This document shows, piece by piece, positions 1 to 64,000 of a stretch of DNA of 64,000 nucleotides. Source of the DNA: Cryoendolithus antarcticus (taxonomy: Eukaryota; Ascomycota; Dothideomycetes; Cladosporiales; Cladosporiaceae); NCBI GenBank assembly GCA_002077065.1, contig NAJO01000003.1, forward strand, positions 124,001-188,000, given 5' to 3'. The translations under genes were made by a program, and so were the position numbers. Under the pieces are notes generated by a model, which did not search any database, had not been told where the DNA came from, and saw nothing but the letters and a program-made list of their open reading frames with translations. Within the stretch, counting starts at the first letter, position 1. Each line of letters opens with the position of its first letter.

Positions 1-1231
1 GAAGACTCCCGACAAAGCGCAATGACTTTCTTCTGCACTCCAAGCACCATAGCATACAGCTCGAGTTGCGCCAGGCTAAACCTCCCATTCACCGGAAACA
101 CCCTCGTGATATCCGCAATATACCCCCCATAAGCGCCCCCAGCATCTACCAGCACCGTCCTCCCCTCCCTCAACAACGCATCATTCCGCGTATAATGTAT
201 ACTCAGGCCATTCTTCCCACCCGCGACGACGGGCACGTAGGCTTCTCCGTCTAAGCCTGCGGAGCGGTAGCCGTAGGAGAGGTCGGCCCAGAGCTGGGCT
301 TCGGAGTGTTGCGGGCGGGACATAGCTGCTGTGAGGACTTCGCCTGAGATTGCGCCGGCGCGGCGGAGGTTGGTGAGTTCGGATGAGGATTTGATGATGC
401 GGAGGTCGTTCATCAAGGGTCGCAAAGGACGGACGGTGGAGGAGGCGAGGAGGGATTGAAAGCCTTCTACGCCTGTGCCCTTTCCCTGCACTAGCTTCGC
501 TACGCTACTTCGCCTTCCAACATCGGTGCCGATATCTGTATAGACCTCTTTGGCGCTTGCGATCAAGTCTCGGAGGGTTGAGGTGGAGGACGACGAGGCT
601 ATGTCGCGGGCTTCGTCGGCGTTGAAGATGTCCTGAGCTGCTTGGAGACCGGAGCGTGCGCCGTCCCAGAGCTCGGCTTTGGGATCTTTGGCGCGGAGGT
701 GCAGGTGGAAGGTGTATTCTACTGGGGAGGAACCTTTCTCTGTTGGAGAGAGTTTTAGTGGGTGCGAGGGAAGGGAGGTGGGAGGAAGACGGACACGTAC
801 CGATTATGGCGAGCGCGTCGGGTTCGTTGAAGCCTGAGTATGTTTAGCTTCTTACTACCTCAACATGAGAGATTCAATCGACAAGGCTGCTCACCAGTCA
901 AGTAGAAGAAGTTCGGATCTTGGTGATATTCGTAGAACACTGCACCGGACTTGTACTTCAACTCATTCGCAGCTAGTATTGCTATGCTATTCTTCGGCAG
1001 CTTCTCGGCCAGTGCTGCCCTTCTATAGTGATACTCCAGCGCCGGTATGCCTGGCGTGAGGTCTGCCGGCGCAATGAGATGCGGATGTGTCTCGTGGATT
1101 GGCTGTCCGAACTGTACCCGCGTTGCGGAGACAAGAGTGCGACAGCATGGTCTGCTGCGAAAGGTGGGCATGGGCTTGCATCTTATCGGTTTTCGTGCTG
1201 CCGCGAAGGGTCGCAATGCTCGCAGTATCAT
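1..1231 (-). CDS. ICP55: ICP55-like mitochondrial Xaa-Pro aminopeptidase (3' end outside window)
   Basis: This is a metallopeptidase of the aminopeptidase P (M24B) family. Icp55 removes one residue after the mitochondrial processing peptidase and so sets protein stability in the matrix. Exon 1 (895-1231) encodes an Arg-rich, acid-poor N-terminus of presequence type, followed by the aminopeptidase P N-domain (LTPGIPALEYHYRR, FYLTGFNEPDALAII). Introns lie at 834-894 and 740-800 (61 nt each, GT-AG), with a 33-nt exon between them. The third exon runs off the window at base 1. It contains the metal-site strand VDAGGAYGGYIADITRVFP with two candidate Asp ligands; the later His and Glu ligands lie outside the window. 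The start at 1231 gives a plausible presequence. The gene is divergent from the sirtuin, with 226 bp between the longest possible starts. The family assignment is firm; the Icp55 subfamily is inferred from the presequence and sequence style. Confidence 0.88.
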
Positions 1232-1457
1232 GGTGATATATGGACGGAGGAGAGGGGGGGCAGCGGGAATCTACAGATGACGTTCGGGGAAGACTCGACT
1301 TCACTCCCGATCTGCAGCCTGCACCACCCTCCTCCGCCACCATCATCGACGTGCATCTCGGGTATGCTCGCGCATGTCCAATGCGTGTTAGCCAGTCAGA
1401 GAGCCTCGAAGGCGTACCAGGCAGCCTTCGAGTCACCTCGCACACCATTAGCCGCGC

Positions 1458-2501
1458 ATGAGCAAACATCTCGCTAATGTACACTTCCCCTCCCCTCTCC
1501 TACAGCTCTCATCCTTCTTCCATAGTCCTCTCTCATCAGCCATCTCAAGACGTGTGCCCCGACGTCACAACGATTTCTCCAATCAACGCCGTCTTCGATC
1601 CAGCATGGCAACCCCTCGCACAGACACAGCTTCCTTTCACGCCTACCTTACCACCCTCCAATACCCCCGCATCGTAGCCCTTTGCGGCGCCGGTCTCTCG
1701 GCCTCGTCCGGTCTTCCAACTTTCCGCGGTGCAGGCGGGTACTGGCGCACTCATGAAGCTACCTCCCTCGCCACGCCAGGAGCCTTCCTCCGCGATGCAG
1801 GCTTAGTATGGCAATTCTACTCCTACCGCCGCCACATGGCCCTCACAGTCAAACCGAACCCAGCCCACTACGCCCTCGCTGAGTTCAGCAGGAAAGTCCC
1901 CGGCTTTCAATGCTTCAGCCAGAACGTTGACGGACTTCACCAACGCGCTGATCACCCAAGAGAAAGTCTCCAGCTCCTGCACGGCACGCTCTTCGAAGTC
2001 AAGTGCTGGAGCGAGAACTGCGGCTACCGCGAAGAGAACTTCACAGACCCTATCGTGCCTGCTCTAGCGCTACCAGTTGACGGCAAAGACCCCACAGCCA
2101 CGCCCGACATCTCCGACCCCAAAGTCCCCTTGGCCCGCATTCCCATTGAGTCCCTCCCTCAGTGTCCTCGCTGCAAACGCAATGCCCTACGCCCTGGTGT
2201 CGTTTGGTTTGGTGAGCAGCTGCCGATGCAAGTTCTGATGAATGTTGAGAATTACCTCAACGATCTTGCTGGCGTGGATCTGATACTTGTCATTGGGACG
2301 AGTGCTAAGGTGTATCCTGCCGCTGGATATGTGCAGGAGGCGAGGCAGCGAGGGGCGAAAGTGGCGGTCATCAATATGGATGCTAACGATGTACCTGCCG
2401 GAGGGTGGGAGGACGGGGATTGGATGTTCAAGGGTGATGCGGCGGTCATTGTGCCGGAGCTGTTGAGGCCGGTGATTGGGGAGGTGGTCGTGCCGGCTTG
2501 A
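1458..2501 (+). CDS. Class III (SIRT5-type) sirtuin, NAD-dependent lysine deacylase
   Basis: The product is a Sir2-family enzyme that uses NAD+ to remove acyl groups from lysine. Visible motifs are the NAD-binding GAGLSASSGLPTFRGAGGYW, the catalytic loop SQNVDGLHQRA with the active-site His, and a zinc module of CWSENC followed by CPRC. The FYSYRR stretch matches the position of the Tyr and Arg that make SIRT5-class enzymes prefer succinyl, malonyl or glutaryl lysine; that specificity is family knowledge, not shown here. The frame has no intron. Two starts are possible. ATG 1458 gives 347 residues with a Ser/Arg-rich presequence-like leader. ATG 1605 (MATPRTD) gives 298 residues, close to a bare sirtuin core. 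Alternative starts could direct the enzyme to both mitochondria and cytosol. Confidence 0.92.
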   Translation: MSKHLANVHFPSPLLQLSSFFHSPLSSAISRRVPRRHNDFSNQRRLRSSMATPRTDTASFHAYLTTLQYPRIVALCGAGLSASSGLPTFRGAGGYWRTHEATSLATPGAFLRDAGLVWQFYSYRRHMALTVKPNPAHYALAEFSRKVPGFQCFSQNVDGLHQRADHPRESLQLLHGTLFEVKCWSENCGYREENFTDPIVPALALPVDGKDPTATPDISDPKVPLARIPIESLPQCPRCKRNALRPGVVWFGEQLPMQVLMNVENYLNDLAGVDLILVIGTSAKVYPAAGYVQEARQRGAKVAVINMDANDVPAGGWEDGDWMFKGDAAVIVPELLRPVIGEVVVPA

Positions 2502-2925
2502 TTGCTGGGTGAGTCACGGAAAGTAAGCATGTACTGCGCGTACGGTTATCCTAGTTCATGCCTCTGCTTACGACGACGTTTAATGGTCGATTTCTTTCCT
2601 GTCCCTTCGAGCGTCATGGTCACTTTCACTTGCTTACCCCTCATATGCACTACTTCTCATCGCACTGAATTTACTAAAACATCCACATGGATTCCAAGGG
2701 CCCCAGCAGAAGCTAACTTTAGCTCGTCGCGTACTACGACATGCGGACTAATCTCTAGCTTCATCAAGCAAGAAGCCTCAACGACAGATCGAAGGGCCAA
2801 CGTCACAATCACCGAGCGTTGTATCAGCGGCTGGATCATAAAGCAAGAAGTCTCAGCGACAGATTGACGGCCCGAAGTTACGGTCGCAGATCACTGCACC
2901 AGCAGCTAAGCCATCAAGCTCGCGG

Positions 2926-3718
2926 ATGGAGTCAGAGAGATCTTCGACTCGCACGACAAAGACGAGTAGCAATGCACGACTCGATCCTCCACCCGGGGCG
3001 ATGGTGCAGACTTTATCACTGGTCGAACAAGTCCTGGGCCCTAAGCCAATAACGCAGGATGAAAGTGAGCGTGCACTCGTGAAGCAACCCAAGAAGACAC
3101 GAGTCGGCCATGGAGGTCAGCCAAGAGGAAGATCGCCAGTACAGCAGCGCTCGCCATTTCCAAGCTACTCGTCTGCGTCGACTTCAAGCGATAGCGGATC
3201 TTCCTACCCCAGGAGCATGAGCCCGTATCGGCGTCGGCCAAGCCTTGAGGACAGTACTGCCATCCACGGCCACGACACATCTCAGTGGGGCGGCGCAGTT
3301 CGACAGAAAGCCGTCAGAAAAGGTCGTCGGTGTCTCCAGGACTACGATGACGTTGTCTCGGATGAGCTGGCCCAGGCTGCGTTGGGGGGTATGCCCGCAC
3401 AATTGGAGGTGTTACCCTGTCAAGCTAGCGTATCTCTGCGGCGGCGGCCACCACCTCATATCGCATCGCCACGCGGAAGAAGTCATGGCTGGACGCTATA
3501 CCGACGGGGCGCCGGTGGAGAAAGTCAACGGGGCGCCGAATGTTATTTATCGAGCGATCACGCCGCCACCTGGGGATGGAGATGGATTCTACAACCTTGA
3601 CAAGGAAGAGTGCAGCAAGGCGAACAAGACGCCGTTGCCGAAGAACCATAGGGGCCAGTGGTGGGATGGGGACCGTTACAGAGACCATAGGCACGAGATG
3701 TGGGGGCATAAGCGATAG
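2926..3718 (+). pseudogene. F1 family copy A: conserved C-terminal domain interrupted by a +1 frameshift in a G run
   Basis: First of three tandem members of a family I do not recognise. The N-terminal part is short and Ser/Arg/Pro-rich. The shared domain starts at DSTAIHGHDTSQWGG, followed by DYDDVVSDELAQAAL. The frame then shifts at 3384-3389 (GTTGGGGGGTATG) and continues one base later as GVCPHNWRCYPVK, LCGGGHHLISH, AITPPPGDGDG and LPKNHRGQWWDG, ending at MWGHKR. Dropping one of the six Gs restores the exact order seen in copy C. The G-rich lesion could be a real mutation or a homopolymer sequencing error. There is no intron at the LCGG position, where copy C has one. Function unknown; no signal peptide or membrane segment is visible. 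Confidence 0.7.
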
Positions 3719-4664
3719 GGAGCTCGAAGGCTGGGGGAGGGACTTTGATCACACTATCATTCGTCGCTGAGAACGCTGGCCGTTTGCAGCGCCATAGGTC
3801 AAGGGTGCTCGGAGCTAGTGATCGCAACAGAGCACGCCAGTCCTTCAAGGCGCACAAATCACAGTGCAGTCAATGACACTGCGGGTAAAGTTGCCTATGT
3901 ACACTGCATGGCTAGTGACGAGTCAGTCATACTCGAATAGTCATCAATATGACTTCACGACAGACTACAATACCTCGTCAATATTTCTGACTCTCGAGAC
4001 CAGCCATTCCTCGTAACACTACAGCTCCATCATAAGAATCATCGACATGGACCCCAACCAACGATCGCACATACCTCAGACGCCACAGGCTCCAGCCCCG
4101 CGACTCCGCAGCCCTCCACCACCTGGTTGGGTGGATCCCAATGTCCGGCGCTGGCGTGTTGAGGACGACCATGCGCGGATCGTAGAAGGACCAAAATCGA
4201 GCAGACCGCAAGGAGATGGTATCTTCGAGTACGCTGGTCACCTTGGGCTGTATCAGCCTAGCTCGGAAACTATCAGGACGAGGACTGTACGGCGTGTGCC
4301 GAGGCAGGGACCGCAGCAAGTTCGGCTGCAAGCTCCTGTAGAGCAGCAGCAGGTACAGCGGATGCAGCGAACATATTCGGCGCCGGTGATGGCAGAAGGG
4401 CAACAGGCTCAGCATCAACAAACTCTGCTATCGCCTCCTGCAGCACAGCAGGGTCAGCATATGCAACACACACCGAGTTCGCCTCAGTCCGTCCCTATTC
4501 AGCAGCCTATGTATCAGCAGCAGCAGCAGCATCAGATCCTGGCTCAGCGTGTGCCGCTCCAGCAACATCACTCCACATCCCGGACTACCCACACAATACA
4601 AGCTATCTCTTCCCGGCCAGTGACACATCCGATCCAGCACTCTGCTGCGCAGACACAAGTCCAG

Positions 4665-5360
4665 CCACATATAGTGAGCCCGCCGCAGACTACAACATTC
4701 ACAGTACCAGCGGAAATGTGATCCTCTTCATCGACAAGGCGGACTATATCGTGTAGAGCCGAGTATACCCCTCCTGTCGCTCAGGTGGCACCGTTACATC
4801 AAGTCGAACAGTACTTCGGTACAAATACTCACGTGCGACCGCATGTCATGAGCCCAATACGAATTCCAGCTTTCGTGGGACCAGAGCAGCTGCAAAGTTC
4901 CCTATCAAGCATGCAGACGAACTCATACGGCGCCGTCCAGACGCCTCCAACAGCGCAACACGTTTCGGGTCAGCAAGTCACACAGCGTTCTAGCACACAA
5001 GTACATATTCAGCCGCAGATCATGAGCCCAATGCAGACCCCGACTTTCACGGCACCTGCACAGATGCGATCTTCATTGTCTAGTACACGGATAACATCGT
5101 ATAGAGCTGTGCAGGCGTCTTTTGATCCTCCGGGAGTACCTCCACAGCAGCACACACAGCGATCGCATAGCGAAGCCCATGTGCGACCGCATATCGCAAG
5201 CTCCATGCAAACTTCGACACACACGGAGCCCGCGCAGACGCCGTCCCCGTCACTGAGTACACGGACAGCATCCTATGGAAGTGTGCAGACGCTTCCCGCT
5301 CCCCAAGCGACGGCAGTACAGCTGGGCATGCATCAGGTACAGTCTGCGACTACGCAAGCG
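4665..5360 (+). repeat. Four tandem 174-bp (58-codon) repeats inside F1 copy B
   Basis: The anchor PHIVSP, PHVMSP, PQIMSP, PHIASS recurs with its first codon at 4665, 4839, 5013 and 5187, exactly 174 bases apart each time. It is followed by a T-F/T-x-P-x-Q block and an SSLSSxxTxSYxAVQ block. The units are diverged but no length change has accumulated, so the register was kept while the sequence was under coding constraint. The TGA at 4719 in unit 1 lies at the same repeat position as CAA, CGA and CCG in units 2-4. Confidence 0.85.
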
Positions 5361-5369
5361 CAAACTCAG

Positions 5370-5495
5370 CCGCAATCTCACACGAGCAATGCGCGATATC
5401 TGCAGCTCGCGACGACGCAAGCGCCGTACCAGCCGCCATCTCGTGGAAGTAATGCACGACATATGCAACACGCGATAAGGCAAACACAAGCTGTG
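5370..5495 (+). repeat. Two tandem 63-bp (21-codon) repeats inside F1 copy B
   Basis: Directly after the 174-bp array, the coding pattern QPQSHTSNARYLQLATTQA is followed by QPPSRGSNARHMQHAIRQTQ with a 63-nt offset (5370 versus 5433). This is a second, shorter coding repeat, in the same frame as the larger array. Confidence 0.7.
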
Positions 5496-6574
5496 CCATC
5501 ACCAAGTAACATGGTACAACAAGGTCAAACACGTCCGCTAGTCCAATCGCAGCTTTCCACCACTGTAGCCGCAATGGGCACGAACACTCACATCGTGGGC
5601 ACTTCAATCTCCGGTCGAAGTATCCATGTCGTGCGTAAGACTCCCGCTACGCCTGCGTTTGCTCAGGGAGCTGGTGTCAGCGTGGGTATGGACACGACAT
5701 CACTGACTGGCGGTCAGATGCACGCCGTTGAGCAGGCAAACGCCATGCTGCAGCAAATGGGTCTCGCGCCTGCAATTCAAATGACATCTGCAGGCTTTGC
5801 GATGCAGGGACAGGGCGCCATAAACATCTTTATATCACCCCACTTCGTTGAGAGAGATTGGCGACACTACCATAGCATCCCCTTCCGGCGAAGTCCACAG
5901 TTCGCGGGCTCAACGACCATCGCCGGCTGCAAAACACGGTCCCAAGAAGCTCGCGGAGTATGATGACGAAGTCTCAGATTACCTCGCTCAAGCTGGCAAA
6001 GGCGTTTGTCCGATGAACTGGCGCTGGTATCCAGTTCGGCAAGGCTACTTCTGTGGGGCGGCAATCACTTGATCTCGCATGTCGAGGCCGAGACCACAAC
6101 GGCAGGGCAGCGTCCGCAGGGTCCCTATGTCCAATTAGTGAATATGTAGCCGGAAACACCTTCTCGAGTGGTGGCGCCCCCTCCTGGTCCTGGCGATGGG
6201 ACCTGGAATCTTGTGGGACCTGGACTTCGTGATGCTCAACGTAGGAAAGAGTATCATCCGCTCCCGAAGAATTGCAAAGACGAATGGTATGATGGCGTGG
6301 GATACAGTAAGGCGAGGCATCCGATGTGGCATCTGAAGTATGACTAGAATGAAGCGCGACAAAACGCATGGATCCTTCTCCTCCCTTTGGCTTGATTCGA
6401 TGATAGTGATCAAAGCATATCGATCACCAACCACACGGTGAGATGACACATCTACATGGAGTTGACTCCAGGGACCATTCAAATACGGTCAGACTCAACA
6501 TTGCACACGTCCCATTGCATTCCTCGAGCTAAGAGATCGGACGAGGAGCAGGCACTGCAGGCTCTACACAGTGA

Positions 6575-8382
6575 ATGCTGGTACAGCAGAGTAGGTCTAG
6601 TCACCTATTGCTTTCCCTCAATGTAAGCAAGAAACACTCGCTTCCGGATAACAAGATAATTCCGTCGCAGGCTCCGTCAACTCCATCGCCGTTTGCGAAT
6701 GGTCCGCAGCAGGGCCAAGTCATCCGTCAACAGCAAGTACAGCGTAATGCTACCGCACTTGCTGCTGCATACATCCAACAAGTGCAGAAATCTCTCCATC
6801 AAAACTCTGCAGTCGTTCATTCGCAGACAACTACGACCTCGACAACGACGACTACCACGCAGGTATCTAATTATCAGCAGCAGCAAGCCCACTTGCAGAA
6901 TCAGCACCTACAGCGAGCTATGACGGCGCCGGCCGTCTTGTCCATGAATCAGCAGCAATCTGGACAATACATGTCACAGGCTCAGCGTCCGTTGCCGGAG
7001 TTGCAACAACAGCTAGATGTGTATCACACGGCCAGCAGGGCCGCGATTCCAGTCCAGCCTCCAGCATCTCAGCTCACCTACGGATCACAGTCGGCGTTGC
7101 AACAATCAGGTGGCCAGCTACGAACGCATCAAGTAATGTAACAACGGCCTGCTCCTCCGCTGATGCAATTTTCTACCTCGTCCACGTTGAATGTTTCGCA
7201 ACAGTATGCGCCAGCTCAAAAAGCCCCGAATCAGTCTGCATACGCCATCACGCAGGCACAGAGACAGCCGCAGTCTGTTGGCATGGTCCAGCAAGTGCAC
7301 ACGGCTTTGCCTTTGCAGATACTATCCTCGTTGAATACGGTGCAAACGTCAACGCAGGGAGTGGTACAGGTGCAAAGTCAGCCCCAAACTCCCGCGCTCA
7401 CACATCAGATCTCACAATACAGTCAGCGCTCAACTACTCATGCCCAGCCTCCGCCGCAGATCCATCAAGCGATGCAGCAACTACGGATCTGTGCACCAGT
7501 GCATGGTCAAACCTCCACTGCGATGAATCAACACGCTCCACGTCAGACGGGTGGCTCAGGAACGTATGGAACTGCGACAATCCCACAAGTAGCCAGGAAC
7601 ACACAGACGACTTCGTCAACGTCCCAGTCACACCACGCACAGCGCGGCAACACGTCGCTACAGAATATGCGCCGCAGTCCTCCACCGCAGACGCAGACTC
7701 AGCCCTCTTCTCTGCAGTCGCGAACGACCACAAATGTCAAGCAAAACAAACCTGGTTCTCCTCCGCCGCAAGTAACGTCAAGCGTACTCACAAAGAGAAC
7801 GCAGATCTCAAGGTGGCCAGTCGATCCCTCATACTCGCGGAAATGGGAGCTGCAGGATTCTACTGCGATAGCAGGTTACAACACCACCAAATGGGGTGGC
7901 AAAGAGCGACAGATAGCAGTGAAGGAAGGTCCGCCGGCACTGGCCGAGTACGACGACGAGATATCGGACCACATAGCGCACGCAAGCATGGGTGTCTGTC
8001 CCATGAATTGGAGATGGTACCCCGTTAAGCGCGGATACTTATGTGGCGGGTAAGTCCCATCCCAAGATCAGTGGATTGAATGAGCTCCATGACCAACACA
8101 CATCACAGCACCAAGCATCTCATTTCCTACGATGAGGCTGAGGCCACCAAGAGAGGGGAGCGTCTTGAGACGGGACCGTTCGTGGAGTCCGTAAATATCG
8201 CCTTGGGTCCGGCAATAGCAGCCATGGGCTTCGAGCGTACGAGATCGATCACGCCGCCTCCGGGGCCCGGGGACGGGAATTTCATGATTCACGGCGCCTT
8301 GCCGAAGAATGCAGCTGGGTGGTACTTTAATGGGTGGGACTATGTCAAGGACAAGCCTGAATACTGGCCTTGGGATGAGTAG
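6575..8382 (+). CDS. F1 family copy C: Gln-rich protein with intact conserved C-terminal domain
   Basis: Third F1 member and the only one that reads through. I propose join(6575..7132,7205..8049,8109..8382), 558 residues. The first intron (7133-7204, 72 nt, GTAATG...ACAG with CTGAT at about 7160) removes an in-frame TAA. The second (8050-8108, 59 nt, GTAAGT...CACAG) falls inside the conserved domain after LCGG. Residues 1 to about 380 are rich in Gln, Thr, Ser and Pro (runs of TTTTST and QQQQ). The C-terminal 180 or so residues carry DSTAIAGYNTTKWGGKERQ, YDDEISDHIAHASMGVCP, NWRWYPVKRGYLCGG, HLISYDEAE, RSITPPPGPGDG, LPKNAAGWYFNGWDY and PEYWPWDE. No signal peptide or transmembrane segment is seen. 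A Gln-rich tail on a small conserved domain would suit an intracellular, perhaps nuclear, protein, but this is speculative. The first ATG is uncertain. Confidence 0.68.
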
Positions 8383-8437
8383 CTTAGTCAGGCAAATGAT
8401 GTTAGGAAGCGTTCGAGATTAAGAAAACGATGTCCTG

Positions 8438-9238
8438 TCAGCTCCGTCCCGCCAGCCACAACACTCGTCCCTCCATCCCCCCATCGACCATAACATTCAC
8501 CCCACTCACATGTCCACTCACAACCTGACTAGCCAACACCGCCACCTGCCGACTCACATCCTCCACCCTGGCCACCTTCCTCAGTGGCGTCGTCTGTAGC
8601 GCTCTACTAACAAACGCCTCGTCCTTCAACGTCTCCTCCGCCATCGGCGTAGCCACCCACCCCGGATTCACAGAATTGACCCGCCCTCTCGGCGCGATCT
8701 TGACGATCTCATTCTTGAGTGTGGGCGTGAGTCCGTACATGAGCGCTGCTTTGGAGGCTGCGTAGTCGCCGTGAGTGGCTTCGCCGAATTTGCCTGCCGT
8801 GGAGCCGATGAAGATTATATTTGCGTGGTCTTTGACGGAGTCCGGAGCTGTGGCGAGGGCGCGGAGATAGGCTTTGCAGAGCAAGAAAGGGCCGGTGAGG
8901 TTGACGGAGAGGGTATTTTGCCATTGGTCTAGGGACATGTCGGAGATGGGTGCGTCGTTTGTGGGCCAGATGCCGTGGTTGACTATGAGGATGCTTACGG
9001 GTCCGCCGTTCTGATTTGCGGCTTGGGCGAAGAGGTCCGTGATGCTTTGTTCTGAGCGGACGTCGGCTTGGAGGATGGTGATGTTTGGGACGGTGTCTAG
9101 GGCGCCGCGGTTGGTGTTGATGTGGGCTGTTATGCGGGCACCCAGTGCTGCAAAAGTCTGCACTAGTGAGAAGCCGATCCCTCCGGCAGCTCCTGTAATG
9201 AGAACATGCACATCTTGCAGACCTAGGTCGAGCGACAT
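8438..9238 (-). CDS. Short-chain dehydrogenase/reductase (classical SDR)
   Basis: An NAD(P)(H)-dependent oxidoreductase of about 266 residues, the normal classical SDR length, without introns. Visible are the cofactor motif TGAAGGIG near the N-terminus, a DVRS acidic site after beta-strand 3, NHG in place of the usual NAG, the catalytic Ser in FIGSTAG, YAASK carrying the catalytic Tyr and Lys, and the NPGWVATPM loop. I chose ATG 9238 (MSLDLGLQDVHVLITG) over 9262 because SDRs normally begin 8-15 residues before the glycine motif. The substrate cannot be told from sequence; residues after the Tyr-Lys pair resemble 3-oxoacyl reductase or sugar-alcohol type SDRs. Confidence 0.9.
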   Translation of the reverse strand: MSLDLGLQDVHVLITGAAGGIGFSLVQTFAALGARITAHINTNRGALDTVPNITILQADVRSEQSITDLFAQAANQNGGPVSILIVNHGIWPTNDAPISDMSLDQWQNTLSVNLTGPFLLCKAYLRALATAPDSVKDHANIIFIGSTAGKFGEATHGDYAASKAALMYGLTPTLKNEIVKIAPRGRVNSVNPGWVATPMAEETLKDEAFVSRALQTTPLRKVARVEDVSRQVAVLASQVVSGHVSGVNVMVDGGMEGRVLWLAGRS

Positions 9239-9262
9239 TGTGCGTTGCTGATGCAGGAACAC

Positions 9263-9744
9263 CAGGGTTTCAATCGGCAGGATGAAAAGACAAGATTGCG
9301 AAAGTCGATTGCCTCAATAGAAGCGTGTAGCTTGTAGACTGTAAGACCTACCTTTGTACCTTTTAAGCCGAATGTCAGAGCAGCGAACAGGCGTCGGAGG
9401 ACGAACGCCAAGACTAAGGTGGGTAGCCCAATCGGGCAGGTCCATAGCGGAGCTTGAGAGGCCTACTGCTGTTGACGCAATACTCACCCTGCACGAGGAC
9501 AAAGAGCCATATATAAGCAGAAGTGGCGTATTTGTTGTCCAGGGACGCTCACCGCTCAGGCCTGCAACGGTTTAGCCTTCACACGGTCTGATCAGCAATT
9601 TGCGACTGCCTTTCGAATGGAGAACTCACTCGCAACGACTCCCATCGATGGCATCGGCTCCCACGCGTGCCACGCATATTTTCGGGCTCCTGACTTGCGG
9701 CATAGTCGGCAGATGTCGCGATCAGAGGGGTTTGCGCCATATCA
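9263..9744. other. Intergenic: SDR promoter side and 3' flank of the RGG gene
   Basis: No coding frame with support. A TATATAAG sits at 9510-9517, about 270 bp upstream of the SDR start. As it is nearly palindromic it could act as a TATA element for the minus strand, but this is weak. Confidence 0.3.
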
Positions 9745-10908
9745 TCACGACGGCGTCGCGCTCTCCACCTGATCAGCCCAAGACTTCCCCTCAGCCTTCG
9801 CATCACTCAACGACGCATCCTCAGTCTTCTTCCCAGGAGCCAGTGCAGGAAAATCCTCCGCCTTCGGCAACCTCGCCACACCCTCCTTCCCACCTCTCCC
9901 ACCTCCCCTCTGCACCCCACCACCCCTCGGCTCCTTATACAAATACTCCCTCCCATCCGTATACCCACTCTCATCCCCCTTAAACCCCTTCCCATCAAAC
10001 TTTCCCCCCTTCCCAAAGTCCTGCTCCTCCTTCTCGGCGTCCCACTCCCGTCCCTCCATAGCCTTCAGCTTCCTCATCCGGTTCTTCTCCCGCTCGCCCA
10101 TCATCTGCTGCCGGTCTTTGCGCTCTGCCTTGGCTTTCTCGGCGGTCATGAGTTTCGCTTTGGATTCTTGCTCGGCAAAGGAGGCAGCGTCTGCTTCGGC
10201 GCGGGCGTGAGCTTCGGTAAGGGAGGCGTTTTTGATGGAGATGCTGGCCATTTTTTCGGCGAGCTCGGAGTCGGTTAGTTTGGGCTTGCGGATGCCGCCT
10301 GTGGCTTGGCGGGAGCCTCGGACTGGAGGGACAGTGGTTTGGCGGGGGCCGGTGGGAGCGTTGGTGGGAGCTTGAGGTGGTGGTGGTGGTGCTGTTTCTT
10401 CAGGCCCAGCTTGTGGCGTTGGTGGTGCATGTGCTTTTGCCTGTGCTCGAGGCTGTTCTGTCGTATTCTGCCCTCCTCGTCCTCTCCCCCGTCCTCGCCC
10501 ACGTGCTCCCTCCCCGCCCCCTCGTCCTCTCTGCTGATTCCTTGGCTGCTCTCTTATCACTTGCTGGACCTCCGGCTGCTCCACTGGCGTGAATTCGTCC
10601 GCAAAGAGATCATCTGGTGGTCGCGTGTGCATGCTCTCATCCACAGGCACCACATCGTCGAATGGATCATCCTGATATGCGCCAGTCTGCGCGAACTCGT
10701 CTATCGTTGACACATCCGGAGGAGGAGCCAGGGGAGAGGCCGGCGCAAAGCTAGGTGCCGCTGCTGAAAGACTGGAGGACGTAGTGGGCCGAGGGGAGGT
10801 CGCACTATTGGAGGGCTTGCGTTGCGCGGCGGCCATTGCTGCTGTCGGTTGTGTTGGAGCTGGAATCGACTGGGTAGGTCGAGGAGCCCATTTTGACGCG
10901 TTCATCGT
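9745..10908 (-). CDS. RGG-rich, low-complexity putative RNA-associated protein
   Basis: An intronless frame of about 387 residues from MNASKWAPRPTQS (10908); an upstream in-frame ATG at 11067 would add an unlikely leader. Residue order: an Ala/Pro/Ser-rich start, an acidic patch with FAQTGAYQDDPFDD, then an RG block (RGRGGGEGARGRGRGRGRGG). A charged helical region follows, beginning KLTDSELAEKMASISIKNAS and continuing through Lys/Glu-rich ERKDRQQMMGEREKNRMRKL. After a second Gly-rich block the protein ends in a DFPALAPGKK motif and a SWADQVE tail. RG/RGG repeats usually bind RNA and are arginine-methylated. The combination recalls ribosome- or mRNA-associated factors such as the Stm1 group, but no named domain is certain. 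It is probably a conserved ascomycete gene. Confidence 0.72.
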   Translation of the reverse strand, partial: TMNASKWAPRPTQSIPAPTQPTAAMAAAQRKPSNSATSPRPTTSSSLSAAAPSFAPASPLAPPPDVSTIDEFAQTGAYQDDPFDDVVPVDESMHTRPPDDLFADEFTPVEQPEVQQVIREQPRNQQRGRGGGEGARGRGRGRGRGGQNTTEQPRAQAKAHAPPTPQAGPEETAPPPPPQAPTNAPTGPRQTTVPPVRGSRQATGGIRKPKLTDSELAEKMASISIKNASLTEAHARAEADAASFAEQESKAKLMTAEKAKAERKDRQQMMGEREKNRMRKLKAMEGREWDAEKEEQDFGKGGKFDGKGFKGDESGYTDGREYLYKEPRGGGVQRGGGRGGKEGVARLPKAEDFPALAPGKKTEDASLSDAKAEGKSWADQVESATPS

Positions 10909-11255
10909 GGGACTCGGGTTGTGAATGCTCGCTGGTGGCGCCTTCCAGGACAAAGCGAGGTACAGGTACCTGTGTGCTGGGCAGGGAGAAGACTCGTTCA
11001 CCAAGCGACGTAGGTTTTGCTCTGTGATGCTGTAGCTATTCGAAAATAGCAGTGCGGTCAATGTCACAGTTGTGCACGGATCGAAAATGGCAGACGTGTT
11101 GCGAAGCTACAGGTACGGAAAGCTGAAGTGAGGTGCTGGCATGAGCTCCACCGCAACTACTCGTAACGAGGACTGAGTTTGGGTCACGTTATAAAGATCA
11201 GAATATAGAGGTAGTTCAAGAACTAAAAATCGACATATAGCCATCCTCCACCTCC

Positions 11256-12878
11256 TCAATGATTGCCCAGATCCCTCGTGCCCCTGTTCCGTCGCCAGAT
11301 CGGGTACCCAGTGCCCTCCCTCCTCCCCTCGATGCCCTCAACAACATGCAGCGCAACGTCACAGCAGCTAGCCGACTCTCCTGGCTCAGGTGGATGGGCA
11401 AACCTCAAACCTATCATGCAATCCCTACGCCTCAGTGGGACATGCCCGTTGGCTTGGGACTGTTGGTTCTCGGGCGGGGTGTTTTCCATCCATGCCAATA
11501 TCCCATTCCAGGGCGCCGCTTCCATCGTTCCGTTCTCCTCGCTAATCGTAAATCCTTCTGCAACATGCGGGAACAACTCGCCTTGGAAAGTGATGAACGG
11601 CCCGACGCCTCGCTCTTGAGCTTCCTCGAGTCGAGCTCGCCAGAGCTCGTGTAAGCGCTTCGCTTCACGGGTGAGACGTATGCCTTCGCGAAGGTGTTGA
11701 CGATCGAATATCTCTCGTGGCCAGGTTGGGTCCTAATCTGGTATTCCGGGATCGTTACCAGCTTCATGTCGTAGTCGCTGGTCCATGTATGTTTCACGAT
11801 GGCGCCACAGAGCAGTGTGTGCGTTTTGCAAGGGCGCAATAGCGTCCCGCATTTCAGCGTCAAAACGCGCGTTGGACGCGGCTCTGGGGGAAAGTCGGAC
11901 GGTGGCAGGTGCACTGGCTATCGAGTCCTCGATCCCAGCGAACAGCTCTGCAGTGAAATCTTCGGTGTCTGCAGGCTCCTCGTGGCCTAAAGGCGGAAAG
12001 GCTATACCTGTCGCAGCTGTATATTCCTGCTCCCGCCAAGCTTGGCGCGACTGTGCGTTAGCGAGCGCAGCTCCCAAACGATTCATATGTTCGAGAGCCT
12101 CGTCTTCCTGCTGCTGTAAGATATAGAGCTCTGCTTCAAGAGCAGCATCGGCGTCCTGACCAGGAACATCATTTTGCTGCAATTCCTCTATTCGATCGAA
12201 GACTTGTTCATACCTTCTGCGCACCGGCCTGTACTCGCGCAAGTGCTCAAAAATGATTTCGCGGCCACGGACCAGCTGGATGGGAATTGTGATAGCGGCT
12301 CGTGCAGCTCCGGCAACTTCTCCAGGAGCAGCATGGGGGCCAGGAGGCCCTCCAGTCGGTGGTGCAGCAGATCTCTGCAGTTGCGTATCAGAGACCGATC
12401 TACCAGTCCCACCAGTGGCAACAGCAGAGAGAGCAGGCTGCGTAGGGGATAGCTGCTGTGTCGCGATGGTAGGTTCGCGCGCCTACCCTCGGAAGTCTGG
12501 TGGCGGCACAGATTTTGACTGGCCGTCAAAGTCGTGGCTGGACCTCTCGTGAATTGGTCTAGTGCCGTCTCTGCTGTCGCTCAGTCTTACGATGCGTCCA
12601 GACTCGTCGACCGTTCGCTTTGGTGGGTCAGAGGACAAGTACCTCGCGTAACGAGCACGAACATCGATACCGCCTCGAACGCGTCCAGGAAGTATTGAGC
12701 GTCCGAAGTACGCCCGGTTGCGTTCCACGTCTCGGTGCTCGTTTCCGACAGGACCAGAAAGTTTGTTGTCGCCCAGTTGCGCGAGAGAAGCTGTCGTACG
12801 ACTGTACAGATAGTCGAGCAGTGAGCCGTGACATCGCTTAGCTGCCATACATAAGCGTGGCTTGCGGATATCGAACAT
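11256..12878 (-). pseudogene. F2 family copy 1: coiled-coil protein with two in-frame TAG codons
   Basis: One minus frame runs from 12878 to the stop at 11256-11258, broken only by TAG at 12483-12485 and 11733-11735. Both sides align with copy 2. The blocks are YLSSDPPKRTVDESGRIVRL, VRGREIIFEHLREYR, a Gln/Glu-rich coiled coil, TAELFAG, RAASNARFDAEMRD, HRETYMDQRLRHEAGNDPGI, then after the stop WPREIFDRQHLREGIRLT, and the tail PPEPGESASCCD. The TAG at 11733 falls exactly on a Trp conserved in the other three copies (LPGW, LPSW, LPDW). No named domain is recognised. The long open frames on either side of single stops point to recent loss of function, or to suppression if the stops are real and read through. 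Confidence 0.72.
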
Positions 12879-13223
12879 CTTCCAGAAGCGTCTGGAGGTC
12901 GAGGAGATCGTGACCGCGTTTCGCGAGCCTCGTGCAGACGTGACATGAACCGGAGACTCAATCGCTGTCGAAATTCGGTGTTTTTCGAAGTGTCTGTTGT
13001 CCTAGGATTGTTTTCTGCCAAGACGGGAGAGTCCCCATTATAGTGAAGTGAAGTGAAGTACCAGTGCCTTCATGCCCGAAACCGCCGAGCTACCGCGCAG
13101 AGACCGAGACGCTTCGCTCGCATGTCGATGAGATCCTGTACATGCTCGTTGCACTCAACGTATGAGATGCGAAGTCAGTTGAAAAACTATATAGCCATTA
13201 CACATCACCTAGCGCAGTGTTCC
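12879..13223. other. Spacer between F2 copies 1 and 2
   Basis: No supported gene. A short run of GAAGT units (13044-13058) is the only pattern seen. Confidence 0.4.
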
Positions 13224-14738
13224 TCAATAAAATTCGAAGATATGCCTCGTCTCACCATTCTTTGACCATTTCGGGAAAGGTCCGCCTCTATTCCGTGCAG
13301 CAACATCATCCAACCTGTCTCCGCCATCATGACACAAGCTGGCTGACTCCCCAGGCTCAGGAATCAGCGCATCGTCCAGGCCATATTGGTAATCTTCCTT
13401 CTTCTGCGGAACGGCTCTGTATGGATTATCTTGTTCTTCAAGGAGATCTTTGCACCACTCGATGATCCTGCCCCTTGGAGGAGTGGCGACCATGCCTCGC
13501 ACTTCACTCTCCATGAAACCCCCGTACAACTCAGGGAACATGATGTGCTGTTCGTCCATGAATGGGCCCAGTCCGCGAGTTCGGGCGATGGCAAAGTTTG
13601 TTACCCATACTTCGTGGAGTTCAGGGGCATAACGAGTGAGTAGCATTCCTTCGCGGAGGTGTTTCCGATCGAAAACATGGCGTGGCCAATCCGCAGACCA
13701 ACCCGGGAGATGCGGATCTCTACCAGCCTCATGCTTGAGCCGTCGGGCTTGATAGGTATCTCGGTGTTGCCATACAGCTTTGAATGCTCTTGCGATCATT
13801 GGAATTTCGGCCCGCATCCTTGCATCGAGAGCAGCGTCCGAGGCTGCCCTCGATGAGACCTCTGTAGGAGGAGGAGGAGCCGGGGCAGGCTACGCGGTAC
13901 CAGTCTCCTCTTCGTCATCGCTCTCAAATTCCGCGAAAAGCTCTGTCCGTGTCCGCTCCATCTGTGACGCAGTCACAGAGCCTGTGGCTGACAACGTGAC
14001 ACCTGTCCGAGCCGCAAAGCTTTCTTCTCGCACCTCTTGCCTTACATGTCCAAGCGCTAAGTTATTTCCTAGTCGAAGTCCATACTTGCGCGCCTCTGCT
14101 ACTCGCCGCCGCAGATCTATCAAATCGGCATCATCGCCGTCCCTGATACCTTCTTGCTCCGCCGTTTGCTGCTCGAGAGCTTCTAGCTGGTCTTCTAGTC
14201 GGGTATTGTTGTCACGAGCTCTCCACCATTGTCGATGAGTCTCGTAGATAATCTCGCGGCCTCGAACAATTAGCGCAGGAATTCGAACGGTAGGTAATGC
14301 GGACTGGGCTGGTGGCGCTTGCGGGACCTGCACGGGCACAGGCCCTCGAGGCTGTGGTGGTGGGAGCGGTTTGCGACGAGGGTCAGGATTCGCGACATGT
14401 CTGTCCGGACTCGGTCTGTTGCTTGCACCGCTTTGACCGACCCGTACGATGCGGCCGAAGCTATCTACTCTTCGCCGCACTTGATTCGAGGCCAGATATA
14501 TTGCGCATCGCTCCCGTGTGGTGCTCCTCCGTCGCTTGCGATTGGCCGATGTTGATAGCCCTGCAGTTCCCGCGGGATTTGGAGGTGCGGAGAGCGGAGG
14601 ACGGACTGTCCCAACACTATGCTCTCGGACAAAGTACGGTGCCACAAATTGGAGCAGGCGGTCGAGCAGGGGGCGAATGTATGGCATCGCTGCCTTCCAG
14701 ACTTGTGCCGAGTCGAGAGATCTACTTGCGCAGCACAT
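13224..14738 (-). pseudogene. F2 family copy 2: near-complete copy with one in-frame TAG
   Basis: The fullest F2 member. From 14738 (MCCASRSLDSAQVWKAAMPY) one frame reaches the stop at 13224-13226, interrupted only by TAG at 13890-13892. Order: a hydrophobic/aromatic start, YLASNQVRRRVDSFGRIVRV, a Pro-rich linker, VRGREIIYETHRQWW, a coiled coil (LEDQLEALEQQTAEQE), an acidic TELFAEFESDDEEE, the stop, SSRAASDAALDARMRAE, then HRDTYQARRLKHEAGRDPHL, PGWSADWPRHVFDRKHL, REGMLLTRYAPELHEVW, ARTRGLGPF, MFPELYGGF and IPEPGESASLCHD. The stop lies in a variable linker. A 39-nt GT...AG stretch covering it keeps the frame but is too short for a normal fungal intron. About 504 codons in all. Function unknown; the look is cytoplasmic or nuclear, with no signal peptide. 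Confidence 0.74.
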
Positions 14739-15336
14739 CTGAGTGTGCTATGAAGATTGCAGATACTGCAACGCAGTTGTTGAGATTGTTCTTTGTATAA
14801 TCGACGCAAACTGTCAGCCCGTCGTGTGCACATGGCAGCATGATGCTCCTTGTCTTTGGGGGATCCCGGCCTATTGTCGTGAAGGACTGCCTCGGTCGGG
14901 GCACTGCTATTGCCGTTATTGTGTAAATGCAATGTATATATCACGTGATATGTGGGAATCCTGCAGTGACTTCGTCGTTGCCAAGGCGTCCGCTTTTGCA
15001 AATGCAATGAAGTGAAGTCGAGACCGGAGATTCGAGAAACGCAGAGCCACACACCTTTCGTGCCACTTGAACTTTCCATCAACATTCGACACCCGCGCTC
15101 CTATCCCCTACAAGAACAAGATGCGCTATCAACTCACAACGTAGTTGATGACATTGCACACAGGCGCGTCGTGCGCACATCGCCTGCTCTACGATGATTA
15201 GCTTCGAACATGCATCAAGGCTCGCCGGGGTGTGCAGGCGCGCATAGCTCTGCAACATCATTAGCTGCTGATCACAATTAGTCTTGAGCAATTTACACAC
15301 TCACCACCTACCACTGGCGCACTCTCCCAAGGCATC
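14739..15336. other. Intergenic, no gene seen
   Basis: Roughly 600 bp between F2 copy 2 and the broken gene at 15337. Short frames on both strands show no family motif or coding bias. Confidence 0.4.
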
Positions 15337-16421
15337 ATGTCGGATGATTCGCAAGGTGAAGCACATCGTGCTGATGAGGCATCGGGTGCTCCTGCCGGTA
15401 CCGGAGTCACTACACTCGTCGCGGATTTTGAGCAGAAGAGCACGTTCAACGACCCTATTCCCGCGCACAGCCTCGCAAACGGGTCGGAGTCGGCATTGTC
15501 GGTGACTCGTGTGGATAAGTCGAGTAGCAAGAGCAAGAGTGAAGCTTTCAAGGCAGACTGGGCAGCTAGGTATGTGCGACCGTCAATCGCGCACCAGCTC
15601 GACAAAGACACGGCTCGCATCACTGAAGCAATTGCGAGTGATGCAAGGCCAAGCAAATCAATCGCTGGTGACTAAGAGGCACCCGATGCTCAGCTCGCCA
15701 AAGAAATCGGCCATGTAAAGGCGCTCGAAGTGAATGTTGGCACTGATGCCACCTCGCTGAAGTCGAGTTCCAACAAGAAGCGTTCTTATGGCGAGAGTGT
15801 GCATGGAGACGCGAAGGCCGAGCCCAGCAAGGATGTCAACAACAGCTCGAGATCGCACAGCCAAGTGCCGACGTCGCCTGGTTCAAGCATTACGCAAAGC
15901 CTAGAGGAGCCTGGCACGCTCATCGACGATCCTCCAAGCTTACAGCCAGCCAGTGCAGGCACATCTCAAGCCATTTCTGATGCGATACCAGGAGCAGATC
16001 AAGACTCCCTTTCTGTCGTCAGCCATCCGAGCTCCATTAAGCGACCGAAGACGTCACGCAATAGCAAGGGGCTAATCAACAGTGCGAGCGATTCGATGAG
16101 ATTAACGCGGTGGTCAGCGCTGACGACACTGAGTCTCCGGGTTCTTTGGATGAGGATGCTGTTGACGGCTTTGGCAGCCCACTGGAGGAGGCGATCGGTA
16201 TTCCGGACAGTTTCCTCGATGAAGATGACAATGAGTTCAAGAATTGGTACGATCTGGAGGAGGACGCAATCAAGAGAGCCAAATCCGGCATCTTTTCCGT
16301 TTACAAAGCGCTATGCCTGCGCCAAGCCTTAAGGAGACAGACCACCCCTCACAAGAACGTCTATCAGACGGCGAGGGGGAGAGTGTGGATCGGAACTCAC
16401 TTTTACCTGATCCTTGACTGA
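15337..16421 (+). pseudogene. Broken Ser/Asp/Glu-rich gene with one stop and one frameshift
   Basis: ATG 15337 (MSDDSQGEAHRADEASG) opens a low-complexity frame that stops at TAA 15673-15675. The same frame then continues past 15730 with the same Ser/Lys/Asp composition (EAPDAQLAKEIGHVKALEVN). Near the GGGG at 16068-16071 the coding signal moves back one base into an open frame from 16065 (ANQQCERFDEINAVVSADD), leading to the acidic LDEDAVDGFGSPLEEAIGIP and NWYDLEEDAIKRAKSGIF. Nothing matches a named domain. I found no intron that both removes the stop and keeps the frame. It may form one gene with the glycine-rich segment downstream. Confidence 0.5.
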
Positions 16422-16600
16422 CTCCATCCCAATAATGGCGGTGTTCGAGCACGGAGAATGCTCACCGAGGGGGGCAAGGCTCTCGCAAACTTGAGGATAC
16501 GGCATGCTGTGACGCACGTCATCATCGTTGAGCCAGGGAGGAAGCTCAGGAAGTGGCTCACTCAGAACTCCATCGTCCTCTACGTGTCTGGAATGGGTAG

Positions 16601-17253
16601 AACGGCCGCGGTCTGCGACGTCGACGAAAGGAGACTATCCATTTCGGCGAGAGAGTGTGGCGCCTGGAGATGAAGGAAGATTCCTGTATTGTGCTGGACG
16701 AGAGGCTGTCTCGGAGATCCGGGCAACGCGTGAAGGGTCTCACCTATGCCCTCATTGGTAGGAGACTTCCGCCAAATCAACCTGTCCCCGACAAACTCGA
16801 CAAGCAGCGAATAGATATCGTCGGCTTACAGATCGATCCTCCGCCTGAGAGGTGCAGCAGACAGCAGGCGATCCTGGACCGAATAACTCACGCAATCGTC
16901 CGCTGCAGTCCAGCAAGCAGCACATTCATGAACAGGGACAGCAAGAGTATCGGAAAGGCGGGAAATCTAAGCAAGCTGGCAACAGATATGACCACAACGC
17001 GGGGACTCGGGGCAGCCAAGGCGGTTCGGGTGGATATCGTGGGGGCCAGGATCGTCCTTGCGGCAAGAGGCAAGGCGGTTTCAGACAGCGCCCTAATGGA
17101 CCAGGCAATTCACGCAAAGATCTCTTTCCTGACTACAGAAAGCGTCCTGATGGCAACCGTCATGCTGGAGGCGATCGTAGATATGACGACGATCCTAATG
17201 GCAGGCAAGGCAGTTCGGGTAACGGCGGTTTCGGTGGAAGGCGTCGCAACTAG
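16601..17253 (+). pseudogene. Fragment with Arg/Gly-rich C-terminus, frames displaced
   Basis: In frame 2 from 16601 there is a basic start (LRRRRKETIHFGERVWRLEM) followed by KGLTYALIGRRLPPNQPV and LDKQRIDIVGLQIDPPPE. The likely coding frame then shifts at about 16845 to a Gly/Arg/Gln-rich tail: KGGKSKQAGNRYDHN, GGSGGYRGGQDRP, DYRKRPDGNRHAGGDRRYDD and GGFGGRRRN. The tail resembles RGG regions of RNA-binding proteins. The start of this piece and its link to 15337-16421 are unclear; it could be a later exon of that gene or a separate remnant. Confidence 0.4.
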
Positions 17254-18021
17254 CTAGAGCACAGATGAGAGATCAGGTTAACACCGACAGGCAGTATATC
17301 ACTGGTAGAACCCGAGATGGACAATGAGTATGGGATGTACCAGTGCGGTTGAGTGTGGTGGTGTTCAGTGAGAATGATGAAAGAAGGGGTGAGAGAGAAA
17401 ATGAGGTGAGGTCAGAGCATCGGCGCTAGTGTAGTGGAACCGAAACTATAAATTGCAGTCCCATTCCAAGGTTCCACCTTTGTTGATGTTCGTAACGATG
17501 CAACACACATGGTGACGAAGACCTGCATTCCGTTGTGCTCTTAGCAAGGTCGTTGCTGATACGCCCCATGATATATCATACTCCGTCGTCAGGCCACCGT
17601 GTCGCATTCCGGGCACGCAAGATGTAGACCAATCTTACGGCGAATTCACAAATGAGCTCGAACTACACGCGACAAGGCCGCAAAGGAGCATCGTCGAGTG
17701 GACAGGACTTTGAAGAATATGAGGGAACTAGATTGACCATCGCATCGTAGGGCTGGACCGTGTTAGCAGGAGAAGAATGTCATTGTTCCAGTAGCTGCGA
17801 TAGAGACAATAGTCGCCCGGTGAGTAATTCCACGCTGAGGTTGCATCACAGGGACTGCTATTGGCTGTCTGCGGCTGAGGGCATAATCTAGAATTCCTGG
17901 CTGCCAGCGCTCTCTCTGGCGCCTCTTGGGGCCCTTCAGGACGTGGACCCATGGCACTATATCGAAGCTCAGCCTGCAGTATGCTGGACTGCTCCTTCAG
18001 TGCCAAGACCTCTGGTACGAG
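17254..18021. other. Intergenic and decayed 3' end of F2 copy 3
   Basis: No supported gene. The part next to 18021 should hold the missing C-terminal half of F2 copy 3, but none of the three minus frames shows FPELYGGF- or PEPGESAS-like blocks. Confidence 0.4.
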
Positions 18022-18451
18022 CAACAGCCATTCGAACTTCCAAGGACTGTTCAACCTCAATGGCGTATCGTGTTCTGCGCATACCTTCTTGGAAGTGCTG
18101 GACATCGAACTCAGACCTTGTCCAGTAGCGTGACCAACTCGGTAGTCCAGAATCTTCTCCTTGCTCGTGCTTGTGCCTCTGCTCCGCATACATGTCTCGA
18201 TGTTCGTGTATGGCAGTGATAGCCGCAGAGATATCGGGGTCATGATCTCGTATCTCTGCATCTAGTCTGGCGTTCGAGGCAGCGCGGGACGAGATCTGTA
18301 GAGATGAACCCTCAGGAGCATTGACTTCCGATAGGTCTCGGTGACCCGCGGTCAGCTCTTTGTGAAGCGCGCAAGCTGCAAAGCGTCCTGGGGGGTAGTG
18401 TTCGGCGATCGACTCTGAGCTGTTGCTGGGGTCTGTTGAGGTATTGTACAC
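18022..18451 (-). pseudogene. F2 family copy 3: truncated copy
   Basis: The frame from 18451 carries the central F2 blocks in order: SSRAASNARLDAEIRD, HEHRDMYAEQRHKHEQGED, GLPSWSRYWTRSEFDVQHF, QEGMRRTRYAIEVE and ARTRGLG. It then runs into unrelated residues and a stop at 17969-17971. The GRIVR and VRGREII blocks upstream and the PEPGESAS tail are missing or scrambled. The Trp that is a stop in copy 1 is intact here. A fragment, too short to act as the full protein. Confidence 0.68.
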
Positions 18452-19424
18452 AACTCTTGCGGGTCTTGCTGGTCCTGGTCGCTTTTGGGGTCACTTCTTG
18501 GTCGTCTGGCTGACAGATCGGGCGTGTTTCACGTACGGTCTCAGTGATAAGCCGGTCCAAGATCTGACGTCTCAAGCCTCCCCAGGCTCCCCATCTCGCA
18601 ACGCGTACAGACCAAAGTCTCCGCGCGACGCGGAGAAGGGACATCTCCGCGTAGGAAGCAAGCACTAGACCCGCATGTTGCTATTCAGAGGAGAAGATGA
18701 AGAAACAGAGATGAAGAATCTACCGCGACTCGAACATTACATAAGTACCTGCTGGCTGATGTGACTACCGCATGGCGGGATCACCACCATCTCGTTTCAC
18801 TGCTCATCTAGAGCTCGACATATCGACTGGTTAAGTCGCCTACGATACCGACGCAGACCTGCACAATGCACACGTTGAGTTAGCTCACCACTCACCAGGA
18901 TCCACTCATGCCAGTTCGGTGTGGGTATGGGGGAAGACGATGCTGGATGTAAAGCGGCAGATCCTGCTGTAGTCTTGGTGAGGTCTGAGCCAATGGACGT
19001 CGATCTGGCCACGAAAGTGGAATACCGCTGCTTCGAAGGGCTTCTGCATCGGGAACTCATTCGAGACTCACGACGCTTCCCTCATGACCTAGTTCCGGGT
19101 GTCATGGACTCACGGCAGCATGAGCCGCTCACTGCTCGGCTTTCATGTCTTCGCCACCAGATCCTGACTTACGGCGCTCAGATGCAATATCGCCCAACGT
19201 GGCTTCTTGCGCTAGCGATCCAGCGCACGTCGACCCCTCATTGCTGCTCGTTTAAAGAGGCATAAATTTGCGATATGCTAGTCGTGCAGAGATAGGCACT
19301 AGTCATCGATCGCTTCCAAAAGCCTGCGCACTCCGTCGAGGCTCAATTTTGCACTGCCAGCCATGCCCACATCTCAGACCATAGCCGCCCGCGCATACTC
19401 ATCGTTTGCTCCTTTGACCCGCCC
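18452..19424. other. Intergenic, no gene seen
   Basis: Nearly 1 kb without a convincing frame. The longest stretch on the plus strand (18921-19265) has no recognisable motif and I do not call it. Confidence 0.35.
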
Positions 19425-20238
19425 TCATGACTTCTCCTCCAGCAGACCGGAATCTATGTGGTAGAGAAACCCTCTCAACGTCATGTCCTTCTTGATCAGA
19501 GGATGCTCGCGAAGATACTGCATATCTTCGGTCACGCTTTCGCCCAATCTATTTGAATTTTATTAGCAAGATGCATTCAGTGCACGGATTGGAGAAGCTA
19601 CTGACTGTGCGATGGGGTGGAACGACAATTCCTCAACCCGTGCAGTCTCTTCAGGAAATCTGTCTTTCAAAGTGGTCTTGAGAGAGACATCGGAGTTGTG
19701 CGTGAGTCCGCAGTCTGACGGACACGTCAGTTGCACGATCGCGCCGGAGACCACGCGCAGCTTACCGGTGTGATGGACAAGTAAGATTGTGTCAACACCA
19801 AACGCAGCATCAAGACCGACAATGTTCGTGATGGCGTGCTTGGCGCGGCCTCCGATCACACGCACCACGGGCAGTGCTGCAAACATCAGCACGTGATACC
19901 CAGCTACGCAACATATCAGACGCTTACCGATGGGATCGAAGCCTGGCTGACGGAAGCCGAGGAAGGTCTCCGGGACGATACGCGGGTCTACGCACGTCAC
20001 TGGGCAGGTCAGCGTGGCCAGTGAGTGGTCTGGCCTAATCTGCTGATGACCTACCGACTAGAACTCCGGTGCCACGACGCAGCTTACCATCTGCGCCATG
20101 GAGCAGCGGCATTGGCTTGTGGTTCTCGGCCGCATACTTTCTTGAAGATGTCAGCGCGCTGATCAAGATCCATCAGGAGTGGCCTCCTTACTTGTTGCGT
20201 TCGACGAGACTCGCGGCCAGAGCGTTTGCTTGCGACAT
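19425..20238 (-). CDS. Beta-class carbonic-anhydrase-like protein, six exons
   Basis: The small beta-carbonic-anhydrase fold interconverts CO2 and bicarbonate with a zinc held by Cys-Asp-x-Arg and His-x-x-Cys. My model is exons 20192-20238, 20088-20140, 19928-19999, 19766-19876, 19606-19714 and 19425-19548, 171 residues, close to the usual length of minimal beta enzymes. The introns (51, 88, 51, 51 and 57 nt) are all GT-AG and several have GCTGAC branch sites. The spliced protein starts MSQANALAASLVERNKKYAA and carries VTCVDPRI (Cys, Asp, Arg), RVIGGRA, then LLVHHTDCGLTH (His, Cys). It ends KKDMTLRGFLYHIDSGLLEE. Two exon joins rebuild active-site motifs exactly, which strongly supports the splicing. 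Proteins of this minimal type are often annotated as CA-like; activity is not certain. Confidence 0.85.
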
Positions 20239-21274
20239 GCTGGGCGGCACTGATGGCGTTGAAGAGTGCTTGAGTGAATAAGAACAAGTGATGGCGGCGA
20301 GTTCGTGGACACTATTTAAGTGGGCGACTGCGAGACCAGATCCAGCCCTCATTAGGCAAGTGCATTCCGATTTCCCTTCCATGCTGCACTCCATCCCAAT
20401 GGCGTCTCGTCACACTCAATGCTGCGTCACCTGCGGGTCTCTTGCGCTCACCGCTCGATGCTGTGAACAGCTGTCACCTTGATCACTAATCTGCGACTGT
20501 CGGCTTGGGTGCAGCTTGGTCATCCGTCTCTGCAAGCGAGCTCCCATTGACATCACGGCGTCGGTCTCGCCTGCAGTGGGGATTCAGGCAGCTGCCTCAA
20601 TGCCTCAACGACAGATGATCCCAATCGCGTCGAGGAGCGGCGTAACAGGTGTCCGCTGTTACCTGGTCTTTACTAACAAGCCATTGGCGCAAATCGTCAC
20701 CGGGTAAAAGCATTGAGCAGATGCGACATCGTGCGTCGGTGCCGTGAATGAATAGTGTGTCGCCTGTGGAACCCGCAGGTCTTGGCTCGCCATCGTCGAC
20801 GGCTGGTTGATCACCCCGACAGCTCTCGGCCGATGGCACCTGCCCGTACACGCTGTCTAGCCGACGCTCGTACGCCAGCTCTGCATTGAGACAGTTTGCT
20901 GACCGTGCAGAGATGGGAAGCTGAGTAGATGGCAGACATCTGCTTACCTACTCACCTGAACCATCACCTCGGTCGAGTGTCAACATTAGTCTTTTAACGA
21001 TTGCTCTCTATCATCAGCGAAGACATGCTAGAGACTGCACAGATTCAAGCCCGTGGTTGTGTTAGTTGCACGGTCATTATAGCGATGTCGCTGCAACTAT
21101 GCTCGGTCACCGCTCGACAAGCTCACAAAGCACACTCCCATGATATGTCGTGCTCCGCGGCACATGCGTTGATCCGCACACTTATAGAGAGGCCTAGTAG
21201 ACGCTCTCTGCAGCAGAATGAACTTGACAGTGATCCCAAATCCGCATCGTCTTCAGGTACAGCATTTGATCACA
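20239..21274. other. Intergenic between divergent CA-like and reductase genes
   Basis: About 1 kb separating two divergent starts, so it probably holds both promoters. No supported coding frame or clear repeat. Confidence 0.4.
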
Positions 21275-22345
21275 ATGGCAGCATCCGACGTCTTACTCCT
21301 GACAGGAGGTACAGGCTTCGTGGGATTTGCTACACTCAAATACGCCCTTCAGAAAGGCTATCACGTCCGAGCAGCAGTACGAAGCCAAGCAAAAGCCGAT
21401 GCACTTCACAAGAATCCCGTGCTTGCCTCGTTCGCCGACAGACTCACCACCATTGTCGTACCCGACATCCTTGCTAGCAATGCCTATGACGAAGCGGTGA
21501 ATGGCGCCAAGTACATTGTCCATGTCGCGAGTCCTATCCCGCAAGGCGATGCTATGGCCAACGCCGCTGTTGAAGGCAACACGACCGACGTCGAAGCTCT
21601 GCTTGTCAAGCCTGCGGTGCAAGGGACTCTCAACATCTTGAAGTCTGCCAAGGAGCACTTGTCGGTGAAGCGCATAGTCATCACCAGCTCCATGGTCACT
21701 GTCCCGTCCTTTGGCGTACTGGCGGGTTCGGAGACAACAGACAAGGTCTACGGCCCTGATGATCGTGCAGATGAGATCTCACCTCCATGCCCAGTCGAAA
21801 TCGTCGCCTATGTGCAAGCCAAGATCGCCGCACTCAATGCTGGCGACAAGTGGGCGAAAGAGAATAAGCCTGTCTTCGATGTGATAACCATATACCCCTC
21901 TGTCGTCGGCGGCCGTCATGACAACGCTACATCCGTAGCGGATCTTCTGGCGACGACGAACGCTGCCTTCTTGGCGGTCGTCCGCGGTCAAGAAGCTGTC
22001 GAGACGTCTCGTCCCCATATTATGGCTGTTATAGACGTCGACGATGCCGCCGAAGCTCATATCGAGTCTCTGCGAGAGGATGTCGAGGGCGGACAAGCGT
22101 TCTTGCTCACAAACCGTGGTGGAGATCTGGCATGGAATGATGCGAAGGCGATCGTGAATAAGCACTTCTCTGAAGCTGTCGAGGATGGCAGACTACCTAA
22201 TAATGGCGTCAGTGAGCCGAAGTGGTGGATAACGACTGATGGTGAGAAAACTGAGAAGACTTTCGGGAAGTTGAAGAGCTTCGAGGAGACGATCGTGGGG
22301 ATCGTTGAGCAGTATCTGGAGTTGCTGACAAAGGAGACGAAGTGA
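21275..22345 (+). CDS. NAD(P)-dependent reductase of the dihydroflavonol/cinnamoyl-CoA/Gre2 type
   Basis: An extended SDR (epimerase-like) of about 356 residues without introns. Near the N-terminus it has the Rossmann motif VLLLTGGTGFVGFATLKYAL, then VRAAVRS (NADP-binding Arg), HVASP, the Ser triad position in VITSSMVTV, and catalytic YVQAK. I use ATG 21275 (MAASDVLLL) because it precedes the glycine motif closely; an upstream in-frame ATG at 21218 adds 19 residues without a targeting look. Fungal relatives (Gre2, methylglyoxal or ketone reductases) reduce aldehydes and ketones. The actual substrate is not deducible. Confidence 0.9.
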   Translation: MAASDVLLLTGGTGFVGFATLKYALQKGYHVRAAVRSQAKADALHKNPVLASFADRLTTIVVPDILASNAYDEAVNGAKYIVHVASPIPQGDAMANAAVEGNTTDVEALLVKPAVQGTLNILKSAKEHLSVKRIVITSSMVTVPSFGVLAGSETTDKVYGPDDRADEISPPCPVEIVAYVQAKIAALNAGDKWAKENKPVFDVITIYPSVVGGRHDNATSVADLLATTNAAFLAVVRGQEAVETSRPHIMAVIDVDDAAEAHIESLREDVEGGQAFLLTNRGGDLAWNDAKAIVNKHFSEAVEDGRLPNNGVSEPKWWITTDGEKTEKTFGKLKSFEETIVGIVEQYLELLTKETK

Positions 22346-22366
22346 TCAGTACCTCGTCTTGTACGT

Positions 22367-23857
22367 CTAGACTTGGTACCCTTTTTTGAACACCATCATC
22401 TGTGGCTTGCCATCCTCATCGTACCACGTCCTGAACATGCCACCGCAGTTGAAGTCTGCTACCACGGTACTCGTTCCGCTCGCACCATCTACCTCAAGTC
22501 CGATGATGCCGCCCTCGCCTTCACCAGTCTTGCGCCATCGATCTTCTGCGCTCTGCTGCAGCATACCATTCAAGCCTGCCACGGCCGTGACAGACGCTTG
22601 GAGCGAAGTGTGCGAGTCTGATGATGCTGCGGGTGAAGAAGGCGCTTGTGATTGAAAGCGCACGATTGCAGCAGCAGTGCGAGCCGCATTGAGTCGTAGG
22701 AAGCTGTCGCCATTTCCTGTGCCTGACATAGCTACTGCGCGATAGCTAGATCTGGCCAGGGCGACCTCGTCCTCAGACTGTGATGGTAAGCGTAGATAGC
22801 CTGCTAAGCTAGGCAGACAGTCGCTCAATATTTGAGTCAGAGGCGATGATGCGTTGTATGTTCGTGAGCTCAATGCTGATGAGACGGTCCACTCCTCTGC
22901 CCAGAACCCAGCACCAATCGTGGGCGTGTCGCCAATCCGGCCGGGAAGCTTATTGGTGATACCGCCTGTCGATGTAGCAACGCATGTGACGCCTTCGCTG
23001 TCCAGTACGCAGCACCCGACGGTACCTTGCGGGAGGTACTCCTTGCTATCCCACGTAGGGTTGCTGAAGGGTTCGCTCGTGATAGTCACATCACCCATGT
23101 CTAGAGTACTCTCGTCATGGCCGTTGTCGATCGCTCCTCGATTTCGATCGTAAGTAGCATCATCACTGCTCTTACCAAGTGCTCTGCGATGCTCCGCCCA
23201 TCGCTTCTTCGTCCAAAAGTAGCTCGGCTTCACAAGTTCCAGTCCCCAATCCGATGCCAGCTTCTCACAGCTCTCGCCAGCAAGCTGCACATGTCCTTGA
23301 GCTCCGCCACCATCATCCTCGTTGCCCCTGATCAGCATCTCCTTGGCAAGCAAGATGGGGTTCTTGACATGGCTGAGCTTCATGACACCGACGCCACGCT
23401 TGCGATAGCCTCGCGAGACCATGACGCTGGCTTCCAGCTCCTGCGTGCCGTTAAGTGTGAAGACTGCACCATGGCCGGCGTTGAAGAGAGTGTCGTTCTC
23501 AAGCAGTGAAACTACATAGGTCGCGACATCTATGGCCTTGGCTCCTGGCTGACGAAGTCTGCTATTCGCGCTGTCAAGTATCGAGAGCAACGATGCGCGA
23601 TACGCTTTGTAGGCATCTGGAGGTAAGTTCTGGCGGGTAATATTGCCACAGCCGCCATGGATGATGATGTTTGGCGTCACAGATGCGGGTTTGGAGGACG
23701 AGAACATGTTGGCCACAGCTGCTGTGGTGAATTGGGAGCAAGGAGATAACGCGCTGCGCAGACGACTAGAGGTGAGCCCAAGCCAACGATGAAAGGGTCT
23801 GCATCTGATATCACTTACAAAAGATGTCGGACTGCCTTTCCTGCTGAACAAAATCAC
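22367..23857 (-). CDS. Isoaspartyl peptidase / L-asparaginase (plant-type, Ntn hydrolase)
   Basis: A type 2 asparaginase-family hydrolase that matures by self-cleavage before a Thr. The conserved start NIIIHGGCGNI and FNAGHGAVFT are followed by GVGVMKLSHVKNPILLAKEM. The cleavage site is EYLPQGTVGCCVLD, where Thr becomes the N-terminal nucleophile, then VATSTGGITNKLPGRIGDTP and GAGFWAEEW. ATG 23857 gives 496 residues with a 50-residue basic leader; ATG 23707 (MFSSSKPASV) gives the usual enzyme start. The gene is convergent with the upstream reductase, 21 bp between the stops. The C-terminal part is longer than in bacterial enzymes and includes a Ser-rich insert, as in many fungal members. Confidence 0.9.
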   Translation of the reverse strand: MILFSRKGSPTSFVSDIRCRPFHRWLGLTSSRLRSALSPCSQFTTAAVANMFSSSKPASVTPNIIIHGGCGNITRQNLPPDAYKAYRASLLSILDSANSRLRQPGAKAIDVATYVVSLLENDTLFNAGHGAVFTLNGTQELEASVMVSRGYRKRGVGVMKLSHVKNPILLAKEMLIRGNEDDGGGAQGHVQLAGESCEKLASDWGLELVKPSYFWTKKRWAEHRRALGKSSDDATYDRNRGAIDNGHDESTLDMGDVTITSEPFSNPTWDSKEYLPQGTVGCCVLDSEGVTCVATSTGGITNKLPGRIGDTPTIGAGFWAEEWTVSSALSSRTYNASSPLTQILSDCLPSLAGYLRLPSQSEDEVALARSSYRAVAMSGTGNGDSFLRLNAARTAAAIVRFQSQAPSSPAASSDSHTSLQASVTAVAGLNGMLQQSAEDRWRKTGEGEGGIIGLEVDGASGTSTVVADFNCGGMFRTWYDEDGKPQMMVFKKGYQV

Positions 23858-24428
23858 CCATTGAGGAAGGTCACGTCGAGCTGCGACCAGCTTACGTAAC
23901 AGGCCTTTCTCCTTTCACATTTTCAGATTCAACCTGTGATTTTACACGCTTCTACCTAAATGGTCAACGCCATTCTTTGTTTGCACGACAGCATTGACAT
24001 TCCGACCCACTCCGTTGATTTGCCACGATGAATAGTGCGCGTTGCTTCGACCTGTTTGCACCCCTCCGGATGACTCCAGACACGCGGAGCGTCATCTTCA
24101 CGCCCTCGGTGCTACTAACACCCATTATGGCCCTATAACTGAGATAAGTCACGAACAGATGGGCGACACGCACCATCATATCCAAAGTAGGGCGAGACAC
24201 AGACGCGCTCTAACTCTGAGATCGTGATGTCGCATAGGTGAGTGCGTCATTCTTACGTAGGCCTCTGTAACATGGTGGGTAACTGCTGTCCGGGATGTCT
24301 CCTTCACTTTACTACTTCCTATTTGAGTCACAATTTTAGCCGACGGCTCGCGGTGCTCCGCGTAACTTCCGTCCCTCCAACACTTCTAGGCTTGCGTACG
24401 CGCAACACTCGGATACTTACGTACTGCG
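23858..24428. other. Intergenic, promoter side of the asparaginase-family gene
   Basis: No supported coding frame. I looked for F2-type blocks here as an upstream extension of copy 4 and found none. Confidence 0.35.
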
Positions 24429-25184
24429 ATGCCTCCTCTACCGGCACTCTGGACCATATGGATGCCGCGAGCTATTCAAGATTGTGCTGTCATGATTTTG
24501 GACGCATTACGCTTACGCCGAACAGTGCGACCTACCATCGTTACACCACCGTCAGTATGGCGACCGCAATCTGGGCGAATTGGGCGCCGTCGCAAAGTCG
24601 TCTTACCAAGCGTATCTACGCGCTGTCGCCAGTACATGCAGCGACAGGCCGAACAGCTACGAAGCACGAAGTCAAAGTATACGTCTCTTGTCAACTACGA
24701 GTCTGGTCTAGATGCGGGGCACCAAGATCGATCTGATCATTCGCTTCCCACGGATTGCGGAACACCGAGTAATGACGACAGCTCCTCTCGTCAAAATGCT
24801 GCGCCTCCTGGGAGGCTGATAGATGAGACTGCCAATCGACATCATTCGACTGAGCCTACCACTAACCTAGCGTTGCAAGTTGTGTCGGGCGGCGAACAGG
24901 TAGTCATAGACATGTGCTCAAGAACCACCTCAAACCTCCAGCAGCGGAGGAAGCCAGAGCTATTGAGACTCACAGATGGGGCTACTACGATCAATGGCTC
25001 AAACATAAGTACTGGCGAAGACCCAGGCCTGCCCGACTGGTCGCCTGTCTTGACGCTAACGGACTTCGATCTCAGCCATCTCAAAGAAGGCATGCTCTTG
25101 ACCGGAGAACTGCTGTACACGGAGAAATGCTTTAACGAAGCTGTAGCAGAGCTCAGGCGAAGAGGCTTGATGTGTCCAACATAG
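24429..25184 (+). pseudogene. F2 family copy 4: opposite-strand, diverged copy with a frameshift
   Basis: The plus frame from 24429 ends TGEDPGLPDWSPVL, FDLSHLKEGMLLTG, AVAELRRRGL, matching the centre of the F2 family. The preceding block lies in another frame (EEARAIETHRWGYYDQWLKHK, about 24945-25010), so one extra base sits near 25005-25015 (CATAAGTACTGG). A TAG at 25182-25184 follows the RGL block. Beyond it the third frame holds RVRDLLVDQD, which resembles CKDLLEEQD of copy 2, up to a TGA at 25572-25574. The first 150 or so residues do not align. This is the only F2 copy on the plus strand and the most diverged. Confidence 0.6.
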
Positions 25185-26196
25185 TCCAGTGGTTTCCCGA
25201 GTGAAGTTGGAGAGTACCCAGAGTGCGTAGAGGACGACATGAAGACCAATATCCAACTGTTCAGTATTATCCCCTGGATTGAGTCCAATCCCCGAGGTTT
25301 GAGTATGCAGGCGTGAGAGCGTAGTGTAAACCAGCCGAAGAGCCCGGTCTCGCAGGATCGGGAGCATCAGCCCCGGGGTGAGCCTGAGCCATGGGAGAGT
25401 GAGAGTACTAGAGCCTCGCCTGGCGGCTCGAGAAGACGACTTGTAGTTATTTGTCAGCCACCTGGCCGGCTACCGGGTCGACTGGCTTGGACTTGGAATG
25501 AGGATGCGCGGGAACGGGTGCGAGATCTGCTGGTAGACCAGGATACCACGCTTGCGTTGGATGGATGGGATTGAGGATGCGGCACTGTAGACGGTACAAC
25601 AGAACGCGAGCTCCCACCGCTACCTCACATCAACATTCTTCGATTTCCGATATCGTTCCATGCACATAGCGTAAATCCTGGTGTCCAAACCCATATGCCT
25701 GATGTCAATGCCAACTCGGCAACACTTGCCCATTTCAGCTCTTTCTCTCGGCAGATCCTCGCACCGCCGGCTCTTGAACCGCCCCACCGCGATCTACTCG
25801 GTTTTGGCACATCACCTGCTCCTGCACAACTCGAGCTGTGCACTTCACTGTTACACATGCCACGAGGCTGTCGCCAAACGCTGTGCGACCTCTGACTGAC
25901 TCCTGGAACACGCGACAAGCTGCGTGACAGGCTGCGACACCACGCGATCGGGCTTGCATACACCGCCTCGCCTGCACGAGGAAGCCACGAGGGGAGGGGC
26001 ACTGCGACTGTGATATAGCACTGACGGTGGAGGCCAGCGAGACTAACTGCAGCTGAGGAGCTGAGGGAATTACTTTGGGGTAAGCGACTGCACAGTGAAG
26101 GCAAGCGCAACAGAGGTGGACCACACGAAGAAGGTACAAGCGGCGGCAGCCCCAGCACCAGCAACGACACGGTGATTAGCACCGACCACTGCAGCC
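25185..26196. other. F2 copy 4 remnant and TCO89 promoter region
   Basis: The first 390 bp contain decayed F2 sequence; the rest is the 5' flank of TCO89. A minus-strand open stretch at 25625-26248 has no coding signature and I leave it out. Confidence 0.4.
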
Positions 26197-28605
26197 ATGC
26201 CAGTCGCCTCACCACAGCCGCAAACGTCCGCCATGTCGCCCTCCCCACTCTTCCCCGGCAGTGGTGGCTTGCGCCCGAGTCTCATGAAGCGCCACTCGAG
26301 TCAGTTGAGTAATGGCTACATTCGACACAGCTCTCGCGAGGTCGCATCACCCGGCTCCAACCCCAGCGAAGCACCACTCCAGCCACGCCATGCTGTCCGC
26401 CCGAAGACTCACGCTCGTGTCGTGCTCCCACGGAATCATAGCAGCGGTCGCAACCTCGCGAAGATGGCGCGGCAAGCTGCCAATGGTCCTGCACATGGTC
26501 CTGCACATGGTCCTGCCGGTGCGCAAACCCATGTGCGTCAGAGGAGTCATGAGGGCGACACGGAGATACGGCTACCTGGCAGTCTCAACGAGAGTGTTGG
26601 GGTCCCGAACCCTCCCATCCGGCGCAACATGACCAGCTCGCAGCTACCACGCAACACATCACATACGAAGCTGAAGAAGAACTACTCACATGGTCAGCTG
26701 CAGCGGCTGGGCTCTGGGAAGAATCTGGCAGCCCTTGGATCGACGCAACGAGCGCCTCCTTCACCTGGACTTAGGCCAAAGTCAAAGCGACCGAAAAGCG
26801 CGGACTTCGGCAAGGTCGCGGCGGAGAAGGACTTGCACCAACAGGAAGTCGAGCTCGCAGAGCAGCTGCAAGCCAAGCGCGATGGTCCGAAGAAGGTTGG
26901 CTTTGCAGTCGGCAGCTCGGATGACACTAGTGATGCCGAGGAGGTACCGGAGATGGAAGGCAGTGGAATGCAGGAAGACGAGTGGACTGAGGAGAGTGCG
27001 AGCGCGAGTCCGTATAGCACGCGACAGAACACTGCCGACAATTCGAGACGACCTAGTGTGGTGCAAGACCGGCCCTCGGGAAAGGTAGAGATGGCCAGGG
27101 CGCTGGCTAATGAGGTTGGTCTCGCGATGGCCGCCGAGGTCAAGGCGCAGAGAGAGGGCAAGGGGCAGGAGGCTGAGGCAGATGGAACGCCAGCAGCGAG
27201 CTACGAGGATGAAGATGCAGGTGCTGAGGCACGGGCAGATAACGATGACGATGAGGAGGCGGAGGAGGAGGAGGAAGAGGACGATGATGATGATGAGGAG
27301 CATGAGGAACAGAGCGAAGAGGACGATCAGCCTAGTCCTCGAAGCATGCCACGAGTCCAGCGACGTCCGAACACCCAACGCACAGCACAGGACGAGCTAC
27401 CCTCACGACCAGCTCAGCACCAGCGAGTAGTCTCGACTTCAAAAGAGCATGCCAATCCTACTACCCAATTCTTACGCCGCAACAGCGCACAACTTGCAGC
27501 GCCAGCTCGCATCAGCAACATCACAGCCCTCGACGATGTCCACAGCAAGCGGTCGTCCCCAGACGCCTCGATGGACTCCTCCCGCAACCTCTCACAAGAT
27601 CCTGCCGATCAGGACGAGCTAGTCTCGCGCTTCCTTCCCTCTGGGTCGCATCCGGCAACCAGCAGCGGCACCAATACGATGACTCAGAACACACCGAAGC
27701 ATAGCCACTTCCACACTCCGGAAGAAGATTCTACGCTTGCAGCACAGCACCGCGGTAGTATTAGTGGTAGAGTACCCATCAGTCCGGGTGGCAGCACAGT
27801 CTCCGGCTCCTCTGGCGCTGCGACCCCAGCCCTAGGCCGCTCAAGGACCGAGCTCAAGATGCTACAAGAGAAGGCCATCGCGGAGATGGAGTCGCTCCGC
27901 CCTCCTGCAGTACCAGCGCACGTCTATGACCGGCGAAACGAGAGTTTAAAGTCTTACCTCAACCTCGCTGCAGCGTACACCGCAACTGCGGAGGGCTCGA
28001 ACTCGATCTCGGGATTGCCTATGGAGAGGCTAGCGAGTTCAACGCTGGGCCCGGAGATCTTTCAGGGTCGTTTCAAAGCTGTGCGCACGGAGCTGAGGGT
28101 CGTGCAGAAGTTTCGTGATCCTTTCGCCGAGAGTATCGCGAGGCTGCAGAGGTGCAAAGGGTTAAGAGGAAAGCTGGGACTTCCGCCGCCGACCGGACCA
28201 GGCTCGAAGCCTCAGCTGCAGCTTGGAAGTAGAGGTCAGACTGCTGCTCAAGGCACGGCAGCTGCGTTGAGAGGGAGTAAGAGCGCCGTCTCGCTGCCTG
28301 TCAGGGATCGTCGACCTCCTGAGATGGCTGCCATCGGCACACCCCCCACGGCAGCATCTCAGCATCTACCAAACCATACCGCGACTTCAGCTTCGCCACC
28401 TAAGAATTCGATCAGTCCTGCGAAGCCCGCGCTCACAGTCGGCAGCAGGGGCGTGGTGGCAACAAGAACGGGATCGCAGAGACGCGGTGTGTCTTTCGCC
28501 GGTGCGCCGCCTATTGTCAAAGAGCCGAGTGCGGCGGAGGCGGAAGGCGGAGCTGAGGCTGTTGCTAGGAAGTTGTGGGATAGTGTGCTTGAGGGTGGGT
28601 CTTGA
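26197..28605 (+). CDS. TCO89: TORC1 subunit TCO89-like protein
   Basis: Tco89 is a fungal-specific subunit of the rapamycin-sensitive TOR complex 1 at the vacuole, linking nutrient state to growth and stress responses. The 802-residue intronless frame is mostly disordered. Diagnostic pieces are the N-terminal LRPSLMKRHSSQLSNGYI, the basic RNTSHTKLKKNYSHGQLQRL, and the VGFAVGSSDD segment. A very acidic tract of about 30 Asp/Glu lies near residues 345-380. Near the C-terminus comes RTELKMLQEKAIAEMESL with GPEIFQGRFKAVRTELRVVQ and KFRDPFAESIARLQR. These match the order seen in ascomycete TCO89-domain proteins as I remember them. A short coding repeat (HGPAHGPAHGPA) lies near residue 100. The start is the first ATG; one 12 codons later is equally possible. 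Confidence 0.83.
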   Translation: MPVASPQPQTSAMSPSPLFPGSGGLRPSLMKRHSSQLSNGYIRHSSREVASPGSNPSEAPLQPRHAVRPKTHARVVLPRNHSSGRNLAKMARQAANGPAHGPAHGPAGAQTHVRQRSHEGDTEIRLPGSLNESVGVPNPPIRRNMTSSQLPRNTSHTKLKKNYSHGQLQRLGSGKNLAALGSTQRAPPSPGLRPKSKRPKSADFGKVAAEKDLHQQEVELAEQLQAKRDGPKKVGFAVGSSDDTSDAEEVPEMEGSGMQEDEWTEESASASPYSTRQNTADNSRRPSVVQDRPSGKVEMARALANEVGLAMAAEVKAQREGKGQEAEADGTPAASYEDEDAGAEARADNDDDEEAEEEEEEDDDDDEEHEEQSEEDDQPSPRSMPRVQRRPNTQRTAQDELPSRPAQHQRVVSTSKEHANPTTQFLRRNSAQLAAPARISNITALDDVHSKRSSPDASMDSSRNLSQDPADQDELVSRFLPSGSHPATSSGTNTMTQNTPKHSHFHTPEEDSTLAAQHRGSISGRVPISPGGSTVSGSSGAATPALGRSRTELKMLQEKAIAEMESLRPPAVPAHVYDRRNESLKSYLNLAAAYTATAEGSNSISGLPMERLASSTLGPEIFQGRFKAVRTELRVVQKFRDPFAESIARLQRCKGLRGKLGLPPPTGPGSKPQLQLGSRGQTAAQGTAAALRGSKSAVSLPVRDRRPPEMAAIGTPPTAASQHLPNHTATSASPPKNSISPAKPALTVGSRGVVATRTGSQRRGVSFAGAPPIVKEPSAAEAEGGAEAVARKLWDSVLEGGS

Positions 28606-29936
28606 AGAAGTTGGCTTTACTTGGGTGTTGTGGGATTAGCGAGGCGTTTTGGTGCTTTGGGCGTGCAACTGCGCGCTGGCAGGACAACGAGAGTTGGGGA
28701 GGTCATTCGCGTTGGTCAGATCCGGGCGCAGAATGACGTGTGCTCAATGAACGTATCAGGCAGTCCTGTCGCCTTCGACTTTGTCACCTGGACTGGATGG
28801 AATTGACCATCGCTTAGTACCTTCTACGATCATGCCTTAGGCATCCTAACCAAGTGCATCCTGCTCCGAATCCGTCATCTCGCCTGTCTCGGGCTTATTC
28901 CCGCAATGCCATACGACGCCATCTGCCAGATTGCCATTACGAGATGACAATTTTACCTTGCACGCACGTGAGCTCGCTGTGGGGAGATTTGCACAGGCAT
29001 TGGAGCGCTGTGGAGAAAGAGTGGAGGTGCGACACTGGACCGAGCTTGTGCGCTAATGCAGGAACATGATGTCGCTGCTTAACTCGGGTGTTGTGTGAGG
29101 CCGCCGATGGAAAACAACTTGGCACGGTTGGAGCGCTGCTCTCGTCGCCACGATGTCGATGTAAGTGCTGCTCTACAGACTTCCCCAGCGACCGTGGAAA
29201 TCCAGGTGACGCGATAGACTGCTTTGCGAGCGACACCCAAGTCACGACCGAGGCACAGCATATAGCCCTGCAACACGCTAGTCCCGAATCGGGTGTTTGC
29301 GCCCAGTAAACCTCATCTCATTTCCCACGATGCGATCGGCTGCTCATTGGCGCGCACGCTCGGAGGCGAGATGAGAAGCCAATAGTGCGGTACGAACGAT
29401 GTAGGTACATTTTGCAGAGTTTTGTCTCGTTGGCAGGGTCTGGGCAATGTAATCGTGCAGGTGCTTATAGTGCGGGTGGCCCTTCGTTTGCTTTAGAGGT
29501 TTTGCGCGAGAGAAGAGGATTATTGCTACCGGACTGGACGCCGAACAACACGCTCATTACTTGACTACTGGACTGTACGCACACGATCACTGCTACTCGC
29601 ACTCATTACTATCGATCTACTTCGATCCGACACTCTCTTGGGAACCAAAGCACGCGACACTTTGCGCTCGAAATACCTACACACGCTTACGCGACTGTCT
29701 CGTCTGGCGCCTACTGCGTTTCACCTTTTCGACTTCGCCGCACTGCACACCTCGCAACACCATCTCGTACTATCGACACTCTCTTCTTCGATCAGTAACG
29801 CCTCCAACGACATCAACAAACAAACGCTCATCTCCGCATTCCTCACCGTCATCGCACTTCAAATCCGCACACCCGGTCTCACATTCCGCGACCCACTCAT
29901 ACGGAATTTCAGCCCTACCGATCGCAAACCGCCACA
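28606..29936. other. Intergenic, probable long 5' region of the GPI-type gene
   Basis: No supported gene. The 400 bp before 29937 are C- and T-rich with many ACTC/CTCAC runs, typical of fungal promoter and 5' leader sequence. Confidence 0.4.
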
Positions 29937-30332
29937 ATGCGCTTCCTCACTCTGATCGCCTCACTTGCTTTCCCCCTCCTCACCCTCGCTCAAGAACCCA
30001 CGCCCCTCGCCCAACCCGGAGCCTACGGTGGGGACCAAACCTCAGCTCTAACGACCTACACCTCCACCCGCACCGTCGAGCGCGTAGTCCAGACCGTCAC
30101 TGCAACCCGAAATGGCACTGAGATCCCGGTGACCACTACTAGCTACGGTCTAGGCACCGGCGTGCCGACTGCAGGCTACGGTGGCAATGCAACGTGGGCT
30201 GCCACAGGGACGATTGGAGGCACTGGCGAGACGGGCAGGCCGATCATGCCGTCGAACGGCGCAGGGATTATGGCTGTGAGTGGCCTGGGGATGGTGGGTG
30301 CGGTGGCGATTGGACTTTTGGTCGGGCTTTGA
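29937..30332 (+). CDS. Small secreted, Thr/Gly-rich protein with GPI-anchor signals
   Basis: A 131-residue frame. Residues 1-18 (MRFLTLIASLAFPLLTLA) form a clear signal peptide. The mature part is Thr/Ser/Gly-rich with TYTSTRTVERVVQTVTATRN and two NxT/NxS-type glycosylation sites. A small-residue stretch (PSNGAG) then precedes a hydrophobic C-terminus (MAVSGLGMVGAVAIGLLVGL) typical of a GPI-attachment signal. I expect a cell-wall or plasma-membrane surface protein. It resembles many small Ser/Thr-rich fungal wall proteins without a named domain. The ATG lies right after a pyrimidine-rich leader with a CACA context. Confidence 0.8.
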   Translation: MRFLTLIASLAFPLLTLAQEPTPLAQPGAYGGDQTSALTTYTSTRTVERVVQTVTATRNGTEIPVTTTSYGLGTGVPTAGYGGNATWAATGTIGGTGETGRPIMPSNGAGIMAVSGLGMVGAVAIGLLVGL

Positions 30333-31032
30333 GTGGGAGTGGGAGGAAGGGGTGACTTTTGACGGCTGCATGACGACTTATGTGGAAAGATTTTGTGGTT
30401 TCTGGTGATACCCGGGCTTGGAGACGAGAGCTTCTTGTTTAATCAATCGACGTGAAGGGAGAAAAGTAGTAGAGGGAAGACGACCAAATCTTACTCACTC
30501 ATCCTACTACTTGACCGATTTGATGATGTCTTGTAAGTCGCTTTGAAGTCTGTCGTGGGTATCGTGGCGCGTAGCATATTGCTCGTAAATTTCGTGGTAT
30601 CATCCAATCTATCTATCATCCATCTGTATTGGCCTATCCAAAGGCACTGCTGGCTACCACTTGCGATGTCTATGACATGTTGCAGGCGAGCTGACCAGTC
30701 CAGCTGGATGCATATCGTAGTGGTCGATGCCATAGCATCGCCACTCTATTTGACGAATGTTCTCCGTGTCGACTATGCAGGATGTGAGGAGGGACCCAGC
30801 TCGTCTGCGTGGCTGCAGTACCAGTCCACGTAATCGGCGGTTTGCATGCTGAATGCCATGTGAGCGGCGGATCCTCATATCTGAGTCGCAGCTGAGCATC
30901 AGCATTTGATCGCTTTGCAGCGTCGCAGTGATTGCGGATGTGTTAGCGACAGAGGGAGCTGCGTGTTGCCGAGAATACACCATTCATCAGGCCGTTGATA
31001 GAGGTGAGTGTGTAGCTTGACATTTGGTGCTC
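30333..31032. other. Intergenic, 3' flanks of two convergent genes
   Basis: No supported gene; it separates the 3' ends of the GPI-type gene and the minus-strand gene at 31033. Confidence 0.4.
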
Positions 31033-33063
31033 TCACCAAAAATCCGTCTCTGCCCTGCCATCTCTACCTCTCCCATCGTGCAGCAACCCGAATGGCGTTT
31101 GTGCCTCCATCCCTCCGTTCACTTGCAGGCCCTCCAGCTCAGCCCTCAGATCATCACCCGCCAGCTCCGCGAGTGCATAATGCTGCGGCGCAGCAAGCTC
31201 TGCTCTCGGAAGCGCAAAGCCTGTCGCAGGGAGCTCGGCAGGCATAGCTGAGCCCGGCAGCTCAGACAGCGTCGAAGGACTCATGGGCGAAGTGCCCGCC
31301 GTACTCGTCCGATGCGGCACCGGACGTCGATCTGGGACGCGGAAGCTGAAGGGTGGCGAGGAGGCGACAGTCGAGATGGTCGAGGGGGACGAGGCTGTGA
31401 AGGTAGGAGAGGCGCAAGAGAAAAGCGACGGCGCGCGGGAAGCAGGCGCGAATGGGTCAGCGAGCGCAGTGATGAAGCTGGAGACCTCGGCGGGATTTGT
31501 AAGCTTGAAGTCCAGATGACCGATGCGAGATATGTAATCAGCTGGTGCGAAGGAGTCTGCCGCAAGAGTGGTGTTCACTGTACGTATAGATGCTGCAGAG
31601 CTCACGGTCGTTGCAGTGTTGCGGCGCAGAAGATTTGAGCCGGGTATGCTAGTAGTACTTGTTCGCCGTGCAATTTCGGTGGCGAAATTGAGACGGACAC
31701 ATCCCGTACGCGGATTCGAGGGTGAGTTGAACCACTTCAGAGGCATCTCGATATCCTTCGTCGAGCTCGACGCAAGTATTGCAGGGAACGAGAGGGTCCT
31801 GTCAGATTTTCCGGGTGGCGCCTCCCAGATCTTACAGCACTCGGTGTAGGCGATATTGACGTTACGAGCGTTCTTGGCAGCGATGTTATCGACATGAAAG
31901 GTGTGGAGTAATTCGCGGCCACCCCTAACATCGTGCTGGTACAGGTTGCACTCGTTTTCAGCGGCGAGTACTTCGTTTCTGCAGAACGTAATGCTGGGTT
32001 TGCACGCAAGCTTCCTCTCATTGCCCGTCTTGATGATGACATCCTGCATCTCCAGCCATGTCAAGGTCAGTGGAAGACCGCGTTTGCGATGCTGAGTGTA
32101 GGGGTAGCATTTCCGCGTCGAATCTGGCAGCTTATGCTCCAGTATTACCAGCCCACTAACGTTGCGCCAATAGAGCGTGCGGTTGAACAAGACATAGCTG
32201 TGTGCCATTTCGTGATAGCCTGCTCCTTCAACGTCGAGCTTGACTTCACATATGCGAGCGATATGTGGCACAACGCTGGCGCTGTTAGTGTAGCGTGAGA
32301 CTTGGGCAGTACTCTGGATCATGCTTTGCCACCTCTCTTCTGAGAGACCGTCAGCGACTACATCCATTGGTAGAGATGCCAAGCTGTCCGGAGGTAGCCC
32401 AATGAGTGTGCACAAGGAGGATATGCAGTTCTCAAACTCAGCACCGAGTTGTTCGAGATGCATCACGGGAGAGCCTGGCGTCCGTATTGCGCTGCTGCCC
32501 GATCTCTTGTATGCATAGCCCACTCTGAACAGCCTCATGAGCACTTGCTCAACCTGCTTCGACGTGTCCGCAGGCAGCCCAGCGTTCGAGCTATTTCGTG
32601 ACGCACCAATGGTCACCTGCACCGGTGTCGTGTGGCTGTCCGCTCCATTGAAGGCCCTCTGCAACAAAAGCATGACATTGAAGTTCACCAGCTCGATGCG
32701 ATTGTGTGACAATCTCTCCCTCAGCGTCGGCAGCTCTTGCTCGAACGCAGAGGCAGCAGTCTGGAGAATGCCTAGGAAGCTCTCCTTTCCTCTGTGTCTA
32801 TCAATCAACCTCCGCTGCTGCTCAGCAAAGTGCCGGCACTCCTTGAGGCATTCCTGAAATGCGCTCGTCCCCGGGTATATTTGGCCCGTCCAGCCATTGA
32901 TCTGATCTTGGAGCGCCAGCGCTTGCTCCACGCGTTCGAGCTCATCGCTGAAGACAGCGAACTGTCTTGGCGCATTCTGATACTCGGACGCGAAGGCCCG
33001 GTAGACTTGTTGGCAAGCTCGCAGTCCTTCGAGGACATCCTTGACAGAGAAGCCGAAGCTCAT
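31033..33063 (-). CDS. Protein with fungal N-terminal helical domain (NLR-type N-domain without a NACHT)
   Basis: A 676-residue intronless frame. The start MSFGFSVKDVLEGLRACQQVY and the helical 140 or so residues after it resemble the N-terminal domain placed in front of NACHT/ankyrin modules in many filamentous ascomycetes. Here there is no P-loop, no NACHT and no ankyrin. The middle (residues 260-480) is a globular region with YVLFNRTLYWRNVSGLVILE and WLEMQDVIIKTGNERKL. The last 190 residues are Ser/Thr/Pro/Ala-rich. The N-domain often mediates signalling or self-assembly in fungal non-self recognition; for stand-alone proteins the role is unknown. Confidence 0.75.
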   Translation of the reverse strand: MSFGFSVKDVLEGLRACQQVYRAFASEYQNAPRQFAVFSDELERVEQALALQDQINGWTGQIYPGTSAFQECLKECRHFAEQQRRLIDRHRGKESFLGILQTAASAFEQELPTLRERLSHNRIELVNFNVMLLLQRAFNGADSHTTPVQVTIGASRNSSNAGLPADTSKQVEQVLMRLFRVGYAYKRSGSSAIRTPGSPVMHLEQLGAEFENCISSLCTLIGLPPDSLASLPMDVVADGLSEERWQSMIQSTAQVSRYTNSASVVPHIARICEVKLDVEGAGYHEMAHSYVLFNRTLYWRNVSGLVILEHKLPDSTRKCYPYTQHRKRGLPLTLTWLEMQDVIIKTGNERKLACKPSITFCRNEVLAAENECNLYQHDVRGGRELLHTFHVDNIAAKNARNVNIAYTECCKIWEAPPGKSDRTLSFPAILASSSTKDIEMPLKWFNSPSNPRTGCVRLNFATEIARRTSTTSIPGSNLLRRNTATTVSSAASIRTVNTTLAADSFAPADYISRIGHLDFKLTNPAEVSSFITALADPFAPASRAPSLFSCASPTFTASSPSTISTVASSPPFSFRVPDRRPVPHRTSTAGTSPMSPSTLSELPGSAMPAELPATGFALPRAELAAPQHYALAELAGDDLRAELEGLQVNGGMEAQTPFGLLHDGRGRDGRAETDFW

Positions 33064-33921
33064 CTTGCTTCGACCCTCCCGTGGCTGTCGATGGCTCGGG
33101 GAGCCTCAGCGGGCCGTTGAGTGCGCGGCTCAATCTTCTATGTTCAATAATGGTAAGGTGCTGCTTCGTCGACCGCCATGCCAGCGATGTTATCGTCGAC
33201 TGCAACAGCTGGTCGAAGTCATTATGCCGCCACCGAGAGTCCCAAAGGGTATTTGGAAGCTCACTACTGTTGGTACGAGTCGCCTAGTCACAGAGGCCCA
33301 CCCATGCCAACACCCACCTTGCCGAGGCGGGCGGGTCAATTCCCCCAGCTGTGCAGGGGCACAATTCGTGTGACGCCAAACCAAACAGCGCCCCAGCTGC
33401 GCCTCCTCCTGTTCACGAACGCGACCTGTTCAGGCCACAAGGCTCTGCGACCTGGAGGGGCAGCTTTCCTAGCCCAGCCATTGCCAAGCGGTAGGACTGC
33501 GCAACTTGGCTTGCACGTGTGAACGCTGCTTGTCTGTAGAGGTCGCCTCTCATCTGGTGGCTTTCTACGTCGCCTGACTCGACGTTGACAGTCACCGGTT
33601 CGGGATAGGTAGGTCTGCAGCTCTCTTTACTCAGCCGCCATCGATCAAGGCATTACTTGAGGCCACCGCTGCACAAAATACCGTGTCAGAAGGTGATCTC
33701 AAAGTGCTGTCATCTGCGTGATCCCTTCACTGTGGCTCGAGACGCGATGCGATGTTCCACGATGCGACTCGATAAGACCGGGATCATGAATTAATCCGTC
33801 AGACACCTGGGCGACTTAGGAAATAGTACAGCATTGTGATTGCATCGTCCGGTAACAAGCTCATCTGCAAAAGAGTCAGACAGGTACTCTGGGACCCTGT
33901 CTGGGCCTGGCCCGCTACCAC
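33064..33921. other. Divergent promoter region before the MFS transporter
   Basis: About 860 bp between two divergent genes with no supported frame. An antisense open stretch over 33799-34182 is a shadow of the transporter's first exon. Confidence 0.45.
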
Positions 33922-36112
33922 ATGGACGAAGTACGCATTCACCGCCGCGGGAGCATTCCAATAAAACGGCTGCTTCGATGGGACGACCCAAGCAGGTTCA
34001 CTACGCATCTCGAGGATCTCGCTACGCAAGAAGAGCAACTCATCGAGATCATCGATCAGCACGGCTTCAACTGGCGGGTTTACGCAGTCGCTGCCTCTGG
34101 CTTCTTCACTGACAGCTATAATCTGTTCGTCAGCAATGTCGTACTGCCCGCACTGGCCTTTGTGTACTGGCCAAATGAGCACGTGGCGAAAACCGCGATT
34201 TACATCAACCTTGTTACGCTGATAGGATCAGCCGTGGGTCAGGTCGTGTTCGGATTTCTAGCCGACAAGTATGGAAGTAAGTCGGATTTTTGTGGCCGTC
34301 TGCTCGTGATATGACACGTTTAGTCTTGATTACAGCACGGCGGAGGGACCATCATTGACCAACGGACAGGACAACGTCTGTACGGAATAGAGCTCTTTAT
34401 CGTGATCGTCAGCACGATCGGCTTCGCACAGTGCTCCCGTGGCATCGTCCATACATTCTCTGATGGCGCGTCGGAAACATCCATGTCGATCGCAAGTTGG
34501 CTTATGGCATGGCGGTTTGTGATGGGCATTGGTATAGGTGCGTACCAACTTCCACAGTCAGAAGTTCTACAGACTTGGCTGACGATTTCAGGTGCTGAAT
34601 ACCCGCTCTCCGCTTGCATCACGGCAGAGTGGTCGGCTACACAGTCGAGAGGTCGCATGCTCAGCGCGGTGTTCCTGATGCAACCCCTCGGCCAGCTCGT
34701 AGCTTGGCTTGTCGGAATCGCTGCATTAGCAGGACTGAGCCAGTACTACGACTTCTCCGTTGGCCTTGACATCTCTGGGAACGATCATGCTGCTGTCGGT
34801 ATCGACATACTATGGCGGATTGTGGTCGGTGTGGGCGCCGTACCAGCAGCTATTGCCATCATCTTCCGTTGGACGATCCCCGAGTCTGGACGATACACGA
34901 TCGCTGTTAAGCAGGACGCGAAGACTGCGCTTAGTGACACACGGCGAGTCTACGCCAATCCTCCGGCAAGCACCAGTGCTATTGCAACTGATCAGCTGGA
35001 GCTGCAAGAGCTGGCACCGAATGAGGCGCCGTCACGTGACTACCTTCAGCCGAACCGGCATGATACACCTCAAGTCTCGCCCGAGCCTTCCACACGCGAC
35101 GACGAGAACTATACGCTCGATCCACCAGAAGCTGATATAGGCATCGACTCCGCGGAGTACACGCTACCTAGCGATGAGAAGCCGTACACTCAGTTCACGC
35201 GCAAAGCCTTACATCAGTACTTCATCGCAGAAGGCAATTGGCGATATCTTGCTGGCACTTCTCTTGCCTGGCTGATCCTAGACGTAAGCGAATATATGCG
35301 ACATATTCCATCAATCCATTGCTGACTCTCCGCTCCAGTTCCCATACTACGGTCTCGGCTTCAACTCCGCTGCCACAATGGCCAAACTTTGGACAGCCCG
35401 AAGACCTCCTGCAACCCCCGCAACACCCTCCTGGCTCTACGCCTCTCCATACGGCGACACGGGCACAGTCTCCTCCGTTTTACGCGCAAACGCAAAAGAG
35501 ACCCTGATCACTACCTCCATCGGCTCCATCCTTGGAACCCTCCTCCTGATCGCAACAATAAACCACTTCGACCGCCGCAAAGCCCTTGTCTGGTCATTCC
35601 TCGCTCTCGCGCTCGCGCTCTGCGTCTTCGGCGTAGCATACCTCTACCTCTTCCACACGGCCTCCCACGCCGTACTCATAGTCTCCTACGCCTTACTGCA
35701 ATTCGGCTTCGCGTTTGGGCCAAATACTCTGACCTTTATCCTACCTGCCGAGATCTTTCCTACGAAGTATAGATGTACATGCTATGGGATCTCAGCTGCG
35801 GCAGGCAAAATTGGGTCTATCCTCGCGCAGATTTCGTTCTTGTACTTTGATAGTGGGGATTTGAGTGAGCCCGATTCGAAGAGTCTGGGGTATGTGAGCT
35901 TCTTATACGCGGGAATGATGGTACTCGGGGCTGCTGTGAGCTGGGCTTGGTTTCCGAGTGTGCAGCAGAGGGAGGGTGAGAAGCCTTATAGACTGCAAGC
36001 CAAGACATTGGAGTTCATAGCTAAGGGCGAGGAGGAAGTGCCCGAGGGCGAGAAGGTGGGCTTCAGAAGGAAGGTCGGGAGGCTTTGGAAAGGTGTGAGG
36101 AGACGAAGGTAA
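33922..36112 (+). CDS. MFS transporter of the inorganic-phosphate (PHO84-like) family
   Basis: A proton-coupled 12-helix symporter of the phosphate:H+ family, probably in the plasma membrane. My model is join(33922..34276,34370..34537,34592..35283,35339..36112), 662 residues. The introns are 93, 54 and 55 nt, and each join restores a family motif: FLADKYGRQRLYGIEL (loop 2-3 signature), GIGIGAEYPLS, and LDFPYYGLGFNSAA. Helix 1 carries GFFTDSYNLFV, as in PHO84/PHT1 proteins. The IPESGRYT segment is followed by a 100-residue acidic cytoplasmic loop, then six more helices with FGPNTLTFILPAEIFPTKYR. The C-terminus is basic (RRKVGRLWKGVRRRR). Phosphate is the best guess; related members carry glycerophosphodiesters or other anions. 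Confidence 0.9.
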
Positions 36113-36371
36113 GACTGACTTGGTCAGGAGTGTGGACATGATCGACACCCAGTCTCAGCATATCGCGTCTGATGTGCACGCTGTACTTAGTCCATGGTCT
36201 GGCCTGCGGCCACAGCTTCTCAGAGCAATTTCGGTCTCTGTCGCCCCTAAGCATTCGTGGCTCGAATTGCGGTCGTATTGGACGCCGCCGGATGATCGTT
36301 CGTACTGAATGATAATGACGCGCGACGCGCGATTTCATGAAGTCAGCCCGTGTTGGCTCTTATTGTTCGTC

Positions 36372-38937
36372 TCAATTGCCACTGGCAGCACCGATCCACC
36401 TCTCCCCTAGTCCGGAAATAGTTCCACTGCCCAAGGTCTCTCCATCAGCTCTGATGACGACCCTGTCACCTTCGTCACCTGGGAGTGCCCTGTCGACAGT
36501 GACCTTAACCTTGGCTCGCAGCCCCGCCTTCACAATCCGAGGTTTCCGCTTCACAGTCCCACCAGCAGCATCCACCAGCTCCAGCAGACTCGTGGTTCTA
36601 CCCGGGAGTTGCAGTCGTCCGATATGGACTTCTACAGGGCCGGGAAGCAGTGGCTGGTAGCTAAGAAGGGTGGTCGTGAAGTCAGAGACTACCTCGATTG
36701 GGGATGAGGAAGAGCAAAGCATATCGCCTATGCGGACATTGCGCTCGAGCTGTTCGATATCGTCGGCTGTGAGGTGCAGAGTGACGAGTTGCCCGGCTAC
36801 GGCGTACTCGACGGGTGAGTCAGCAACGTCTATAGCTTTGATACTTGCCAACTCGCTGCTAGGCATGATCGTGATGGGCTCGCCGATCTGGACGGTACCG
36901 GCACTGATGCGGCCGGAGACTGATATGGGGTGTTGACTGCTAGCGTGGAAAATGTCTGTGATCTGGAGTCTAAGGTGATTGTTGAGCGATTCGGACGATG
37001 TCGCTGTCGAGCCTGCGAAGTCCTCAAGCGCGGATATGAGGGTCTGACTACTCTGCGTCACCCACGCGGTGAGTCCACTGGCTGCAGGTGGGGTAGCAAC
37101 ATTGTCGCCATTTAGTCCTGAACAGGGCACAAGCTTGATGTTGTCGCGATCGAAGCCAGTCTCAGTAAGCAACTTGCGCACCTCTTCGCTCACTGATCTG
37201 AACAGATGCTGGTCCCATGCCGGCACGGCGCCATCCATCTTGTTTACTGCGACCACGATCCTTTCCAATCCCACAGCTCTCGCAAGCAGTACATGCTCCC
37301 TCGTCTGTCCCTTCAGCCCGCTCTCCAGCTGATTAGCATCCACCACCAGCACGCCAATATCAGCCATGCTAGCTCCACCGATCATATTCGGCACAAAATC
37401 GCGATGTCCAGGTGCGTCTAAGATCGTGAAGTCCGCAGTGTCAGTGCTGAAGTGGTGCTGTGCTATATCGACGGTGACACCACGTTCTCGCTCGTCGGCG
37501 CTGGTGTCCATGACCCAGGCAAGAGCAAACGACGCTTTGCCTTGCTCGGTAGCTTCCTTGCGGAACCGATCAATGTCTCGCTGGTGCACTGCGCCTGTGT
37601 CCAGCAGAAGTCTTCCCATGAGCGTGGACTTGCCATGATCAACGTGGCCGATCACTACAAATGCTGCTGCGGGACGTCGCGTAGCGGCGGTCTCTGTCCA
37701 GATTTTGGTCACGTCCATGTTCTTGGACTTCACCTTCGGTTGGACCGGCGACTGCTCTGCAGATGTGCCATTTAGGTGAAGGGCATCAACGCTCTTGGGT
37801 AGTCCATTGACTCCATTTGCGATGCTCTTCTGAGGTTTGCTCTTGGTACTGCCTGTGCGCATTGATGAACGTCAGCTATTGTCTCTCATATCTCTCACTT
37901 GTTCAGACTTCTGCTCGCGCCCTGGGCACGAGTGACGATATCATCCGGTGAAGGGCCAGAGAAAGCGTCAGGCGAAGTAGATGAGCCCAGTAAGTTATGG
38001 ACCTGTAGTGTCTGTCTTTGATCGGGATTTCGAGATGACCTGCTCAAAGTATGCCCGAAGGCAGTGGGTGGCGCACGCAAGTCGGATATAGCTTCCTTGA
38101 CCTCTTGTTCGGGCTCTGGTTCCGGCAGCTTTGGAGGTGGGCTTGGCTCCTTCCTCCGTGCTGGGTAATTCCTCGTTTTCGCGGCTGGTTGGGTGTCCGG
38201 TGAACGACCCTTGCTTTGCTCATGGGTGCCATCGAGAGTGAGATGGTCGAGTGAGCTCGCGGTCGCAGCCACCTTCGCGGCCTCAGCCTTTCGCTTCCGC
38301 TCCTCCGCGAGCTTAGCTAGCTTGCTTGAACCTCCGAGCATGCTAGGTCGTCGTTTCGTGGGTGTTATAAGGTCACCGACGATCGCCTCGGGGACGTGGC
38401 TCCAAGTGACGTCGTGGAACCAGCTCTCTGGTTGGCCCAGATCCAAGCCTGCGGAGGTCCAGCCTTTGCACCAGTCAGTCGGTGCCTGACTCGTCCTGTT
38501 CTCTTCAGTCCAGCAAGCGTTCCAAGATACCTCACTCCCTCACTTCTTCAGAGAACGAAACGAAAGAAAATGGACTCACCACCAGCGGCTTTCCTGGCCC
38601 TCTCCTCTTCTACCTCCTCGAACTTGCTCTTCACCTTCTCCTTCTTGGCACCTCCACCGCCATTCACTTTCTTACCCCTTAGACCCCTCAGATACCCTAC
38701 ACTCTTTCCCACATCCCAGTAGTAGTTCCATAATGCATCCTGGATCTCTCTGTCCGAAGCTTGCAGTCCTGCCTCGTGCAGCTCAGCACGCACTACAGGT
38801 GTGAGAGTCGCGAAGTTGGCCTGATCTTCAGGTGTCAATTCGGCTTGCGTATCAGGTTCTGCGTCGTCCTCATTGACTTCATCGTAGAGATCTTCCTCGT
38901 CATAGTCTATGTCTTTGACTCGACGATGGCCGCTCAT
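36372..38937 (-). CDS. HBS1: HBS1-like translational GTPase (ribosome rescue)
   Basis: Hbs1 works with Dom34/Pelota to split ribosomes stalled at mRNA ends (no-go and non-stop decay). The model is exons 38580-38937, 37899-38463 and 36372-37848 with introns of 116 and 50 nt, 799 residues. The N-terminus has the acidic Hbs1 start (RVKDIDYDEEDLYDEV) and a UBA-like helical module ending YYWDVGKSVGYLRG. A variable Lys/Ser/Pro linker follows. The GTPase core carries FVVIGHVDHGKSTLMGRLL (G1), RGVTVDI (G2), LDAPGHRDFVPNM (G3) and VNKMDG (G4), then the EF-Tu-like domains 2 and 3. An alternative acceptor 15 nt downstream would keep the frame and remove five residues at the exon 1-2 join. Introns lie before the GTPase core only. 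Confidence 0.92.
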
Positions 38938-39256
38938 GGTCGTCCAGTGGGAGTGTCTCAAAGATCGCGGTGCATAACAATCGCTTATTGGAAGGGTCAG
39001 TAGTAGTCCAGAGATCGACAAGAGCTGCAGCCAGTGCTCTCAAGATGTTCCAATGCACGTGTGCTAATCAAACATTTGAGCAATGACGTTGCGGTTCATG
39101 TGACGTGACAGGTATATAAGTCTGTCTTGTATCTCGCAAGCTCCGCTGTCCTCAACAGTACAGACTTCTTGCTATTGGAGCCTATTAATGCGTGCCATAA
39201 CGCAAAGACTGTCGTGATATGAGCGGAATCCACTATACAGGAAGATCTGCAGGCTA
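38938..39256. promoter_or_regulatory. Candidate HBS1 promoter with TATA-like and CRE-like elements
   Basis: Read on the minus strand toward HBS1, this stretch holds a TATATA core (39113-39118) and TGACGT-type half sites (about 39084-39089 and 39101-39106) within 180 bp of the start. These motifs are short and could be chance. Confidence 0.3.
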
Positions 39257-40376
39257 TCAATTCTCCGGAAACTTCGTCCCTAGCCCCTTAGCCTGCTGTA
39301 CAATCCACTCCCTCGCACTTATCCGACTCCCCTCCTCCTGCTCCGGCCTCGGGATCTCCTTCCCTTCAAGCACCTCCATCATACACTCATTCTCGGGCCT
39401 CACAAAATACACAATCGAGTACCGCGGCCACTTGCCCTGCTCTCCAGGCGAAGGCACGACTCTATGCCGTCCCGAACACAGCACGCCATTCGTGAACTTC
39501 ACTGCCGCGTCGCCGAGATTGATGATGGCGTGGCCTCGTTTGGGCTTGACCCAGACCCATTCGCCTGGTGTGTCTGGTTCCAGAGGGCCGGCGGAGCGAG
39601 CAGATTCAGACCAGACTTGCAGGCCGCCGAGCCAGTTCATGAGGAGTGTGATGCTGCCGAAGTCTGTGTGTGAGGGCGTCTGGATCTCGGGCATTTCGGC
39701 GTTCTTGCGAGGTGGGCCGCGTGTCATGCGGATGATGTCGCCTGAGCTCTCTTCGAGTCTATGGCGGGAGAGGAAGTCTTCTGGCTTCGCGCCAAGGTGA
39801 GTGGCGAGGATTGAGAGGATCTTGAGGCCTGTGCTGTGGGCTGTGCGCATGTAGGTGTCGAAGAGAGGTTGATTCTGCATGATCAAGGGCGGCCAGGTGC
39901 GAGACATTTTGGCGGACGAGGGTAAAATCATGTCGTTCTTGGCAATATTCATGAACTCTGCGGTGTCTGGCGTTCCAGTCTTGTCGGTCACAGTGGCGCC
40001 GACAGACTTGTAGCTGATGATAGTCGTCAGTGCGACGCGTTCGGTAGATCTACAGCTCAACTCACCCATCAAGCTGGCCCTTCTGCATCCTCTGCGCATC
40101 CTTCTCCTGCTGTGGCAGCTGAAAGAATCTCTCCGCCACCCGAGCAACATCATCGGCTCCCTTGCGGATCGTCTCACCACTCTCACAGCCAGCTAGCTCA
40201 AGGTAGAAGAAGCCTCGCGTCTTGCAAGTCTGGAAGACACGATCTTGCTCTGTGGCATCCTCGTCAAGTAACTTCTTGAGCGAGATGGTCTCGAGCTCGA
40301 CAGTGGTGAAGTCGCCTTCAGGAAACGGAGGATATTCGTCGGGGGTGAACTCAGTGTAGCCTTCCGCGTGAGGCAT
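39257..40376 (-). CDS. 2-oxoglutarate/Fe(II) dioxygenase, isopenicillin-N-synthase-like
   Basis: A non-haem iron oxygenase that couples 2-oxoglutarate and O2 to oxidation of a small molecule. Two exons (40066-40376 and 39257-40013) flank a 52-nt intron; total 355 residues, normal for the family. The N-terminal DIOX_N region has RGFFYLELAGC. The catalytic domain carries the iron facial triad HTDFG (His, Asp) and CSGRHRVVPSP (second His), and the 2-oxoglutarate-binding RYSIVYF (Arg and Ser). The fungal IPNS-like group includes many enzymes of unknown substrate. It is not in an obvious biosynthetic cluster: its neighbours are HBS1 and a large ankyrin protein. Confidence 0.92.
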
Positions 40377-40834
40377 GTCGGTGACCTAGAGGTATCTCAA
40401 GCTAGAACGATATGATGTACGAGCCCGCGCGTAAAGTTGTATACCAGACAGACTCTAACACGGTTGGTAGCCTTGCCAGAGATCATGCGATGGCGATGGT
40501 AGCTTGCTCTGATTGAGGCGTATCGTGAAGACTAGATGTTGGAAGGAGGATGGGAAAGAAAACGAGGTTTATCCAAGGGAATTACCTTACCTTTTGGCCG
40601 TGTAACACTCAGAGGACCGATTTACGGTGCCGCGATCTCGGCATAGCGAGTACCGCTACAGCTGCGGAAGAGCAAAGGCGGGGGCGAGGAAGTGAGGTCT
40701 CGTAAGTACATCTGCAGCGCGGAACACGTACGGAAGTCTTCCGCATTTATGAACGGTATCTTTCGCAGGGTGATGTTACGAGATCACCTATCCATGTGTG
40801 TCGGTATATGTACACTCATTGCTCTTGATAGCAG
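40377..40834. other. Intergenic between minus-strand genes
   Basis: About 460 bp, the 5' flank of the dioxygenase and 3' flank of the ankyrin-RCC1-BTB gene. No coding frame supported. Confidence 0.4.
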
Positions 40835-43800
40835 TCACAAGTATGAGGGCCCTGTCTTCCCCTCAGGCCGCCCTCGGAGACTGCCCCTACCTGCTCCTCG
40901 GTCCCTCTCACCCCTGCTACTACCTCTAGCCCCCATCGCGGCACCACCTCTACCTCTCCCGCCCTTGCCCCTGGCATTTTTAGCTGGCGCTGAAGGTCCA
41001 GCCTCTGCTTCCTGTATCCGCCGGCTTTCCTTGTCCCACCACTCCTGAAATTCCTGCTCCGCTTGTATCTCCTGCAAGTCCCGCTTGGCAGCCGCCTCTT
41101 TGATGGCGTCCTTTTCCAGCTGTTGTTGATCAAGAATGTCCTGCATAGAAAATAGCAAGCTAGCTTCTGCCGACATTTGCCCGTGACGGACTGAGTGGGG
41201 TATTGGCTTGCTGTTCTGGAGAGTCGGGAAGGCAGACGAAGATAGACCTGGCTGTGGTGGAGAGTTAACGGGTTTCGATGGCGTGCCTGATATGCTGCGG
41301 CTAGGATGCGTGCCGGCAGGGCCGATGATGGGCTTTTGTGTAGGTGTCAGCGGCTTCGGGTTAGCCACTGTCTGGCGCATGGTGAGCTGCGGCGTGCTCG
41401 ACGCCCTGGTAGTGGGTGGTGTCTTAGCTGCTGGCGCCGTTGCTTTGGGGCTGTCAAGCATCTCTCTGAGCGATGGTACGCGTTGTCCCGAGACGACATG
41501 CCACGGTGAGCTCTTCGAAGCAGCCGACGAGGCGGGATCTGGTTCAGGAGCTACTACGAGAGGTGGGGGCGCAATGTTCTGCTGCTGCTGGATCTTCTTG
41601 CGGTCCTTCTGGGACATCCTAGCAGGTGGCAGGGCGAATGGCGAAAAGTGCGCGTCTTGATGCTTAGCATCAGCTAGACCCTGTGACAGGGAGGAAGTCC
41701 TGGTTGACGATGCTTGTGCCATGATGTCTCGTAGATCAGTATGCCTCGAGCCTGCTAGGGGCGTTGCGCTCCACGGCTGCCCAGATGACTGTGGCTGTTT
41801 ACCGCGAAGCGTAGGCGACTTCGGAGTGCGAGGTGTAGCAGAGTCAGGCGTTGTGCCCTGCTGCGGGCGAAGCACAGGCGACGTGAGGGCTTTTCCTCGC
41901 GAGTCGAACCACTGCTCGTCAGGTGTTGGGCTTGATCCGATCGCACTCAGTCGTGGTGATGCAATAGGTCTAATAGCTGGCGAAGGACTGGGTGATACAG
42001 CCGCCTGTTCCGCAAGCTCGTCCATGGAGAACATCATGTCCTTTGAAGACGCCTTAGCTTTCAATACAGGAGCCTCAGATGTCGCCTTGGAAATGCCCGA
42101 TGGTCTGCGTCTGGTCTTGAGCTGCAGTGGACTAGAGTGGTCGTCATAGGATCCCGCATGAACAGTCTCCATATCGTGGTGCTTAGTTCTGAGCCGTATT
42201 GCGTCGACTCTTGTCTGCTTGTTCCGCTGCACAGTTGCAGCCAGCTCTGGGTGTCGCTCGCGAAGATCCCTCTCAGCTCTGCCGCTCTTCGCAAACGGCA
42301 TACAAGCAAGTTGGTTCTGCCGCACGACCTCATCCAGTTCTTGCAGCAAATCTTCGTCCAGCTCGTTCAGATGATGGCCTTGTAACATCGCTTCCAGGTT
42401 GAGGCACAGGTATTCCAGACCCGCATGCTTGAACTCATGTACGGAGCTCGGCGAGATAGCATTGAGCAGCCAGCATATATTGCGAGCATTGGCATAGCGT
42501 CCAATCTCCGCCTGGCATATCTGCGACAGTCGATCCAGCATCAGCTCGTTGGCGGCACTGAGTACATCCAGAACGACATCCAGGTACTCATCGAGTGACG
42601 TGGCCATAATATCATCAAAGATCTCCGCGCCAGTGTCTGCATATATATGCCGGAGGACCATGTCAAACGTCCGAGAAGCAATGTGGCTCAGGTCGACGTG
42701 GGTTTCTTCTTCCTCGTCTCTGCCTTCGAGCCATTTCCCACCAGCTCGACCTTGGAAGAGGCCTTCGAAGAATGGGCAACGAGCGGAGAGCATCACACTG
42801 TGCGCCCGCCTCTCATCGTCCTCTAGTTGAATGATCATGTCGCCGTCGAAGTAGAAGACCGGATCCTTATACGCCATCTCGAGGTCCAAACTCAGACAGG
42901 GCTGTACCTCAACCATCTGCCGCACAGCGGGCTCCAACTTGACAAGATCCAGCTTGCTCGCAAGCTTCATCAGCTCTGTTCGCACTTGTCGATACCGGAA
43001 AGCAAGGTGTTTGGCATTGCGGATATGCCAGAAGTCCACCAGAGCATCGGTATACAGATACATGGCAAAGTCGATGATCGTGAGGATATCGACACCTTGA
43101 AATTGTAAGACCACGCGACCGTCTTCGTCGAGTTCGGCAACAGTCAAGTCTGGTATCGTGAACGTGCTTGTCGGGCAAAGATCACGTATACCTCTTCTGA
43201 GTATCCGACTACGGCCAGTCAGAAGAAATCGATGTACCGGGATCTTGAGCTCTGAGGTAGTGGTGGTGAGCATGGCATCGTATTTGGCGCTCTCATTCTC
43301 TAGCGCACGCTCGCAGATGATTGAGAGGTCCGCCTCGGCATCTTTACTTCCTGCGATTGCGCGCGCAAGAGCCTGCACCGCCTTGTCCTTCATCGCAGGC
43401 TGCCAGAAGCGAGGCTTGTCAGTGTCTTCTTCGCAATCAGCTGCTGGCGTAACGAGCTCGTACATTGCGCAGAGCGCAGCCACATCCTCCAAGAGCGACG
43501 ACTGCTCAACGGCAACTTGCGTTTTCGTAACATCACAATCTCGCCTCACCGCAGCATATGCACCGTACGCCGAAGAGCGCACAGCTAGGACACGAGTCAG
43601 ACCTGGAACGCGAGAGAACTTGTAGTCCTTCGGCTTGTAGTCGCTCCTAGCTGCGGCGGTAGCATCCTTGATCTTGGCGCGCTTCGTCCGTTGCCAGACA
43701 CTGCCCTCTTCAGTCGTCAGGATCACAGAGCCGTCTGCGTCCACACTAACATCTCTAGCTGCCATGCTGTCTTTCTTCAGTGACCAGATACACTGTGGCG

Positions 43801-45562
43801 GTGAAACAGCATTCCGGATCTTAGCTGGATTCGTCGTCGACGCAGCCGCGCTCTCGGTGCGCTGAATGACAGACATCGTGAAGATCTCGCCACGACTGGA
43901 CAGCGCACATATTGTGTCACCTCCAGACGCGACCTTGACTATGCGATTTGGCGCGTTGTCGTAGCTTGTGACCAGGAAGCTCTGCTTCAAAAAGTAGTTG
44001 GAGAAGCCCTCCAGAGGAAAGGAAACCTTTACATAGCCATAGCTTGCGAACACCCAGACATCTCTGTTTGCTAGTAGGCAGACTGTTGCGCGATCGATAG
44101 CTGTCACACTGGCGATAGATGATGTGAATAATGATGCAGCAACTCTTCGAGGCGTGACCTGCACTTCCAAAGACCGTGCGTCCGAGTCAACGATGCCGAG
44201 CTGACCTTCATTCTTGCCAAAGGTGAACAGGGAAGAACCCGTGAATGCGACCGAATGCACCCTAGACGCCGCAATGCCAGTGATTGCCTCGCGCTTGAGT
44301 GGACCGAAGATCTGCCTTGGGAAAACACTGATCGGATCTTCGTCGCTCGAAGTCGTCCGAGGGAGGCTGTAGCCGAGCTGTCCGAAGCCATTGTTGCCCC
44401 AGCTGAAGATCTCACCTTCATCGGTGACGGCCAGTGTATGATTTTGCCCGAGTGCAACACTTGCGATTCTCTTGCCTGCGAGAGCACCACCGTCAACGCA
44501 TGCGAAGTGATATCGAGTTCGTTCATCTCCTACACCAAGCCGACCTCCTTGGCCGTGACCGCACACGAACAAATTTGACTCCGGATCGCCAGTCAAAACA
44601 GCGGAATGCAGTTTGGACATGAAGACATCTTGTATAATGAGAGGTCTAGTCCTCATGACCCAAGGTATCTCAGCGATAGGTGCGTTCGCAGCGATCGTCA
44701 TGTCGGGCTCATGTGACGCGTCGTGGCTGGCGAGCTTGCTCCCGGATTCGACGAGATGCTCTCGATAGAAGCGGCGAAGAAGCTGCTCTGGTCGACGTAG
44801 GTTGATCCGCTCCGGAAAGTGGCGATTGTCTTCGTCGCCAAATCCCAATGTAACATTTCGGTTGCTACCAAATGTAAATACTTCGTCGCCTTTGACGCTC
44901 GCGTACTCGATCTTTGACCTCAAGGCAGTATTCTCCCGGTCATGGTCAGGAGCTGCAACTTCACTTTCGTCTGAATCAGCGCGCATGCGGCCAAGATCCG
45001 GACGCAGTGTACGATCCTTGATCGTAGCAGCGTACAGATCCAGAGGACCTAGACCTTCCCGATCTTTGGTCTTGATCAGACCGATAGTCTGATGTGCAAT
45101 GCCAGTGGTTCTCCCCAGCATATCATCGGCTTCACGCTCCAGTATGAGCCTGGCAATGGCCACGTTACCGAAGTAGAAAGCTCGATGCAGAGCTGTCCAG
45201 CCGCTTTCGACATCTTGCAGGTACAGGTCGATCTGTGGATGCTCCACAAGTGCGGTGGCGAAGTCCAGAGCACTCTCAAGGACTGACGAAGCGGCATGAT
45301 GTAGCAGTGTCAACCCATTGGCATCCTTCCAGTTGACCTCTGCTCTCGTCAAGCCTCCAGCGTTCGCCACAACTTGTCCAGACACCTTCCTCGCTTTCGA
45401 GAGCAAGGTCGGACTTGTTCCTAATCCTCCAGGGCTGCCCACAGCGAACCCCGATCCTCCTTTTAGCCCGGTTGACCTGTTTGCTGGGGCCGTGGCCTCC
45501 AACAGGCGCCGAAATTCATCGACATCGTCTTCATAGTATGCCTTCCACAGATAGCTGCTCAT
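40835..45562 (-). CDS. Large ankyrin-RCC1-BTB protein (IBtk-like)
   Basis: A 1575-residue intronless frame. Ankyrin repeats occupy about residues 75-150 (DANGLTLLHHAASS, SGWTALHRAFYFGNVAIARL). RCC1-type propeller repeats cover about 220-560 (GDEVFTFGSNRNVTLGFGD, GEIFSWGNNGFGQLGY, SSLFTFGKNEGQLGI). Two BTB/POZ domains follow, near 785 (PVHRFLLTGRSRILRRG) and 935 (HSVMLSARCPFFEGLFQG). The last 350 residues are disordered, ending in a coiled, Glu/Lys-rich helix and an RG-rich tail (GKGGRGRGGAAMGARG). This domain order matches animal IBtk, a CUL3 adaptor, and fungal BTB proteins of the same build. I infer a substrate-receptor role in a CUL3 ubiquitin ligase; targets are unknown. Confidence 0.88.
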   Translation of the reverse strand: MSSYLWKAYYEDDVDEFRRLLEATAPANRSTGLKGGSGFAVGSPGGLGTSPTLLSKARKVSGQVVANAGGLTRAEVNWKDANGLTLLHHAASSVLESALDFATALVEHPQIDLYLQDVESGWTALHRAFYFGNVAIARLILEREADDMLGRTTGIAHQTIGLIKTKDREGLGPLDLYAATIKDRTLRPDLGRMRADSDESEVAAPDHDRENTALRSKIEYASVKGDEVFTFGSNRNVTLGFGDEDNRHFPERINLRRPEQLLRRFYREHLVESGSKLASHDASHEPDMTIAANAPIAEIPWVMRTRPLIIQDVFMSKLHSAVLTGDPESNLFVCGHGQGGRLGVGDERTRYHFACVDGGALAGKRIASVALGQNHTLAVTDEGEIFSWGNNGFGQLGYSLPRTTSSDEDPISVFPRQIFGPLKREAITGIAASRVHSVAFTGSSLFTFGKNEGQLGIVDSDARSLEVQVTPRRVAASLFTSSIASVTAIDRATVCLLANRDVWVFASYGYVKVSFPLEGFSNYFLKQSFLVTSYDNAPNRIVKVASGGDTICALSSRGEIFTMSVIQRTESAAASTTNPAKIRNAVSPPQCIWSLKKDSMAARDVSVDADGSVILTTEEGSVWQRTKRAKIKDATAAARSDYKPKDYKFSRVPGLTRVLAVRSSAYGAYAAVRRDCDVTKTQVAVEQSSLLEDVAALCAMYELVTPAADCEEDTDKPRFWQPAMKDKAVQALARAIAGSKDAEADLSIICERALENESAKYDAMLTTTTSELKIPVHRFLLTGRSRILRRGIRDLCPTSTFTIPDLTVAELDEDGRVVLQFQGVDILTIIDFAMYLYTDALVDFWHIRNAKHLAFRYRQVRTELMKLASKLDLVKLEPAVRQMVEVQPCLSLDLEMAYKDPVFYFDGDMIIQLEDDERRAHSVMLSARCPFFEGLFQGRAGGKWLEGRDEEEETHVDLSHIASRTFDMVLRHIYADTGAEIFDDIMATSLDEYLDVVLDVLSAANELMLDRLSQICQAEIGRYANARNICWLLNAISPSSVHEFKHAGLEYLCLNLEAMLQGHHLNELDEDLLQELDEVVRQNQLACMPFAKSGRAERDLRERHPELAATVQRNKQTRVDAIRLRTKHHDMETVHAGSYDDHSSPLQLKTRRRPSGISKATSEAPVLKAKASSKDMMFSMDELAEQAAVSPSPSPAIRPIASPRLSAIGSSPTPDEQWFDSRGKALTSPVLRPQQGTTPDSATPRTPKSPTLRGKQPQSSGQPWSATPLAGSRHTDLRDIMAQASSTRTSSLSQGLADAKHQDAHFSPFALPPARMSQKDRKKIQQQQNIAPPPLVVAPEPDPASSAASKSSPWHVVSGQRVPSLREMLDSPKATAPAAKTPPTTRASSTPQLTMRQTVANPKPLTPTQKPIIGPAGTHPSRSISGTPSKPVNSPPQPGLSSSAFPTLQNSKPIPHSVRHGQMSAEASLLFSMQDILDQQQLEKDAIKEAAAKRDLQEIQAEQEFQEWWDKESRRIQEAEAGPSAPAKNARGKGGRGRGGAAMGARGSSRGERDRGAGRGSLRGRPEGKTGPSYL

Positions 45563-46292
45563 AGATTGGCGAGGTAGAGCTGGGGGAGGAGTCCTCCCGG
45601 GCTTCGACTATGCGCCTCGCTGTGATCTCTGGGATCACGGCGTGTTTAAAGGCGCTGGTGGCGAAGCCGGAGGAGCTGAGCGCGGGACGCGGACACTGAA
45701 TGTATTGTGGTCGTCACTATGATCCCAGAAATGCTGTTCGCGACTGAGTATGGGTAGTGCGATTTTGGAGCTCTGTGGGGTGGCGAGTGGCTGCTATCCT
45801 TGGACTGGCTTCAGTACGGAAGTATGTGGGCTGTGGTACGCGGCGGAGAGACTGGCGAATAGCTACTGAAGTGATGAAGAATCGAGAAATGCCTATCGTG
45901 TGAAGTAGACGCGTGTTGTTCTTGCCCCTCTGGTTCACTATCACGCTGAATGGGGTGGGATGATGGACGTCACGTCCGAGGCCAAATTCGCGCTCCAATC
46001 ACAGTCTACTGCAGGAACACGACGACAGTGACTTGCAGTAGCATCAATCCGGGGCAGCCGGTCGCATGAGACTGGAGCTAGCATGACCGCAGGGTGCTCT
46101 GAGTGACGACGTGCTGTCACAAGATGTACCGCACCGAACAGACAGGGCGCATGTTGTTCGCAGTGACACGAAGCGTGTCACGGCATAAGTGTACCCTTAC
46201 AAGTGCTAATCAGATTGACGAGGACTGCAGCACGAGCATAGTAGTAGTACTGCACGGAACGCTCATGCATTTTACAGTGATTCACGCCACTC
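45563..46292. other. Intergenic: promoter of the ankyrin-RCC1-BTB gene
   Basis: About 730 bp between the start of one minus gene and the stop of the next. No supported frame, repeat or RNA gene. Confidence 0.4.
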
Positions 46293-48792
46293 TCAATCCT
46301 CCAAATTGTCCTGCTGAAAGATAAACGGCTCGTCCTCATCGCTCTCCTCCTGCGCCCTTTCCAACTCCCTCCTCTCCTCCCTCTCCTCAGCGATACTCTG
46401 CGTGCTCAGCCGACTCCTCACATGCGGCGCATGAGCCATAGCCCTGCTCGGCGAGCTGCTCACAGAAAGCCCCGGCACGTTGCTCAAGCGACGTGAGGGC
46501 GGCGTGAGCGAGGTCTGTATGAGGCTCGAGGAGCTCATCTCCTCTGCCAGCTCCGAGGACGCCGTAGTCATGCCCTTGAATTTGCTGAGGTTGATGGTGC
46601 TGGGCGTGTTGTTCCGTACAGGTGAGGAGAAGGCGTCTTTGCTACGTTCGACGGTGGAGATGAAGGCTGCTATGTCGTCTTCGTCTGTGCGTACGCTACC
46701 TGAGCTGCCGGGAGTGCCTTCGATGTTGCCGGACTTCTCTTTGCTAGAAGAGCTGCCGCGACCTGAACTCGTGGTCGACTCGCCGGGACGGATGTACTTC
46801 TTCCGATTGGCGAAAGAGCTGCTGTAGCGTTGTACAGGCGCGGGTTTGGGCGATGAGGAGCCCGGTGAAGGAGCTTCGCTCATACTGGGATTGCGAAGCG
46901 CTTGTTGGGGGAGCGTGTTCAGGGAGAGGCGTTTCGATTGGAAGGAGCTGCTTGGTAGTGCTGTGGGTCGGGGTGCTGAGGTCGATGGTGAAGGCGCATT
47001 GCGAGGCGATGTGGCGACTGAGCCAGCTTTGAAGGGTGGGTTCTTGAGGAAATCGCGTTTGCCGGAATTGGGTATAGATTGTGGTGTGCCACCGCGATCG
47101 GATGGCTTGTCATCCATACTGCTCGAATCACTGCCGGTTACTCGGTGTTGTAGTGCAGACACAGGCGATTGCCGCTGTGTCGCGGTGTGGTAGGTGCCTA
47201 AGCTAGCCAAAGCGCCTCCTGCAAGGCCTGCCTCACGTGCTCCTCGACTACTGCTCCCAACAGGGGGAGAACGTAGAGGAACACTGCGACCAGTGCCCAG
47301 CAGATCGCGCTGCCGAGAAGTTGGATCACCAAGAAGGCGACGAGCCCTTGCGGTGGTAATCTCGCCTCGGGGTGGAGTAAGACCCAGATCACGCAGATGA
47401 CGACCAGCGCGACCGCTAGATTCTTCAGAATAGCTAGCGAACGCATCTAGTCCAGCAAAGCGGGAGCTAAGAAGTGCTTCTGCGTCTGCAATATGGAAGT
47501 CACAGTTTGTGCGGTAATCGACAGAGATCGATAGTGGAGCAGCAGCACAAAGCAGTGGCGGAAACGCGTGGTGCTCAGTGATGTTCGTGTCACTGTCGTG
47601 AAGATGTGTAGGGTAGAGTGGTGTTTGTAGCGGATCCTGATCCAAACTCGCCAAGCTTCCACTTCTCCTCTGCCGTATACGAAACCGCAACTTTAGTGGC
47701 TGCACACTGCTAGGCTGTCGACTCAGCCGTCGATGCAACTTCCACGCTGGCAACAAGCGTGAGAAAGTAAACAAAGAGCGAAAGAGTATAACACCCTTCT
47801 TGTAGACATTAGGCAACGCGTCGTTGAGCTGAGCAGCCTTGTACCGGCTTGCTTCACCCATCTCAATAATCCAACGCTCGATAACGATCTCGCGCTCTGG
47901 AGCACCATCTAGTCTTGGGCTGGAGTCTGCAGAAGTCCTCAACGAGTCCGCGACATCCCAGCGCTTACCTTGCTCGTCGATTATGGTAAGAGCTTGGGTT
48001 TGCGAGATCTGGGAAGCGTCCAGGTAGACTTCGATCTCCAAAGGAGGTGGCGGGTCGTCGTACAAGTCTGGTCTTCGCCAGTCTTGGAGGTCTTCTAACA
48101 AGGCCTCTGTCTCGTTCAAGACTACGTTGAACTGCGCGACTCGTCGTCAGCATGCGGCTAGAAGGCATTCGCCAGTCTCATTAGACAATGGCAAAGCTCT
48201 GTCTCCCAAAACTATACACATAGGACAGCATCTCTTTCCGGGCGACAAGCGGCTTCCTACAACAGGAGCTTACTATTCATGAGAGATTTCAACATCTTCT
48301 CCGTACTCTCCGCAACTGCAGCGCCACAGACTCCTATAACAGACGCTCTCCGGACAGGAGCTATGATATGAAATGCGAACGGAATGGAGTGCAACGTACC
48401 CACTTATTCTGCCGTGCCTCTCCATTCTTCCCGTAAGCCTGTGGAAGTGTGGCCCTGGACGAACATATCATCAGAGCAGCCTTTGTGTGGAAGTTCTGTA
48501 ATTGCTAAGCGTCAGCCGGATGCCAAATCATCCCTACCAGCCTGGCTCTCCTCACCTGTATGATCTGATTCAGCTTGCTCGTCTCCCTCTCCTTCTCTGC
48601 AGCTACAGCATCTCTCGAGGACTCCGCCGCTCCAGACGCCCTCTCCGTATACAATGCTAGGTCTACACTGGATCTTGTTCGCTGCGGAGGCGCCTCCCGG
48701 GTATCTCTTTGATTGTTTGTCCGCTCTGGGTTTGTGGCAGGGTTGTTGGCACTCGCCGCGCTGCGAGGCGCTGGGCGAGGATTCTGATGCAT
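46293..48792 (-). CDS. ATG13: Autophagy-related protein 13
   Basis: Atg13 is the TORC1-regulated subunit of the Atg1 kinase complex that starts autophagy. Exons 48556-48792, 48400-48495 and 46293-48131 give 723 residues. Exon 1 is disordered and ends KLNQIIQ, spliced to NFHTKAALMICSSRATLP and then to FNVVLNETEALLEDLQDW, the start of the HORMA domain. The domain continues through EIVIERWIIEMG and KKGVILFRSLFTFSRLLPAW. The remainder is Ser/Pro-rich (the region that binds Atg1 and Atg17 and is phosphorylated in other fungi), ending in an acidic tail EESDEDEPFIFQQDNLED. Intron 1 is 60 nt; intron 2 is 268 nt, long for this window, with a GTACGT donor and GCGCAG acceptor. Confidence 0.92.
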
Positions 48793-49904
48793 GGCTGTTC
48801 CTGTTGCTCAAGTCGAGCTGACGGACGGCTGAGCGAGCTCCAAGTTTTTGACAGGCTCGACAAGTTTCTTAACGATGGAACGAAAGACAGACTGTATATG
48901 GAGTCGAGTGTCTTTGCTATGTCGAGGTCACGCTATGAGTCCCGTGGCTTGCGTGCTCCATGTTCACAAACTCTCGCGCAGCGAAGAGTAAGAGGTGTAT
49001 GTGGTGACCGCGAGAGTCGAGGCACAGAACGAGATGCGTCAAGTGTCTTAGTCCATCAGGCACAAGTTGTGCAGCAGCAGTTGATGAGGCGGCAGGCAGT
49101 CGGGCTTCGGGTCCGGTGTATGCACTCAGGCACCAAGGTCGAGATGGAGCACTGATAAGCTGATCTGGCGTGTTGTGGAGAATTGCCAATGTTGCGAACT
49201 CGGCCAGATGATCAAGATGGCGAAGCTGCAGCTATGAGAAGTTGTTGCAAGACGGTCGCGACGTTGCAGCGGCTGGGCCAGGCGATGGGGCTGGTCTCGT
49301 GGACGGCGGTTGAGGCTGTCACGAGCTTCGAGACTTGACGTCGTCGGGTGTTCGTGGACCGACAAGGGTGTGGGCGGCTGCGGCGAATCGCAAACGTGAT
49401 ACAAAGAACGACAAATGGCCTAAGTCTTGCTTATTACACAACTCTAGAAGCGAAGATGGCCCGTCCAAGATGTCGGTGGAGAGGTAGTATGGTGACTTGG
49501 CCAGTGGTCAATGATGACTCTGTTGTATTGGTCGATGCGGCGGCCCAGACGGATGTCTCGAAACTCTGGGGACGGTCCGCGATTCGGCAGCAGTTGCTGT
49601 GTTGGTCACGGGCTGGTTGATCTTCCTGTTCTTCCATCAGATCGTCGACACTTGAACGCCTAGATGGAGGAGTGCCGAATTCCTATGCCTAAGACGATGT
49701 TGCGTGGTCATGGGAAAACGAAGACGCTTGCTCGAAGATGTCTACTCACGACGCGAACCCCGATCCTACGAAGGGAGCTCGGCTTCAACGCGTAGTGCCA
49801 TATCGCGTCTATACCGGGTGTCTAATTGAGCATACGGGAGTATCTTCCATTACGCTTCCCAGTACGTCAGAAGATCCCCCTCAGGTATCAGCGATGCACA
49901 GTAC
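48793..49904. other. Intergenic, ATG13 promoter side
   Basis: About 1.1 kb. Open stretches on both strands have no family motif. Nothing is called here. Confidence 0.4.
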
Positions 49905-51966
49905 CTAAATCGCAGTCTTCCCCGTCTTCACAGTCTTCAACACTCCCAGCTCCGCCAACCTCGCAATCATATTCAACAGCACAAATCACACCCCCTCTTC
50001 ACCACCAAATCAATAGTCACAGGCACCATCTCGGTGATGAAAGTAACGTTGGAGAAATATGGCACCTCTCCAATCGGCACCACATAGTCCGCACACCCGT
50101 ATATCGGGCAGATATTCGCCACGCTGATAGCCGCACCTTTCGGCGTCGTAGCAAGGAACGAGGTATTCGGGAAGCCGTTAAGGTTCAACTCCCGGTACGA
50201 CAGAAACCCACCGGTGCCGATGTCGAACAGCATCAAGCTCTCGGAGCAGGACTCGGGCGTGCTGTACTGCAGGTTCTCTTCATACCAGTCCACGGCGAGC
50301 TTCTTAGCTGCCTGCGCAGCAGTGTAAGCTGCTGGAGTATTCGCGGTCTCGTTGTAGCGACGCCAGCCTGGCCGCCGAGCGGAGTCGATGGGTGGAAAGG
50401 CGCCGTTGAAGAGTGATTTCCAGGCTGTGATGAGGGGTTTGCCGACGGCTTCCCATTGCGTGTACGCGTTTATCACAACTAAGGGACCGTTGGCAAGGTA
50501 GGTCAGGTTGTTTACGGCTGGGTCTGGAGCGGCCTGGATGGTGGCTGTGAAGTTGAATTCTTTGACTGTCATGCCGAACACGGTTGTAAGGTTTGCGATG
50601 AAGTTCTGCAGCATCAATCTTGGGCGGCAGAGTTGTTCAACGGTAGGTAGTCGGTTGGGTAGAGGATCGTCTTTGGGAAGCCTCGGTTGTCTGGCACCTC
50701 GAGAGCGGAGAGACCCGTGATGTTTGATGACTGGAACAGCGAGGGTGTGTACCACGCCTTCGAGAACCGAGACCACTTCACAGGATCGCGGCAGAAGATC
50801 CCAGCCGTATCAGTGGCGCCACCGAGAGGCATCACGCCCTCAAGAGACATCAGACCTTGACTCGGGCGTTGGCCGTAGGTGCCCGAGACTGCTGTTGGAC
50901 GTCTCAGGGACGAACCAGTGTCACTGCCGATAGCAAAGTCGAGCCAGTCGTACGCCGCAATAGAACAGCCGCCTCCCGATGACGACGCAGAGCAAGTCAG
51001 CCAGCCGTCACCCCGAGGGTTGAAGGGGTAGTGCTCATCTTGCCAGTAACATGGATTTGCACCGGAGGCAAATTGAGCCAGCTTGAACTTTCCAACGAGC
51101 ACGCCGCCTTGGTCCACGATTCTCTGAATTGAGGGAGCGTTCGCCGTGGCCGGTGAGACTATGTACTCCCATGCTCGAGAGCCACCGGTGGTCTTGAGAC
51201 CCTTGATATCGTAGAGATCCTTGATCGCTACACGATCGCCAGCCATTGCTCGAGTATCGGTCAAGCTGTAGAGTCGTGATGGGATAGGGATCGCAGGATA
51301 TCCGAAGCTTGGGTACGAGTAGTCCAAGTATGCGTGGGTGCCATTGCCATCATCGAGGTCATACGATCCATAGAGGAAGTCGCGGTAGGTGTCCTCGTAT
51401 AGTCGGTAGACGGTCGACAAGCTAACTGAGCCTCCGTATAACGAAGCGAGGTATGGACCTGGAGGCAGAGTCGTGCTGTCGCTGATATCAACGTACGCAG
51501 CAGAGGGTCCGCCATGACCGTCGACTTTACTGAATGCACTGCTGTAGATAATATGCTCGATACCTAAGCTCTGAATGTAACTAGTAGCAGAAGCGTCCAT
51601 GGAAGCTTTGCCAGCAGCTGTCGACGACAGCAGAAGCCCCGCGAGGAAGTCCTCGGAAAAGACATCATCGATCTCAAGGTAGCTTGCGATCGTGGACTTC
51701 AGTATGTCCTTGGTGACTACAGATGCATTCGTATATAGTACTGTCAGCGGCACCTCCGGCGCCTCAATTCGTGGACCATGTCCGCTGCTCAGAGTCGCTT
51801 TGGGGTACTTGGTATTCGCCAAGTAAGTGACATTTCCGAGCTGGAAGATGGCACTATCGGACTTTGTCTTCTGCAAGAGAGTAAAAGCACTGCGTTGGAC
51901 GGGCGCAGCGATGACTGAGTGGACTGACAGCGCGACAGCAATCGAAGTGAAGAGAGAGCTTGCCAT
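49905..51966 (-). pseudogene. Secreted amidase-signature hydrolase with two single-base frameshifts
   Basis: The frame opens at 51966 with a signal peptide ([21 protein letters not shown]). The amidase-signature core carries the catalytic Lys in [14 protein letters not shown], the cis-Ser region [14 protein letters not shown] and the nucleophile Ser in [13 protein letters not shown]. At about 50614-50621 (minus GATTGATG) the frame ends in TGA, and the protein resumes one base away as [15 protein letters not shown] second break at 49983-49985 (minus GATTTGTGC) ends the frame at 49973, while another frame carries the expected C-terminus [19 protein letters not shown] to a TAG at 49905-49907. 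Each break is mended by one extra T. All catalytic residues are present, so the gene is either freshly inactivated or carries assembly errors. The true substrate (amide or ester) is unknown. Confidence 0.8.
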
Positions 51967-52682
51967 TGTGATCTACCCTACTTCGCGAATCTTCGAGGAG
52001 GCTGCAGCTGGGACCTACCTGCCGAACCATTGATATACCTGTCCCCGCTCCATCCTTTACCAGATAGGCGGATGGTAGCTAGCACTTCAGCGAAGTCTCT
52101 CGTAAGCAGCTCTGATATCTATGCTCTGCAATCGACATGCCCGAAACAGCTTCAAAGGTGCAGGACAAAAGCTGACTTGGCGACTTGGCTGCATGCCGGC
52201 TGGTGGCCGAACTCCGAGTATGCGATGCCGCCATGTAGGTGAGTAGCTGATAGTAATGGACTCTCGGATGATGGTATGATCGACCTCGAGGAAATCGTAA
52301 GGTGAAAGGGGTCTCAGCGGCAGGATGGTTCGTAGCAAGTGGCGGACTTCCTGATTGGGCATGCCGACTGTCATGAACTCTCGAGCTTCCCTTGTTGCCT
52401 CACACCTTGTGTAAGTCAACCATCAGTCATCTTGATTTGGCAACGACCATCGCTTGCGAAGGGACTATACTTTTGATTCGCCGTCGCTCGAAAACGACAT
52501 GACTCTTCCCAGCCGTCACTGCCAGTACGCTGTCGACCTACCTGTCCCCATTTATGGAGCAATGGCCCAAAGTCTTTCACTTGCGGCACTCTCGCGCATC
52601 CGAGTATCAATTGACATTCGTGCCATTGTGAAGGACATAGATAGGCAAGTATAGCATAGATAGGCAAGTATAGTCAAGTACA
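51967..52682. other. Intergenic, no gene seen
   Basis: About 720 bp: the amidase promoter and the 3' flank of the monooxygenase. A 13-bp direct duplication (ATAGATAGGCAAG-type) is visible at about 52638-52671. Confidence 0.4.
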
Positions 52683-54494
52683 TTACAATTTCACCGCCCT
52701 AGCCGAGCTGTTCCCGTCCGCGAATGGCTTGAAGCCAGGATACCCATTCTTCTCGCACTCCTCCAACTGCTGACGATAGCCCTGCATCCCGCCGAAGAAG
52801 AAGCGGAGACATCTGCGCTTGCCTGCGATGTTGGCGCCGAAGATCCAATTGTCCTGGCAATGAAGTCAGTCAAGCAAGCCGGGGCGATCAGGGGTGAAGC
52901 AACTTGCCTCCGCTTTCCAGAACAACGAGTTTGCAGCAAGCTCTTCGCACAGCTTACTCCAATCCTTCTCAGCTTCTGGGGTAGCCTCGATGGCTTTTGG
53001 CTTGTCTTCGGAGGAGCTCTCGGCGGCGCCTATAAGGTTGTTGATGAAGCGGACTTGAGTCTCGACCGCTGGTGGGATGTTGGTGAAGGGACCTTTCGGG
53101 CCGGCTGCGTCGCATCAGTCAGCAGCAATAATGATGGCTCTTAGGATGGCGACTCACTGATAGCGAAGAAGTTCGGGAATCCAGGCATCGTGAAGCCTAA
53201 GTAGCTGGTCGGACCAGGCTCATCCCATGCTTCTGCGAGACTGACGCCATCCCTCCCATGAATGTTGATCCTCGTGTAGTTGCCCTCGACTGCATCGAAG
53301 CCAGTGGCGAAGACTAGCACATCAAGCTCGTGCAATTTGCCATCTGAAGTCCGAACACCCTTCGCCTCTACTCGCTCGATCGGCGTCTCCTTTAAGTCCA
53401 CAATGTCCACGTTTTCGCGATTGAATTGCTCGTAGTAAGCGCCACCCCTCGCCTGGCCATCACAGAGTGGCCGGCGAGCATACACATCCGTGGGCTTGAG
53501 CTTCTTCGCCTTCTCCGGATCCTTGACGATCTGGCCGATCTTCTTCCGAATGAAGTCGCACGCTGCTTCGTTTGCCTCGGGATTGAACGTTAAGTCGTTG
53601 AAAGTGCCGAACATGAACCTGAAGCCATTGCCCTTATCCCAGTTCTCCTGGAAGACTTTCTCGCGCTCCTCAGGCGAGGCGTCCGAGAACGCTCGCTCGC
53701 TCTCCTTGAAGCCGAACGCTGTGATGGAATTCCAAACACCGTCCCAGATCGTGTCGTAATTCTCATTCACCCATTTGCGATACTCGTCTGTGACGACTTT
53801 GTCGCCCGATGGTACGGAGTACTGTGGATGCCGTTGGAAGCAAGTCAGGTGGCTGACTTTGCCGGCTATGTCGGTGATGACTTGCACGCCCGTGGAGCCG
53901 CAGCCTACAACGCCCACGCGCAGAGCGGTCAAATCGAGGTCCTTGGGCCATTTTGCCGTGTGATGGAGTTGACCTTGGAAACTATCGAGGCCGTCGATCT
54001 CGGGGTAGTTCTGCTTGCTCAAGAGTCCAAGACCAGTGACCAGATAGCGACATTCGATCTTGCCTTTCCCCGAGGAGACGTCGAGCTTCCAGGTCTGCGA
54101 ATCGTCGTCCCAGTTTGCGCCGACGAGCTGCGTGTTGAACCGCATGTCCTTCCGCAGATCGTGTCGCTCAACGACGTGTTCCAGGTAGGCGAGGACCTGC
54201 GGTTGCTTGACATAGTGCTCCTTCCATTCGTAGGTCTTCAGCAGTTCCTTGTCCCATGAGTACCTATACACATACGACTCGGTATCGCTCATCGCCCCTG
54301 TGAATGCATGTCAGGTTGTGTATCGCTCACAGCCCGTTTGTAAACGAACCTGGGTAGAGATTCCAGTACCACGTGCCACCGACATCACCAGCTTGGTCAA
54401 TGACGAGACATTTCAGTCCTTGGGCGCGAAGGAGGTACAGCTGGTAGATGCCAGCGAAGCCCGCGCCTACAATAACAGCGTCGTAGTGCTCCAT
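52683..54494 (-). CDS. Baeyer-Villiger-type FAD monooxygenase
   Basis: A flavin- and NADPH-dependent enzyme that inserts oxygen next to a ketone (cyclohexanone monooxygenase group). Exons 54350-54494, 53158-54297, 52908-53104 and 52683-52853 give 550 residues, typical length. It has the N-terminal FAD motif AVIVGAGFAGIYQLYLLR, WYWNLYPGAMSDTESYVY, the family fingerprint FQGQLHHTAKWP, a second Rossmann motif VGVVGCGSTGVQVI, and VLVFATGFDAVEGNY. Introns 1 and 2 are GT-AG (52 and 53 nt). Intron 3 (52854-52907, 54 nt) starts GCAAGT and ends CCAG, a GC-AG intron; splicing it joins LFWKAEDNWIFGANI in frame. It is not in a visible metabolic cluster. Confidence 0.92.
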
Positions 54495-55338
54495 GATTCA
54501 ACAAACGAGACGGAGAGAGTGAGCCAATCAAATATACCGCTGCCAAATGAAACAGTCTCGTCCCTACCTGTAGCGGACAGGGCCATGATCGGACTGCATC
54601 TGCTCTACATATAGTGCCCTCGAATGCATGTAGGTACTCTAAGTAGAGCTTCAAGAGGGGTTCGCAACCTCCGCACGAAGGCCGGGAATGCACTGGGCTG
54701 CCGCAAATTGCCAGAAGCCTTGATCACGGTGATCTCCAGCTGTCGTTGGTGGACTGACAAAGTAGACTTCAGCTCCCACATCGTCGCCCGCCATGAGGTC
54801 TAGGAACGGGCGTGTGTAATGGTCGGATGTAGTGAGCGGCAAGCAGAGACGCGATGAGGGCAGGCGCGCTCGGACCAACGGGGTTTTTCGAAAGTACTCC
54901 ATGATAGCATTATTGGAAGCGAAGGGCTGAATATCTCGACCAGCGAGCAATGCGTGTGTCAGTTGTAGGGTCACGCGTAACTGCGAAGCCACTGCATGCT
55001 ATCTACTGTTACATATGTGTACAGACCAATATCCTATCTCCACATGGTCGAAGCATGCGTGTCAGTCTCTCCAATGGTCTCGACACTACTCCCAGGTCGA
55101 TGAGTTGCATCCAGTTGAGGATATGTGTACGATTTGCATCTTGGGAGTTCGAAAGGCGAACTCTTTGGAGAACCACTCTGCTACGCATACGCTTGGCGTG
55201 ACGGCCACGAAGTCGCCTCCACCGTCTTTCCTGTAATATTTGCACCGACTCAAGGTTGGGCAGGGTGTCTTACGAGATTATCGCCAGGTATAGACTGGCG
55301 AATGTCATACACGACTGCGGTTGTTGCATGCCCCTCCC
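54495..55338. other. Intergenic, monooxygenase promoter
   Basis: About 840 bp between minus-strand genes with no supported coding frame. Confidence 0.4.
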
Positions 55339-56378
55339 TCACTTCACCGGCTTGACACCCTTGTGTATCGCCGCGATACCCAGACTGAGATCTTCCCATC
55401 CTCCCTCGAGTCCCTCTCCTCTAGCGCCAGGCACCACGAAGCCAGCCTCCTGTATCATACCCGCAAAGTCCGACTGCTTCGGAAATCTCTCGATGCTCTC
55501 AACGAGATATTGATAGCTATCACGGTCGCTCGCTACAAGCTGCCCGATCAGGGGGATCGCACTGAAGCTCCATCGCTTATACACTGCGTTGAACAGCGGG
55601 TTTCCCAGATTTGGCGCAAACTCGAGACAGGCGAAGACCCCTCCAGGCTTCAGGACTCGATATGCCTCTTTCAGTGCCACATCCTTGTGCGTGAAGTTTC
55701 GGATGCCAAAGGCGACTGTGTAGAGGTCTATACTCGCGTCCGGGATAGCACTGAGATCCTCTGCATTCGCTTCGAGGAAGTCTATTCGCCCGGCGGCGGC
55801 GTAGGGTGTTTGTGATAGCCTCTTACGACCTTCTGCCAACATCTCTGGGTTGATGTCTGACACTGTAACGTGTGCGGTGGTATCGCGGTTCACTCGTGTT
55901 GCATGCTCAAGCATGCGCAGCGCGATGTCACCTGTCCCGCCGGCTATGTCCAATATTCTTTGACCTTGGTCTGGAATTGCGCTGCTAGGTCGAATGCCGG
56001 GATTGAGGCCTCGAACGAAGTGATCTTTCCATAGTCTGTGTATGCCCAGTGACATGAGATCGTTCATGGTGTCATAGCTCGATGCTACTGAGGAGAACAC
56101 GCTTGCGACTGCGTACACACTTGATCAGCATCATTGCTCCCAAAATCGCTCAGAATCTCAGAATCTCGTAGCAGTATACCTTTGCTAGCCTTCAAGCTCT
56201 CCGCCACAGTATCAAAGCCAAAGTGTGTCGTTCTCTCCTCCGCCTTCTTCTCCTCCGCCGTACGCTCTAATTGCCATCTCGTGGAAGAGGCGAATGACCT
56301 TTGGCAACTTTGGCAAGCCCATGGCGCTCGTTGGCTAAGGCGAATGCGCTTCGAGGCGCGTGATAAATGGGCGGACAT
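55339..56378 (-). CDS. COQ5: COQ5: 2-methoxy-6-polyprenyl-1,4-benzoquinol C-methyltransferase
   Basis: The mitochondrial SAM-dependent C-methylation step of ubiquinone synthesis. Exon 1 (56180-56378) encodes an Arg/Ser-rich presequence and the lead-in HFGFDTVAESLKASK. A 71-nt intron (56109-56179) follows, then exon 2 (55339-56108); 322 residues in total. The splice yields KASKVASVFSSVASSYDTMN, the conserved COQ5/UbiE entry, followed by MSLGIHRLWKDHF. Then come the SAM motif LDIAGGTGDIALRM, FGIRNFTHKDVAL, AYRVLKPGGVFACLEF and DLSLGIAAIHKG. The frame could also read through a GTG at 56118 upstream of the acceptor, but only the TACGCAG acceptor restores the motif. Confidence 0.94.
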
Positions 56379-56703
56379 GATGTCAAGGTGTGCGGAAAGG
56401 GTATGAAGATGATCGGGAAATATAAGTGATTGACATTCATATGTCACCAAAGATGTGGCGCAGATAGACTTTGTGGAGCATCCAAGTGCCGCCGAGCCTC
56501 ATATCTGGCCTTGCTATTTCCGGTACAGACAACATCACATGAGCCTGATATAACGTGTCGGCACGAACAGTAGATATGCAGGAAGTGATAACGAGAGTAT
56601 GCTGATTAGCTTCGTGTACTGTGTATATTGTGCACGGCCCGCTGTATGGCCTCACAAGCGATCTAAACCCGACGCCTCGCCATGCATCTAACAAAGCAAT
56701 CCT

Positions 56704-58429
56704 CTACTGGAACGTGCCATCAGCATTGCACAGCCTGGGGTGTGCTCCCACAGCGCAAGTCTGCCAATCGCTGATCAAATTGCAGCTCCATCCACTAGGC
56801 TTCGTCGAATCACCACCATTGTAAGTCGTCCTGTACGGGAAGCGGCAGTGGTTCTTCTGGAACTGGATTCCCCAAGCCGGAGTGTCATACCAAAACTTTG
56901 TTCCTTGCAGGGTGTCCGGTGCCTGACCCTTCTCGACCCAGTTGACCAAGTTGGTGATGATGTTGTTGGGCGCAGACGAGCCCATGCCTGACTGTCCGAA
57001 CATCCATGCGCCGGCGCCTGAGATACCACCAACACCGCAGTGAGCCATACCAGCAACGCGGAAGTATCGCAGGAAAGGATCGATCTGGGTGTTCGTGAGG
57101 CCCATGGTCTTAGCGACCTTGAGGTAGTAGCGTTGCGAATTTGAGCTCGATACGAGAGGATCGGCCATGCCGTGGTACATCATGATCTTGCCGTTCGCGT
57201 TCTTGAATGCGTTCAAGTCAGCTGAGAAGGCTGACGGGTTGCCGTGAAGGTTGTCGAGCGAGTCGGCAAGAGCGTAGTCCGATTGGCCCACGTTAGCGAC
57301 ATTGAAGGACGAGTCGTTGTGAATGCCACCACGGAACCAATCTTGTGCGATACCCTGAGGTCCTCCAGACAGCTGTCCAAGGCGAAAAGCATCATACTGA
57401 GCACCGTAGAGCAGAGACGGGTAGAGGAGACGACCTTGAGTGTCGTAGAGCTCGGTGAAGACCTCGTTGACTGTGTTGACTTGCGTGGAAGTAAAGCAGT
57501 TCGTGGTCACTGTGGCGTTGCAGGCGAGGACGGACGAGTCGAAGCGGCATTGAGTGGGGTCCTCGAGGATGCCATCATCGACACCATCAATCGCCTTGTC
57601 GCACTGCGCGAAGATCGCAGCTTGCACGGTGAGCCATTGCGTCGCGTTCAAGAACTTTGGGTCTCCAACTGGGCCGGTCAGTTGCAGGAAACGGCTGCTC
57701 CAGTCTTGCAAGTGGTTGAAGTCGTTTGCAGATGATCCAGCAATGATGCCATTGAAGTCACTCGGGTACTTCTGGGCTGACTGCAGACCTTGAGCACCAC
57801 CAGCGGAGCATCCGAGGTAGTAGTTGTAGGCGGAAGCTTTCTTGTAGAACTGATTCACGACAGATTTGCCGGTGACGACAGCTGCATGGCGCGCACGGTG
57901 GGACCAGTCAATGATGGCTTCGTTGTTGTTCAGCGACCAGGTCATGTCGAAACTCGAGCCCTGCGCGGTGTTAGTGTCTGGACATCCTCGAAATTCTCCA
58001 ATTTTCAAGACGTACGTTGTGTCCTGCATTGTCGCCAATTGCAGCGAAGCCGAGTCCAGTGACATACGCCATATCAACATAGTGCACGCACCCATTGACA
58101 CCCCCATTGTCGGTAGTCAAGGTCCTGCCGTTCCACGAGCTGGCGTTGTTATTCGGCAGCCACACCTCAGAGTACACATTTCCGGTTCCGGAAGTCTTGA
58201 TGCCGAGTGTGACCTGGCAGACATCGACAGTGGGTGTGAAGGATGTCGCGCAACCAACGCTGGACTGGCCGGACGCGGTGCTCACTGCTACGCCAGCGGC
58301 GTGAGGCGTGCAGGAGTAGGGTGTGACTTGGAAGCCAACATTGAAGCTCAAGCTCGCGCAGAGAGCTGCGCAGGATGCCAATGCCATCGTGAGAAGTAGT
58401 GGGGTTTTGAACGTAGTGTCTAGTTTCAA
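56704..58429 (-). CDS. Secreted tannase / feruloyl esterase family hydrolase
   Basis: An extracellular esterase that releases phenolic acids from plant polymers or gallate esters. Exon 1 (58016-58429) starts with a signal peptide (LLLTMALASCAALCASLSF), and exon 2 (56704-57960) follows a 55-nt intron; 556 residues, the usual length. Visible features are VWLPNNNASSWNGR, IDWSHRARHAAVVTGK, and YYLGCSAGGAQGLQSAQKYP with the nucleophile Ser. A calcium-type loop lies in DKAIDGVDDGILEDP. The Asp of the triad is in GMADPLVSS, and FRVAGMAHCGVG holds the His and the Cys of the family's CS-D-HC arrangement. Many Cys residues suit a disulfide-bonded secreted enzyme. Tannase versus feruloyl esterase cannot be told apart. 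Confidence 0.93.
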
Positions 58430-60603
58430 TTTCGCGTGCAGGAGTCGTCGGACGCTCTGAAACCCGGAGGTGGATCAGGAAATACTGCTCGAGTAGCGAG
58501 CAGCTGTATTAGAAGTATGGAACTATGTAAGGAGTGTGAGCTGGCAACGACAGTGCACAGCGAAAATAGAGCAACAAACGCAAATGAAGGCGGGTGGTTG
58601 AAGGAAAGGAGACTGGGGTTGCACGAGATTGATGTACTTTACCAGTAGCCGGGCGGCATCTCGTATGGCAGTGTCCGGAGTCGTAGCCGCGTGCAGTCGG
58701 TTGTGAAGGATGCTTATTCGAGCTGCTGGCGGCAGAGCCTGGCCAATGCACACGATAGAAGATTCGCCGCAACCGCAGCCAAAGACGGAAGGAGGTGGTG
58801 TCAAATTTCCCTCCCGCTTGATCGCTGAAGCCATCCCGCAGATCAGAGCTCGACTGCAAGCCCAGCCGCCGCTTACCAGTCGAGTTGCAAAACCTTCGGT
58901 AGTTTCGATACCTGACTTTGTACCTCAACAATACCGGCGTGCTCGCCGCGTGGTCGTCGCGTGTCGGGCACACTCGTGAACGCTGCCCGCAGGGGAGAGC
59001 GCATTTAGCGCGTTCTCTAGCGTTGGAGGGACAGATCTAACGGCAAGAGCCAGTCGGGTTCCTGCATGAAGGCGGTGCCGATTGGCTCGCCTTGGCGATA
59101 TCTTCTAAGGTGCCGGGTAGGCTCTCGTTTGCATCTCAACATCAACACTTGTGATTCTCTCGACCAAGTCGGAGAAAGTGCAGCAGCGTACCGGACCTGT
59201 TGTCATCAAGTCGCGTTCCATCGACAGGTCGCTCACGAGTTGCGACCTTCCATTCAGGTCCGCATGCGACGGCCCTGTCAGTGGTCAGTAGCCATGGAGG
59301 CATTGTCAGCGGATCCGCACTCCGTCGCTGTCGCACCTGATGAAATCTCTCTTCGCTTGGACGCCGGTCAAGGCATGCTACGCAGCATCCCTACACTGAA
59401 CAGTGTTCGCAGAAGCGAAGCGACGAGCTGGAACGTGTAAGTGAAGGATCGGTGGGTTCGACTTAAGCTTCTATCTCGCTTGTTTCTCCTGATTTCTCTC
59501 TCAATGCGAGCCCAATTGCTGGAACTACCAGTGAAATGTGTGTGCTGAAGATCACGACCACGGCCAGTACAACTTACACTGGACTTCTTGGCCATCACAC
59601 TACGTTGAACTTAGACATCATGGAGCGCTCCTTCGCCCTTGTCCTGCCCGCAGGCCATCTCATCCGTCTCGCCAGCATTGCCAGCGCAAGCAGAAGCTGG
59701 GGTTGCATCCGACAACATCCTAACATTCCGGATACCCGCCAAGGGCACTGGATGTCGGTGAAGTCTTTCATAAGAAGGTTTGGCCGCCGGGTGCGATGAG
59801 TAGCGCTTCAGCTGGCGGAATCGCGGTGCAGGGCTGAGATGGTTGATGTGCTATCTGGTATGATGCTGGGATGTGCTTGGACGATTGGCGACTGTGCACT
59901 ATCCGCTGAAACTGGTCTCAGAGCTCCGTATCGGCGTCAGTGGATGATGAGAGATAATGAGATATAAGTTAATCTACCTCGAGCATCCACGCCGATTGTT
60001 TGGTCACGAGTGCCATCACAAGACGTGATTCTGCACTCTTGATTCTACAGGCTGCAGCGATCCTCAGCTCCCGCCCTAGAGTCGTGCGAATATGTGCATG
60101 TAGCTACAGTACGCGATTGGACTCTGCACATAGGGGACTGCCGGCTCCAGTCGTGCTAATTGCTGAAGTGTAGCAGCCGTCCTTGACAGCTGTATCCTTT
60201 TACTGGATAGCTCATGCCGATGGGATGGCAATCCAGCTTGTGCGGATGCGGATTGTGACAATGCCATTAACTGCACGAACAATCTGGAAGTGATGGTGCA
60301 TGGCGCACAGTGACGCAAGAGCGCGCGGCGCAGCTATTCATGGCTTCCGCGGCTAGATCTTGATTGCGACTGGCAGCATCCCAGTGACGATCAACCCACC
60401 CACCCACCCTGACTGCATTCATATCAGCTGCATTCAAGCAAGTAGGTTTCCAGCGATCAAGCCGAGCATCTTTATCAGCAACTCGAGGTTGCGACACCGC
60501 AAGGTACAGATCCATCGCGACAGGACCCCGCACGACTCGTGCTAACAGGTCTGACAGCACCGGAAGTCCGTCACAACCCTCGACCCACTCAAAATCAACA
60601 AAC
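58430..60603. other. Gene-poor intergenic stretch
   Basis: About 2.2 kb with no supported gene beyond the esterase promoter. Open stretches are short, lack bias and occur equally on both strands. Confidence 0.4.
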
Positions 60604-60750
60604 ATGCCTCCATCCACATCTAGCGCAGCTTCAGGCTCCTCATCGACATCGACGCTCGTCAAAGGACCTATCAAGAACCCTCCCATCAAGCTACCATGCT
60701 GGTGTGGCGATGATTGCTCCTGCTGCATCATTCCGTGCACAGTCATGTGA
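60604..60750 (+). CDS. Possible 48-residue peptide with Cys-rich C-terminus
   Basis: ATG 60604 has an A at -3 and opens a short frame to TGA 60748-60750. Residues 1-20 are Ser/Thr-rich. They are followed by KGPIKNPPIKLP and a 17-residue tail CWCGDDCSCCIIPCTVM containing six Cys in a CxC...CxCC...C arrangement. There is no signal peptide. The Cys spacing recalls small metal-binding peptides or a membrane-associated Cys-rich tail, but I cannot name a family. A minus-strand open frame covers the same bases. It may be chance; transcription evidence is needed to accept it. Confidence 0.35.
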   Translation: MPPSTSSAASGSSSTSTLVKGPIKNPPIKLPCWCGDDCSCCIIPCTVM

Positions 60751-62147
60751 GGAACGAGGAGGCATGATGGCTTGCGGGACAAGCAGATCCAGTGGGTGAA
60801 GATGGAGAGTTGGCGGCTAGCGATGTGCGAGTAGTGATGCGAAGCGGGAGTTGGGCAGTGTCATGAAGACCGCATGAGAATGGTTTGGCGTTACGGTGTA
60901 CCTATGGGATATGATGAAGAGTGAGCGTGCATATCCACTGTTCTCTCACTCTGCGCTCCTGGTACCTCGTAATTGCTGATCATGCGCTCGTGACCACGCG
61001 CTACTCCCACTGGCATGTCGAAAGCCATCCCAAGGGCGGGCCTTGAATGATGTGTAGACGGACACAGATGTTGAGATCAGTCAACGACATAGGAGAATGC
61101 AAGGCATGGTGACCCTGCACGCCTGACCTACGTAAGAGAACACTTGCCTGATGCTTGCGCCTGCGTGGGGCGCGCCAAACGTGCATCTGCTACGCATGCT
61201 GGGGACCATTCCACCACGACATTCGCTACAGAAAGTATTGAACAGCGACGCCGCTGGCCGTGCCGACTCATCCGGGAGCGCTTGACGAAAGCACTGCTCT
61301 GGACATACTCGAGTGCAAGAGCGTGCACGAAGTCGGAAGTGCTGCATCGGCTGCACTTACCGTGACCCACAGCAGTCTGCGTTGTTGGGGATGTATCAGC
61401 GGCAGACTACGAGCAGATCCGTCCGCATCGATATTCCACTTGCATCTCATATGAGCGTGTTAATGCTGCAGAGCACATGTCATGCTTCGTGTTCTTCAGC
61501 TATGATCTCATCCCAGGAAACGCGCTCATATGTTCATCTCCCATCATCCCTGAGATCTGCTGCGGAGACTCCACAGCGTATCGGAATGTGGAAAGTGCTT
61601 CCGAAGTTTCCATTATTCACAGAAACGAGGTGACCCAACCTTACATGTACGTGCAAGATCTCTTTCCGGCTGTTGCTGGCAGTCGCCATGGGGCCGTCAG
61701 AGACCGGATTGGGGTGCGGCGTTGGTGGCGTCCGCATCTCAGACCTCCAAAGCTTCAACCTCACCTCTCCGACTCCAACAACATGATTAACTTTCCACTG
61801 CTTTTGCTTGGAACACTCTCGGAAGCTTGACAATCTTGAGGCGTGCAGAATGGCGGGCTGCGATGACATAGCCCAGAAAGTGTAACCGATGGTAAGTTTG
61901 ACAGACCTCATGCACTGGTAAACTTATTTCCACTTCTCTATAGTAACAGAGCAGTCGGGAGAACTCGTACCGTGGCTCATCATAGAATCCTCGAGAGAAA
62001 GTACGACTTAGCTATCGTGCGCATCGCTCACATACTGCTTCCGCGCGGGACAGCGGCTCTGTGCTACACCGCATGAACGCAGTGCCAGGAGTAGTGTAAA
62101 GGACTTATAGGATCGAAAGCGGATTCCCGCCAGTATGGTTCGCTTGG
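60751..62147. other. Gene-poor intergenic stretch
   Basis: No supported gene in about 1.4 kb. Confidence 0.4.
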
Positions 62148-62250
62148 TCGGTCGTGCATGATCGGTCGTGCATGAGCGCCCACACGCTTCCACTCACACG
62201 CTTCCACTCACACGCTTCCGCTCACACGCTTCCACTCACACGCTTCCACT
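62148..62250 (+). repeat. 14-bp minisatellites (2 + 5 units)
   Basis: TCGGTCGTGCATGA occurs twice in direct tandem (62148-62175). Five bases later CACACGCTTCCACT is repeated five times (62181-62250), with one unit carrying an A-to-G change. Both arrays have a 14-bp period although the units are unrelated in sequence. Confidence 0.9.
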
Positions 62251-63649
62251 TACTGGCACAAAGTCTTTCCAAGCTACCGGGCGCCATCGTATCCGGGATT
62301 TCGGCGCTGAGATCGAGCACCTGCATCCACATCTCCGCACCTGGCGTTCAGGCGTGCAGCAGTGCTGCTTGCTGGCGGCGGTGAGGATGCAGCCACGTAT
62401 TCCCAGTAAGCCATGGCGTACGACCCTGCGCTGACGTGTTCTGGGACCTGACGAGCTGCAGCAGAGCCTTGTCGTGGCGCTCGTTGGCAATCTGCCTGAG
62501 CAGTCCGAGATGCATACAGTCGCATTTCACAAGCCCGTTTTGAGTAAGATGCTGTACGGCCACGTGTAAGTGTGTCTTTTTGTAGACCAGTCTAGAAGGG
62601 AGATCGACTGCGCTGATCACCACGTTGGCTTCACGTGCAGGCCACGGCACCGTTCGCTGACAGGTCGCCGATCGGTCTTTTCTCAGAGCACTCCGAGTGC
62701 CCGCAAATGCTGGCCGTCGATCAGCCCCATTCGGCCTCTCGGATCCCATCGTCAAGGGGGTTCCAGACCCTCAAGAAGCCTAAGCAGCCAAGCGCAGAGC
62801 TTATCGTAAAGCTTAAGAACGACGACGCTGCGTCACAGCTTTGCTAAATGACATCGTTGCCATTGTAAGGCAGTAAGCTTCCTGCGTGAGAGATAGGCAG
62901 CACTCGGTGAGTCCTCACTCAAGCAGTATCGTTGTAGGCACATTCGCGGCGCAGTGTGTGTTAGCACTTTCACTGCTTAGCCGCCTGGGAGAGGCAATGC
63001 TAGGTATCAAGTTAGCAGTTGCGATGCGGTCATGATCCGCCTACTTTTCCACTTGGGTGCTAGGAGACGATAGTTTCGGATCCGCCTCACGGAGCCATAC
63101 TTTCCACTAGAACCACAGCTCTCGACTCGGGATATGGAAATTGCGCAACCGCTCGCTAACTCTGTATACGGCAAAGTCCCTTTCAGTACATTGCGCGTAT
63201 GCCGATCATCCATGGTAAAGTTTTGCTTTGAGCTCACGTATTGTGCATGAGCGCTTACCAGTGGGGCCATTCAGTCAAGCTGCATGTCTTGCACGCCGTA
63301 GATCCTCCAAGCGAGTGCCGTGTCGTGCGGATCTCGAGAAAGCTGGCGGAATGCTCGATGCACGTGGTATCGTGAACCAGAAGGATTCTCCCGAGTACGT
63401 CGCCAGGCCGCCGTGTGTATGCGAATTGACGACATCGCACCTCAACCATCCTGAACAATGCTAATGAGATGTGTATATATCCATGGTGCTTTTCCACTTG
63501 AACACCATCTCCTTCTGATCATCAGCTCATCAAGTCTTCCAATCCAGCAACAGCCTACCAGCCCAGCTTCAAGTTCTTCCACCACGAGTCAGCCTCCGTG
63601 CGCGACATCTTCGATATCTTCCATCCACACTTGAACCTCATCCTCCACC
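62251..63649. other. Intergenic, ending in the promoter of the repeat-protein gene
   Basis: No supported gene. The last 150 bp before 63650 are rich in CATC/CTTCC and CACCA runs, resembling the pyrimidine-rich leaders of highly expressed fungal genes. Confidence 0.4.
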
Positions 63650-64000
63650 ATGCAGTTCACTCAAGCAATCGCCTCGGCCATTCTCCTCTTTGCCGCTACG
63701 GGACTGACGGCGCCAGTACCTCAGCTGGCTGGTGAAAGTGCGGCTGCTAACTCCATTCTCTCGGGGACCGACAACGCCGTCGGTTATGGCGTCGAGGATG
63801 CTGAGGACAATCTCGCCGGCAACGTAGCCACCGCCAAAGCTGCTGTACCAGCTGTTCCACGCATGTTCGCTCGTCAGCTAGCTGGCGAGGGCGCCGCTGC
63901 GGACTCCATCCTCTCTGGAACTGACAATGCCGTCGGCTTCGGCATCGAGGACGCCGAAGACAATCTCGCTGGCAACGTCGCGACCGTCAAGGCCTCCACT
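63650..64000 (+). CDS. Secreted internal-repeat protein (3' end outside window)
   Basis: The frame opens at 63650 (MQFTQAIASAILLFAATGLTA) with a strong signal peptide and is still open at the window end. The mature part consists of repeats of about 50 residues. QLAGESAAANSILSGTDNAV then GYGVEDAEDNLAGNVATAKA is followed by a spacer AAVPAVPRMFAR and a second, almost identical copy QLAGEGAAADSILSGTDNAV then GFGIEDAEDNLAGNVATVKA. Nucleotide differences between units are mainly at third positions, so the protein repeat is under selection. The Arg just before each new QLAGE suggests possible cleavage after Arg, as in proproteins that release repeated peptides. No domain name is known to me. Confidence 0.85.
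   Translation, partial: MQFTQAIASAILLFAATGLTAPVPQLAGESAAANSILSGTDNAVGYGVEDAEDNLAGNVATAKAAVPAVPRMFARQLAGEGAAADSILSGTDNAVGFGIEDAEDNLAGNVATVKAST

What the first reader, a model, noticed from the sequence alone, without database searches (positions are those of the whole stretch)
11256..25184. F2: four dispersed copies of an unknown coiled-coil protein family, every one damaged
Copies at 11.3-12.9, 13.2-14.7, 18.0-18.5 (minus) and 24.4-25.2 kb (plus) share ordered blocks: GRIVR, VRGREII, coiled coil, RAASNARLDAE, HRxxYxxRxKHExGxDPxLPxW, FDxxHLxEGM, ARTRGLG, PEPGESAS. I do not recognise the family. The local expansion followed by decay suggests a rapidly turning-over accessory family, possibly of mobile or conflict-related origin.
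Basis: partly seen in the sequence, partly recalled or inferred. Interest (0 to 1): 0.82.

Follow-up and report, generated by a model that had tools for sequence, protein, structure and literature searches.

The report
Decayed orphan gene array, duplicated fungus
A rock-dwelling Antarctic fungus carries a small local array of an undescribed gene family, present twice because its genome is doubled, and every copy found has been broken; related genes that still read through were found in only two other isolates.

Summary
Four homologous copies (A 11256-12878, B 13224-14738, C 17969-18644, minus; D in 24429-25433, plus) align far above chance and all are damaged. The window is Cryoendolithus (Rachicladosporium) antarcticus contig C73; its colinear counterpart on C66 carries second copies of A, B and C, also damaged, by different lesions. 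Five protein searches of this 47-Mb genome show no further copy. Three marker families occur in pairs, so the genome is doubled, as papers already suggest. A, B and C had diverged before the doubling. B was under purifying selection (dN/dS 0.16), A less (0.31, C-terminal part), so those lesions are late. The protein database gave relatives only in Rachicladosporium sp. CCFEE 5018 and Oleoguttula sp. CCFEE 5521, with stop-free models up to 499 aa; no Pfam, PHROGs or PDB-sequence match. No terminal repeats, no dispersed copies, conserved synteny: the 'mobile, rapidly turning over' reading is not supported. This is an older local array of a lineage-restricted orphan family being lost in a doubled genome. 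Biochemical role unknown; an oligomeric coiled-coil scaffold is the best guess, weakly held.

The parts
11256..12878 (-). Copy A, about 540 codons in one frame with two in-frame TAG (12483-12485 and 11733-11735)
   Evidence: counterpart on C66 within L009:6440-8209 (frameshifts and a TGA)
13224..14738 (-). Copy B, 504 codons in one frame from the listed ORF start (a start like that of its relatives lies near 14687), one in-frame TAG at 13890-13892
   Evidence: counterpart L009:5307-6152 lacks its N-terminal part
17969..18644 (-). Copy C, reduced to N-terminal and central pieces; about 0.47 kb internal and 0.34 kb near the 3' end missing relative to C66
   Evidence: counterpart L009:2113-3648 has one in-frame TAG
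24429..25433 (+). Copy D, divergent remnant; the clear match is the central motif at about 25011-25169
23699..25706 (.). Stretch holding D, about 0.2 kb instead of 2.0 kb in the C66 counterpart; only its own place matched in the genome
14082..16276 (.). Stretch (5' half of B, intergenic, 5' part of the next gene) missing from C66

Best explanation
An orphan gene family restricted, as far as the databases searched show, to three isolates of rock-inhabiting fungi. A gene of about 470-500 codons, apparently without introns, was duplicated locally into A, B, C (and a more divergent D) before the genome doubled. Doubling gave a second array on C66. A and B stayed under purifying selection for much of the time since; then each copy was inactivated separately by nonsense changes, small indels or larger deletions, as in ordinary loss of duplicated genes. 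Shown: homology, doubling of the region, lesions, constraint on A and B. Inferred, not shown: the protein is an intracellular oligomer with a short N-terminal helix, a basic stretch with a conserved RRVDxxGRIV motif, a proline-rich linker, a coiled coil, an acidic linker, a conserved helical region (HExGxDPxxPxW ... FDREHLREGM ... RGLGPF) and a tail with PEPGESAS. It most likely works as a coiled-coil scaffold or adaptor (about 0.3) that C. antarcticus no longer needs.
For: Homology and damage. C66 is colinear (inverted) over window 1-30574 with gaps; main blocks 81-89% identical, one 1.4-kb block 72%. Doubled genome: PGK 2 loci, adenylosuccinate synthetase 2, TIM 2 close and 2 more distant; 47.4 Mb and 18,781 genes (PMC5502844, main text part 1 of 2) against 24.6 Mb and 10,933 genes for Rachicladosporium sp. 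CGMCC 3.30118 (PMC12560822, passages); papers speak of possible genome duplication for this species (PMC12560822, passage) and of massive gene duplication in Rachicladosporium (PMC7325674, passage). Trees: A, B and C are separate groups, each holding the C73 and the C66 copy; window A groups with CCFEE 5018 apart from C66 A (93/94; 88/93 to 97/97 in three re-runs). dN/dS: B 0.16 (bootstrap 0.10-0.24), A C-terminal part 0.31 (0.23-0.42). All 3 copies on C66 are damaged too. Stop-free relatives P0005 (499 aa) and P0007 (467 aa).
Against: dN/dS of the A N-terminal part (0.52, 0.30-1.23) and of C (0.56, 0.27-1.18) does not show constraint. Of the five relatives outside this species P0004 stops short of the C-terminal part, P0006 is marked partial and lacks about the last ten residues, P0007 lacks part of the coil, and P0003 is a fused B-tail/A model, so only P0005 is complete without reserve. 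Lesions were not checked against reads or transcripts (41x MiSeq assembly). The B halves on either side of its TAG are long open frames and could still be made separately. The structure model is poor (mean pLDDT 44.8), and a crude heptad score peaks in the coil region in P0006 and P0007 but at residues 287-292 in P0005, so the scaffold role rests on little.
Confidence: 0.8

Rival explanations
1. A mobile or selfish element gene that expanded locally and then decayed.
For: Several damaged copies close together; the D stretch is present in C73 only.
Against: No copies found elsewhere (the tool calls its counts lower bounds), no repeats at the copies, same order in both subgenomes, constraint on A and B, no confirmed relative in IMG/VR or the prokaryote genome collection (two-motif scans) and none in PHROGs for 3 relatives.
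Confidence: 0.04
2. The genes are not dead: stops are removed by introns, editing or readthrough, or the split halves act as separate proteins.
For: All three stops in A and B and the one in C66 C are TAG (C66 A has a TGA; D a TGA and a TAG); B has open parts of 282 and 221 codons; B pair dN/dS 0.16.
Against: The stops lie at different places in different copies and the counterpart has sense codons there; P0003, P0004 and P0005 carry tryptophan at the second A stop; C, C66 A and C66 B have deletions or frameshifts that recoding of one codon does not explain. No intron prediction was run; by eye a GT-AG pair of 39 nt spans the B stop, which is short for an intron.
Confidence: 0.1
3. An allorecognition, killer or other conflict gene family lost when the process it served was lost.
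For: Narrow distribution, local copies, loss of every copy found in one species.
Against: No Pfam domain in the family and only ordinary enzymes or unknowns among nine neighbouring frames scanned; low dN/dS in B is unlike fast-evolving conflict genes (recalled).
Confidence: 0.06

Closest known systems
Hypothetical proteins B0A51_10456 and B0A51_08179 (Rachicladosporium sp. CCFEE 5018), LTR95_017708, LTR95_004475 and LTR95_001201 (Oleoguttula sp. CCFEE 5521)
   Same: Same family and motif order; 467-499 aa for four of the five
   Different: No stops; B0A51_08179 (451 aa) is a fused model of B tail and A, LTR95_017708 and LTR95_004475 end early
B0A48_10496 and B0A48_10497 (C. antarcticus, contig of 780,984 bases, the length of C66)
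   Same: NCBI models of C66 B and C66 A, the counterparts of the window copies
   Different: Annotated as shorter genes (244 and 337 aa)
Genome doubling in black fungi such as Hortaea werneckii (PMC7767062, PMC7765829 and PMC8856086, passages)
   Same: Large genome with paired gene copies, by duplication or hybridisation
   Different: Here both copies of each of three paralogues are damaged; the passages seen say nothing on gene loss of this kind

Membership tests
Transposable element gene | Multiple dispersed copies in the genome | tested here: not met
   Five protein searches and two DNA searches of the own genome find copies on C73 and C66 only; other rows at E 0.17-6.9. The tool states that counts are lower bounds.
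Transposable element gene | Terminal repeats or target-site duplications | tested here: not met
   At 18 nt or more: no direct repeats and one 18-nt, 89% inverted pair (12809-12826 / 19127-19144) in 10900-19200; none in 23500-25900. Ends of the D stretch: no clear insertion footprint by eye.
Any Pfam family | Score above the curated cut-off | tested here: not met
   5 window pieces (E up to 1) and all 7 database relatives (E up to 10): best E 0.011 (DUF982, 16.1 bits, cut-off 22.2), none over its cut-off
F-BAR, SMC or PspA-like helical folds | Fold similarity well above unrelated helical proteins | tested here: inconclusive
Homeologous gene pairs after genome doubling | Colinear second copy with synonymous divergence like the neighbours | tested here: met
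   Colinear block. dS: A C-terminal part 0.45, B 0.49 against 0.44-0.72 for five neighbours; but A N-terminal part 0.17, C 0.24 and the sixth neighbour 0.26 are lower
Pseudogene | Lesions plus lack of product | tested here: inconclusive
   Lesions in 7 of 7 copies found; expression not testable here
Spore-killer or allorecognition families | Killing or incompatibility phenotype | not testable with these tools
   none

The most novel reading that the evidence does not exclude
A gene family born in this fungal lineage served a process special to rock-inhabiting Antarctic fungi (self-recognition, mating or a stress response). Its separate death in both subgenomes of one species marks the loss of that process.
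Probability: 0.08. Interest if true: 0.6.

Novelty: new member of a known kind. Interest (0 to 1): 0.3.

Why it matters
It describes a protein family known so far only as hypothetical proteins of three isolates, and a clear case in which several paralogues, doubled with the genome and some of them long under selection, were all inactivated separately. That makes it a usable test case for how doubled fungal genomes shed dispensable functions. It also warns that database models from such loci (244 and 337 aa here) can be remnants.

Tried and rejected
Known family: Pfam, PHROGs for 3 relatives and Rfam over 8000-27000 (69) gave nothing over threshold. PDB by sequence: no hit for P0005 at E up to 10 and 15 hits at E 0.47-7.1, in the coil region, for the profile. 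Folds: PDB second look with generic helical hits; viral library with one match at E below 0.001 (8.6e-4, probability 0.60, TM 0.12, rmsd 32.7, an unnamed protein), taken as meaningless on a low-confidence model. Absence from the fold lists is no proof of a new fold. Plasmids by tblastn with a piece of B: none. Viral and prokaryotic contigs: 48 and 124 pattern matches, none confirmed.

RIP (repeat-induced mutation): C-to-T and T-to-C differences between C73 and C66 are about equal (649 and 624), ts/tv 1.57, and two of the three TAG in A and B differ from the C66 codon by a transversion, so RIP does not explain the lesions in general.

N-terminal targeting helix: the hydrophobic moment beats shuffles clearly in 2 of 7 sequences (12/500 and 8/500; others 72-471/500), so not claimed.

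Tree: one search warned that long branches (B and C groups) meet; re-runs leaving out C, B, or window C alone kept the A group and its inner order with support that moves. The order inside B is unresolved and the deep order of A, B and C is not claimed.

A resemblance to larger orphan families of Dothideomycetes is recalled only; the profile search (7 proteins at E up to 1; only the 7,996 candidates sharing most words were scored) did not show it. Distant relatives without shared 5-residue words may be missed.

In print: a search for five locus tags and one for CCFEE 5521 with genome returned no paper in this library.

Full report
What and where. The window lies on contig C73 of a genome of 46,965,068 bases in 149 contigs. 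Protein hits on a contig of 780,984 bases, the length of C66, are named B0A48_10496 and B0A48_10497 of Cryoendolithus antarcticus, the former Rachicladosporium antarcticum (PMC10739867, passages; Cladosporiales). ARAGORN found no tRNA in the window and Rfam nothing in 8000-27000.

The observation. Copies A, B, C and D are homologous: pair scores of 37-239 bits against a best of 20.8-25.4 bits in 60 shuffles per pair. A profile made without D finds D at E 3.5e-9. A and B are nearly complete frames broken by two and one TAG; C has two deletions; D is a remnant.

Second array. C66 carries a colinear inverted counterpart of window 1-30574, with gaps. It holds C66 A (frameshifts, a TGA and a 3' frameshift), C66 B (N-terminal part missing with a stretch that also takes the start of the next gene) and C66 C (one TAG). 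D has no counterpart there. So 7 of 7 copies found are damaged, by lesions that differ between counterparts. Five protein searches found no further copy (other rows at E 0.17-6.9; limits 0.001, 1 or 10 in the others).

Age. PGK and adenylosuccinate synthetase are each found at two loci and TIM at two plus two, fitting a doubled genome. The genome paper gives 47.4 Mb and 18,781 genes (PMC5502844, main text part 1 of 2), against 24.6 Mb and 10,933 genes for a Tibetan Rachicladosporium (PMC12560822, passages). The idea is not new: PMC12560822 offers genome duplication as a possible cause of the large R. antarcticum genome (passage), and PMC7325674 mentions massive gene duplication in Rachicladosporium (passage). 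In the tree (11 rows, D left out) A, B and C are separate groups, each holding both subgenome copies, so the local duplication is older than the doubling; this stays so in three re-runs with rows left out, as far as the rows kept can show. Window A groups with the CCFEE 5018 protein (93/94; re-runs 97/97, 88/93, 90/93; end branches 0.011-0.013), while C66 A is at 0.17. So the two subgenomes parted before these isolates did; autopolyploidy and hybrid origin are not told apart. Order inside B is unresolved.

Selection. Between C73 and C66, B has dN/dS 0.16 (0.10-0.24; 281 codons), the A C-terminal part 0.31 (0.23-0.42; 334 codons), the A N-terminal part 0.52 (0.30-1.23; 129) and C 0.56 (0.27-1.18; 107). 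Six neighbouring frames gave 0.083, 0.155, 0.085, 0.096, 0.045 and 0.41 (Nei-Gojobori, 200 bootstraps, frames taken without intron models, stops left out). So B was kept as a protein until late and A less strictly; C may have died earlier (inference). Window B, window C (only 35% of columns filled) and C66 A have the longer branches of their pairs, as expected after inactivation; window A, although broken, has a short one, so its second stop is recent: P0003, P0004 and P0005 have tryptophan there.

Relatives. Three searches of 5.8 billion proteins returned 1, 4 and 7 proteins, all from C. antarcticus, Rachicladosporium sp. CCFEE 5018 and Oleoguttula sp. CCFEE 5521. P0005 is complete at 499 aa; P0007 is nearly so; P0004 and P0006 end early; P0003 joins the B tail to A, which suggests the same B-A order in CCFEE 5018 (inference; that assembly was scaffolded on this one). 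No family library matched over a cut-off.

Anatomy and likely role. From the alignment and the weak model of P0007: N-terminal helix, basic stretch with RRVDxxGRIV, proline-rich linker, long helices that look like a coiled coil (138-209), acidic linker, a conserved helical region (261-350, block pLDDT 66-88), then a poorly predicted tail with PEPGESAS. Charge is positive in the first 150 residues and mostly negative after. A scaffold or adaptor role is the most likely guess (about 0.3), resting on helix content only.

Verdict. The mobile or fast-turnover reading is not supported; loss of a lineage-restricted family in a doubled genome is.

Noticed in passing
window 8438-9262 and its C66 counterpart: The neighbouring short-chain dehydrogenase gene has one in-frame stop in its C66 copy while the window copy is open: damage is not confined to the family.
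   Followed up: partly
window 12485-12878 vs L009 about 6550-6970: The N-terminal part of A is unusually alike between subgenomes (dS 0.17 against 0.45 further on); possible gene conversion between homeologs.
   Followed up: no
window 14082-16276; C66 near 239300: About 2.2 kb missing from C66 brings the broken B copy up against the next, oppositely oriented gene.
   Followed up: partly
P0007 (LTR95_001201) and window 13227-14738: An isolate named Oleoguttula (Teratosphaeriaceae) has a B-type protein 82-86% identical to the window and C66 B pieces, although C. antarcticus is in Cladosporiales; the isolate's name may be wrong or the genes exchanged.
   Followed up: no
P0003 (B0A51_08179): Database gene model that fuses the tail of B with A.
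   Followed up: partly
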